In this document: piece after piece, positions 1 to 47,977 of the stretch
How positions within the stretch are numbered: position 1 is the stretch's first letter
Layout of the letters: each line of letters opens with the position of its first letter
NCBI GenBank assembly: GCA_019748395.1
Contig: JAIEPM010000106.1
Coordinates: 1 to 47,977, forward strand
Reading direction: 5' to 3'
Source: Candidatus Obscuribacterales bacterium
GTDB lineage: Bacteria; Cyanobacteriota; Vampirovibrionia; Obscuribacterales; Obscuribacteraceae
DNA length: 47,977 nucleotides
The notes under the pieces: generated by a model
Database searches by the model: none
What the model was told of the DNA's origin: nothing
Seen by the model: only the letters and a program-made list of their open reading frames with translations
Made by a program: the position numbers and the translations under genes

Positions 1-28
1 GGAAATTTCAAGCGTCGAATTCTCTGTT

Positions 29-382
29 TTAGTCAATTGCATCGTTTTCTTCTCCTTCTGAGTTGAGTAAATCTTCAAGTGCATCGAAGCGATCGTTCCA
101 AAAGCGGCGATAAGCTTCGAGCCAATCATTAGCTTCAGACATAGGTCCGGCACATAGTTTCAAATAATGAACTCGTCCCTGCCTCGTTCTTTCAATGAGC
201 TTTGCATTTTCTAAAAGCTTCAAGTGTTTTGATATCGCAGGCAGTGACATATCAAAGGGCTCAGCCAATTCCAGCACCGAGCATGAACCCTTTGCAGCAA
301 GGTTGCCGATAATGGCTCTGCGTGTGGGATCTGAGAGCGCAAAAAAGGTTCGATCAAGTTGCTCGGAATAATGTTTAACCAT
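29..382 (-). CDS. ArsR-family winged-helix transcriptional regulator (start likely MVKHYSEQ at 382 rather than 397)
   Basis: Protein motif 'FFALSDPTRRAIIGNLAAKGSCSVLELAEPFDMSLPAISKHLKLLENAKLIERTRQGRVHYLKL' is typical of ArsR/SdpR-type regulators; overlaps the end of the upstream SRPBCC gene. Confidence 0.9.
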   Translation of the reverse strand: MVKHYSEQLDRTFFALSDPTRRAIIGNLAAKGSCSVLELAEPFDMSLPAISKHLKLLENAKLIERTRQGRVHYLKLCAGPMSEANDWLEAYRRFWNDRFDALEDLLNSEGEENDAID

Positions 383-914
383 GCTTTTCGCTCTCAACTT
401 TTTGCTTCATTTTTGAAAGACCTTCTGAAAAGTCCTTTCCAATCATTGTGTCCATATCAATAAAACAGCCAATGACTTTAGTCATAAAATTGCTGCTACC
501 GCTCATAGCCCAGGTAACTTTAGTTCCACTTTCAATCGGCTCTAGAGTCAAGTCCGCCCGGTTATGTCCTTCAAAAGGCTTGAGAAAATCGAGCTTAATC
601 AGAACCTGTTTTAGAGGAGCGGATTCCAAAATTTCCATACGCCCTTTGCCGACATTGTCATTTCCATCCCATTCGTAAATCGCTCCTTTTCCAGCCGCAG
701 AGCCACTATAACTGCGTTTCATCTGAGGATCTCTCATCTCATATGGAGACCATTCGGTCCAGGAATGCAAATCATTGATCAAAGGAAAAATCCTTTCCGG
801 AGCAGCATTAATCAAAATCTGTCGTTCAATATGAAAGCTGTCCGGTCTGCTTGCGACATATGCCAGAGCACCGGCGAATAAGACAATCAGCACTATCATT
901 ACAGGCTTTAGCAT
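375..914 (-). CDS. SRPBCC-family (polyketide cyclase/START-like) protein with N-terminal TM; start likely ATG at 914
   Basis: 'HIERQILINAAPERIFPLINDLHSWTEWSPYE' and C-terminal SRPBCC pattern; overlaps the arsR-like gene. Confidence 0.85.
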   Translation of the reverse strand: MLKPVMIVLIVLFAGALAYVASRPDSFHIERQILINAAPERIFPLINDLHSWTEWSPYEMRDPQMKRSYSGSAAGKGAIYEWDGNDNVGKGRMEILESAPLKQVLIKLDFLKPFEGHNRADLTLEPIESGTKVTWAMSGSSNFMTKVIGCFIDMDTMIGKDFSEGLSKMKQKVESEKHG

Positions 915-932
915 GCAGTCTCCATCGCTCAC

Positions 933-948
933 TTAACCATATCGTTAA
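933..948. promoter_or_regulatory. Candidate operator: inverted repeat TTAAC-catatc-GTTAA just upstream of the SRPBCC/ArsR operon
   Basis: Perfect 5-bp arms read directly; about 20 bp upstream of the ATG at 914. Confidence 0.35.
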
Positions 949-1108
949 ATATGACACAAAACTGGAACTTTGTCCTGAAATTCGCTCCTAAATTTATGGA
1001 ATCTCATGACCGAGACTCTGTCCACTATCAAATGAAATCCGCTCAACGCAGAGCACAAGCCAATCTCGCGCTGCTATACTTTAGCGGTTAAAACACGGAG
1101 CAAAAACA

Positions 1109-1450
1109 ATGACTTCTGAGACTGTTGTAGATCAAATTTCAGTCAGCGAATTGAAACAAGCCATCGAAGAGGGAAAGAAGCCGGTTTTGCTCGACGTGCG
1201 TGAAGCTCATGAGCTTGAGATATGCAAGCTTGAATACACCATTCACATACCGCTGGGCGATTTGAGATTCCGCCTGGACGAACTGGATGTATATAAGGAT
1301 GCCGACCTTGTCGTTTATTGTCGTTCGGGACGACGCAGCAACCTTGCAGCTGAATTTCTGAAAGAACTAGGTTTTGAGAAGGTCAAAAATATGACCGGCG
1401 GAGTTCTGGCCTGGAGCGATCAAATCGACAGTTCTTTTCGGAAATACTAG
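1109..1450 (+). CDS. Rhodanese-like domain protein
   Basis: 'VLLDVREAHELEICKLEYTIHIPLGDLRFRLDEL...DLVVYCRSGRRS' with catalytic-loop Cys. Confidence 0.92.
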   Translation: MTSETVVDQISVSELKQAIEEGKKPVLLDVREAHELEICKLEYTIHIPLGDLRFRLDELDVYKDADLVVYCRSGRRSNLAAEFLKELGFEKVKNMTGGVLAWSDQIDSSFRKY

Positions 1451-1464
1451 AGGCAAAATCAAAA

Positions 1465-1505
1465 GCGGCTGAATCTATGTAATCAGCCGCCCGATGCATT
1501 TATTC
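1465..1505 (+). terminator. Candidate terminator hairpin downstream of the rhodanese gene
   Basis: GCGGCTGA-N10-TCAGCCGC stem (1465..1490) with a downstream T-rich tract. Confidence 0.5.
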
Positions 1506-1539
1506 TGTTTTTAACTGATTGCAGTCGAAAGGAAGCCGA

Positions 1540-1848
1540 CTACATGGGCATCGCTTCTGCACCACCAAGGATAAGAACCTTGTCGGAGTTTCTCAGAGGA
1601 TTTTGTCCAACCGGATTATCAAGCTTGTTAGGAATTTTCCTCTTGATATCAACGTCTTTCTTCTGTTGCTGCTTAATCAGCGCTTCGATCGCCTTTTGAA
1701 TGGCAGAGTCGTTAACCAGCACCGGAGCTGGCTGGCTGCCCATCAGGGCGACTGACTGCTTGGTGTCGGGTTCAACAGCCGGAGCAGGCGCTGCAACTGC
1801 AAATACAGCTGCAATCGATACAAATAATGATGTGTGTTTGGTATTCAT
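1540..1848 (-). CDS. Small secreted hypothetical protein
   Basis: N-terminal signal-peptide-like 'MNTKHTSLFVSIAAVFAVAAPAPAVEP'. Confidence 0.55.
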   Translation of the reverse strand: MNTKHTSLFVSIAAVFAVAAPAPAVEPDTKQSVALMGSQPAPVLVNDSAIQKAIEALIKQQQKKDVDIKRKIPNKLDNPVGQNPLRNSDKVLILGGAEAMPM

Positions 1849-2122
1849 GCCTGCAGTATAAACCTCTTTATCGCACTTGCAAAGCGTGTTTCTGATCCTT
1901 TAATAAGTTCCGTCATGGTGAGAATACGAAATTCGCTTAATCTATACACAAAGGAAGACCCGGACAGGGCAACCCTCTTGGCAACCATCGTCGATGGGGT
2001 TTACCTCATATTCTTAGATCTAAGAAAGCATAAAAGCTGCGGAGCTCCTTATGGATAGCCGCAGATCGACGAGTCAATTTTATGCAGTTTTGATGGACGG
2101 ACAATTCCACCCAAATCAAAAC

Positions 2123-2782
2123 TCAGATGTTTGGAGGGTTCCAGGTGCTTCCAGCCAGCAAGGCGCCCTCAAGATTTGCACCGAAAAGATCGGCGCCCCA
2201 GAGATTAGCCCCCGAAAGATCAGCTCCCGAGAGATTTGCTCCTCTTAGATTTGCACCGGAAAGATCGGCATAATGGAAGTTGCAGTGGCGCAGATCAGCG
2301 GACACCAGGCAGGCGTTACGCAGATTTGCATCCATGAAATTACCGCCAATCACAATGGCGCGTGCCATATTGGCACCGGCTAGATTCGACCCACGGAAGC
2401 GACCATTGGAAAGAAAAGCATACGACAAGTCGGCAAAGGCCAGATATGTTTCATCCATACAAATACCATCCCGCACCATATCTTCCAGTTCGGAGCGTTT
2501 CAGCTCCAGCCCTGTAGTCTCGCCGGAGCAGTTCTTTTGCTGCTTGGCATATTGCAAATGTGAGATTGGCTTGAGCCGACCGGGCGCCTTGCTCAAAGTG
2601 GAGGAACTCCAGCGCTTAGCTAATTTGGCTGAGTCAGCGTTGATTGGCTGGATAAGAGTTTTGCCGGTCAATGCTGCCCAAAAATCTTGCAGCAAGTTGG
2701 AGACCGAATTCAAAAGCTCAGCGGATTTTGATATGGACTTCAGGGGCTGGTGCATCGTCTCTATCTCCGTGATGACACACAC
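2123..2782 (-). CDS. Pentapeptide-repeat protein
   Basis: A(D/N)LxG repeats: 'ADLSGANLRGANLSGADLSGANLWGADLFGANLEGALL'. Confidence 0.9.
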   Translation of the reverse strand: MCVITEIETMHQPLKSISKSAELLNSVSNLLQDFWAALTGKTLIQPINADSAKLAKRWSSSTLSKAPGRLKPISHLQYAKQQKNCSGETTGLELKRSELEDMVRDGICMDETYLAFADLSYAFLSNGRFRGSNLAGANMARAIVIGGNFMDANLRNACLVSADLRHCNFHYADLSGANLRGANLSGADLSGANLWGADLFGANLEGALLAGSTWNPPNI

Positions 2783-3325
2783 TTAACAACTTAAATAGTA
2801 TTTAGAGCCGGATTAAGCAGCTATGGTAAAAATACGATCATGAGAAACTGCACATCTGGAGAAATGCCGCCCCTGTGGAGCTCTTCAAGGCTGCCAAGCG
2901 AGTCGCAGCTGAGATTTGAGGGGGCAATGTGCAATTACACAGTGCCTTTGCGCTAGTACGCCGATTTTCAAAAGCCGAAAAAAGTTGCCTAAAAGCCGGA
3001 AAAATCCTCACAAATCGGGTCCATCCTCTTGACCAAATTTGTAGGGCGACATTGTACCTTTATATGTAGACGATTGACCGTAAACAAATTGTGAAAGGTT
3101 CTTGCTCAGAATCTCTAATAAGACCGCAGGGCAAGGGATAGCAGAATTCATATTTTGTTAAGCATTTTTAAGGCTGTCAGAAGTCTGTAAAACCCCAGTC
3201 TGCGATAGATTGAGGCTGAAGAAACAAAGCTTAACAAGACAAACACTGCCCACAAAAGGTTTTCAGGAGTTTTTTTGGAATAATGGATGCATGGAGTTCT
3301 TTACAAGCGAGGAGCGCACTAGCTA

Positions 3326-3892
3326 ATGCCTAGGGTCAATAAGCAAGTTCGTAAAGCTACTCTAAGAAACTCCCTCGGCATTTACATGGTTGAGCTTCTT
3401 GTTGCTGTTCTCTGCCTGAGTTTCTTGCTTGCGGGACTTATGCAGGGTCTATCCCAGATGCATACACAAACCACAGCTCCGCAAAATCAGGCGATTGCCT
3501 CAAACATTTGCCAGGAACTCTTCGACATGGCCAGAAACGCCCAGTTCTCGGACCTCTGGTCTTGCGTTGGTTCCGGCGCCATGCCCGTAGCAGTCAACAG
3601 AAGCTCGGGCAGCTGGCCCCCTTCCGGACAGCCGGCATACATAACCCAACCACTCATGCTGGACCTGACCAGCAATCTCGGTGCCAGTTATAGTCAAGCT
3701 GGTCAGGACAATCGTTTTCGCGGTACCGTAACACAAACAATTACTGATGTTTCAGCAGCAGGCGCCACTGCGGGCAACAGAAACCGGCAAGTTCAAATCA
3801 CAGTAGTCGTTACCTGGCCGAATGAAGTTGGCTCAGGAAACAGAACTATGCAAATGTCCACAAGAATTTATGAGAATGGTATCTCTAACTAA
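3326..3892 (+). CDS. Prepilin-like protein, PilV/GspI-like
   Basis: Class III prepilin motif 'RNSLG|IYMVELLVAVLCLSFLLAGL' (Glu at +5); RBS GAGGAG upstream; first of three co-oriented pilin-like genes. Confidence 0.8.
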   Translation: MPRVNKQVRKATLRNSLGIYMVELLVAVLCLSFLLAGLMQGLSQMHTQTTAPQNQAIASNICQELFDMARNAQFSDLWSCVGSGAMPVAVNRSSGSWPPSGQPAYITQPLMLDLTSNLGASYSQAGQDNRFRGTVTQTITDVSAAGATAGNRNRQVQITVVVTWPNEVGSGNRTMQMSTRIYENGISN

Positions 3893-3901
3893 GCTGTAGG
3901 T

Positions 3902-4831
3902 GTGTGCATGCGTAACTCTAAGGGTATGTCTCTTGTCGAATTGCTGGTGGCCACAACCTTGATGGCATTTGTATCGGCTGCGGACTTAGGCATGGTATCC
4001 GTCGTAGCAAACGATGCAGTCAAAGTCGAAAACAAATGCGACAACCTGAATACAGTTCGAAACGCCATGGACAAAATCAGTCGAGGAATTAGAATGGGTC
4101 GCTCTCTCGGTGATTCATTCGGTAGCTTCGACGCTGCGGCAGGGGCAAATACCGGCTCAATCACATTTCCCAGTAATCAGAATCCCATTTACCCGGGCTC
4201 TTCACCTCCTAGTGGTTGGCCCATCTGGGCTGACGGCACGCAACCACAATCTTTCACTCTTTCGTCAAGTACACTGATTGTCCAGCGTCCAATTTTTGAT
4301 ATAACTGCAGGATCAGCCAATTTCGGCTATCCTCTCGTAATCAAAGGAACACAAGGAAATCCTGCATTGGGGAGAAGCACTTGCAATGTCACTACCGACA
4401 TTTATAGAGTCGTAGCGGATCCACAAAACGCCGGTGAATACCTGCTTCAATGGGCGCAGCTTCCCGGACTGGCGATGACGGGCTACACCAGGCAACAAAT
4501 TGGACCAATCACACTTGTTAAAGGAATTATCGGTCCGCTGCCCGGCAACGGTGGCGGCGGCGTTCCGGCCGTGTTCTCTTACTTGTTGAAACCGGGTATT
4601 CCAACAGCGAATCCGGGAGCATCACGAACCCCAGGTGACGGTCTTACTCCGGCTCTCGATTCGACAAATATTTCAAATTTCAGCGGCGTGAACGTGAATG
4701 TTGAAGTCAACACCCACATAAACTCAGGCCGCGCAGGCTCGAACAATGCCTACATCAAAACATCGACCCTAGCTTTTAAGCAGAGTATGTATTTGCGCAA
4801 CAACTCGCTTGCAAGTATCACAGGGCCCTAA
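3902..4831 (+). CDS. Prepilin-like protein, PilW/GspJ-like
   Basis: 'RNSKG|MSLVELLVATTLMAFVSAADLGMV'; position in cassette. Confidence 0.82.
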   Translation: MCMRNSKGMSLVELLVATTLMAFVSAADLGMVSVVANDAVKVENKCDNLNTVRNAMDKISRGIRMGRSLGDSFGSFDAAAGANTGSITFPSNQNPIYPGSSPPSGWPIWADGTQPQSFTLSSSTLIVQRPIFDITAGSANFGYPLVIKGTQGNPALGRSTCNVTTDIYRVVADPQNAGEYLLQWAQLPGLAMTGYTRQQIGPITLVKGIIGPLPGNGGGGVPAVFSYLLKPGIPTANPGASRTPGDGLTPALDSTNISNFSGVNVNVEVNTHINSGRAGSNNAYIKTSTLAFKQSMYLRNNSLASITGP

Positions 4832-4888
4832 AACAGAAATTTAAGTCGCTGCCGGTTAGATAAAAATCCAGTTTTGGAGGAAGCAAAC

Positions 4889-6241
4889 ATGGTCAAGACA
4901 CAAGCAATCAGGTCGGAAAAAGGGATGTCCCTTGCGACTGTATTGATCATTGCATTGATTTGCACACTTTGGATATCCGGACTTTTCGCCAGTGTCCTTC
5001 CTACTTTCAGCAAAACAAAAGAATCAAGAATTAAGACTGCCGTGAGAGCTGCCAGCGAAGCGGCTTTAGATTGGGCCGTATCAGACCTATCCAACGGCAA
5101 TGTGAACAGTGTTGACGCCACTACTTACGGCCAATCAAAAGTAACAGACGTGCCATCCAATTTACTCTCAACGGGCGGTTTTCCGATCACTTCTCGTGTC
5201 ACCGTCCTGAACGAGCAGCCATCTTATTCAACTAGCCCTGCCTACACAAATGGAACACCGGAGTCATTTCTATACGACCAGACGCTTGACAAAGATCTTA
5301 GCGGCAACGGCGGCAACAATAGATGGCGAGTTGTAACTTCGGTTGCCACCTGTGCAGGTAGAACATCTTCCGTCAGATGTGTTCTCAAACCAATCGCGGC
5401 AACAACGCCTCCGATCACGGGCTGGGGCTGGGGAGCCGTAGCAACAGGCGTGTCATTCCGGCAAAATGGTGCTGGCGCCACGGTGGACTATTACAATTCA
5501 TCAAAGGGTGTGAATCCCGCATCGTTCAGCACGAAAGCCGATCCGAACGACGCCGATACCTCAATCGGCATTCAGGGAAAATCCGGAACAGGCAACAGCG
5601 CAACTTTCAACGGCGGCGGCACCATAGGCGGAACCTTATCCTACACATCAGGCACCACAATATCAGGCAGCCCAACCACGAACGGAACCGACTCCACCTT
5701 CACAGGCAATGTTTTTCCGCCTGTACCTGATTCCAAAGGTCTGCCTTATCTAAACAACAATAATCCGATCAGCGGCTCCTTTACGATTAATCCTGGAAGT
5801 TATCAATTCACCAGCAACTCAACAGCTATTACGGGAGGCCCGATTACAATTCCGGCTACTGCAACAGCGGCCAATCCGGTCAAAATCTTCATCGACAGCG
5901 CCGCAGCCACAGCCATTTCATTGAACGGCAAAAACGGAGTCTTCAATAACCAGAGCGGGATTCCAGCCGCGCTGCAAATTTACATCGTCGGTACCAGCGC
6001 CGTGAACATAGGTGGAAATGGCGATTTCAGAGGAGTGATTTACGCACCTAATGCCGCAGTTACAATCGGCGGAACAGGGGCCATTTATGGAGCAGTCGTC
6101 GGAAACACTGTGACGATGAACGGTTCGGTCAGCGGCATGCACTACGATCAGGCTCTATCACAAGCACCAAGCATTACATTCCCAGGCGGGACAAGCGTAA
6201 CGAATTACCGAAGTGTTGTCAGCTGGCAAGAATTAGACTAA
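4889..6241 (+). CDS. PilX/GspK-like pilus tip protein (start ATG 4889, not TTG 4874)
   Basis: 'RSEKG|MSLATVLIIALICTLWISGLFASVLP' prepilin-like N-terminus lacking Glu+5; TTG 4874 overlaps the GGAGG RBS; near-identical C-terminal domain to 10174..11526. Confidence 0.8.
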   Translation: MVKTQAIRSEKGMSLATVLIIALICTLWISGLFASVLPTFSKTKESRIKTAVRAASEAALDWAVSDLSNGNVNSVDATTYGQSKVTDVPSNLLSTGGFPITSRVTVLNEQPSYSTSPAYTNGTPESFLYDQTLDKDLSGNGGNNRWRVVTSVATCAGRTSSVRCVLKPIAATTPPITGWGWGAVATGVSFRQNGAGATVDYYNSSKGVNPASFSTKADPNDADTSIGIQGKSGTGNSATFNGGGTIGGTLSYTSGTTISGSPTTNGTDSTFTGNVFPPVPDSKGLPYLNNNNPISGSFTINPGSYQFTSNSTAITGGPITIPATATAANPVKIFIDSAAATAISLNGKNGVFNNQSGIPAALQIYIVGTSAVNIGGNGDFRGVIYAPNAAVTIGGTGAIYGAVVGNTVTMNGSVSGMHYDQALSQAPSITFPGGTSVTNYRSVVSWQELD

Positions 6242-6265
6242 AAATCAATCACAAGGCAATTTAAG

Positions 6266-6297
6266 AAGAGTATCTCTAAGTAAATAGAGATACTCTT
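6266..6297. terminator. Perfect 13-bp-stem hairpin between the PilX-like gene and the MFS/spermidine synthase fusion
   Basis: AAGAGTATCTCTA-agtaaa-TAGAGATACTCTT read directly; no clear poly-T tract. Confidence 0.55.
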
Positions 6298-6324
6298 TAT
6301 ACTTTGGCGCAACGGATTGAGTTC

Positions 6325-9300
6325 ATGGAAAATCAAGACGGCATAAAGAAGCAAGAAATTTCAAAAGAAAAGAAAGAGCAGGATTCGGATATTTCAAAAC
6401 ACAAGAATCTTGCGGTAATCGCTTCAATTCTTTTTTTTCTTTCCGGACTCAGCAGCCTTATATACCAGGTCATCTGGACTAGACAACTTGTATTTGTTTT
6501 CGGTTCAAGTACTTTTGCGTCCTCAACAGTCCTCAGCACTTTTATGGGCGGACTCGCCCTTGGATCGATTTTTGCAGGCAGAAGAGCCGACCGTATAAAA
6601 GATTCGCTTCTAGCTTACGGAATGCTTGAAGGAATAATCGGAATCTGGGCAATCGCAACTCCCTATATGCTGGAGACAGCAGTCCCCCTTTACAAAGCCC
6701 TCTGGCAACAGTTCCATCTCTCGGTAATGCCATTTTCGCTATTGCGCTTTCTGGTTGTAGCAATAATTTTGATTCCGCCCACGGCTTGCATGGGAGCGAC
6801 ATTGCCTTTTTTATCCCGGGCCGTAACTCGAAACATCAACTTGGTTGGCAGTAGCGTCGGCAACCTGTACAGCATAAACACCTTGGGCGCAGTTCTTGGG
6901 GCTTTGGCCGCAGGCTTTTACCTTATTCCTCAATTCGGACTATTCAATACGAACATCAGTGCCGCATGCATAAACATCGCCCTTGCGTTGCTGGTTTTAT
7001 TCATTTCAAAGAAATTTCTGCCGGAAATCCGTGAAGCAGCCAAACCGGTCTTATACGAAGGTAGCGAAACAGGACTGAGTCTGAACGTAAAGGCCTGCTT
7101 GCTTGCATTCGCCATCTCCGGAGCAATAGCAATGATTTACGAGGTAGCGTGGACACGCGCCTTGCTAATGATCATCGGTTCAACGACTTACGCGTTTTCC
7201 ATTATGCTCACAACCTTTCTGGCAGGTATTTTTCTCGGGAGTGCAGCCACCGCCAGATTTTGCGATAAATTGAAAGACCCATTTTTCTGCTTTGCGATTT
7301 TACAGCTACTTCTTTGTGCTTCTACGATCTTATCGATTGAACTTTTCAATCACCTGCCATACTGGAATTTGATTGCAAATCGCCACAATCTGAACAATCC
7401 CAATTTAAGCATGTACACTCGCTTTCTGCTTGCAGCAAGCATTCTTACCCCTGTGGCAATCTGTCTTGGCGCCAGTTTTCCGCTGGCAGTCAAAATTTGC
7501 AGTAAAAGTCTTGAACAAATCGGACGCTCGGTAGGAACGCTTTATTCAGTAAATACTCTGGGTGCAATTATAGGAGCCTTCACAGCAGGATTCATCATTA
7601 TCCCTCTTCTGGGCGCCGAGAAAACTTTGCTGCTTTCGGCAATTACGAATTTTGCACTGGGAACTGTTTTACTGACACTTTGCCCTCAAAAAAGACTCAT
7701 CAAAGCCGCAGCTATAAGCCTGCTGGCTGTCCTTTCATTATGGTCGGCGCTCAAGCAAGAAAGCTGGGATCAGAAGATTATCGCTTGCTCTCAAAAGCTC
7801 AGACGGCATCTTGCAAAAACCGGTACGGATATTCCCGAATTCAGTAAATGGAAAAAGCAAATTGATGATTCTGCAGATATATTGTTCTGGAAAAACGGAT
7901 TATGCGCCAACGTCGCAGTCTTTCGTTTCGATGACAACGTCACAAGCCTCCTCACCAATGGACATATCGATGCCTCGACAAACAGCACTGACGTAGCAGC
8001 ACAGGGGCTGCTGCCGACTGTACCACTTTTGCTGAAGCCGGACGCCGTTGATGTCTGCAATATCGGCTGGGGAAGCGGCATGACGATGGGCTATGCATTT
8101 CTCTTTCCAATAAAGCGTTTAGTCTGCGCCGAGATTGAAAAGGAAGTTATAAGCACTTCCGAATTCTTTCACCAAATCAACCTCGCACCGGAGAAGGATC
8201 CTCGCCTTGAAATCGAAATTAATGACGGAAGAAATTTCCTGCTTTCCACCAATGAAAAATTTGACGTTCTGATTTCAGAGCCTTCAAATCCCTGGCAGGC
8301 CGGAGTCTGCAATTTATACACAACGGAATATTTTGATACTTGCAAAGCAAGATTAAAACCAGAGGGAATCTTTACTCTCTGGTGGCAATACAACGAAGTC
8401 TCTTCCACAAACGTAGCTAGAGTTCTTTCCGCTCTAAAGACAGTTTTCAAACACGTACTGGTATTTGGATCAAGCACCACCGGGGATATCTGCGCTATCG
8501 CCTCGGCCGATCCAATCAAGCTTGACTTGAACAAACTGAAGAGAGGATTTAGTCAGGAAAAAAGAAAAGCCCTCCTGAGCAAAACTTTGGGACTCTCCGG
8601 ACCGGAAGACCTTGCATCCATAATTGCGCTCTCGGAAGAATCAGTCAACCGCATAGCCTCTCAAGCAGCCAGCAACACAGATGATCGAAATTATATAGAG
8701 TTTGACGTTGCTCGCACTTACGAGCATCAGAACTTCAAGCGCAGCAATTCAGAATGGCTGCTAAGCAATGCAGGTCCCCTCTGGGACAGCATTGACTGGA
8801 CGGCTTATACTCCTCAAGAACAAGCAGAGGAAATGGGCCAAATAGCCCTTCATGCGCTCACTCGCAATTCACCAACGGCAAAGCTATGGGCTGAAGAATC
8901 TTTGAAAATAGCGCAGAATCCAACAGCTTATGGTGCACTATCCCAGCTTGCAGCTCAGCAAGAAGGGAACCTGGAATCAGCACTTTCTTTTGCCAATAAA
9001 GCAGTGGCTCTAAGCGAAACAAGGAAGTTCAAACTAGCGGACTTCTATAAAGTCAGAGCAATGGTCGAGTTGTTGGGCGGAGCCTGCCTTGCAGCCAGGC
9101 GCGACTTTGAAAAGTCGCTTCAGTCGAGGCCAGACGACATCGACGCACAGATCAGGTTGGCGCAAACATACCTGCCGGATTATCGTGGCTGGTATCAAAC
9201 TGCGATTATGCCTCTACAAGATATTGGTGTCGCAGACACTAATCCGCGTGAGGTAATTAGATTATTAGTTCCCCAAATGAACAAGATTACAGATCCCAAA

Positions 9301-9750
9301 GCTCACGCTGTTGCGTCGGCACTACTTGGTACAGCTTATTTTAAGACGGGAGAAACAGATAAAAGTATCAGACCTCTTGAAGAATTTTGCAGTAAAAATG
9401 CGGATCGAGAAGCCTTCGGAATTCTGGCGGCCGCATACAAGAAAAAAGGCATTTTCAGCAAGTCGGAATATTACGCACAACAAGCCGAGCAAATGGCAAA
9501 TCGAGAATGCCTCTTTTACCTAGAAACAGCGAAACAACTCATTTCAAGAAAGCAGGAAGAAAAAGCCGTCGAATTTCTCCGAAAAGCTCTAATTGTCCTG
9601 CCGAGCGCAGAAGAAATCAGACCGATCCTCTGGAAGCTCGCAGAGCATAATGAAGAAGCCGAAAAATTGATGTCCAGCATAAAAATCAGTGACGCTGATA
9701 TAGAAGCATACAAGAGTCTACTGAAACGAAAACAGCAAAAGCGAAAATAA
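6325..9750 (+). CDS. Fused MFS-like membrane domains + spermidine synthase-like (Rossmann) domain + TPR C-terminus (alternative TTG start 6304)
   Basis: Two copies of an 'SGLSSLIYQVIWTRQLVFVFGSSTFA' / 'SGAIAMIYEVAWTRALLMIIGSTTYA' half-repeat; 'NIGWGSGMTMGYAF..RLVCAEIEKEVI...INDGRNFLLSTNEKFDVLISEPSNPW'; TPR-like C-terminal helices. Confidence 0.85.
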   Translation: MENQDGIKKQEISKEKKEQDSDISKHKNLAVIASILFFLSGLSSLIYQVIWTRQLVFVFGSSTFASSTVLSTFMGGLALGSIFAGRRADRIKDSLLAYGMLEGIIGIWAIATPYMLETAVPLYKALWQQFHLSVMPFSLLRFLVVAIILIPPTACMGATLPFLSRAVTRNINLVGSSVGNLYSINTLGAVLGALAAGFYLIPQFGLFNTNISAACINIALALLVLFISKKFLPEIREAAKPVLYEGSETGLSLNVKACLLAFAISGAIAMIYEVAWTRALLMIIGSTTYAFSIMLTTFLAGIFLGSAATARFCDKLKDPFFCFAILQLLLCASTILSIELFNHLPYWNLIANRHNLNNPNLSMYTRFLLAASILTPVAICLGASFPLAVKICSKSLEQIGRSVGTLYSVNTLGAIIGAFTAGFIIIPLLGAEKTLLLSAITNFALGTVLLTLCPQKRLIKAAAISLLAVLSLWSALKQESWDQKIIACSQKLRRHLAKTGTDIPEFSKWKKQIDDSADILFWKNGLCANVAVFRFDDNVTSLLTNGHIDASTNSTDVAAQGLLPTVPLLLKPDAVDVCNIGWGSGMTMGYAFLFPIKRLVCAEIEKEVISTSEFFHQINLAPEKDPRLEIEINDGRNFLLSTNEKFDVLISEPSNPWQAGVCNLYTTEYFDTCKARLKPEGIFTLWWQYNEVSSTNVARVLSALKTVFKHVLVFGSSTTGDICAIASADPIKLDLNKLKRGFSQEKRKALLSKTLGLSGPEDLASIIALSEESVNRIASQAASNTDDRNYIEFDVARTYEHQNFKRSNSEWLLSNAGPLWDSIDWTAYTPQEQAEEMGQIALHALTRNSPTAKLWAEESLKIAQNPTAYGALSQLAAQQEGNLESALSFANKAVALSETRKFKLADFYKVRAMVELLGGACLAARRDFEKSLQSRPDDIDAQIRLAQTYLPDYRGWYQTAIMPLQDIGVADTNPREVIRLLVPQMNKITDPKAHAVASALLGTAYFKTGETDKSIRPLEEFCSKNADREAFGILAAAYKKKGIFSKSEYYAQQAEQMANRECLFYLETAKQLISRKQEEKAVEFLRKALIVLPSAEEIRPILWKLAEHNEEAEKLMSSIKISDADIEAYKSLLKRKQQKRK

Positions 9751-10173
9751 TCGCAGTCGGCAGAGCACCCCAGAATATCAAGTAACTGTCTACAAAATCA
9801 CAACAGCAGCAGACAACTAGCATCAGAATTCAGTCAGTAATCGGCATGAAGCTTTTATCTTACACCACCGGTGATGGCATCATCCTTGACTCAGAGCTCC
9901 TAAAATCCACTCAATTTCTTCACAATCAATTCACGCAGATCAGATATTTTGAATTATCACCAGATCGTAATGAGTGATACCACTAATTAGCAAGCCGGAA
10001 TTTCAAAAATCCAAGAACTCCACATAGATCTCCTGAACTCTAGAAATCTCACTCCTTCGCGATGAGATTTCCAGACCAGTCTGAAACTCTCGCAATCGGC
10101 ATTATAAGCTGCTTGCAGCCTTCCATTACCAGTACCAAGAAAAGAATCTCTACCAGTTTCGGAGGCAACTCAA

Positions 10174-11526
10174 ATGGTCAGGTCTCAAAGCGTCAGGACG
10201 GAAGAAGGAACCTCCCTTGCAACGGTATTGATAATAGGTCTGGTATGCACACTCTGGATTTCCGGACTCTTCGCCAGCGTCTTGCCCACAACCGGCAAAG
10301 CCAAGGAATCAAGAATCAAGACAGCAGTCAGAGCCGCCAGCGAAGCCGCATTAGACTGGGCCGTATCCGACCTGTCGAACGGAAATACAAACAGCATAGA
10401 TGCAACAACTTACGGTCAATCAAAGACCAGTTCAGTTCCGACTAATTTCCTCGGCGCTGGAGGATTTCCAATAACAGCCCAGGTGACTGTATTGAATACC
10501 CAACCGTCCTATTCCACCAGCCCTTCATACACAAATGGAAGTTCCGAGTCATTCCTCTATGACCAAACACTGGATAAGGATCTGAGCGGCAACGGCGGGC
10601 TCAATCGCTGGAGGGTAGTAACGGCAGTAGCTAGATGCGCAAATAGAACTTCTTCCGTAAGATGCGTTTTGAAACCAATTGCAGCGACAACCCCACCTGT
10701 GACAGGTTGGGGCTGGGGAGCGGTAGCAACAGGTGTATCATTCCGACAGAACGGTAGTGGCGCTACAGTGGACTACTATAATTCATCCACGAATCCAAAT
10801 CCAAGCTCATTCAGTACGAAAGCGGATCCAAACGACGCAGACACCTCAATCGGGCTGCAAGGCAAGAGCGGCACCGGCAACTCTGTCACTTTCAACGGCG
10901 GTGGCACTATAGGTGGGACACTTTCATACACTTCCGGTACCACAATTTCCGGAAGTCCGACTACAAACGGCACTAATGCAGCTTTTACAGGCAACGTCTT
11001 CCCCCCCGTGCCCAGTTCAAAAAACCTTCCATACTTGAACAACAACAACCCCATTAGCGGCTCCTTCACAATTAACCCCGGCAGCTATCAATTCACCAGC
11101 AACTCCACAGCAATAACAGGCGGTCCAATCACCATTCCGGCAACGGCTACTGCCGCCAATCCGGTTAAAATCTTTATCGACAGCGCTGCCGCAACCGCGA
11201 TTTCGCTTAATGGAAAAAACGGTGTTTTCAACAATCTGAGTGGCATACCAGCAGCTCTCCAGATTTACATCGTCGGAACCAGCGCAGTCAATATAGGAGG
11301 CAATGGCGACTTCCGCGGCGTCCTCTATGCACCGAACGCAGCAGTAACGATCAGCGGCACAGGCGCCATTTACGGAGCAGTAGTTGGCAACACCGTCACA
11401 ATGAACGGTTCTGTGAGCGGCATGCACTATGATCAGGCTCTGGCAAATGCCCCAAGCATCAGCTTCCCCGGAGGCACTTCAGTTACAAATTATCGAAGTG
11501 TGGTTAGCTGGCAAGAGTTGGATTAG
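10174..11526 (+). CDS. PilX/GspK-like pilus tip protein, close paralog of 4889..6241
   Basis: 'EEG|TSLATVLIIGLVCTLWISGLFASVLP'; long blocks identical to the first copy; GGAGG RBS at about 10161. Confidence 0.82.
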   Translation: MVRSQSVRTEEGTSLATVLIIGLVCTLWISGLFASVLPTTGKAKESRIKTAVRAASEAALDWAVSDLSNGNTNSIDATTYGQSKTSSVPTNFLGAGGFPITAQVTVLNTQPSYSTSPSYTNGSSESFLYDQTLDKDLSGNGGLNRWRVVTAVARCANRTSSVRCVLKPIAATTPPVTGWGWGAVATGVSFRQNGSGATVDYYNSSTNPNPSSFSTKADPNDADTSIGLQGKSGTGNSVTFNGGGTIGGTLSYTSGTTISGSPTTNGTNAAFTGNVFPPVPSSKNLPYLNNNNPISGSFTINPGSYQFTSNSTAITGGPITIPATATAANPVKIFIDSAAATAISLNGKNGVFNNLSGIPAALQIYIVGTSAVNIGGNGDFRGVLYAPNAAVTISGTGAIYGAVVGNTVTMNGSVSGMHYDQALANAPSISFPGGTSVTNYRSVVSWQELD

Positions 11527-11885
11527 CAGCAGACAAGTTCATCGACTGCGACTGATATTGAAATCATTGTCGAAGTTAAGTAGTCAACTTCCGAAACTTA
11601 CTTCCAAGGCAGTAGGCAGGATGCAGTCTGCGAGCCACATTGCGCAGACAACTAGCTTCGAATGTTCTACTGCTGTCAACAAGAAGCATACTCCCGCCAT
11701 CAAAAAGCAGACAGAACCCAGCATCATTAGTGGTGGCACTCTTTTTCGACTTTTTCAACCCATGCGAATGCTCAGCAAATTCGCGGACTAGCTTTCTCGG
11801 CTATTCATGCGGCTTTTCAAGCTTCACGCAAGCAATACTTCACAATCATTTCACGCAAGTATCAATGTTAATTCAGTAGCAAATT

Positions 11886-11914
11886 TTGACACAAGTGATA
11901 TCAGTGCATAACTC
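11886..11914 (+). promoter_or_regulatory. Candidate promoter for the second pilin cassette
   Basis: Consensus -35 TTGACA (11886..11891); -10 region near 11907-11914 is weak (CATAAC/TAACTC). Confidence 0.3.
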
Positions 11915-11960
11915 AAGGGCAAAGACAATATGTAGGGGAATTTCTGTCAGGTATTTACAG

Positions 11961-12494
11961 ATGCAGAAAAAAGCGAAAAGGAAGAGCTTCGCAAAGAGCT
12001 CTACAGTCCAACACTATCAGCATCTTAGAGATCGCAAGGGTATGATGCTGGTCGAATTGATGGTATCAATCGTAATGTCTTTATTCATTTCGATCGCACT
12101 ATACGACTCTTACTCGCTGGCAATGCGCGGAACAAGCTATGCACAAAACCAGACAATCGCAGCTTCAATTGCGCAGTCTGCAGTAGACCAATGTCGAGAT
12201 CAAACATGGCCGGACCTACAAACAATGGTTGCGAATTCACCCCAAACACTTGTGATAAGCGGAGCACAGAGCGCACTTGCTTCAGGCAGACCCCTAGGCA
12301 GAGACACCGATCTCACTTATTCCGCAAAATCACAAGCTCTCGTATTCAATGGAACTTGCGTAAGAACCGTGACTCAAACCGGTGGAGCCAACGGTCCCAT
12401 AACTATCACAGCCAACGTGAACTGGAGGTCGGGCACATCTAACCAGACAGTAGTTGCAACGAGTGTAATTACAGCAAATGGTTTTCACAATTGA
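11961..12494 (+). CDS. Prepilin-like protein, PilV/GspI-like (second cassette); likely start ATG 11961
   Basis: 'RKG|MMLVELMVSIVMSLFISIALYDSYSLAM'; the ORF-track start TTG 11886 overlaps a TTGACA hexamer. Confidence 0.75.
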   Translation: MQKKAKRKSFAKSSTVQHYQHLRDRKGMMLVELMVSIVMSLFISIALYDSYSLAMRGTSYAQNQTIAASIAQSAVDQCRDQTWPDLQTMVANSPQTLVISGAQSALASGRPLGRDTDLTYSAKSQALVFNGTCVRTVTQTGGANGPITITANVNWRSGTSNQTVVATSVITANGFHN

Positions 12495-12507
12495 AGGACA
12501 GTGACGC

Positions 12508-13425
12508 ATGCGCAAGACTGATGGGTTGAGTTTAGTAGAACTACTTGTTGTTATGGTCATCATGTTGTTCATATCAATTGCAATTTTCGCGATGCTCACC
12601 TCTAATGCGAAAATCACTCGCAAACTGGAAAACAAAGTAGACGCGATCGAAACTTCACGAGGTGCAGTTGAGAGAATCGGAAAAGACGTTAGAATGGGGC
12701 GCTCGTTTGGAGATCTGTACGGCAATGCCAGCGGCGGCTACGTCGTCGGCACAAACGCGGCATTAACATTCCCCTGCGCCAACGACCCACTGTATTCATC
12801 GCAAGCACAACCAGCAGGCTGGACCGGCGTATGGCCGCCGAGCTTAAGCACCAGCACACTGATCGTCCAAACGCCTGCTTTCAATGCCAATGGATTTCCG
12901 ATGGCTCTTTCCGTCGGGACAGGTACTCCGGCTATCTCAGCAGCAATGGGTCCGCAAGATGATCTATCAACAAGCATATACAGGCTTATCGCAGATCCGG
13001 ATCCGGTCAATCACCCTAACGAATACAGATTGGAATACTGGAATTTTCCGGCTGCAACTCCGGCGAGTCTGCCTGCTATTGTCAAACCTGCTATCGTCGG
13101 TCCAATCATATTAGTTAAAGGAATTATCGGTCCAAAGTTGAACGCCAACAGCAATGTTCCGACAGTATTCCAACTGGTAAGAAAGAAAGATGCGACCCAC
13201 CCATCCGATGCACCAGTGGACCCGGCCACAATTGCCGGAGCAGAACTTGCGCTGTACTCAGGTGTTGTCGTTAACCTTGAGGTTAAGAAGCAGGATGCGT
13301 CAGCCACCTCCGTCGCACAGAGCACCGCTGTCGGTGGCATGCAATTCGAGGTAGTACCAATTAGGGGTGAGTTTTATTTGCGTAACAATATTCAATCAAC
13401 GTCTGCGGGTGGTTTGGGTACATAA
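12508..13425 (+). CDS. Prepilin-like protein, PilW/GspJ-like (second cassette)
   Basis: 'RKTDG|LSLVELLVVMVIMLFISIAIFAML'; shares 'GRSFGDLYG', 'IYRLIADP' and 'GPIILVKGIIGP' with 3902..4831. Confidence 0.82.
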   Translation: MRKTDGLSLVELLVVMVIMLFISIAIFAMLTSNAKITRKLENKVDAIETSRGAVERIGKDVRMGRSFGDLYGNASGGYVVGTNAALTFPCANDPLYSSQAQPAGWTGVWPPSLSTSTLIVQTPAFNANGFPMALSVGTGTPAISAAMGPQDDLSTSIYRLIADPDPVNHPNEYRLEYWNFPAATPASLPAIVKPAIVGPIILVKGIIGPKLNANSNVPTVFQLVRKKDATHPSDAPVDPATIAGAELALYSGVVVNLEVKKQDASATSVAQSTAVGGMQFEVVPIRGEFYLRNNIQSTSAGGLGT

Positions 13426-13442
13426 TTCAGGAGTCCCGGTCT

Positions 13443-14768
13443 ATGAACAGCAAACATTCAACAAGGTCCTCCAGAGGACAATCGGTAGTTATCATGGTTC
13501 TGCTGGGTGTTCTAGCCGGGCTCTGGTTAACTGCAATTTTCGGCTCTCTCTTGCCGACATTTCGAAAGGTTGGAGTAAATAAAGCAACAAATCTGGCGCG
13601 CACCGCGGCTGAAACAGGCTTAGACTGGGCCGTAGATAAGATGAGCAGCGCTTCAACCAGAAACTCTGTTGATCTTGGGACACCGGTAGCCTATACAGGC
13701 ACTCTACCCTCCGGCGTCACCGGCATCAGTGTCACAGTCAGCAACGTAGCTTGCCCGACAAATGCAGCTTGCTACACTTCAGCACTCGATCCTAATAATG
13801 CCGGCAACCAGTTAAACGGCGCAGGTAATCAATGGCGAACAGTTACATCCACAGCAACATTGGCATCAGGCAGAAGCAAAGCGATAAGAGCAGTATTAAT
13901 GCCGCAGGTCACAAATTCATCCAACCCTTTCTGGGTTTGGGCGATGGCTTCTTACACCACAGTTTCAGGCAACACGCCATCGACCCCAATCAAAACATAC
14001 AGCTATGATTCATCAAACGGCAAGAACCCTCAGACTTCCAAAAACAACTATGGTGGTGATGTGGGTGCTAACGGCAGCATAGATCTGGGCAACTCGAACA
14101 TATATGGAAAGGTAAGAACATACGGGAAAAGCGCCAACGTAACGGGCTCCGCTGCAAAAGTATATGAAACTATTACAGCCACCGGCAGCGTGAGTGGAGC
14201 CATAGTGGGGAACGGCAAAGCGAACATCAATGTGCTGAACAACGGTGGAGCTAGTGGGGTGCCATCAGCAACACCAATAGTTCAAAATGCCGCAGCAAAT
14301 CCAATTCCACTCCTAAACATTCCGAGTCACAGCACTGCGGCAACCTTGCCTGGTTCAGGAAACGTCGCAGCCGGACAATACAAGGTGAATACTCTGGCCG
14401 CTCAAAATATAACCATCACATCCGGCCCGGTGGAAATTTTTGTGGAAGGTTCAAGTTCCAAAATCGACTTTTCTGGAAACATCACACTTGCAAACGGACT
14501 TACTCCCAAGGATCTCCGTATCTATTACTCCGGTTCAGAAGATGTGCACCTGGATAACGGCAAATCATTCACAGGTGTAGTTTACGCCCCGAATGCTCTT
14601 GTCCATTTCGATAATGGCGGAAAACTATTCGGCTCGGTGGTGTCTAAGAGCATTGTTTTGGATAATGGAAGTGAATTTTATTATGATACTAACCTAGCCA
14701 ACCTCTCTATGGGCGGAGGCGGAGTATCAGTGAGTGGATTCAGAACGATTTCATACCAGGAGCTATAA
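13443..14768 (+). CDS. PilX/GspK-like pilus protein (second cassette, divergent)
   Basis: 'RSSRG|QSVVIMVLLGVLAGLWLTAIFGSLLPTF'; C-terminus 'FTGVVYAPNALVHFDNGGKLFGSVVSKSIVLDNGSEFYYD' parallels the other two copies. Confidence 0.8.
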   Translation: MNSKHSTRSSRGQSVVIMVLLGVLAGLWLTAIFGSLLPTFRKVGVNKATNLARTAAETGLDWAVDKMSSASTRNSVDLGTPVAYTGTLPSGVTGISVTVSNVACPTNAACYTSALDPNNAGNQLNGAGNQWRTVTSTATLASGRSKAIRAVLMPQVTNSSNPFWVWAMASYTTVSGNTPSTPIKTYSYDSSNGKNPQTSKNNYGGDVGANGSIDLGNSNIYGKVRTYGKSANVTGSAAKVYETITATGSVSGAIVGNGKANINVLNNGGASGVPSATPIVQNAAANPIPLLNIPSHSTAATLPGSGNVAAGQYKVNTLAAQNITITSGPVEIFVEGSSSKIDFSGNITLANGLTPKDLRIYYSGSEDVHLDNGKSFTGVVYAPNALVHFDNGGKLFGSVVSKSIVLDNGSEFYYDTNLANLSMGGGGVSVSGFRTISYQEL

Positions 14769-14796
14769 ACAAAATTCGCACGCATCCCCAAGCGAA

Positions 14797-14847
14797 AGAA
14801 AGGCTGATTCGGCATTACTGTCAAATCAGCCTTTCTGATCTTTTTAC
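14797..14847 (+). terminator. Rho-independent terminator after the second pilin cassette
   Basis: Perfect 13-bp stem AGAAAGGCTGATT/AATCAGCCTTTCT (14797..14836) followed by gatcTTTTT. Confidence 0.8.
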
Positions 14848-15007
14848 TCAAAGAACTTTCAGCTTAAAATCAATGTCGAATAAGGAGGCGACTTCAAACT
14901 CTTAATGAGTCCTGTTGAAATCAGGCCAGTGCTACGGCAAGCGGGCCTGGAGCTTTGACTTTAGATCTTTCAGTTTCTTCAAGGTCTTCAACTTCTATCG
15001 CCCATAC

Positions 15008-15985
15008 CTATAAGCAAGTATAGAAAGCAGAGCGAATATAAATGGAAAGCGCAGTTACGAAGATAAGAGCGCAACCCCACATGACGGCCGAGATGAGCAC
15101 AGGCGGGCTGAGAATAGCTTTCGCGTAGAAAGCGGCAGCAGCTCCGGCGCCACCAAGAGTCCATAGTCCGTAAGTAGTAACCCGGCAAATCAGATCCACA
15201 CCCACTTCACCGATACCTATAGTTAGCAGGCTGCCCTGAGCGATTTTGTCTGCTCTTTTGAGACCACCAATGAACGAACATCCTTCTATAACGATTGCAG
15301 GCAGGATAAGATGACCGGCAAGAGTCCAGAAGACTTCGACTATTCCTGCCAGGAAATTGAAGCCCATGCCGAGCATGCCTGAATGATTTTTATTGCGCAA
15401 GAAGCTGGCGATTTTCTTGGCGGCAAAAGTAGCAATGCCAAGCATAACTATAGCCGGCAAGCTCTGGAAAACAGCCGAGCAGGCTTCCGAAAACTTACCT
15501 GAGCCACGCCCCTCAGTCAGATGGCTATAAACCATGGCAGTGGTAACACCTTCAAGAAAGCGGTTGGTAAGCCACCAGATAGACATGAGCGAGAAAACAA
15601 TGATCATATTGTCAGTTGTGAAAAACGGGGCAACTGTATCCCAGCTGAAACCGAAGCCGCTGGTGTCGGTCGGTCCGTTGATCTGCATTCCACCAAGCAA
15701 TGAGCCTGGAGAAGGAGCGCTGCCGGGCAGAAGCCCGTTGGACGGCGGCGCAGCCATCTGTGCGGCATGGTTGGCAGCGGCTGATGCTCCTGGATGCTGA
15801 ATGGCAGCACCGGCTTTTCCGGCTTGATGACCCATCTGTTTGATGCCGTCCAGGAAAAAAATGAACCCGAAAAGCATGTTGGTAAAAACTGTAAGTATTG
15901 AAGGAATCAGGAGACGCTTGTCCTGCCAGCCCATCTTGACGCTGGCCCAGATCATCCGGAATCCTCTAGAAAACGAGTCAAACAT
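15008..15985 (-). CDS. Multi-TM membrane protein (DUF6159-like)
   Basis: Several hydrophobic helices; N-terminus 'MFDSFSRGFRMIWASVKMGWQDKRLLIPSILTVFTNMLFGFIFF'. Confidence 0.65.
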   Translation of the reverse strand: MFDSFSRGFRMIWASVKMGWQDKRLLIPSILTVFTNMLFGFIFFLDGIKQMGHQAGKAGAAIQHPGASAAANHAAQMAAPPSNGLLPGSAPSPGSLLGGMQINGPTDTSGFGFSWDTVAPFFTTDNMIIVFSLMSIWWLTNRFLEGVTTAMVYSHLTEGRGSGKFSEACSAVFQSLPAIVMLGIATFAAKKIASFLRNKNHSGMLGMGFNFLAGIVEVFWTLAGHLILPAIVIEGCSFIGGLKRADKIAQGSLLTIGIGEVGVDLICRVTTYGLWTLGGAGAAAAFYAKAILSPPVLISAVMWGCALIFVTALSIYIRSAFYTCL

Positions 15986-16189
15986 TGGAAAAACCCTCAG
16001 GGGCTGGGCGAATTAACCTAGTAAAAGAGAAACGGATTTACTTCCAGAGAACCAGAACAGAAAAGCCCAAGTGAATGGTGCCTTTATTCTAGTGAGTTGC
16101 CAAGCGAATGTAAAGCAATTTTAACTATTTATATGCTATTTATGCACCTTGTTTTTGACTTTGGCAAGCGCTTTTTTAGGAGCGAATAG

Positions 16190-18013
16190 CTAAATTTGCA
16201 GAATGTCCTCTTTCTCGTACAAGCTATCCAGAATTTGCTTGTATTTTTCCGTCACGAACTTACGTTTAACCTTGAGCGTGGGAGTCAGTTCATTACTTTC
16301 AATGCTGAAGTCGTTTTCCAGAATATGAAAGCGTTTAATTTGCTCAAAGCTTGCCAAACGGGCGTTTGACTCATTCACTTGATTTTGCACGGACTGCATT
16401 ACAGATGGATGATGCGAGAGTTCTTCCACTTGATTGAAGCTTATAGAATTGCTACCCGCAAAGCTTTTCAGCTCATCTTGATTTAGCGTAATCAAAGCTG
16501 AAATATATTTTCGCCTGTCGCCATAAACCAGAATCCGGCTGATCAAGCCCTGTCCGGCCAGCATATTTTCAAGAATTTGCGGAGCCACATGCTTGCCGCC
16601 GGCCGTGATGATAATGTCCTTTTTACGGTCTTTTATGCGCAAAAAGCCGTCTGCATCCAGCTCTCCAATGTCGCCGGTTAAGAACCAGCCATCCTGGAAT
16701 GCAGCTTTTGTAGCTTCATCATTTCGATAATAACCGCTAAAAACATTCGGACCTCGAACTAGAATTTCTCCATCGTCGGCCAGCTTGAGTTCCACCCCGG
16801 GGAGCGGCTTGCCGACGGTGCCGCGGCGATTATCACTGGGTTTATTGCAGGCTATTGGCGCAGTGGTTTCTGTAAGTCCATAACCTTCAAGAATAGGGAT
16901 TCCAATAGACTCAAAAAACTGATGCACTTCTGTGGAAAGCGGCGCTGCTCCTGAAACCAGAAAGCGCAAGCGACCGCCAAAACGCTGGCGAATTTTTCGA
17001 AAAACGAATCGATCTGCAACTTTCAATTCAGTTCTGTAAATTTGAGCTGCCAGTTCTCGCTTGCCGTTTGAACTCTCTTCTCTGGCTTTCAGTGCTCGCC
17101 TGCCGATTGAAAGAGCCCATCTTGCAAAATACTGCTGAGGAGTCGGCAAAGAGCGAATTTGATTTTGAATTTTGTTGTATGCCTTTTCGTAAAAACGTGG
17201 AACCGCATTCATAACGGTTGGTTTCACTTCAGTTATGTTTTGAGCAACTGATTCCATCGATTCGGCAAAAGCAAGAGGCAGTCCCTGATATACAGCCAGA
17301 AACTGCCCGCCAATCCGTTCGAAAATATGGGAAAGAGGCAAAAATGACAGCGCCAGATCTTCTGTTGTGAAACCGACATTTTCAGCAAGGGTTTTGCAAA
17401 CGTAATAAATATTGCGATGAGGAATCATCGCGCCTTTTGGAACGCCGGTGGTACCGGAGGTATACACAATTGTCGCCAGGTCGGCAGGCTGAACGTCGGC
17501 AGCAGCAGCCTGCACACAGTCCTTATTTTGCTCAAGCTCTGCAGCCCCAATTTTCAGAAACTGCTCCCAGCTAAAAACCGGCAAAGGAAAAGCTTCCGCT
17601 TCGCCTTCCAAAAGCACGACAAATTTCAAAGCCTCAGGCAAACTTTCAATTCCGGCTAACTTGCGCAGCTGCCTCTGGTTCTCCAGAAATATTGCAGAGG
17701 CCTGGCTGTGTTCAATCACAAAGCCAGCTTCACTTGCACTCAAACTTGGATAAATTGGGACAACAACTGCGCCAAGAGATAAGGCAGCCACGTCTGTCCA
17801 GGTCCACTGAGGACAACTGGAGGACATAATCGCGACTTTGTCCTCTTTATTTATCCCCTGTTTAATAAGGGCTGCCGCTATTCTTTCGGCAATAGAACCA
17901 CTCTCCCGCCAGCTGATGCTTCGATAAGTCGAGTTTTTATGCAAAATGGCAGTGCGCTCGGGGCTCTCTTTAACCCGCTCCCAGAAGATATGGATGATTG
18001 TCTTATCCGTCAC
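16190..18013 (-). CDS. Long-chain acyl-CoA synthetase (AMP-forming)
   Basis: 'IVYTSGTTGVPKGAMIPHRN', 'LEGYGLTETTAPIACN', 'GWFLTGDIGELDADGFLRIKDRKKDIIITAGGKHVAPQ'. Confidence 0.93.
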   Translation of the reverse strand: MTDKTIIHIFWERVKESPERTAILHKNSTYRSISWRESGSIAERIAAALIKQGINKEDKVAIMSSSCPQWTWTDVAALSLGAVVVPIYPSLSASEAGFVIEHSQASAIFLENQRQLRKLAGIESLPEALKFVVLLEGEAEAFPLPVFSWEQFLKIGAAELEQNKDCVQAAAADVQPADLATIVYTSGTTGVPKGAMIPHRNIYYVCKTLAENVGFTTEDLALSFLPLSHIFERIGGQFLAVYQGLPLAFAESMESVAQNITEVKPTVMNAVPRFYEKAYNKIQNQIRSLPTPQQYFARWALSIGRRALKAREESSNGKRELAAQIYRTELKVADRFVFRKIRQRFGGRLRFLVSGAAPLSTEVHQFFESIGIPILEGYGLTETTAPIACNKPSDNRRGTVGKPLPGVELKLADDGEILVRGPNVFSGYYRNDEATKAAFQDGWFLTGDIGELDADGFLRIKDRKKDIIITAGGKHVAPQILENMLAGQGLISRILVYGDRRKYISALITLNQDELKSFAGSNSISFNQVEELSHHPSVMQSVQNQVNESNARLASFEQIKRFHILENDFSIESNELTPTLKVKRKFVTEKYKQILDSLYEKEDILQI

Positions 18014-18031
18014 TTTTATCCTTTGAATTGC

Positions 18032-18349
18032 TCAAGTCTTCAAGCTAGATTTTAACCATTCCAGATAAGGAGCGTATCCGTCTTCAACCCGAAAACAGAT
18101 AATCTCAGGTAACTCATAAGGATGAATTTCCTTAATTCTCTTTTCAAGCGCTTTCCAGCTTTCCTTTTCGGACTTTATGACAAGCAACTCTTCGAGCTCA
18201 TTTTCCAGCTTGCCATTCCAGATGTATATCGACTGTATGGACGGAATGATATTTACACAGGCAGCAAGTTTTTCGCTCACAAGCTGAGCAGCTATTTCCT
18301 GTCCTTTGCCTTGAGGACAGGTACAAAAACCCACAACTGCCTCAGACAT
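18032..18349 (-). CDS. cutA: Divalent cation tolerance protein CutA
   Basis: 'VGFCTCPQGKGQEIAAQLVSEKLAACVNIIPSIQSIYIWNGKLENELEELLVIKS...HPYELPEII'. Confidence 0.93.
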   Translation of the reverse strand: MSEAVVGFCTCPQGKGQEIAAQLVSEKLAACVNIIPSIQSIYIWNGKLENELEELLVIKSEKESWKALEKRIKEIHPYELPEIICFRVEDGYAPYLEWLKSSLKT

Positions 18350-19419
18350 CAGCTTGCGCTCCGGACTAGCTCGGTGCCTGTTTCGATGATAAATTGACTG
18401 ATCGCATTGTTCATCTGCATAAATGCTTCCGGCTGCAAGCGCGGCATTCTGAATCGACGATGAACTCGCATGCTGATCACAGGAACGGACATGGTCTGCG
18501 ATATGAACTTCATCAAGGTTTTTACGTCATCGGCAGGTTCTCTGAGTCCGACCTGATCAAGATTTGAGAGCTTGCTTCTCAGACGACTCAAAAGTTCTTC
18601 GGTTTCAACCCGGTCTGGTCCCATTCCTTCAAGCAATACAGCTGATGCTTCATGCCAGTTTAAACCCAGAACAATAAGTACAAGACCTACCTGTCCCGAC
18701 TTAACAATGTCTGCAACAGCACGCACCAGCGGGGTTTGCGTATAGAAACAGGGATCTGCGGGCGAGCAATAGGTGCTTACAGCACTGTGACAGCGAGTAG
18801 AGCGATGCAAGCTGGAAGCCATCGCGCCTGTAAAAAAGTCCGGCTCCAGAAATTCTCCATCGCGAAAGTAGGTGCTTGCATGCGGAGCAAGCACCAGAAT
18901 CGGCAACTCGCCGCCGAAGAACTGAAAGTCCTGCTCACCGGCAGGCGGATATTCTTCGTAGTGGCTGGAAAGCCCGGACTCGAATTGCAAAGCCCAGTTC
19001 AATATATCTGTTTGCAAACTTTCTTCAATCAGAAAGTCCAGCGCCGGGCTGAGGTCCGAAAAACGCTTCTGGGAATGAGTTAAAACCCAGGGACTGAAAG
19101 GGGCCGGACCAACAACAGTAACCATCTTGCCCCGGCGATGCGCATAAAAAATCTCCATTGCCGTTCCGTAATTAGAACGATGAAGATTGGCCAGAACTGC
19201 ATCGCACTGGTCGATAAGGTCCAGAGCTCGACGTACTCTTTTTTCTACATTGTCAATTTCCACCGAAGTCGGCATAGCCCAATCAATCGGATTGACAATA
19301 CGTAAACCATATTTTTGGAGCTTGGAAATAGCCAGGGTTCGCCAGTCCGGCTGCGGAGCCATCGGCATCAAATCCGACATTTCCACCACTTCATGAGTGA
19401 TATAAATAGAGGACATCAA
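18349..19419 (-). CDS. Two-domain hypothetical: N-terminal nucleoside 2-deoxyribosyltransferase-like domain; C-terminal domain uncertain (possibly amidohydrolase-like)
   Basis: N-term 'IYITHEV...RRALDLIDQCDAVLANLHRSNYGTAMEIFYAHRRGKMVTVVG'; C-term begins 'LPILVLAPHASTYFRDGEFLEPDFFTG'. Confidence 0.6.
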   Translation of the reverse strand: MMSSIYITHEVVEMSDLMPMAPQPDWRTLAISKLQKYGLRIVNPIDWAMPTSVEIDNVEKRVRRALDLIDQCDAVLANLHRSNYGTAMEIFYAHRRGKMVTVVGPAPFSPWVLTHSQKRFSDLSPALDFLIEESLQTDILNWALQFESGLSSHYEEYPPAGEQDFQFFGGELPILVLAPHASTYFRDGEFLEPDFFTGAMASSLHRSTRCHSAVSTYCSPADPCFYTQTPLVRAVADIVKSGQVGLVLIVLGLNWHEASAVLLEGMGPDRVETEELLSRLRSKLSNLDQVGLREPADDVKTLMKFISQTMSVPVISMRVHRRFRMPRLQPEAFMQMNNAISQFIIETGTELVRSAS

Positions 19420-19538
19420 TAGAAGTTTCCGCTCAGAAATCTACCATTCACCTTTTATATACCACAGAACTCACTGGGTGCGGCACTTTTAAGGTTCTAA
19501 TCAGTTGCTGGATATAATCCATATATTCGGGGAGCACC

Positions 19539-20099
19539 ATGAAATCAAGGACTTGCTCAAGTTTTTCAATGCGCCGGAAAAGAAGCAGCGATGAAAACCC
19601 CGATCGCCACTTGCTCAAGACAGGCAAGCTAGTCTTGCTGTCCATAGCCGCAGTCTCGATTCTAAGCTCCTGTTCTGCTCCGGTGGTCAGTCCCGAGCAA
19701 AGGGCAGGGAATTTTGGACAGGCGATAAGAACACCGGAGCAAGCGCAGCAGGTAGCGACGGCAGATCAGGGTCAAGCAGAGATACTGAATGCACAGGCTC
19801 AAGGTGCTCAGAAAGTCGAGCTCATATTTACTGCTCCGGTGAAGAAGCTGTTGCCTGATGACAGACGGGGGCTGCCTCACCAGCTTTTCTTGCTGGAACT
19901 ACAAAACGGCAGCACCGTAAAAATTGCCCACGATACGAAATATGCGCCACATATCCCGTTAAGTCCGGGCGACGTAGTGACCGTCAAAGGCGAGTACATC
20001 TGGAATAAGAAAGGCGGCGTCGTGCACTGGACGCACCACAGTGATACGCCAAAACACGAAGGCGGTTATATCGACTTCAACGGACGACGTTACGAGTAA
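19539..20099 (+). CDS. Secreted/lipoprotein-like protein with a DUF3465-like C-terminal domain
   Basis: Hydrophobic N-term 'LVLLSIAAVSILSSCSAPV' (lipobox-like); 'PHQLFLLELQNGSTVKIAHDTKYAPHIPLSPGDVVTVKGEYIWNKKGGVVHWTHHS'. Confidence 0.7.
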   Translation: MKSRTCSSFSMRRKRSSDENPDRHLLKTGKLVLLSIAAVSILSSCSAPVVSPEQRAGNFGQAIRTPEQAQQVATADQGQAEILNAQAQGAQKVELIFTAPVKKLLPDDRRGLPHQLFLLELQNGSTVKIAHDTKYAPHIPLSPGDVVTVKGEYIWNKKGGVVHWTHHSDTPKHEGGYIDFNGRRYE

Positions 20100-20164
20100 G
20101 GTCTGAACTCCGGGGTCTTTCAGGCGATACGGATTCGGCAACTAAGGCCGATTAGTTTCTGCGC

Positions 20165-20608
20165 TCAGGCTATCGGTGGTTGAGAATGATAAGTGCGATC
20201 CAGATATTTTTGCAAAATTACGGCAGCAGCCTGCATATCCACAAGGTCGCGGTTGTGACCTGTTTTCACGCCCAGAACAGTAAGTGTATGGATAGCTGTG
20301 AAAGTGCTGAGACGCTCGTCTTCGTAAATAATCGGCAAACCGGTAGCTCTTGCCAGCTTCTTTCCAAATGATTGAACTTTGGCAGCTTGCTCCCCGAGCG
20401 TTCCATCCATATTGGCAGGCAAACCGACAATTATTTCCACAGCGCCGTGGCGCTTGGCGATCTCGGCTATCAGACGGGCATCATTCTGACCGTTGGTGCG
20501 ATGCAAAGTTTCAAGACCGGCGGCAGTCAATCCAAGCTGGTCGGAAATGGCAATGCCAATCCTTTTATCGCCTACATCAAGTCCCAGACAGCGCGGTTTT
20601 TGACCCAT
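20165..20608 (-). CDS. ruvX: Putative pre-16S rRNA nuclease / Holliday junction resolvase YqgF (RuvX)
   Basis: 'CLGLDVGDKRIGIAISDQLGLTA...VEIIVGLPANMDGTLGEQAAKVQSF...PIIYEDERLSTFTA'. Confidence 0.93.
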   Translation of the reverse strand: MGQKPRCLGLDVGDKRIGIAISDQLGLTAAGLETLHRTNGQNDARLIAEIAKRHGAVEIIVGLPANMDGTLGEQAAKVQSFGKKLARATGLPIIYEDERLSTFTAIHTLTVLGVKTGHNRDLVDMQAAAVILQKYLDRTYHSQPPIA

Positions 20609-20741
20609 TGGATTCTTCTAGAAGCTCCTGATTCCTAATGATACTATTTTTCCATTCCTGCCGATCGCTGGAAAAGGCGCCTGCAAATCAGGTCGTCAAG
20701 ATTTCCGCTAATTCCGGCAACTCAATAAAAGGATGCTATTA

Positions 20742-21233
20742 ATGAAATTATTTCTGGTCAGACATGGAATTGCAGTAGATTCTTTGTCCGGAGAAATCAA
20801 AACCGATGCCCAGCGGCCACTAACTCCCGAGGGTCGAGAGGAAGTGGAACTTGTGGCAAAAGCTCTGAAAAAGTCTTTTGGAAAGCTTGAAGTTCTGATT
20901 TCAAGTCCGCTTGTAAGAGCCAGGCAAACAGCCGAAATCTTCCAGGAAGTGATGAAAGTTGAGGCTCCGGAAATCTGCCAGGCTCTTGCTCCGGCTGGCG
21001 ATTCAAGTCAAGTTTTCAGCTTTCTCAAAACTAAGAAAGCTGAAAGCATCGCCTTATTCGGGCATGAACCTGATATGAGCGAACTGGCTCAGGAGCTGCT
21101 GGGAAGCGAGTTCAATATTCCTTTCAAGAAAGCAGGCGTTTGCCGAATTGATATTGATGAACTTCCACCAAGAGGCAAGGGCGTTCTGAAGTGCTTCTTG
21201 CCTCCCAAACTGCTTCGCGCTTTATTTCGTTGA
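20742..21233 (+). CDS. sixA: Phosphohistidine phosphatase SixA-like histidine phosphatase
   Basis: 'MKLFLVRHGIAVDS' RHG motif, 'LISSPLVRARQTAEIF', 'ALFGHEPDMSELAQELLG'. Confidence 0.9.
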   Translation: MKLFLVRHGIAVDSLSGEIKTDAQRPLTPEGREEVELVAKALKKSFGKLEVLISSPLVRARQTAEIFQEVMKVEAPEICQALAPAGDSSQVFSFLKTKKAESIALFGHEPDMSELAQELLGSEFNIPFKKAGVCRIDIDELPPRGKGVLKCFLPPKLLRALFR

Positions 21234-21260
21234 GGGTTAAGCGAAAGAGCAATCTTCAAA

Positions 21261-23843
21261 TTAACCCATTACTTTTGTTTGAACCAGACCATGCTGGATA
21301 AGCAGTGCGGCCGAGCGCCAAAGCAGGTGGGTCGGGATACCTTCCATGCTGCGGAAGATATTATGCAGAGTCGTGTTGCCATCGGCTTTCTGCACAATGT
21401 CGGACATAACATTGAATTCATCGGGCATTGGCGGTTCAGGTATGCTGCCGAGCTGTTGCCAGCGCGCCGCAAATTCCACCGGAGCCACAGGACGAATCAG
21501 CATATTCAGAGTCGGAATGATTTTCTTGGCAGCATTGAAGTTGTCTTGCGCCAGAGCACCATCCATCAATATGCGTTCCAGACTTCTGCTGATATTGAAG
21601 CTTTCATCCAATCTAGGCAGCTTGGTCACGGTCTCTTTGCCGCTCATCGCCTTTTCCTGGAAGTTGAAATTGCCTTCCTCGAATGTCGATACGAACTCTA
21701 CGATTGCCGGAGCACCAGCATATTTACCCATACGTGCCTGCATCGGTTTGCCTGATTCAAAGAGGAGCCAGAGCTGACGTCCATCCGGAGCCTGAACTGT
21801 CAGAACACCGGTTTTCTGGGCGGTGGCGAAAGATTGCAGAAGCGCAGCCGGATCGAATACACCCAGTTCGCCACTGACCGAAGCCTGTGCTTTGGAGGAC
21901 TTGTAGCTCTTCGGCACTTGTTGTGAGTGAATGCATTTGTTGCGATTCAACTCTTCCTTAACATAATAGAGAGCGGTATCTGCTTTGTTGAGCAGGTCTT
22001 CAGTGGTTTTACCGTCTGCCGGGAAAGTAGCCACACCGATGGAAACGGTCCACTTAGCAATACCTGCAGGCCAGTCACTCTTAGCTTCAACAGCTCCTCG
22101 AACTCTTTCGGCTACCGACATGGCACGCTTGGCGTCAGTGTTCTCCATAACGATAATGAATTCTTCACCACCGTAGCGGATCAGATAATCGCCAGGTGCA
22201 CTCAGTTTTTCCAGTGAATCGGATGTACGCACACATCGCTTGATCTCTTTGCAGAGCTCTTGCAACATCTGGTCGCCAATCTGGTGCCCGTAAGTATCGT
22301 TGATGGACTTGAAGTGGTCGCCGTCCATGATCAAGAGAGAAACCGGGTTCTGCTCGGGGTTAACTGCAGCACGATCCATGACCTGAGGCATGATTTCGTA
22401 GAAGAATTTCTTGTTGCGCAATCCGGTAAGCGGGTCTGTACGAGCGGCTTCCTGTTCTTCTTCGTATTGAATATTCTGGTGCAATACGCGTGAAGCCAGT
22501 TCGACAACGTTACGCAAAACACGCAAGCGATCTTGAACAGTAGTACCTTCGGTTGTGAAGTAAATTGCTACCACGCCCAGATTTCGACTCTGGAAAACTA
22601 TTGGCAGGTACACTGCAGTTCTAATATTGTGACCCTGAGCAATTGTAGTTAAGCCGTAATCACGCAAGCCTTCCATGCCGAGTGACACGTGCTTGTTGGT
22701 GGCAAAAACTTCACGAGCCAGGCGAGTGTGATCAAGCTTTTTAAGGCTTTGTGCAGTTCTGTCATCAAAGCCCAGCCAGGCATCAAGATTGAGTCTTTGA
22801 AAACGGTCGGCTTTGAAAAATCCGCCATACATAATTGATGTGGGGAATTTGTCGTTCAGTTTGTCGAGAATACGCTGGCAAACCTGGTGGCTGGATTTGA
22901 GCTGGTCGAGTTCCTTACCCAGAGCGTTGATAAATTCTTCTTCCGCTTCCTTTGTATATAGTTCGGAAATTTTGGCTTGAGTTTGACTGAGCTGATCTTC
23001 GTATTCTTTGGAAAGATTTTTCTTCTGCGATTCGAACTCTTTCTCTTTCTTGCGCAGCTCATCTTCTTTGGCCACACGAGCAGCGACAAGCTCGTCATAC
23101 TGGCGGCGAATGTCTTTGAGACCCTGAGCGACTCGAGAAACTTCGGATACGGAACCTGATACATCAAGCCCACCGCCGGTTACTCCCGAATAAGCATCGC
23201 GTGCCAGAAGCAATGAACCGGTGGCTCTAGCGATGAGGGCAAGCGGTTTACTAACGAAAAGCATCAAAGCGCCCATTACCAGAACGCAAACACCGCCCAG
23301 CACAGTCCAGACATAAGCGATGTTGGCCGGAGCCGCTGCCATCGCCGGACCCTGACCGACAGCGTTGCCCATGAAGGCTCCTTGATTGAATCCGACATGA
23401 AGAAGCTTGCCATCACCCATGGCGGCAACTGCGTCATAATATTTTTTCTCACGCCACTCGACATTACCGGAAGTAATGTCGTATTTCGGAAGGTCGGGGG
23501 CGTAATAACTTGTGGCCGGGTCAAGGGTTCCGTCTGCGGTAGTAACAAAGTACCAGGCAAGATTGTATCTATTGAATGCTTGCAAAATTTTCGAAGTTGG
23601 AGGCACTTTTTTGTGAGCCTCATCCGAGAGCTGTTTGCAAATTGCTTGATAAGAACTTCCGGCAATTGCCGGATAAATGAAATCGGCAACAAAGGGAACC
23701 ACCGTGCCGCCGATTGCAAACAGGATTATCAGGCGTACAGGCAAGCTGCCGACAAAATCCATTACTGAACTGGTTAATTGCTGTACTGCCGAGGGTTTAT
23801 GTTCGCTGTCCACAGAACCATCCAACGCCTTTTGGTATGTCAC
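21261..23843 (-). CDS. Membrane diguanylate cyclase: N-terminal TM region, coiled coil, GAF-like, GGDEF (GGEEF), C-terminal DUF4388-like domain
   Basis: 'ARTDPLTGLRNKKFFYEIM', 'LLIMDGDHFKSINDTYGHQIGDQML', 'IRYGGEEFIIVMENT'; C-term 'FDPAALLQSFATAQKTGVLTVQAPDGRQLWLLFESGKPMQAR'. Confidence 0.9.
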   Translation of the reverse strand: MTYQKALDGSVDSEHKPSAVQQLTSSVMDFVGSLPVRLIILFAIGGTVVPFVADFIYPAIAGSSYQAICKQLSDEAHKKVPPTSKILQAFNRYNLAWYFVTTADGTLDPATSYYAPDLPKYDITSGNVEWREKKYYDAVAAMGDGKLLHVGFNQGAFMGNAVGQGPAMAAAPANIAYVWTVLGGVCVLVMGALMLFVSKPLALIARATGSLLLARDAYSGVTGGGLDVSGSVSEVSRVAQGLKDIRRQYDELVAARVAKEDELRKKEKEFESQKKNLSKEYEDQLSQTQAKISELYTKEAEEEFINALGKELDQLKSSHQVCQRILDKLNDKFPTSIMYGGFFKADRFQRLNLDAWLGFDDRTAQSLKKLDHTRLAREVFATNKHVSLGMEGLRDYGLTTIAQGHNIRTAVYLPIVFQSRNLGVVAIYFTTEGTTVQDRLRVLRNVVELASRVLHQNIQYEEEQEAARTDPLTGLRNKKFFYEIMPQVMDRAAVNPEQNPVSLLIMDGDHFKSINDTYGHQIGDQMLQELCKEIKRCVRTSDSLEKLSAPGDYLIRYGGEEFIIVMENTDAKRAMSVAERVRGAVEAKSDWPAGIAKWTVSIGVATFPADGKTTEDLLNKADTALYYVKEELNRNKCIHSQQVPKSYKSSKAQASVSGELGVFDPAALLQSFATAQKTGVLTVQAPDGRQLWLLFESGKPMQARMGKYAGAPAIVEFVSTFEEGNFNFQEKAMSGKETVTKLPRLDESFNISRSLERILMDGALAQDNFNAAKKIIPTLNMLIRPVAPVEFAARWQQLGSIPEPPMPDEFNVMSDIVQKADGNTTLHNIFRSMEGIPTHLLWRSAALLIQHGLVQTKVMG

Positions 23844-24841
23844 TGTTGTAATGCCTCCACTTTAGCAAGATCGATTTTGAAAGTCAGCTGGTCGCCTTTA
23901 TACCAGTCCGGCAGGGGGTCGAACTCGGTAGCCTCGATGGCTGCCATAGCCTCTTTGTCTGCCCGTTTGTTGCCGGAGCTTTCAATCACATCGACTGCCA
24001 ATACATTTCCTTCTTTGCCGATTTGAATTTGCAAGGTCATTGTTTCATTCTTGCGTTTTGGATGCCAGTTTTGCGCAATCTTCATCAACATTCCGCGCCT
24101 GTAAGGAGCGATGTTGCCCATTGCTTTGCCTGCACCTTGCAGCTTGGTCGCGATATCCCCGCCCACGGTGCCATAGCCGCTACCGGTCCCTGGATCGCCT
24201 TCGCCGGTTCCGCTGCCGCCCGAGCCATCACCGCCGGTGCCGGTTCCGCCTTCAGCACCGTCGGGAGAACCACCTTCCTGAGGAGCACCTGATGCTTGAG
24301 AATTGGATGTAGCACCGGCCACATTCGTGGGCGGAGCTTTCGGGGCCGATTTCGGGGCTGTGATCGGCATCGCTTTAACAGTATTGTTTGTGGTCACCGC
24401 AACCGGTGGCGCAACGGTCGTCACACGTGAAACTACCGGTCTTGCTTGTTCTGGGGTTGGAACAGGCAGGGTTTCCGGAGCCTTAATCGTCGGCAAGGAA
24501 ACTTTATCGGACTCCAGTGGTTTTGCAGAAGCAGCTGAACCGGAGTCCGGGTTTTCGCCTTCAGTCAGGGTGATCGGCTTGGGTGTTTCGCCGACCCTGA
24601 ACTCGGGCGCCGGAGGCGGCGCAGAAAATTCGAAAGCCACATTCACATCACGAATGATTCGCGGATGCTTGCGCTCGTATTCTTCCATCTTCACAAAAGC
24701 GATTCCCATGATTGCATGGAAGATCACAACAACCACAAGTACCTGATTCAGCTGACCTTGCCTGTCAATCGAATCAGGGTCTTTTCGATCGAAAAACCGA
24801 TCGGAAATCTTGACCACTTCTTGCATGAACGAAATAGACAT
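23840..24841 (-). CDS. TonB-like protein (N-terminal TM, Pro/Gly-rich linker, C-terminal TonB domain)
   Basis: C-term 'MLMKIAQNWHPKRKNETMTLQIQIGKEGNVLAVDVIESSGNKRADKEAMAAIEATEFDPLPDWYKGDQLTFKIDL'; 4-bp overlap with the GGDEF gene. Confidence 0.85.
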   Translation of the reverse strand: MSISFMQEVVKISDRFFDRKDPDSIDRQGQLNQVLVVVVIFHAIMGIAFVKMEEYERKHPRIIRDVNVAFEFSAPPPAPEFRVGETPKPITLTEGENPDSGSAASAKPLESDKVSLPTIKAPETLPVPTPEQARPVVSRVTTVAPPVAVTTNNTVKAMPITAPKSAPKAPPTNVAGATSNSQASGAPQEGGSPDGAEGGTGTGGDGSGGSGTGEGDPGTGSGYGTVGGDIATKLQGAGKAMGNIAPYRRGMLMKIAQNWHPKRKNETMTLQIQIGKEGNVLAVDVIESSGNKRADKEAMAAIEATEFDPLPDWYKGDQLTFKIDLAKVEALQQ

Positions 24842-25042
24842 AACCCACCCAAGTCTTTGTGCGCAGAAACCCCTTCGTTAGGTGCATGCCCGGCCATTGA
24901 GCTGGAAAAACGTAGTTACGCGAAAAAATGTCACGTATTTAAACTTCCGACACTCCGGGCTACACCCCACACGCTATATGCCCCGCCCTGACACTTTCTC
25001 TTGAGATCTGAGAATAATTTCAACTTTTTAGTGAGAGCCAGG

Positions 25043-26050
25043 TCACTCCGGGGCGCTGAGACTGGCCATGTCAATTTTGAAAATGAGAGTTTCACCTCGA
25101 TACCAGTCGGGTAGCGGCTCGAAACTTGTGGATTCTGCAGCGGAAAGAGCATCGGCATCCAGATGCCGATTGCCGCTGCCAGTCAAAATTGTCGCGGCAA
25201 GCAGTTTACCGTCTTTTGCTATTTCAAGCTGAAGGCGAAGAATATGATACTTTTTCCTTGGATGCCAGTTCTGCGCAAGCCTGAGAACCAGATTACGCCT
25301 GTATGGCGCAATATTACCCATGGCTCTCTTATGCTCCTCGATCTGCATGCTGACTGGAGTTCCAGCCAGGTCATAGCCGGAGCCTTTACCTAAATCGCCG
25401 GGACCCTTGCCGTCTTGCTCGGCGTCATTACCATGCTCTCCCCTGGCAAAACCATCGCTTTTTGAGTCGTCCGGCAAACTAGCGTCATGGGGGGCACCTT
25501 TTGCGTCAGTCTGAGAGAACAAGCCATTCCTGAGAGATGCCGGCGCTTCAGGCTCGGCACTGAGCTGAAACGGCGAGGGCTTGGGCTGGCTAGTTTTGTT
25601 GACTGCGATTGGTGGGGCCTCGGTGGTCTGCCTGTTCACTGGACTTGCAGTCTCAGGCTTAAATTTTTCATCAAGCTGCTCCATTTTTTTTGCAGGCAAG
25701 GAAATTTTAGAACTCTGCCGAGGTTTGGAAGCCATGGCTGCACCCGGGTTTGGATTTTTTGCTTCAGTCAAATGAAGCGGCGCCGGAACGTCTGCCGAGG
25801 GCAGAATTAAAGGAAGCCGCGGCGCCTTGGCTGCAGTTATGAAAGAAACATCCACCTCGTGAATGACGCGAGGATGCTTGCGTTCGTACTCTTCCATTTT
25901 GACGAACGAAATACCCATGATTCCATGAAAAATTATAACGACGACCAGAACTTGATTTAAGCGCCCTTGCCTGTCGATTGATTCGGGATCTTTGCGACCG
26001 CAGAAGTTATCAGCGATTTTCAAAGCTTCTTGCATGAACGTGATTGACAT
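25043..26050 (-). CDS. TonB-like protein, paralog of 23840..24841 (start likely MSITFMQE at 26050)
   Basis: N-term 'MSITFMQEALKIADNFCGRKDPESIDRQGRLNQVLVVVIIFHGIMGISFVKMEEYERKHPRVI' and C-term 'GNIAPYRRNLVLRLAQNWHPRKKYHILRLQLEI' match the paralog; GGGGGGTT RBS-like sequence upstream. Confidence 0.85.
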   Translation of the reverse strand: MSITFMQEALKIADNFCGRKDPESIDRQGRLNQVLVVVIIFHGIMGISFVKMEEYERKHPRVIHEVDVSFITAAKAPRLPLILPSADVPAPLHLTEAKNPNPGAAMASKPRQSSKISLPAKKMEQLDEKFKPETASPVNRQTTEAPPIAVNKTSQPKPSPFQLSAEPEAPASLRNGLFSQTDAKGAPHDASLPDDSKSDGFARGEHGNDAEQDGKGPGDLGKGSGYDLAGTPVSMQIEEHKRAMGNIAPYRRNLVLRLAQNWHPRKKYHILRLQLEIAKDGKLLAATILTGSGNRHLDADALSAAESTSFEPLPDWYRGETLIFKIDMASLSAPE

Positions 26051-26321
26051 AAGCAACCCCCCCGGCCGCAGCATATGCCGCTCGCCTCGCCACTTGACAA
26101 TCATCTCATGCGGAACAGTTTACCTTGAGAACTATAACCCAAGCAAAATTCCCTGGGAAACCCAGAAGCAAATTCAGGGTTTTTCCCCTTCCTGAGTTCT
26201 ATTTTCAGCTATCTAAAAAACTTGAAAGAAAGCAAAGTTGATGAATGCAAAACACTGAGAAGCTTTCCGATATAATTCCAGCTGATTGCACAGCGCCGCT
26301 TGCGGGTCATAAGGTGTTTTA

Positions 26322-26561
26322 ATGAAAGTCGCTTATCTGGTTCTTCTGATTATTGAAGTCTTGCTGGCACTGGGAGTCATCGGGCTGGTATTGCTTCATC
26401 CACCAAAAGGCGACGGCATGGGTGCAATCGGCAGCGCAGCCACGGTATTTTCCGGAGGCAAACGCGGTGCAGAAGCCGGTCTTGATAAAGTCACCTGGGC
26501 TTTTGTCGGACTCTTCATGTTGGTTTGTGTAATCCTCGGTTTTGGTTTTGTGACACCCTAG
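26322..26561 (+). CDS. secG: Preprotein translocase subunit SecG
   Basis: 79 aa, two TM, 'LALGVIGLVLLHPPKGDGMGAIGSAATVFSGGKRGAEAGLDKVTW'; TATAAT at 26271. Confidence 0.9.
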   Translation: MKVAYLVLLIIEVLLALGVIGLVLLHPPKGDGMGAIGSAATVFSGGKRGAEAGLDKVTWAFVGLFMLVCVILGFGFVTP

Positions 26562-27355
26562 TGAGCTTTCAGCTGCCTACCAGAGACGAAAAAGCAGAGT
26601 ATGTGCTCAAACAATTTGATCGCATCGCTCAGGGCTACGATTTGACCAATGACCTGATCAGTTTCGGTATGCACCGGCTCTGGAAAACGAAAGCCATCAA
26701 AGAAATGTCTTTGCAAAAAGCGGGAACTTATCTCGATGTTTGCTCGGGCACAGGCGATTTAGCCATGATGATCGCCACTCAAAAAGCTTTTGAAGGCACA
26801 GTCATTGGTCTTGATTTTTCAGCAGAAATGTTGAACGTGGCAAAACGCAGACAGTCTAAGATAGCATCGCTAAGTTATATCGCCGAAGATCAGATCGGCA
26901 GCAATCCTTCAAAAAAGAGCCTGCTTAAAGAGTCCGGGAGAGCAGCACTCGGCTTTAAGCAGGGTGATGCGCAAGAACTTCCTTTTGAAGATAATTGCTT
27001 TGATGCGGCAATAATCAGTTTCGGCTTGAGAAATCTCTCCGATCTGCAAAAAGGCTTGAATGAAATGGCGCGCGTTGTAAAACCAGGCGGCAAAGTTTTG
27101 AATCTTGATCTCGGACAGCCGGACATGCCGATTTTCACGCCTTTCTTTCTGTTCTTTTTCGACAAAATAGTACCTCTTATCGGTGAGCTAGTTCAGCAAG
27201 ATCGCCAGGCATACACTTATTTGCCTGAGTCAAGAAAAAGCTACCCTCACCCACAGAAACTGAGCACGATGTTTGAGGCAGCCGGTTTGATCGACGTACG
27301 CTGGGAAAAGCTGGCCATGGGCTCTGTGGCAATGCATGTGGGTACGGTGAAGTGA
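26561..27355 (+). CDS. menG: Demethylmenaquinone/ubiquinone methyltransferase MenG/UbiE (GTG start 26561 overlapping the secG stop)
   Basis: 'FDRIAQGYDLTNDLISFGMHRLWKTKAI...YLDVCSGTGDLAMMIA...FDAAIISFGLRNLSDLQKGLNEMARVVKPGGKVLNLDLGQP'. Confidence 0.9.
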   Translation: MSFQLPTRDEKAEYVLKQFDRIAQGYDLTNDLISFGMHRLWKTKAIKEMSLQKAGTYLDVCSGTGDLAMMIATQKAFEGTVIGLDFSAEMLNVAKRRQSKIASLSYIAEDQIGSNPSKKSLLKESGRAALGFKQGDAQELPFEDNCFDAAIISFGLRNLSDLQKGLNEMARVVKPGGKVLNLDLGQPDMPIFTPFFLFFFDKIVPLIGELVQQDRQAYTYLPESRKSYPHPQKLSTMFEAAGLIDVRWEKLAMGSVAMHVGTVK

Positions 27356-28584
27356 ATGAAAGAAGAGAGGGCAAAAAATCCCTCTTCATTTGCGTAGGCG
27401 ACGTTTCTGCAGACAGGCACGCCGGAAAGCTGATTACGACTCTAAAGAAAGCAGTTCCTGACCTCGACATCTGGGGAGTGGGTTGCTCTTCCATGGAAGC
27501 TGCAGGCGCGCGCATTTTATACAATCGTGAGTCAATGGCTGTGATTGGCGGAGTCGAAGTACTTCGATACTTGCCGAAATTAATTGCGATGCGACAAGAT
27601 CTTCTAAATAGAATCCGAAACGAAAAGCCGGATGCTCTTCTGCTCATGGATTTCGGCGGCTTCAACGTCGGCTTTGCCACTGAAATTCGCAAGTACTTAA
27701 AAGACGTTCCGATTATTTACTTCATCTCGCCGCAGGTCTGGGGCTCACGGCCCTGGCGGATTAACGCGATTGCAGCTGCAGTCAGCAAAATGCTCGTGAT
27801 CTTTCCTTTCGAAGAACCGCTCTACAAAAGGAAGGGAGTGAATGCCAGATTTGTAGGACATCCGCTCACTCTCAAGTTCAAGCCCGAGCAAGAAAGAATG
27901 AGCAAAGAAGATTTTTGCAAGCTGCACGGGCTCGACCCGCAGCGCCCAATTATCGGTATTTTCCCGGGCAGTCGCAAACAGGAAATCAGATGCCATTCAC
28001 ACGCAGTGCTCGGCGCCATCGACTGGCTGAGCAAAGAAAGACCGGACTTGCAATTTGTAATTGCCACAGCCAATCAGGGGATGGCAGATGCCCTGCAGTT
28101 TGAAATTGAGAAGCTTGGATATGTCTCTTTAATCAACAAATCAATAAAAACAATCTCATCGGATTATAACGAAGAGTTGATGACTCATTCGGAACTGCTC
28201 TGGACCAAATCAGGCACCACTACACTGGAAGCGACACTAATAGGCAAACCAATGCTTCTTTTTTATCAAGGAGCTTGGATTTCTTTTCTTCTGGTTTTGC
28301 TGCTCAAAACAGTCAAATACATTGGCTGGCCGAATCTTTTGCATGGAGAAGGAATCATTCCTGAACTAATTCAACTAGATTGTCGAGCGGAACAACTCGT
28401 AAAATACACCCGTGATTGGCTGGACGTTCCAGGGCTGAGAAAGGAAATTTCCGCCGAACTCAAAGAGCTTAAACGCCATTTGGGTGAAGGGGATTTCACA
28501 AACAATGCAGCCCGGGAAATCCTTGAGACCATGGGTCTGAGTCCTGAGACAGACCTGAGTCTTGAAAGTCTCAGCAAATCCTAA
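27352..28584 (+). CDS. lpxB: Lipid-A-disaccharide synthase
   Basis: 'DIWGVGCSSMEAAGARILYNRESMAVIGGVEVLRYLPKL', 'PIIYFISPQVWGSRPWRINAIAAAVSKMLVIFPFE'; ATGA overlap with menG. Confidence 0.92.
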   Translation: MNERREGKKSLFICVGDVSADRHAGKLITTLKKAVPDLDIWGVGCSSMEAAGARILYNRESMAVIGGVEVLRYLPKLIAMRQDLLNRIRNEKPDALLLMDFGGFNVGFATEIRKYLKDVPIIYFISPQVWGSRPWRINAIAAAVSKMLVIFPFEEPLYKRKGVNARFVGHPLTLKFKPEQERMSKEDFCKLHGLDPQRPIIGIFPGSRKQEIRCHSHAVLGAIDWLSKERPDLQFVIATANQGMADALQFEIEKLGYVSLINKSIKTISSDYNEELMTHSELLWTKSGTTTLEATLIGKPMLLFYQGAWISFLLVLLLKTVKYIGWPNLLHGEGIIPELIQLDCRAEQLVKYTRDWLDVPGLRKEISAELKELKRHLGEGDFTNNAAREILETMGLSPETDLSLESLSKS

Positions 28585-28605
28585 TTACAACGAGGAAATC
28601 CCGTT

Positions 28606-30426
28606 TTGACCCAAGCCCTAGCTGAGAAGAAAGAGAAAGCAGTGCCGTCGGCGAATTTGCGTCCTGAGTTGACTCAGTTTCAACTATATTTGCGATTGCT
28701 CAACTACATCAAACCTTACTGGTTTCAGTTCGCACTCGGCGTTCTGGCAGCCATACCTTCCGGCAGTATGGACGCGGCGATTGCCTGGCTGGCTGGTCAG
28801 GGCTTGCAAAAAATCATTGTCGATGGTCAAGAAAAGCTCATTTACTGGGTGCCGATACTGGTTTTGATCGTTGCCGGTTTGCAAGGCATCTTTCGTTTTC
28901 TGGAAGCATCAACAATCCGCTTTGTCGGTGCAGCTGCAATTAGAGACTTGCGCAATCAAATTTTCTGCCATATTGAAGAACAACCTCTGCTCTTTTTTCA
29001 GAACACATCGTCCGGGGTTCTGATTGGTCGTGTCACTAACGATGTAGCCATTATCGAAAACGCCATTTCACAAACGTTCCAGTCATTAATCAGCCGCACC
29101 ACAACTCTAATATCGTTGATTGCAGTTCTTCTCTGTCAAAGTTGGAAATTGAGCCTGATTGCACTTTCAATACTTTCATTCATCGTATTGCCGGTGAGTA
29201 TACTGAGCAGAAAAATCAGGAAATCGAGCCGTATCGGGCAGGAAGCAATCGGGGACCTGGTCGGAGTGATTTCGGAGTCGATTCAGGGAGCAAAAATAGT
29301 TCAGTCATTCAATCTTGAGAGCTATCAGATTTCCCGTTTCATGACCACAAACCAACATTTCTTCGACAACACGATGAAGTCGGTTCGCGCCGAGGCGATG
29401 ATGTCGCCGATACTGGCAATGATTGGAGCGCTCGGTATCGCGGCTGTTATGTGGGCAGCAGGCTGGCAGGTAGTGCACCATGTAATGACAATCGGTTCGC
29501 TTACTTCCTTTGTAATTGCGCTCTTGCTGCTTTACTCGCCGCTGAAAAATCTCGGACGAATTAACGGCATCATTCAACCAGCACTGGCTGCAGCTTCCCG
29601 TGTGTTTGAAGTGCTGGATCGCAAGCCCGAACTGGCGGATCTGCCTGATGCAGCCGAACTGCCCAAGGGCAATCACGACATTTCCTTCAAAGATGTATTT
29701 TTCCAATATCCGGCAGTCAACGACGACAAACCGTCTCAAATGGTTTTGCAAGACATCAATCTGGAAATACCGGCAGGCAAAATGCTGGCTCTGGTTGGTC
29801 TTTCAGGTTCCGGCAAGTCGACGCTGGCAAATCTTGTCCCTCGTTTTTACGATGTCAGCTCCGGCACCATCTATATAGATTCCAAACCGCTCAGATCCTA
29901 TAAGCTCCAGTCACTGCGTTCGGAAATCGCCATAGTCACTCAAGACAATTTCCTTTTCAACGCCTCAGTTGCCGAGAATATCAGGCTGGGCAGGCTTAAT
30001 GCCACGGACGAAGAAGTAGTTGCGGCTGCCGCAGCCGCTTACTGCCATGACTTTATTATGGAACTGCCGGAACAATACAATACTAAGATTGGCGAGCGCG
30101 GTATCAGACTCTCCGGCGGGCAGCAACAAAGGCTGGCAATTGCCAGAGCTTTCTTGAAAAATGCGCCGATCCTCATTCTTGATGAAGCCACCAGTTCACT
30201 CGATAATGAATCCGAGAAAATGGTGCAGGCTGCATTGAATGATCTGATGCGAAATCGCACTGTCATTGTTATTGCCCACCGATTAACGACAGTGCGTCAT
30301 GCCGACGTGATTGTGGTCATGGAAGGCGGGCGCATTGTAGAAAGCGGTAATCATAAGACCCTGAGCAACTCAGGCGGGGCTTATAATCGTCTGCTCAAAG
30401 CTCAATTCGAACGCCCGGGCGCTTAA
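28606..30426 (+). CDS. ABC transporter, fused permease/ATPase (MsbA-like exporter)
   Basis: Walker A 'GLSGSGKSTLANLV', signature 'LSGGQQQRLAIARAFLKNAPILILDEATSSLD'; follows lpxB. Confidence 0.93.
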   Translation: MTQALAEKKEKAVPSANLRPELTQFQLYLRLLNYIKPYWFQFALGVLAAIPSGSMDAAIAWLAGQGLQKIIVDGQEKLIYWVPILVLIVAGLQGIFRFLEASTIRFVGAAAIRDLRNQIFCHIEEQPLLFFQNTSSGVLIGRVTNDVAIIENAISQTFQSLISRTTTLISLIAVLLCQSWKLSLIALSILSFIVLPVSILSRKIRKSSRIGQEAIGDLVGVISESIQGAKIVQSFNLESYQISRFMTTNQHFFDNTMKSVRAEAMMSPILAMIGALGIAAVMWAAGWQVVHHVMTIGSLTSFVIALLLLYSPLKNLGRINGIIQPALAAASRVFEVLDRKPELADLPDAAELPKGNHDISFKDVFFQYPAVNDDKPSQMVLQDINLEIPAGKMLALVGLSGSGKSTLANLVPRFYDVSSGTIYIDSKPLRSYKLQSLRSEIAIVTQDNFLFNASVAENIRLGRLNATDEEVVAAAAAAYCHDFIMELPEQYNTKIGERGIRLSGGQQQRLAIARAFLKNAPILILDEATSSLDNESEKMVQAALNDLMRNRTVIVIAHRLTTVRHADVIVVMEGGRIVESGNHKTLSNSGGAYNRLLKAQFERPGA

Positions 30427-30448
30427 GCAGCAGGCAGGAGATAAAACC

Positions 30449-32041
30449 ATGCCTGGTCGAATTGCCATAGATTTTGGAAACAGCAAAACTGTTATTTCAG
30501 TCTGGGACCCGGTTCGCTTGCAGGGTCAGACCCATGCACCTTCAGGCTTGAGCAGCCTCAAGAAATTCGGCGATGAGGAAATCGCCATTATCCCATCACT
30601 AATAAGCTACGGTGCCGGAGGTCAGAAGTGGCTTGGGCAGCAAGTTTCAGAAAGAAATCTGCTTCATTCAGGAAGAACCTTTCAATGGATGAAACGCTTC
30701 ATTTCCACTCGCAGCTCTGCAACTCGCAATATAGACGATCGATATGTTTCCAATACTGAAGCCGCCGAAGATTTTCTCTGCACAATCATTCACGCCTTAC
30801 TTTCAGACCTCAAATTGAGCAGCGAGGAGGAAATAGCTCTGACTCTGCCAATTGAAGCTTTTGAGCATTACGAGAACTGGCTGCTGGCAACTTGCCGAAA
30901 AGCAGGATTGAAGAAGATTCGCTTTGTCGACGACGCCTCAGCAGCGGCAATTGGATATGGCGCACGCTTATTTGCCGGAGAGTACTGTCTTATTTTCGAC
31001 CTTGGCTCTGCTTCTCTGAATGTTTGCCTAGTCAAACAAGAGAAAAACGGCGAAGCTGAGCCTCGGCTGAAAGTCATAGGAAAAGCCGGAGCCGCTTTCG
31101 GCGGAAGCACGATAGACGAATGGCTCTACAAAGAAATACTTTCTTTAAATGGATTCCGCTCACATGATCCGGAAATCCAGCAAATCAGCCGCTTACTTTT
31201 GACCGAAGTTGAAGCTTTAAAAGAAAGGCTCTCGAGCACTGACAAATCAACAGTGAGCGTTCTTGATCCTACAAGCGGCTCGCAAATAGGAGCTGATTTC
31301 AGCAGAGCTAAACTTGAAGCTTTGCTTGAAAAACAGGGAGCCCCGGCAATCATTAACGCTACTATTGAGCGAGCACTAGCCGATGCAAAGGAAAACGGTT
31401 TTGACGAAAGCTCGCTGAAAGCAGTTCTCTTGATCGGCGCTTCCAGCCAGATTCCAATTGTGCAAGAACTGCTTAAAGAACGCTTCGGCAAAGAGCGCGT
31501 CAAAATGGAAAGACCACTGGACGCCGTAGCCAGAGGTGCTGCGGCCTTTGCAAACGGCGAAAGTCTGGCTGATTATTTGCAGCATGATTATGCAATTAGA
31601 TACAAAAATTCCAGCACCGATCTCTATGAATACAGGTGCCTGGTAAAACGCGGCAGCCCCTCGCCTTCAGACGGCGCAGTTGCCAGAGTGCTGGTCAAAG
31701 CCGTTTTTGACGGTCAAAATGAGTTCATGATGCAGGTTTTTGAACTTGCGCAAAGCAGCGCTTTAAACGGTAAATCACCCACGCTTGAACTTGCTTTTGA
31801 TGAAGCAGGCCATGTCAAACTCAACCCGCTTGATCAAGCAGAACTCGAATCTCGCAATCGCTTCTGGATTAACGAACGCAGCCCGACTTTGTTGAAAGCG
31901 GATCCTCCTGCCACAAAAGGAGAGGATCGTTTTGAAGTATCCTTCAGCCTCGATCAAAACCGGAGGCTTTTGATCAGCAGCAAAGATCTGCGGACCGGGC
32001 GCATGGTGCATCAAGATTCTGCGCTGGTAAGTTTTCACTGA
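30449..32041 (+). CDS. Hsp70/DnaK-like protein (actin-like ATPase fold)
   Basis: 'RIAIDFGNSKTVISVWD', 'VDDASAAAIGYGARLFAGEYCLIFDLGSASLNVCLV', 'AVLLIGASSQIPIVQELLKERFG'. Confidence 0.87.
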   Translation: MPGRIAIDFGNSKTVISVWDPVRLQGQTHAPSGLSSLKKFGDEEIAIIPSLISYGAGGQKWLGQQVSERNLLHSGRTFQWMKRFISTRSSATRNIDDRYVSNTEAAEDFLCTIIHALLSDLKLSSEEEIALTLPIEAFEHYENWLLATCRKAGLKKIRFVDDASAAAIGYGARLFAGEYCLIFDLGSASLNVCLVKQEKNGEAEPRLKVIGKAGAAFGGSTIDEWLYKEILSLNGFRSHDPEIQQISRLLLTEVEALKERLSSTDKSTVSVLDPTSGSQIGADFSRAKLEALLEKQGAPAIINATIERALADAKENGFDESSLKAVLLIGASSQIPIVQELLKERFGKERVKMERPLDAVARGAAAFANGESLADYLQHDYAIRYKNSSTDLYEYRCLVKRGSPSPSDGAVARVLVKAVFDGQNEFMMQVFELAQSSALNGKSPTLELAFDEAGHVKLNPLDQAELESRNRFWINERSPTLLKADPPATKGEDRFEVSFSLDQNRRLLISSKDLRTGRMVHQDSALVSFH

Positions 32042-32079
32042 ATGTCTAAATCAGAAACTTAAATCAATTGATCTCTGAT

Positions 32080-34506
32080 TCAGGTCTTCAGCTTTGCTTG
32101 CAAGATAAGAGACTTTTTCCAGAGCTGAGGATAGCTTTCTTTCAAAAGCTCAAAGAGGATTTGAGCCTGATTTGCATAGTCTGCGGCTAGTTTTTTGTCA
32201 CCCAGCATATTTGAAATTTCAGCAAGGCGCATCAACAATTCACCTTTGTGTTTTCGTTGCCCTGGAATATAGTTTCGGCTGCACACTTTCTGAACTGCGC
32301 TTTCATCCCAAAATTGCTCTTCTTTTAAATCGCCAAAGTTACGCGCACAGGCGCAAGCATCAAAACAAAGAACAACTGCAATAGCAGCCTCTTGATTTTT
32401 GTAAAGTTCGGATGAAATCAAAGGACGCATTGATTCTGAAAGAGCCACGTGCGCTTCTTCCCTCTCTCCCTGAGCAAAGAGTCGGCGCGCTCTTGCCATT
32501 CCAAGCAAGGCGCTAATGAGCGGCTTCTTTTTGGAAATCAGTATTCCCGCTCTTTTTTCAATCTGCAAAGCTTTTTCAAAATCACTTTTAGCAATCTCAG
32601 CTCTTTCCAGTTCAGACAGAGCCATGGCAGCAACAGTGGGCTCAGTTGCTTCAAACTTTTCAATGAGACCGTTACAGGCATCTTCCAGAAGCTCATATTG
32701 CCCGGTTTCACGCAAATCAATTAATATCCGATAGGACAATAAAGCTCGTCCGCCTGTCCGAGCAGCCGACAGGTCATCAAAAAAAACATGGAGATAAGAT
32801 TGCAACTCTTTCTTATTATGATTTTTCAACACCAAAGCATCAGCATGGCAAAAATCGAATGACTGTTTAGAGTTTGATTCATTTTCGTATATGTTGGGAC
32901 TGATCGATTGCAGAGCATTAAGTGCGGCCATTCCATCGTTACAGGACTCTATTGATTCTGAATATCGCCCTAGCTCTCGCAAAGCAATAGCTCGAGCTCT
33001 AAAACAATCGACTCGTGTAGGACCATCGAGATCTTCAATTGCAAGCATTTTATCGGCTTTAGAAAGTGCATTGACCAAATCTCCCGAGCGCTCGTAAAAA
33101 ATGAGTTTCTCAAATTCCACATGCCAGGCCAGGGTTGGCTCATTTAAGCGGGCAGCCAATTTTTTTGCCTTGATCAGGGCTTCTTTTGCAGCAATAAAAT
33201 CCTCCGTGTCCTCACAGCATTCTGAATAAACACACAAAGCATTAACCACAAATGTAATTTCAGCTATTTGACTCGAGTCGACCTTTGCCTCATCAATCTG
33301 TTTTTCGCCACTGGCAATAGCTCTAAGCAAAAGTTCCTGGGCTTTTTTCGAATCAGGCAGGCGGCGTCCGGCGCCGGATCTCAGAACTTTGGCATCCGCG
33401 ACAAGCTGTTCTTTTGGCAGAAAGCCCAGTCCCAATCGTTTCTCATTTTTTATCGAATTGCCAGTCTGCTGAGACTTTTGAGATTGAGAAATTTTCAATG
33501 AAGTCAATCCGGCATAACTCATTAATCCAGTCAGCAGAATTGCTGCCAGAAATATAATGGTCCAGTTTTTGATCGACGAAGCCTCGCTCCGGCTGCCGTC
33601 AGAATCACCAAGAGATTGGAGCTTCGATAAAAGATCCGTCCCAGATATTCGGTGGGTCGGATCTTTTTCAAGACAGGACAAAACAATGGCGGAAAGTTCC
33701 TTACTTACAAAAATGCATTTTGGAAAGCGCGGAGGCTCGCTCAAATGCTTGCTCATCAATTCATATGCAGACGAAGCTAAAAACGGCGAAACTCCGGTCA
33801 GACACTCAAAAAAAACACAGCCAAGCGAATAAATATCGCTTGGCGCGGAGAGTTCAGCTGTTCGACACTGCTCCGGACTCATGTAGGCAGGTGTACCAAG
33901 AGGTCTTGCAGTTAAAGTAAGTTGAGGCTCGGCATTTTCCTGACTCAAAGATTTAGCAAGACCAAAATCAAGAATTTTCACAAGCAGCTCTCCATCAAGG
34001 CCTTCTGAAATGAAGATATTTGATGGTTTGAGATCTCGATGAATTATTGAATGTTGATGAGCCTCTAGTAATCCGGAAAGAACTTGCTTGATGATTGAAA
34101 GTGCCTGTGAAGCCGGAAGTTTTCCGCTGCGCTTCAACAATTGATCAAGCCCTTCTCCTTTAAGCAGTTCCATCGCAATATAGGGTTCATTCTCCAAGCT
34201 AAAGCCAAAAGCCGACACCTGCACTATATTTGGATGAGAAAGCTTCATTACTAACTTTGCTTCGTTCTTGAATCGCGCTCTTGTTTTTTCATCGTCAAGT
34301 AGATTTGCTTTGATAAGCTTCAAAGCGACTTTTGTTTCCATGTTCAGGTGCAGGGCTTCATAAACAACGGCTCTGCCGCCACATCCTAATACGCGAAGCA
34401 ATTTATAACGTCCGTCAAAGAGCTCTCCAAGCCGCTTTAAAGAAGCGTCTTCAAGCAAGGAATTTTTGTCGCTATCAAGACCGTCCATGTGAACCTGCTT
34501 TATCAA
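32080..34506 (-). CDS. Serine/threonine protein kinase with C-terminal TM and TPR-like region
   Basis: 'LLRVLGCGGRAVVYEAL', 'IIHRDLKPSNIF', 'ILDFGLAKS', 'GTPAYMSPEQCRTAELSAPSDIYSLGCVFFECLTG'. Confidence 0.93.
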   Translation of the reverse strand: MIKQVHMDGLDSDKNSLLEDASLKRLGELFDGRYKLLRVLGCGGRAVVYEALHLNMETKVALKLIKANLLDDEKTRARFKNEAKLVMKLSHPNIVQVSAFGFSLENEPYIAMELLKGEGLDQLLKRSGKLPASQALSIIKQVLSGLLEAHQHSIIHRDLKPSNIFISEGLDGELLVKILDFGLAKSLSQENAEPQLTLTARPLGTPAYMSPEQCRTAELSAPSDIYSLGCVFFECLTGVSPFLASSAYELMSKHLSEPPRFPKCIFVSKELSAIVLSCLEKDPTHRISGTDLLSKLQSLGDSDGSRSEASSIKNWTIIFLAAILLTGLMSYAGLTSLKISQSQKSQQTGNSIKNEKRLGLGFLPKEQLVADAKVLRSGAGRRLPDSKKAQELLLRAIASGEKQIDEAKVDSSQIAEITFVVNALCVYSECCEDTEDFIAAKEALIKAKKLAARLNEPTLAWHVEFEKLIFYERSGDLVNALSKADKMLAIEDLDGPTRVDCFRARAIALRELGRYSESIESCNDGMAALNALQSISPNIYENESNSKQSFDFCHADALVLKNHNKKELQSYLHVFFDDLSAARTGGRALLSYRILIDLRETGQYELLEDACNGLIEKFEATEPTVAAMALSELERAEIAKSDFEKALQIEKRAGILISKKKPLISALLGMARARRLFAQGEREEAHVALSESMRPLISSELYKNQEAAIAVVLCFDACACARNFGDLKEEQFWDESAVQKVCSRNYIPGQRKHKGELLMRLAEISNMLGDKKLAADYANQAQILFELLKESYPQLWKKSLILQAKLKT

Positions 34507-34536
34507 CTGCTCACATTTTGCCCGGAATTTGCTGAT

Positions 34537-35859
34537 TTACTTGGCTGCCAGTGCTCTCAGTTCAAGATCGTCGAGATCGCCTTTAAAAGGGCAATATTGC
34601 GTGTAACCTTGCAGCACAAGCGCATCCAGCTGTTTTTTCATATCTTTCTTGCGTACTTGAATGCTGACGATATGGCCATCAGTTCTCAATCTGGCAGCAG
34701 CTTCAAGAATCAGTGCCGGATCGTCACGATCCGGATCAACTACGAGGGCAATTTTTTGAAAAGCAGATTGCGGTTCAAAACCTTTATCGGTCAGGATATC
34801 GATCACACGCTCAAATCCAATCGAAAAGCCGCAGGCAGGCACATCTCGACCGCTGAACTTGCCGACCATCTTATCGTAGCGACCACCACCGGCGATCGAA
34901 CCGGAATAGCCCGGATACTTTGCCTCGAATATGGCCCCTGTGTAATAGCCCATGCCCCGAACCAGAGTAGGTTCAAATTTGATTTGAAAGCGAGAATTTG
35001 AATTCTTTTCGACCGCTGCGATAATTTTTTTCAGCGAAGGCAAACAATCAGACCCAGCCAGAGACGGGAATATCTCAGTCAGTTCATCGAAACTGAGCTT
35101 GCCGCTTTTTTCCTGCATCCTGTCGAGATAAACCTGCAAAATTGAACAAAGTTTCAGAGTCGGTTCGGTTTTTGTGCGGCTATCGTCAAGCAATTCTTTG
35201 CGAACATTATCAAGCCCGATTTTCTCAAGTTTATCCAGAGCGATAAAAACCAGGGGCATTGTTTCCTGATCAAATCCGCAATGCTCGGCCAGACCGCTGA
35301 GGAAGCGCCTGTCATTAATCAAAATAGTGAAGTTCTCAAAACCAAGTGCAAGCAGGGCTTCCGAACTGGCACTGATTAACTCCATTTCCGCCAGTTCAGA
35401 CTTAACACCGATGATGTCGATATCACACTGAGTGAATTGTCTAAAACGCCCTTTTTGAGGACTTTCTGCACGAAATACGGAGCCGATCTGAAGAGACTTG
35501 AGCGGATTGGGTAAATTAGACTGATTCGCCGAATAATATCGAACAAGGGGCACCGTAAGGTCAAATCGCAAGCCAAGATCACTTAGCTCGTCCCGGTTGA
35601 AATCCGGCGTCTCAAGAATCTTATCCAACTTCTCGCCACGCTTCAGAACTTCATAAATCAGCTGCAAATTTTCGCCGCCTTCACCACCGCGCAAGAGTTG
35701 GATATGCTCAAGCACCGGAGTTTCGATTCTGCTGAAACCATAGCGCTTATAAGTAGCTTGTATCGTCTCAATGGCCCAATCTCTCAGAGCAACTTGCTGA
35801 GGCAAAAAGTCGCGCATACCTCTTGGGGGTGCAACACTGACGGAAGCGCCTGAACTCAT
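34537..35859 (-). CDS. hisS: Histidyl-tRNA synthetase (start MSSGAS at 35859)
   Basis: 'PPRGMRDFLPQQVALRDWAIETIQATYKRYGFSRIETPVLE', 'FRAESPQKGRFRQFTQCDIDIIG', 'VRGMGYYTGAIFEA', 'GGGRYDKMVGKF...ACGFSIGFERVI'; AAGGAGATTTCAG RBS before ATG 35859. Confidence 0.87.
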   Translation of the reverse strand: MSSGASVSVAPPRGMRDFLPQQVALRDWAIETIQATYKRYGFSRIETPVLEHIQLLRGGEGGENLQLIYEVLKRGEKLDKILETPDFNRDELSDLGLRFDLTVPLVRYYSANQSNLPNPLKSLQIGSVFRAESPQKGRFRQFTQCDIDIIGVKSELAEMELISASSEALLALGFENFTILINDRRFLSGLAEHCGFDQETMPLVFIALDKLEKIGLDNVRKELLDDSRTKTEPTLKLCSILQVYLDRMQEKSGKLSFDELTEIFPSLAGSDCLPSLKKIIAAVEKNSNSRFQIKFEPTLVRGMGYYTGAIFEAKYPGYSGSIAGGGRYDKMVGKFSGRDVPACGFSIGFERVIDILTDKGFEPQSAFQKIALVVDPDRDDPALILEAAARLRTDGHIVSIQVRKKDMKKQLDALVLQGYTQYCPFKGDLDDLELRALAAK

Positions 35860-36117
35860 CTGAAATCTCCTTGCGTAGTCGGCAAGCCACCCGACTATTT
35901 TACGGCCGGCAGGTCTTTCAGGAGCTCTGCATGCCGGACTGTAAAGCTCCCGTGCCACCGTCACGAAATGTCAGCATCGACAAAGTCTTATCAGGAATGG
36001 TTTTCAAGCCGAATGGCAGAATCCTGGATAGCTCTTGAGTCACAAGCACTATTCAAGAGACAGTCAAAATCTATATAATTGACCTATACGAAGAGCCCAC
36101 TTGGCATCGGCGGAAAT

Positions 36118-36549
36118 ATGCGCAATTTCATTCTTCTTGCAGTCGTCGGCACTATAGTTGCGGCCGGTCTCAGCACTCTTTCTGTAGAAGCTTCATCCAC
36201 TTCAGGCAAGAAACTGAACAGCAAAGACAAAAAGCGAAAAAGCTACAGTTATGGTCTGGTGCCGCCGCCACCACCGACAGCAGTATCACCGACGGTGCTG
36301 GCTGCTTATCCACAGATTTCAAATCACAACAGCCTGCATTTCCTGCCATCCAAACCCAAGCACCTTGTGGACGAAATGAAACTCACAGCGGTTCTGGACG
36401 ACGTTGCATTCTTCAATGTCAAAAACGCAGATCAAAGCGTGCGCTTAAGCAAAGGAAAAAGCTACCAGTCAGTCACCCTGGCGCAAATCAACAGCGACCA
36501 GGTAGTTCTTGAAGAAAAGGGAACGCAATACATCAAAAGACTGCGTTAA
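36118..36549 (+). CDS. Small secreted hypothetical protein (start likely ATG 36118)
   Basis: Signal-peptide-like 'MRNFILLAVVGTIVAAGLSTLSVEASS'; TATAAT at 36074. Confidence 0.6.
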   Translation: MRNFILLAVVGTIVAAGLSTLSVEASSTSGKKLNSKDKKRKSYSYGLVPPPPPTAVSPTVLAAYPQISNHNSLHFLPSKPKHLVDEMKLTAVLDDVAFFNVKNADQSVRLSKGKSYQSVTLAQINSDQVVLEEKGTQYIKRLR

Positions 36550-36565
36550 TAACTTGCGCACCCTT

Positions 36566-37234
36566 CTACTTTTTTGGTAGAAAAGCTCGGTAGTAATTTA
36601 GCTCTTTATAGCTGCCAAAGCGATGATCTAAAGGTTCTTTTCGCCATAGTCCGCCGTAGTTGTCGTAAACCATGCGGCTGCCGTTTTCGATAGAGCCGAC
36701 GATGCCCATGTGGCGTCTTGTCGTGCCGGGATCTGAGCCTTGAATCAAGTCCCCTTCTTTCAGCTCAGCTTTGGAAATGGGCTTTAATAAGCCAGCCTGA
36801 GAACCCATTTTCTTGTTCAGCTCGTCCATATTCACCTGGTAATAATTTCGATATGCGGTATCGTCAACTGAATTGATTATTCCGGCATAGCTCAAAGCTT
36901 GCCTGTAGCGATTGGAGAATGACGATACGCAACCAAGGTTCGGGCTCGGCTTGGGAAGACTTGCCCAACGAGGCAAGCTGTAGATTGGCTTATTTACCGC
37001 TTCTGAAGCAGCTCTGGCAAGAAAAGGGTTTGCCTCTCTCGATTTTTCATCCACCAGCTCAAGAGGACCAAGTCCGTCTTGAGGAGCTTTTGAAGGCTCC
37101 GGCGCAAAACGACTTTTGCTCGAATCTTGACTCCAGCTTTCAAGCTGAAAGCGCGAGTCGTTTTCCAGCGCATCTGATGCACTTCTTTTAGTAATTTCTT
37201 CTTCCATGTGCAGATCCCGACCACCTGAGAACAT
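36566..37234 (-). CDS. Hypothetical protein with CHAP/NlpC-like Cys...His arrangement
   Basis: 'NLGCVSSFSNRYRQALSYAG...KEGDLIQGSDPGTTRRHMGIVGSIENGSRMVYDNYGG'; remote similarity only. Confidence 0.5.
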   Translation of the reverse strand: MFSGGRDLHMEEEITKRSASDALENDSRFQLESWSQDSSKSRFAPEPSKAPQDGLGPLELVDEKSREANPFLARAASEAVNKPIYSLPRWASLPKPSPNLGCVSSFSNRYRQALSYAGIINSVDDTAYRNYYQVNMDELNKKMGSQAGLLKPISKAELKEGDLIQGSDPGTTRRHMGIVGSIENGSRMVYDNYGGLWRKEPLDHRFGSYKELNYYRAFLPKK

Positions 37235-37299
37235 TCTAATTCCGCGACAGCCGGAGCAAATGTGTATTCATGCAAATAGTCCTGCGCCATTCGGCAATA

Positions 37300-37701
37300 T
37301 CAGAGTCCGGTGAAATATCGCACGACTCCGACAGAGCGCAAAAAACCTGCATCAGAGAATTCAAAACTAATTTGGTAACTGGCTTTGCTAAGGGCAAAGT
37401 CATTTGGATCGTACTGAAAAAGACAGATGATACTTTTAGAATTCTCGCGAGCAACTATTTGCGAAAGAGGATCCGCATACAAACCCATTTTTCGCATTTC
37501 AGCTATTACCAAATTAAATGGTGAGTTGAGCGGAATCTTTTTCAATACAGCTTTTTGAATGGAAGACTCCGAAATTTCTTTTTCCGAAACTTGAAAGAAA
37601 TCGGCAATTCTTCGTTCAGCAGACTTTGCAAACGCCGGTTTAGCATCCAAAGTCATCAGGGCCGCAATTAAAAGAAGGGACAAAATGCAAAGGAGCAGGT
37701 T
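37300..37701 (-). CDS. Small secreted hypothetical protein
   Basis: 'MNLLLCILSLLLIAALMTLDAKPAFAKS' signal-peptide-like. Confidence 0.55.
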   Translation of the reverse strand, partial: NLLLCILSLLLIAALMTLDAKPAFAKSAERRIADFFQVSEKEISESSIQKAVLKKIPLNSPFNLVIAEMRKMGLYADPLSQIVARENSKSIICLFQYDPNDFALSKASYQISFEFSDAGFLRSVGVVRYFTGL

Positions 37702-37909
37702 CATAGTCGAGTACACCTCGTTTCTGCCAGCCTAGAACAGTTTGCCGCTTCATAAACCGAATCCGGCACAGTTCATAAAGAGTCCGCAAAGCAAGCAAAA
37801 TTCTGGAAAAGCAGTATCTTTTATCGTAATTTCCCGATTGTAAAGGGGCTGAATTCGAATTAATCTTTCTCCGGGTTGTGCTGGCAGTGTCCAAAAATTC
37901 CGGATACCG

Positions 37910-37931
37910 GATATTAACGAACGTTAATATC
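37910..37931. promoter_or_regulatory. 22-bp perfect palindrome, candidate operator
   Basis: GATATTAACG-AA-CGTTAATATC, about 30 bp upstream of ATG 37962; preceded by tandem CCGGATA CCGGATA (37900..37913). Confidence 0.55.
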
Positions 37932-37961
37932 TTTGTCAGTAAAAAAATGGGTTTACGTTGA

Positions 37962-40811
37962 ATGGGCGATTCTAGAAAAACCGAGACAGACAAAACAGCA
38001 AGAACAACTGCTGATAAACCGGCGGACCTTTCGCCGCAAGGAACTTTTGAAGATCAGAAAAGGGACAGCGACGCTCAGCGCGCAGCGGCCGGCGGCAAAG
38101 GCTCAAGCGGCCTCCCGGAACTCTCCATCACAGGCGACAAAGAAAAGGAAGGCTCAGACAAGAGCACGCCAGTAAAGGAAGCCCCGAAAGCAGCAGATAG
38201 TTGGTCAACGGCGGATCTCAAACAAGCAATTCAATATCTTGAACGCATCAAAATCTCCGGCGCCCGGACAGTGGGTTCAACAGCCGGCGACAGAGCTCAA
38301 GAAAATACATACAGGACTCTCAGCGACTCAATATTGCCGACTCTCAAACGGGAAGGAAAAATTAGCGCTGATTGGGAGATATTTCCATCACAAGCTCAAT
38401 CACCCGGAGACAAGGTCGGCGCAGATTTCTTGCTTGTAAACACTAAAACCGGCGCGTTTCACTTTTTAGATGCCACCGCAAATCCAAACAAAGAAAACGT
38501 TTTCAGGCTCAGAGCCGATGGAGTCATTCTGGTTGACAATGCACTCTTCGATCAGTTTGGATCTCTGAAAGTAGACAACCCTGACATGACCGGGATCAGA
38601 GCGACTGATCTTCGCGATGATATGCTGAGGCAGATTGAATCTTTGACCAAGAGCAAAACGCCTTTCAGGCTGGGAACAGACGGAACGCCGATGCCTTCAT
38701 TCAGCAATAAGGCAACCGACGAACAGGGCAAAGCACAGATCCAGAGACTCACAGAATGGGCAAACGCACAAGCCAAAAGCTCCGGCAACCCTGGTGACTT
38801 CCGCGACATGGCCGATAAAGTCGGTCGCGCTTACACTCATATCGATAGAGCAGCCAGAGAAGTAAAATCTCCCAAAATGGCCGAGAGCATTCGCGAAGCA
38901 AGCGAAAGAGAAATTGCCAGATTCGTTTATGCAAAATACAAGGATGAGCCTTACAAAGCAGTCGACAGCAAAGCCAACAACAATCCAATGCGAATTCTTA
39001 AAGACGGAAAAATGCTTATGGATGGTGAAGGCGGCGTGATCCACGACGGAGGCAAACTGCCGGAACATGTGGAAGAAGCTCGAAAAAATCTGGTTTCCGA
39101 AAAAGCTTTGCTTTCCAGACTGACAAACAAAGAACTGGCTGCTATGGGAGCTGATACTTCAAGCTTCGAAGGATTGTCTGGTGCAGACCGCACAAACGCC
39201 ATAGAGAAAGCTGTCAGAACACAGCCCAAGTTCAGATCTGAAGTTTCAAAACTGATGAGCGTGTTTATGGACAATCGCGCCATTATCGAGAACGGCGGTG
39301 CTGTTGGTGAAGGCAGACCTGTGATCGCCGAAAGCATCATAGCTAAGTTGAAAGGACAGACAAAAGAAGGACTGCTTAAGGAAGGTCCAAAAGCAACGGA
39401 CAAACCCGCAACAGCGGCATCAACAGAAACAAAAACTGAGACTGAGACTGCGTCAAAAAGTCCTTCCCTGACCGAGAACCTAGAAAACAAACTGGCCAAG
39501 TCGGCAGAACAACTTTCTGTTTATCTGGATAATGCAAAAGTTGATCCGGCCAGCCCCAGCAAAGACGTCCGAGATGCAATCGAGATCTTAATTGAAGGAC
39601 AGAATACCCGCCGAGCCGCAAATCCTGCAGATAAGGAGCTCTGGCCTAAGGCAGAACTTGATCATCTAGTTAAGCTCAATGATGCGTACAAAGATTCAGC
39701 TCATCCGCAGCATACAGAAGCGGTCAGAGAGTTGAATGCAATCTTAAATAAGAAGGCCGACGCAGCCGAGGCAAAAGCAGTTAAAGAAGCAGATCTTGCA
39801 CTTGCACAGCTCAAGGGTAATCCCACCTTTGAAAATCTAAACAATGAAACACGCATCGCAGATACTGTAAAGACTCTAAACGATCGCATCATGGGCAAGA
39901 TCCCTGCACAAAACAAAGGCGAGTTCATGGCCAATCAATACCGAGAGGCCTTCCGCAAACAGCTGGGAGCAGCAACGATAGCCGACCTGCCTGATTCGAT
40001 TAAGTATCTAAAGATAGACTTTGTACAAGGTATGGGTACAGAAGTCAAAGTCACAGCGAATGGAACTATTGAAATTCCATCGACAATGATGAAGTTCCAT
40101 CCAAAGAAAGTGATTGCAGATGTTTATGCACATGTTTCCGGTCAATCTATGCTTCATATCCTCAATCAAGGTGAGAACAGCCACTTAACTGCAAGATCGA
40201 TCAAACCAATTGTCGACAGGATTTCAACTAAAGCAGTCGAAATAATTGAAGCCAGAAACAAAGGCGCAGCCGCTAAGCCTGCAGCGATAAGCAGCGATGC
40301 TGCTGCAAGCGAGCGCAAAGTGGAACTTGCAAAAGACAGCGCAACTGTAACGGCCTGGGATGGTGAAAACCTGACCTTTGGAAGCGAGAAGTTTCATATC
40401 AAGGCTGAACTCGAAAAGCTAAATCGTGAAAGAGAAACCAAAATCAAAGGACTTGAAGAGGAATTACGCGTAGTTAAGAGCAAGCAAAAACCGACAGATG
40501 CAGATCTGAGCAATATGAAAGAACTGGAGACCAGAATCGCGGTCGAAAAACAGAACGCGAGAGTTGCAAGCGATCTGCACCAGGCACTGAGTGGAAACAG
40601 AGGCACGGCGGCACAAGCTAAAGCAAGCGAGCTGGTTAAAGCAGCAGCCGACAAAGCAATTGCCGATCACCTCGGCAAGAAGGGCGGCTCAGGCGGCTCT
40701 CTCAGCCGCAGTGCAGCAGTAGGCATGGTGCTGAGCACGCTTGCTACCATGTATTTTGCGTCTGCAAAACCGGCTATGGCTGATACTTACGAAGGCAGCT
40801 ATTCTAAATAG
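37962..40811 (+). CDS. Large hypothetical protein (949 aa) with C-terminal hydrophobic segment
   Basis: Long ORF, charged/Ala-rich, C-term 'AAVGMVLSTLATMYFASAKPAMADTYEGSYSK'. Confidence 0.75.
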   Translation: MGDSRKTETDKTARTTADKPADLSPQGTFEDQKRDSDAQRAAAGGKGSSGLPELSITGDKEKEGSDKSTPVKEAPKAADSWSTADLKQAIQYLERIKISGARTVGSTAGDRAQENTYRTLSDSILPTLKREGKISADWEIFPSQAQSPGDKVGADFLLVNTKTGAFHFLDATANPNKENVFRLRADGVILVDNALFDQFGSLKVDNPDMTGIRATDLRDDMLRQIESLTKSKTPFRLGTDGTPMPSFSNKATDEQGKAQIQRLTEWANAQAKSSGNPGDFRDMADKVGRAYTHIDRAAREVKSPKMAESIREASEREIARFVYAKYKDEPYKAVDSKANNNPMRILKDGKMLMDGEGGVIHDGGKLPEHVEEARKNLVSEKALLSRLTNKELAAMGADTSSFEGLSGADRTNAIEKAVRTQPKFRSEVSKLMSVFMDNRAIIENGGAVGEGRPVIAESIIAKLKGQTKEGLLKEGPKATDKPATAASTETKTETETASKSPSLTENLENKLAKSAEQLSVYLDNAKVDPASPSKDVRDAIEILIEGQNTRRAANPADKELWPKAELDHLVKLNDAYKDSAHPQHTEAVRELNAILNKKADAAEAKAVKEADLALAQLKGNPTFENLNNETRIADTVKTLNDRIMGKIPAQNKGEFMANQYREAFRKQLGAATIADLPDSIKYLKIDFVQGMGTEVKVTANGTIEIPSTMMKFHPKKVIADVYAHVSGQSMLHILNQGENSHLTARSIKPIVDRISTKAVEIIEARNKGAAAKPAAISSDAAASERKVELAKDSATVTAWDGENLTFGSEKFHIKAELEKLNRERETKIKGLEEELRVVKSKQKPTDADLSNMKELETRIAVEKQNARVASDLHQALSGNRGTAAQAKASELVKAAADKAIADHLGKKGGSGGSLSRSAAVGMVLSTLATMYFASAKPAMADTYEGSYSK

Positions 40812-40819
40812 AAACAGCC

Positions 40820-41638
40820 TCAGTCATTAACGGACAGTACCAGCTGTGGTGCTGGAATATGATGGTCTACGCGCATCGGTACAATTGCCGTGCCGACTAC
40901 GAAAAACTCGATCACATGCGAGCTCCAGCCGTAATTGCCTTCAAATATATCAACCCCAACGATACCTTCGGCTTTCAGACCCTCGGCTTCATTCTGCATT
41001 CTTTCCATAGCCAGCTCTCTGGCATCATAAAGGGCCTGAGTAAAATTGCTCATTTCAGTATTTTGGCCCATGGTCTTGAACCACTGGCCGAAGGATTGAT
41101 GCGCCACGTGATAAACACAATTACCCATAACCATGCCTACCGGTCTGTAACCGGAGCGAAGCAGAGTCCAGAAGTCCTGTCCGGAGAGATCACTTGTGAA
41201 TGGTTTTCCAGTCACGGTCTTGAAAGAGCCGTCGCCGGAACGATGCTTAACGGCAGTTCCAATCGCCACAAATTCAGCCAGATCTGAATTCCATTCCATA
41301 TGTTTGACTTTCAAGCGAACACCAACAATGCCGTCGGCGCCAAGTTCATGAGCTTCCTCTTCCATGCGTGTCATAGCCAGCTCACGAGCATGGTAAAGAG
41401 CCTGCGTTAGAACTACCATCTCTTCGTTCTTGGTCCAGCGTGCAGCTTGATAGCCGATATGATAAATCGAAGTGCCAACAACCAGACCAACAGGATCAAA
41501 TCCGGCTTCTTTAACCAGCAAGAACTCATTGACGGATAAATCACTTGTAAAAAGGGCTCGGTGTCCGCCTTTTCCCTGCATCCATTGCAAGCGTTCTTTA
41601 GCATGCTCCGGCAGGTCTTCCATTGGATTGTTGGGCAT
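40820..41638 (-). CDS. Tandem-duplicated YbjQ-like (UPF0145/heavy-metal-binding-type) protein
   Basis: Two modules, each ending 'LGADGIVGVRLKVKHMEWNSDLAEFVAIGTAVK' / 'LKAEGIVGVDIFEGNYGWSSHVIEFFVVGTAI'. Confidence 0.7.
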   Translation of the reverse strand: MPNNPMEDLPEHAKERLQWMQGKGGHRALFTSDLSVNEFLLVKEAGFDPVGLVVGTSIYHIGYQAARWTKNEEMVVLTQALYHARELAMTRMEEEAHELGADGIVGVRLKVKHMEWNSDLAEFVAIGTAVKHRSGDGSFKTVTGKPFTSDLSGQDFWTLLRSGYRPVGMVMGNCVYHVAHQSFGQWFKTMGQNTEMSNFTQALYDARELAMERMQNEAEGLKAEGIVGVDIFEGNYGWSSHVIEFFVVGTAIVPMRVDHHIPAPQLVLSVND

Positions 41639-41657
41639 TTCCTATCTCCTGTCCTTT

Positions 41658-42662
41658 TTATTCATCGTCTTCGTCGAGCTTATCAATTAATTTAGTACCG
41701 GCAGGCTCAAAATAACTATTTTCGTAATCGGCTGTGGACGAAAGCCTGCCATAGCTTTTGGATGCAAGATTCAAAACCAGAAGCGGTGAGCTGTGTTTTT
41801 GTTCTCTCTCGGGATGAGCAGCAACCGCAGTGCCCAGCATCGTGAAATGCAGAAGCAAATCGTAGTAACTTGTATTGTTATATTCGTATTCGATTGTTTC
41901 CATTTTCGGTTCGATTGATACGCCTACGGCACCATCAGCTTTCAGCAAAGACAGCTCCGACTGCATGCGTAAATCAGCCATTCGGGCAGCCTGCTTGTAA
42001 CCGTTGGTAAAAGTCGGAAGCTCCTGATTCGGTGCGAACCATTGATAAATACTTTGCCTGGTTTGATAATCCATATGCATGTAATAAGAGCAGGTGCCCA
42101 TCACCACCGACAGTGGCATATATCCTGAACGATAAAGTTGCCAGAACTCCTGTCCGTTTAAAGCGCTGGTGAAAGGTTCTTGCCCTACCGGCCAGCCTGG
42201 AATCTTAATGGCGCTGCCGAAAGCCGTGAACTCGGTCACTCCGGAACTCCAGTCATGAGACCGGGCATTTATTCGTACTCCTATTACTCCTGAAGCTCCA
42301 AGTAAATGAGCTTCCTGCTTCAAGCGCTCAATTGCTTTCCGGCGCGCCTCGGTATGCGCTTTTGTAATCTCTTGAATTTCACCGGTGCTGCTGCGGTAAC
42401 GCGAAAAGCTGCCCCAGAAACCAATCCTGTAGAAAGAGGTGCCCATGACCTGCCCTAGCGTCTGAAAACCGGCTTCCCGAGTAAGCATGTATTCACGGCT
42501 GCTCAAGTCACTGGCAAAGAACTCTTTGCCGTATGCACGTTCACGTAAAATTCGATCTCTGGCTATCGGAGGAATTTCACCACGCTCTATAGCAGCAATG
42601 GCTGCCTGTTGCCGCTCTTTAGCTTGCCTTTCAGCTTCTGTTTCTTTGCGCCAGAATGGCAT
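41658..42662 (-). CDS. Tandem-duplicated YbjQ-like protein, paralog of the neighbouring gene
   Basis: 'LLGASGVIGVRINARSHDWSSGVTEFTAFGSAIK' and 'LKADGAVGVSIEPKMETIEYEYNNTSYYDLLLHFTMLGTAV'. Confidence 0.68.
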   Translation of the reverse strand: MPFWRKETEAERQAKERQQAAIAAIERGEIPPIARDRILRERAYGKEFFASDLSSREYMLTREAGFQTLGQVMGTSFYRIGFWGSFSRYRSSTGEIQEITKAHTEARRKAIERLKQEAHLLGASGVIGVRINARSHDWSSGVTEFTAFGSAIKIPGWPVGQEPFTSALNGQEFWQLYRSGYMPLSVVMGTCSYYMHMDYQTRQSIYQWFAPNQELPTFTNGYKQAARMADLRMQSELSLLKADGAVGVSIEPKMETIEYEYNNTSYYDLLLHFTMLGTAVAAHPEREQKHSSPLLVLNLASKSYGRLSSTADYENSYFEPAGTKLIDKLDEDDE

Positions 42663-42665
42663 GAC

Positions 42666-43073
42666 TTATCCTGTGATAAATTTCTGCAGAGCCGATTTCA
42701 TGCGCTCATTTTTCAGAGAAAGAGTTTTCAACTCGGAAAGAATCTGAGCTACACAATCTGAAAGTTCAATTTCCGTACTTTTCAACGCAATGCCGCGCAC
42801 AATTTTGAGTGTCTTTGCAGCATAAGCCGAGCTGTTTTTTTGCTTGCTGATTTGATAGTGAACTTCATCGAATTTGACAAGCAAATCTTCCACTGGTTTG
42901 TCCTTGGAAAGAAGCCAACCGCCACGCGAGACCACAACTTGATCGGGTAATGCGCCCTGCAAAATCTTGGCAAGAGATTCGACAAGACTGCGAGCTTCCT
43001 GCCTGTCCAGGGCCAGCCCGGCCGCCAGAGTCTCAAACATAAGTGCCTGGTCCAGTTCTTCGTCCACAAGCAA
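42666..43073 (-). CDS. Hypothetical cytoplasmic protein, probably co-transcribed with the YbjQ-like pair
   Basis: ORF ends 4 bp before the start of 41658..42662 on the same strand. Confidence 0.55.
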   Translation of the reverse strand: MLVDEELDQALMFETLAAGLALDRQEARSLVESLAKILQGALPDQVVVSRGGWLLSKDKPVEDLLVKFDEVHYQISKQKNSSAYAAKTLKIVRGIALKSTEIELSDCVAQILSELKTLSLKNERMKSALQKFITG

Positions 43074-43183
43074 AATCCGTTTGTCTTAAAACCTTGGAAA
43101 GAAAGCTAATGCTAGCACTTCAGCTTCATAAAAACCTGAAGCTGAGCGCCCGCACCTGAACAAGAATTAGCGCTGCCTTGAGC

Positions 43184-43306
43184 TTAGAACTCTGCTACCA
43201 GACCGAATGAAGCAATCAAAAGAATGCAGGCGAAATAGAAGAGGAAAAACCAAGTCCATCTGGCAATCATCTGAATTTCGGTTGGTTTGTCTTCTTTTGC
43301 GGCCAT
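43184..43306 (-). CDS. 40-aa single-TM small protein, putative small subunit of the cytochrome b complex (absent from the supplied ORF track)
   Basis: ATG at 43306, stop TAA at 43184; translation MAAKEDKPTEIQMIARWTWFFLFYFACILLIASFGLVAEF; upstream GAAGAGGTAGAT RBS-like; directly downstream of the MvhD-like gene. Confidence 0.7.
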   Translation of the reverse strand: MAAKEDKPTEIQMIARWTWFFLFYFACILLIASFGLVAEF

Positions 43307-43342
43307 ATCTACCTCTTCAACAAATTCCTTTTATCGCCAAGA

Positions 43343-43741
43343 CTACTTAGTGGCTTCCGGTGCCGCCAACTTAGCAACTTCATCCTTGAAGTCTTTGACT
43401 TCTTTGAGCAAACGCTGCGGTTGCACTTTTGAGAGCCAGAGCCCAATCACACGACGTCGGTCCACAGTTTTCTTCAAACCGGGAGGACGTTCGCCGAGCA
43501 AACGCTCACGAATCATTTTGTTGCCTTCACGGAAATAACAGTCGCCGATCTGGCAGCCCGTCACCACCACACCATCAGCACCGTTCTTCAACGCTGCTTC
43601 AATCATGAGGGGTTGAATCATTCCCGAGCAAGGGAACTTAACGACATAGCAACCAGGCATGTCCTTGAATTGGCTTTGTGAGTCAACCTGATTACTCAGG
43701 TCGCAAGAACGTTCACAAATTAGCGTCATTATCTTGGTCAT
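43343..43741 (-). CDS. MvhD/FlpD-like (hydrogenase iron-sulfur delta subunit family) protein
   Basis: Five Cys in 'ICERSCDL...FPCSGMIQPLMIEAALKNGADGVVVTGCQIGDCYFREGN'. Confidence 0.82.
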   Translation of the reverse strand: MTKIMTLICERSCDLSNQVDSQSQFKDMPGCYVVKFPCSGMIQPLMIEAALKNGADGVVVTGCQIGDCYFREGNKMIRERLLGERPPGLKKTVDRRRVIGLWLSKVQPQRLLKEVKDFKDEVAKLAAPEATK

Positions 43742-43750
43742 ATCGGCATC

Positions 43751-44929
43751 CTAGGATTGTGAAAGAAGAGCCTTGATTTTGTTTGTCACCTCGCCGTCCG
43801 GTTGCTCCGGAAGGTCGATGGCATCGAAAGCGCAAGCGCCTACACATAGTCCGCATCCGGAGCAACGATTAGGCAATACTGTCGCCCTGAGTTTGAAACG
43901 TGAACCTGCCGGTGCCGGAACCATTTCGATGGCTTCGTAGGGGCAGTCCTTGTCGCAAAGTGAACAACCGGTACACTTGTCACCGACTACTTCAGCCGGA
44001 TCAAAGGGTTCCACCTTACCTGAAGCGGCTTCCACCAGGAAGGGCAAAGGCAGGAAAGTGAAGAAAAGCGTGATACCGGAGATGACTACCCAGTAAGTTG
44101 TGGGATCCATCTTGGTCAGCATGTAATAAGGCCAGAGGAAGAACCAGTCCATTTCGAACTCGGTGGGCTGAGTGGTGAGAACAGCCATCTTCTCCATATG
44201 AATCGGGAAGAAGAAAACGAAAACAAGCACAATCGCCACAAGCGCGTAATTAATAACAGGCGGCGGCGTAACAACCGGTCTTGCCATACGAACATAGTGC
44301 AGCCAGAGACCGAATAGCAAGAAGAACGACAGTCCTATGTGTATGAACAAATAGTTGGAAAGAGTCAGGTTGGTGATTGCCGAACCGTTGATGAACCAGG
44401 CTTTCAAAGCCTGCCCGAGAACCGGAATAGCTTCCAGAGCGGTAACCGTCATACGGGTCAGTACAAGCGACCTTTCGTCCCAGACCAGGTAATAACCGGT
44501 TTGGCCGATGAAGAGCACCAGGATCAAAAGAATCACACCGGTGAACCATTGAAGCCAGCGATACTGCCTGTAGCGGTCAGTGAACCAAACACGAATGGCG
44601 TGCAAAACAATCGTAAGAACCATGGCGTCACCGGCATAGCGGTGTATGCCGCGGACAACATTGCCGAAAGGAATTTTGTTGGTTATGTAATCAACTGAAG
44701 TGAAAGCGTTAATCAGTTCTTTCGAAGAATAAGCACTGTCGATGGTCGGAATGTAATATCCGAAAAGCAACAAGCCGGACAGGAAAAGTACCCAGAGGAA
44801 GAACTGCGGAATAGCACCGTGGTAATAGAAAGGGTTGTATTTGCTGGTGAGCGCTACGTTGGTGTAGTGCTCGATCCATTGCATCATTTTGCTTAGACCG
44901 TCTGTATAGACTTTTTGTTGCTGCGCCAT
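43751..44929 (-). CDS. Cytochrome b fused to a C-terminal 2x[4Fe-4S] ferredoxin domain
   Basis: 'GNVVRGIHRYAGDAMVLTIVLHAIRVWF' and 'LFIHIGLSFFLLFGLWLHYVRM' (both HX13H); 'CTGCSLCDKDCPYEA' and 'CSGCGLCVGACAFDA'. Confidence 0.9.
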   Translation of the reverse strand: MAQQQKVYTDGLSKMMQWIEHYTNVALTSKYNPFYYHGAIPQFFLWVLFLSGLLLFGYYIPTIDSAYSSKELINAFTSVDYITNKIPFGNVVRGIHRYAGDAMVLTIVLHAIRVWFTDRYRQYRWLQWFTGVILLILVLFIGQTGYYLVWDERSLVLTRMTVTALEAIPVLGQALKAWFINGSAITNLTLSNYLFIHIGLSFFLLFGLWLHYVRMARPVVTPPPVINYALVAIVLVFVFFFPIHMEKMAVLTTQPTEFEMDWFFLWPYYMLTKMDPTTYWVVISGITLFFTFLPLPFLVEAASGKVEPFDPAEVVGDKCTGCSLCDKDCPYEAIEMVPAPAGSRFKLRATVLPNRCSGCGLCVGACAFDAIDLPEQPDGEVTNKIKALLSQS

Positions 44930-44977
44930 CTGACGACTACCTTCTCTTGACTTTCAACTTTAGTGCGAACCGAGAAA

Positions 44978-45499
44978 CTATTTTTTGGCTGGAAGAATTG
45001 TTTTTTCTTCCGCGCCCCAACGACCCATGGCTTGAATCCCGAGTGCGCCCGCTAAGAGTGCGAGTCCGAGAAACAAAGCGTATGCGTTATAAACGTAGTT
45101 CTTATCTACATTCATCAGACCAACGACTTTTTTGAGGTTCTCTTCACCGCCGAGGCTGCTTTCGATACTGGCGCGAAGCTCTTTTCCGTAAACCTCACCG
45201 TTTTTCTTCAGCAACTCAGCTTCCCAGTTTTTGAGAGCATCGGCGCCGGCCTGCTCTTCCGACTGAGGCTGCTTGGGCAGCATGTCCAGCATGGAAACGC
45301 CGATGCTGCCGTATTGCTTCATGAGTTCGGGAATGCGCACACAAGATTCCCCGGAAACTCTGGCTTCCGGATTGACTTGCGCAGGCAGAAGTTCTGCCGC
45401 AGGCATAAACAATGCAGCGCATCCCAGCGTGGCCGCAGCTGCAGCCAGGCAGATCACTATGCTTATAGGTCCTGGTTTTCTCTCTTCGGCGGAGCCCAT
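44978..45499 (-). CDS. Hypothetical membrane protein in the cytochrome b operon (TM at both ends)
   Basis: 173 aa; hydrophobic segments near the N- and C-termini; no CxxCH heme motif. Confidence 0.65.
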   Translation of the reverse strand: MGSAEERKPGPISIVICLAAAAATLGCAALFMPAAELLPAQVNPEARVSGESCVRIPELMKQYGSIGVSMLDMLPKQPQSEEQAGADALKNWEAELLKKNGEVYGKELRASIESSLGGEENLKKVVGLMNVDKNYVYNAYALFLGLALLAGALGIQAMGRWGAEEKTILPAKK

Positions 45500-45502
45500 C
45501 GT

Positions 45503-45832
45503 TTACTTCCTTCCCCCTTGCCTCTCAGAATCCGTTATGGAGCCTGTTTGATCGTTCTTACATTTTGCATTTTTGCGAGCTTCTAGAAACTTCTCGATTT
45601 TTTCGAAGAGCTCCACTCTTTTAGTCAGGCGACCTTTCGCCTTCTCCTCAAAATAGATGAAGTAGCCTTGCACGGTGACCAGCAGCAAAGTTGTTGCGGT
45701 GCCACCGAGAAGCACTCCCCAGTCGGAGAGTCCGCCATGCTCGTTGACCTGTCTCCACCCGGCAAAAAACCAGGACAGACTAATCACCGAGGCGGCGAAC
45801 ATACTCCATTTGAGTGACCAGTGGATGCTCAT
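45503..45832 (-). CDS. Small two-TM hypothetical protein in the cytochrome b operon
   Basis: 109 aa; two hydrophobic segments; tightly packed between operon genes. Confidence 0.6.
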   Translation of the reverse strand: MSIHWSLKWSMFAASVISLSWFFAGWRQVNEHGGLSDWGVLLGGTATTLLLVTVQGYFIYFEEKAKGRLTKRVELFEKIEKFLEARKNAKCKNDQTGSITDSERQGGRK

Positions 45833-45839
45833 CGATACC

Positions 45840-47690
45840 TCAAGATGCAGCCGAAGCAGTTTCTGTCTTCACGGTTTTAGCCGGTTCTTGCGGCGCCTTC
45901 ATCTTTGGAATCATGACGATACAAGCAACTGTCGTGACTGCTCCAAGTACCATCCAGATCCAGTCGATTTCAGGAACGGTAAGCGGATAGAAAGCTCCCG
46001 AAACAGACTTCTCGGTACCTGGTGTCATGCGGTTGCAGAAAGTAATGTAGTCTGCGCACCAGCGGTTGCTCACCATATAGTCCAGGGTGTTCACATAAGG
46101 CACCGGAGTTGGTACTCCGGCTTTATCGACAACCATGAAGCTCGGGATAGCATTGAAGAGGGGATCCAGCCAGCCACCGGCATTCGGATTGTTGGCGATT
46201 GCATAAATCGCTTCAATATTCTCTTTGCCCGGATAATCTTTCAGATGATGCAGGCTCTGATAATCCCAGTAGTTAGGATTGAAATTGGCTTTGTTGGCCG
46301 GGTCGCTATTGCTTGCCAGTGCCACCAGTTTCTCGACTTCATCGCCTTTGGCTACGCTGCCGAGCATCTTGCAAAGTCCATAAGTCCAGCCCTGGGTTAA
46401 CGGTCCGAAGAACATTTCGGTGATCGCCATGTAGTAATAGACTACGGCCCAGAAGGTCTGAATTGCAGCCAGCACACCCATGGCGATACAGCCCTTGACG
46501 GCAACGGCTTTTTCTTGAACCGTTTTGAAAGACTTCGTATAAACGAAGAGCTGCATGAGGATACCGACATCGATAAGACCCCAGAGGAATGAGCGCCAGT
46601 AGGGCGGGTCATAGTGAATGTTGGCGATGTTGACGATGATCAGGACCGAGAAAACGATCCAGCATACAAAGCCCATAAGCGCAACATAGAAGATGAACGG
46701 ACGTTTGTGAATATCCTTTTCTGCGCCTGTTGCCCAGACATCGATGAATGGCAGCAGAATTACTGAAATCGGAATGACCATCGTGATTTCGGTAGCGACA
46801 ACGGGCTCCAGATATTTGTACATCTGGTATAGACCGAGGAAGTACCAGTCGGAAAGGATCGGCAGCGGTGTGACGTCCGGATTGGAACGGTGACCAAGTG
46901 CTGCAGGCATGATAATCGCCACAATCACGAGCATCATGGTCACGATAATACGCTTGGTCCAGTTAAACGGAATGCGCTTGAAGCCTGTTCTATAGAAATA
47001 TAGTTCCACCAGAATAAGCGGAATGGCTGAAAACGCCATGTGAATCGAGAAAAAGCGGGTGATCGTTTCCTGAGTGATAGCACCACCGGCGCCCAGCAAG
47101 AATTCTGCAGTGTTCCAACCAAGGTGCAGGGACTTGACCAGCGGCAGGTAATAGTCACCCATGACCGGGAACTGGTCCATGTAGGTCGGGAATGTTGCGA
47201 ATACCTTTGTAGCCCAAAATGCGCGCTGGTTCCAGATCAACAGATAACCGGTCAGACCGGAGTACATTGAAAGCAAAAGGGTCACAAGTGCAATTGCAAT
47301 GTTGAATTCTTTGCCCGGCTTATAGTCGGCGCAAATAAACATGCGGAAAAGACGCATCGTGGCGGCGATAATCATCGCGTCCGCCCCGTATTTATGCACA
47401 CCTCTCCAGATATTGCCGAAAAGAATTTCGTGCTGAATATGCAGAATCGAATCAAAGGCTGCCGGTTTTGTCGGCACGTACCACATGATCAAAACGCAAC
47501 CCGAAAGAATAACAAGAAACCAAACCAGGTAGAAAATTCCACCCAACGAATAGAAAGGATTGGTTTTCGCCTCCTGGTGGTGGTGCTCGTCGAATATGTC
47601 GATATTATTCAAACGAGTCTGCAGCCAGTCACCGGCTTTAGTAAGTGCTCCGGCTAAGCTGGAGCTTTTGGCATCTGCTGTACTAGGCAA
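45840..47690 (-). CDS. Cytochrome b-like protein (616 aa) with long C-terminal extension; heme b_H ligands missing
   Basis: 'GNIWRGVHKYGADAMIIAATMRLFRMF', 'GLTGYLLIWNQRAFWATKV', 'ITRFFSIHMAFSAIPLILVELYFYR', 'PLPILSDWYFLGLYQM'. Confidence 0.9.
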   Translation of the reverse strand: MPSTADAKSSSLAGALTKAGDWLQTRLNNIDIFDEHHHQEAKTNPFYSLGGIFYLVWFLVILSGCVLIMWYVPTKPAAFDSILHIQHEILFGNIWRGVHKYGADAMIIAATMRLFRMFICADYKPGKEFNIAIALVTLLLSMYSGLTGYLLIWNQRAFWATKVFATFPTYMDQFPVMGDYYLPLVKSLHLGWNTAEFLLGAGGAITQETITRFFSIHMAFSAIPLILVELYFYRTGFKRIPFNWTKRIIVTMMLVIVAIIMPAALGHRSNPDVTPLPILSDWYFLGLYQMYKYLEPVVATEITMVIPISVILLPFIDVWATGAEKDIHKRPFIFYVALMGFVCWIVFSVLIIVNIANIHYDPPYWRSFLWGLIDVGILMQLFVYTKSFKTVQEKAVAVKGCIAMGVLAAIQTFWAVVYYYMAITEMFFGPLTQGWTYGLCKMLGSVAKGDEVEKLVALASNSDPANKANFNPNYWDYQSLHHLKDYPGKENIEAIYAIANNPNAGGWLDPLFNAIPSFMVVDKAGVPTPVPYVNTLDYMVSNRWCADYITFCNRMTPGTEKSVSGAFYPLTVPEIDWIWMVLGAVTTVACIVMIPKMKAPQEPAKTVKTETASAAS

Positions 47691-47977
47691 TTCCCCCGGC
47701 CTCCAGTGAAACGATACTGATTTTTTCTCCGTCTGTTTTCACAGTAAATTGTCTTGGAGGACGCGGAGCTGGTCCGGAAACCACCTTGCCTCCTTGAGCA
47801 ATGTCGTAAACGCTTAAGTGACACGGACAGGCAAAAACCGGTCCGTTTGGTTTGAAGTTATAGCCCTTGAGACACTCTTCAGGATCTTTGACGAAATTGA
47901 AGATGCAACCAAGGTGCGGACAAATACGGCTGTAAGCCACAACTTCGCCGGTGGGCAGCTTAACTGCAAATCCAGGA
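47683..47977 (-). CDS. Rieske [2Fe-2S] protein, 5' end truncated by window edge
   Basis: 'CPHLGC' and 'CPCHLSVYD'; frame stays open (PGFAVKLPTGEVVAYSRICPHLGC) to the window end. Confidence 0.9.
   Translation of the reverse strand, partial: PGFAVKLPTGEVVAYSRICPHLGCIFNFVKDPEECLKGYNFKPNGPVFACPCHLSVYDIAQGGKVVSGPAPRPPRQFTVKTDGEKISIVSLEAGGIA

Follow-up and report, generated by a model that had tools for sequence, protein, structure and literature searches.

What kind of respiratory complex is specified by a gene cluster in which a Rieske protein is accompanied by two cytochromes b, a ferredoxin domain, and an FlpD/MvhD-like protein? The cluster lies at one end of the window (the whole stretch of DNA analyzed, 47,977 nucleotides of contig C676), and is best read, from its sequence, as encoding an asymmetric quinol-oxidizing complex of the Rieske/cytochrome b superfamily within one operon with a cbb3-type oxidase. 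We assign a probability of about 0.65 to the joint proposal that the two cytochromes b form a heterodimer with divided functions and that this heterodimer bears an electron-carrying arm.

An operon linking a Rieske/cytochrome b core to a cbb3-type oxidase

All seven open reading frames (ORFs) were found on the minus strand at the positions given in the preliminary description, as a same-strand, tightly packed cluster in which neighboring genes overlap or almost abut. They form the 3′ portion of an 11-gene operon (ccoN–ccoO–ccoS–diheme cytochrome c–Rieske–cytochrome b–orf–orf–cytochrome b/ferredoxin–FlpD–TM peptide) that is split in this genome by a contig end within the Rieske gene. The Rieske [2Fe-2S] protein (47683..47976, minus strand; PF00355, E=5.6e-9; CPHLGC ... 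CPCHLSVYD) was correctly identified earlier, but it is not a whole gene: just the C-terminal half (97 aa) is present on contig C676, which stops within the gene, and the remaining N-terminal ~96 aa lie at the end of contig C151, with a ~5-base end common to both contigs. The two-Cys/two-His [2Fe-2S] motifs, CPH[LM]GC and CPCH[LF]SV[YF]D, are present in 56/56 Rieske proteins.

The cytochrome c and oxidase genes that the preliminary description regarded as missing were located directly upstream, as a diheme cytochrome c and a cbb3-type oxidase; in this genome, the ccoN/ccoO/cytochrome c half of the operon is on contig C151. The genes for CcoN, CcoO, and the cytochrome c accompany the Rieske/cytochrome b genes in all 49 loci of sufficient length. 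The diheme cytochrome c is a lipoprotein (two CXXCH in 53/54) and takes the place of cytochrome c1 or f, neither of which was found.

Among loci long enough to show gene order, the six core genes lie on one strand in identical order in 54/54, and the order including the cbb3 oxidase genes holds in 49/49, spanning Obscuribacterales, Caenarcanales, and Vampirovibrionales. The constancy of the core order indicates that the cluster is not a product of chance, and the association of the Fe–S genes with the cytochrome b genes, on which the earlier proposal had been made to depend, is conserved throughout the 54 core loci. Contamination and misassembly are ruled out, because the order recurs in independent MAGs and in Vampirovibrio chlorellavorus and Ca. 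Obscuribacter phosphatis, and the other half of the operon is on C151. The operon of these non-photosynthetic cyanobacterial relatives is ancient and is predicted to encode an oxygen-linked respiratory complex. A scan for promoters and terminators gave no more sites than in shuffled sequences. A scan of contigs from 85,462 species matched Vampirovibrionia only, plus three ferredoxin-only matches, and, as it used two peptide patterns, could miss distant relatives. We found no description of this gene set in the open-access papers searched; the nearest (PMC6349859) concerns some Melainabacteria in which petB/petC, lying close to O2 reductases, were annotated as a partial b6f.

Two cytochromes b with complementary losses

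The first cytochrome b (616 aa; 45840..47690, minus strand; start codon TTG) matches Pfam Cytochrome_B (PF00033), as had been proposed, and is of a mono-heme type: H99/H217 (bL) and the Qo motifs WATK/SDWY are kept, and the bH ligand positions hold R113 and Y/F. Scored against a PetB+PetD reference, as were all ligand and motif counts for both types, 616-type proteins have His at b6-H86 and H187 (bL ligands) in 59/59 and WATK and SDWY in 59/59, and none of the 59 has His at H100 (57 R, 2 K) or H202 (Y/F/L). The remaining widely conserved His fall outside the b6 ligand positions. The AlphaFold single-chain model of the 616-aa protein resembles known cytochrome b structures.

The second cytochrome b (392 aa; 43751..44929, minus strand) combines a PF00033 domain with a C-terminal 2x[4Fe-4S] ferredoxin domain (Fer4-type, ~residues 317–371), in agreement with the preliminary description. 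All four heme His are present (H96, H110, H197, H211) and the Qo motifs are gone, a pattern that holds across the 392-type (four His in 62/62; PEWY 0/62, WAxK 0/62). The helix C heme-packing Gly121 is retained in 62/62, compared with A/G/S/C in the 616-type. A YYHG motif is invariant on the n-side of the 392-type, at the position of b6f Cys35 (heme c_n), and may mark a Qi site. If this protein still has an ordinary Qi site, a large share of the electron flow may follow a normal Q-cycle. The single-chain AlphaFold models are of moderate confidence (pLDDT 72–75), with poor ferredoxin and Qo-loop regions, and helix entropies of the n-side and p-side, compared as a test of relaxed constraint, are too similar to be informative (0.84/0.81 and 0.80/0.87 bits).

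As judged from these residues, the two cytochromes b have lost complementary halves, the 616-type the bH ligands and the 392-type the Qo motifs, so that each paralog departs from one part of the canonical four-His and Qo-motif pattern. Elsewhere in this genome or in related ones, Rieske/cytochrome b pairs have four His and KPEWY/KPDWY. The 616- and 392-types are sister clades (100/98), each of which follows the orders, and both are always encoded together. The complementary losses, the sister relationship, and the constant pairing strongly suggest that the two proteins form a heterodimer, which the preliminary description had offered as a possibility; the core cytochrome b was, on this alignment evidence, duplicated and then divided into two complementary halves, one with a cytoplasmic ferredoxin arm.

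The closest PDB sequence matches are to b6 of b6f. Shared with bc1/b6f are the Rieske protein, the cytochrome b fold, the bL ligands, the Qo-type WA and (S)DWY motifs, and a cytochrome c acceptor. Unlike those complexes, there are two paralogous cytochromes b, one missing the bH ligands and the other the Qo motifs, no c1 or f, and a ferredoxin domain plus FlpD, and the 392-aa protein has ~six TM helices. A closer parallel is the cross-inactivated bc1 of Rhodobacter (WB-BN / NBS-BW), in which bH was removed from one cytochrome b and Qo blocked in the other, and which works via bL–bL (PMC4330944). Both have one cytochrome b without bH and another without Qo, with bL–bL (predicted here) as the sole connection; the engineered enzyme is a laboratory fusion of near-identical cytochromes b that has no Fe–S arm, whereas here the loss is natural and class-wide. 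By analogy, the predicted complex seems to be a naturally occurring form of an asymmetric enzyme that had been obtained only by engineering.

A predicted iron–sulfur arm and its possible soluble partner

The FlpD/MvhD-like [2Fe-2S]-type protein (132 aa; 43343..43741, minus strand) matches PF02662 (1.8e-20) and the PDB structure of MvhD (5odc_D, 8e-14). Its MvhD-like character was recognized earlier, but it has six Cys (9, 13, 31, 38, 63, 68) rather than the five then counted; four of the six are conserved across the three orders. FlpD occurs in one copy per genome, always inside this operon, and each of the eight ferredoxin Cys of the 392-type is present in 62/62, except one Cys in 61/62, which fits the anatomy of the putative cytosolic Fe–S wire that had been suggested. 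The ferredoxin domain and FlpD are together collinear with HdrA2 positions 567–773.

In Hdr/Mvh systems, such a module of ferredoxin plus MvhD-type protein shuttles electrons between soluble enzymes. The succession of a two-[4Fe-4S] ferredoxin domain and MvhD is shared with HdrA2/HdrA-MvhD and QmoB modules; here, in contrast, it sits on a cytochrome b, and there is no HdrA flavin domain and no Hdr catalytic subunit. An MvhD/FlpD subunit is present (PF02662; PDB match to MvhD), and neither the HdrA flavoprotein of Hdr/Mvh nor the HdrA-like QmoA/QmoB flavoproteins that accompany AprAB in QmoABC were found in the 12 genomes searched. No gene for a FAD-containing NAD(P) oxidoreductase or flavoprotein, of the anammox type, is present in the operon.

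Three small proteins complete the cluster (all minus strand), none with a match in Pfam: orf109 (45503..45832), a small membrane protein of no known family whose position is conserved in all three orders and which also has no match in NCBIfam; orf173 (44978..45499), a weakly conserved small membrane protein whose place is taken in Caenarcanales by a 72-aa protein and which was not recognized in Vampirovibrionales; and a 40-aa single-TM peptide (43184..43306) with a conserved C-terminal FGxxAEF.

AprA and AprB adjoin the operon in 8 Caenarcanales-type loci, being neighbors in Caenarcanales only, and Sat is present in 4/4 genomes. The AprA model had no match in 50 Obscuribacterales-family genomes; none of the control genomes matched it either, but the f3 AprA scores 800 bits with this model. 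AprAB is therefore rejected as a general partner of FlpD and could at most be a lineage-specific one. An Hdr partner is likewise rejected: there is no HdrA and no second FlpD, and the HdrA2 model found nothing above the cut-off in 12 genomes, its strong matches being the operon's own ferredoxin and FlpD, and the others weak and to the ferredoxin part of the profile. No soluble FlpD partner was identified in Obscuribacterales, which counts against the proposed arm. NuoF is missing from 11/12 genomes and NuoD is present in 12/12, a pattern that makes complex I an unlikely entry point for NADH and makes ferredoxin traffic plausible. The futalosine genes for menaquinone are present in 11/11.

Proposed electron flow and its meaning

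In the proposed mechanism, the only site of menaquinol oxidation would be the Qo of the 616-aa/Rieske half. The first electron would pass from the Rieske protein via the diheme cytochrome c, CcoO, and CcoN to O2, and the second from bL(616) via bL(392) to bH(392); this crossing would be compulsory, because the 616 half without bH is a dead end on its own. From bH(392), a connection through the two [4Fe-4S] clusters and the FlpD cluster to a soluble partner in the cytoplasm (a carrier or an enzyme), either in addition to a Qi site or in its place, is moderately supported; candidate partners are ferredoxin and possibly AprAB in Caenarcanales. Granted the rest, that the net direction is export, with O2-driven quinol bifurcation pushing low-potential electrons into the arm, is slightly short of an even bet, though slightly preferred to import. 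The potential of a canonical CxxCxxCxxxC-type ferredoxin domain is usually low, and export would thus be uphill unless the Rieske potential is high. The full scheme, a class-wide heterodimer with single-Qo bifurcation, paid for by cbb3 O2 reduction, that sends electrons via bL–bL–bH to an arm reducing cytosolic ferredoxin (or AprAB in Caenarcanales), is put forward as a rather doubtful whole.

Electrons may instead be imported, with reduced ferredoxin or else a dehydrogenase (AprAB, for example) as the donor, via FlpD and the two [4Fe-4S] clusters to bH(392), where they and the Qo-derived electron would reduce menaquinone at Qi, making the complex a ferredoxin:O2 respiratory chain. We regard import as a tentative possibility. 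Arms of the MvhD/HdrA type normally conduct electrons inward, away from donors, the Nuo pattern makes ferredoxin a likely cytosolic donor, and the YYHG motif may supply the Qi site; ferredoxin-quinone reductase proposals of a similar kind exist for b6f cyclic electron flow. Against import, complex I could already oxidize ferredoxin with proton pumping, so that this route looks wasteful; no donor was identified, and import alone leaves the split of Qo and bH between the paralogs unexplained.

In another account, the asymmetric heterodimer would run an ordinary Q-cycle through a single Qo and a single Qi; the duplication and the complementary losses would reflect constructive neutral evolution, and the ferredoxin/FlpD part would only regulate or stabilize the heterodimer. 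Duplicated genes commonly undergo complementary loss by neutral evolution, and the engineered asymmetric bc1 has normal turnover (PMC4330944), but conservation of the eight ferredoxin Cys (61/62) and of four FlpD Cys across three orders suggests working clusters, and nothing else in the genome makes use of FlpD, which makes this account unlikely. Highly improbable are two separate complexes (a homodimeric 616/Rieske/cbb3 quinol oxidase and an independent 392/FlpD ferredoxin:menaquinone reductase), for although either cytochrome b could in principle homodimerize and adjacency in an operon that also holds the oxidase proves no single complex, a 616 homodimer would leave the second electron without an outlet (bH in neither monomer), the 392-type retains a bL (62/62) needless in a plain ferredoxin-quinone reductase, and its gene stays within the single operon in all three orders.

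The preferred asymmetric heterodimer with an arm has partial counterparts elsewhere. For the Kuenenia complexes Kuste4569-4574 and Kustd1480-1485, a low-potential electron has been proposed to pass from bN via Fe–S clusters to an n-side acceptor (PMC12954380), a similar departure of a quinol-bifurcation electron; those anammox complexes have b6 + subunit IV homodimers, multiheme c subunits, and a FAD NAD(P) reductase, as against the split cytochrome b pair and cbb3 oxidase here. The bc1-cbb3 and bcc-aa3 III/IV supercomplexes share the joint encoding of complex III and oxidase with cytochrome c (P. aeruginosa 8smr is among the fold matches), but have a single cytochrome b type and no ferredoxin arm.

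Engineered asymmetric dimers have served to test whether the halves of bc1/b6f dimers exchange electrons via the bL–bL bridge (PMC4330944). A dimer of this kind seems to have arisen in nature and to have been retained throughout a bacterial class; in it, electrons would have to cross between the monomers by the bL–bL step, which could then be tested directly. A b6-like cytochrome b fused to a ferredoxin domain, in the sister lineage of oxygenic cyanobacteria, bears on possible ferredoxin–b6f electron exchange, and also on the proposal, made for anammox bacteria, of a quinol-based bifurcation that delivers electrons to a cytosolic acceptor (PMC12954380). Ferredoxin reduced by the arm could re-enter via complex I without NuoEFG; if true, export and re-entry would together be the respiratory equivalent of cyclic electron flow, in a group that is sister to the photosynthetic cyanobacteria.

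Operon structure and conservation

The preliminary description claimed seven ORFs, from a Rieske protein to a 40-aa transmembrane peptide, in this part of the window, and all were recovered, on the minus strand (43184-47976). Pfam and NCBIfam identified among them a Rieske domain, two cytochromes b, the second with a C-terminal dicluster ferredoxin domain, and FlpD; the 109-, 173-, and 40-aa proteins matched no family in either database. The window is the end of a contig (C676) in a 6.47-Mb draft genome, and the Rieske gene is truncated at that contig end. The cytochrome c and oxidase genes that had been sought beyond it lie on a 4116-bp contig of the same genome (C151), whose ccoN, ccoO (CXXCH twice), and ccoS are followed on the same strand by a gene for a diheme cytochrome c lipoprotein and by a Rieske gene encoding only the N-terminal part. 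This part ends ...VRKIP and the part in the window starts PGFAVKL...; the two contigs have ~5 end bases in common, and in uncut contigs of relatives the two sets of genes are contiguous.

All six core genes are held by 54 of 67 loci, in the same order and on one strand in 54/54, and the four upstream genes are also present in 49 loci (order kept in 49/49). Median intergenic gaps are -8 to 34 bp with one exception (205 bp); in Vampirovibrionales, 290 bp separates orf109 from the cytochrome b/ferredoxin gene. Three orders carry the operon (Obscuribacterales, Caenarcanales, and Vampirovibrionales), and both Vampirovibrio chlorellavorus and Ca. Obscuribacter phosphatis have it. No copy was found in the listed genomes of another family (f2) of the same class, or in other phyla by a scan with two peptide patterns of limited sensitivity. 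A strong match to the second cytochrome b was missing from 5 of the 50 Obscuribacterales-family genomes searched, one of which is 98% complete; co-occurrence in the family is incomplete, and loss or assembly gaps occur. The nearest named relatives of the window are Candidatus Obscuribacterales MAGs, and genomes with cyanobacterial petB also belong to its phylum. The operon is also found, 64-72% identical to the window, in two MAGs labeled Chloroflexi and Proteobacteria (L088 and L112), whose labels appear to be wrong.

Elsewhere in the window, three DUF7305 proteins occupy one stretch (4874-6241, 10174-11526, and 13443-14768), beside an N-methylation pilin-like protein (3902-4831) and a 1148-aa spermidine-synthase-domain protein (6304-9750). 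No Pfam family matched a 949-aa protein (37962-40811), which is charged in its N-terminal part and has a hydrophobic segment close to its C terminus. Neighboring genes at 40820-42662 encode proteins of 272 and 334 aa, both with repeated, similar halves; the 334-aa protein matches YbjQ_1.

Complementary losses across the cytochrome b pair

The two cytochromes b (616-type and 392-type, by their lengths in the window genome) were aligned to PetB+PetD of true cyanobacteria for ligand and motif positions, which we take to belong to heme bL (p-side) or bH (n-side) from established b6f/bc1 structures. All 59 of the 616-type proteins keep the bL ligands H86/H187, and both bH ligands are gone: R (57 proteins) or K (2) stands at position 100, and Y, F, or L at position 202. 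The cd1 helix has WATK, and SDWY replaces PEWY, in 59/59 each. In the 392-type, all four His are present (62/62), PEWY and WA are absent (0/62 each), and the eight ferredoxin Cys are each found in 62/62, except one in 61/62. Gly121 of helix C, which in b6 is near bH, is kept in every 392-type protein; the 616-type has A, G, S, or C there. Other Rieske/cytochrome b pairs, on contigs C155 and C300 of this genome and in relatives, show, by reading, four His and KPEWY or KPDWY; thus, the losses are no quirk of lineage or alignment.

Further Rieske/cytochrome b sets occur in the same or related genomes (L151-L158), one with two membrane proteins of 380-480 aa, one inside a nitrate-reductase-like cluster, and one with a cytochrome b-c fusion adjoining an oxidase. 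The exceptional ferredoxin motif (L041, genome G020) has Tyr at C329, the fourth Cys of the first motif, and its first cluster may be altered. The 392-aa protein carries YNPxYYHG at residues ~31-39 (window 44813-44839), at the position corresponding to the heme c_n Cys35 of b6f; YYHG occurs in 62/62 392-type and in none of the 616-type proteins, and its invariant His37 may mark a quinone-reducing (Qi) site or a hand-off to the ferredoxin arm. In the 616-aa protein, a mostly hydrophilic stretch of ~150 aa (window ~45965-46418) precedes the last transmembrane helix; it is seen in Obscuribacterales and absent in Caenarcanales (protein ~445 aa).

In a maximum-likelihood tree of the N-terminal cytochrome b domain, the two types form sister clades (100/98), separate from PetB and from other cytochromes b of the same lineage, and each clade splits by order. 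The tree has flagged long branches, and the sister relation is likely; a simple reading would be one duplication before the divergence of the three orders, then division of labor. AlphaFold models of the 616 and 392 proteins (pLDDT 72.5 and 74.5) match bc1 cytochrome b structures (TM to target about 0.55-0.64), and the 392 model also matches b6 (0.72-0.79). The latter has helices A-D, two more membrane helices, and after these a ferredoxin domain modeled with low confidence, which would be on the n side provided that the N terminus is there too.

A putative heterodimer and its electron routes

The 616-type alone would be unable to hand on a low-potential electron because it has no bH, and the 392-type alone is predicted to be unable to oxidize quinol by the usual chemistry of the quinol-oxidizing (Qo) site; a heterodimer of the two is therefore the natural inference. 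Menaquinol would be oxidized at Qo(616), with the first electron passing via Rieske, diheme cytochrome c, and CcoO to CcoN and O2, and the second from bL(616) via bL(392) to bH(392). Engineered bc1 dimers that share this pattern of defects turn over by a bL-bL route (PMC4330944). From bH(392), the electron could reduce menaquinone at Qi, or reach a soluble partner through an arm made up of 2x[4Fe-4S] and the cluster of FlpD.

Given a heterodimer, we slightly favor export of electrons into the arm (probability roughly 0.45), which would amount to O2-driven bifurcation, like that proposed for Kuenenia complexes with Fe-S clusters and a NAD(P) reductase, where Rieske potentials exceed +300 mV (PMC12954380). 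Here, the Rieske CPCHxS has an invariant Ser and a varying Tyr/Phe, so that its potential is not readable from sequence. Import through the arm, a ferredoxin:menaquinone route, is a serious though somewhat less probable alternative for the same heterodimer; that it performs neither export nor import appears unlikely.

Relation to known complexes and cellular setting

By its sequences, the putative complex is a member of the Rieske/cytochrome b superfamily. Unlike canonical bc1/b6f, it lacks bH ligands in one cytochrome b, Qo motifs in the other, and c1/f; nor is it of the Hdr/Mvh, Qmo, or anammox-type NAD(P) type. An earlier study reported that some Melainabacteria have petB and petC next to O2 reductases, and that Obscuribacter has a III/IV fusion, and read these as b6f (PMC6349859). 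We found no description of the split pair, second cytochrome b, or Fe-S arm in the open-access papers searched, and the split cytochrome b pair and ferredoxin arm appear to be the new elements.

In eight Caenarcanales-type loci (L123, L124, L125, L127, L128, L130, L131, and L146), AprB and AprA lie directly downstream of the operon on the opposite strand (convergent), and all four Caenarcanales genomes searched encode ATP sulfurylase, with only weak PAPS-reductase-like matches. The adjoining AprB/AprA and the ATP sulfurylase make AprAB a candidate arm partner in this order; an AprA model search found none in 50 Obscuribacterales-family genomes. Together, the ferredoxin domain and FlpD are collinear with residues 567-773, at the end of HdrA2. 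FlpD occurs once per genome (12/12), and an HdrA2 profile search of 12 genomes found no HdrA; NuoD is present in 12/12 and NuoF only in 1/12, and futalosine-pathway menaquinone genes are present in 11/11. This gene content argues that the arm is not part of an Hdr system, and that ferredoxin, not NADH, is the likely donor to complex I in operon-bearing cells.
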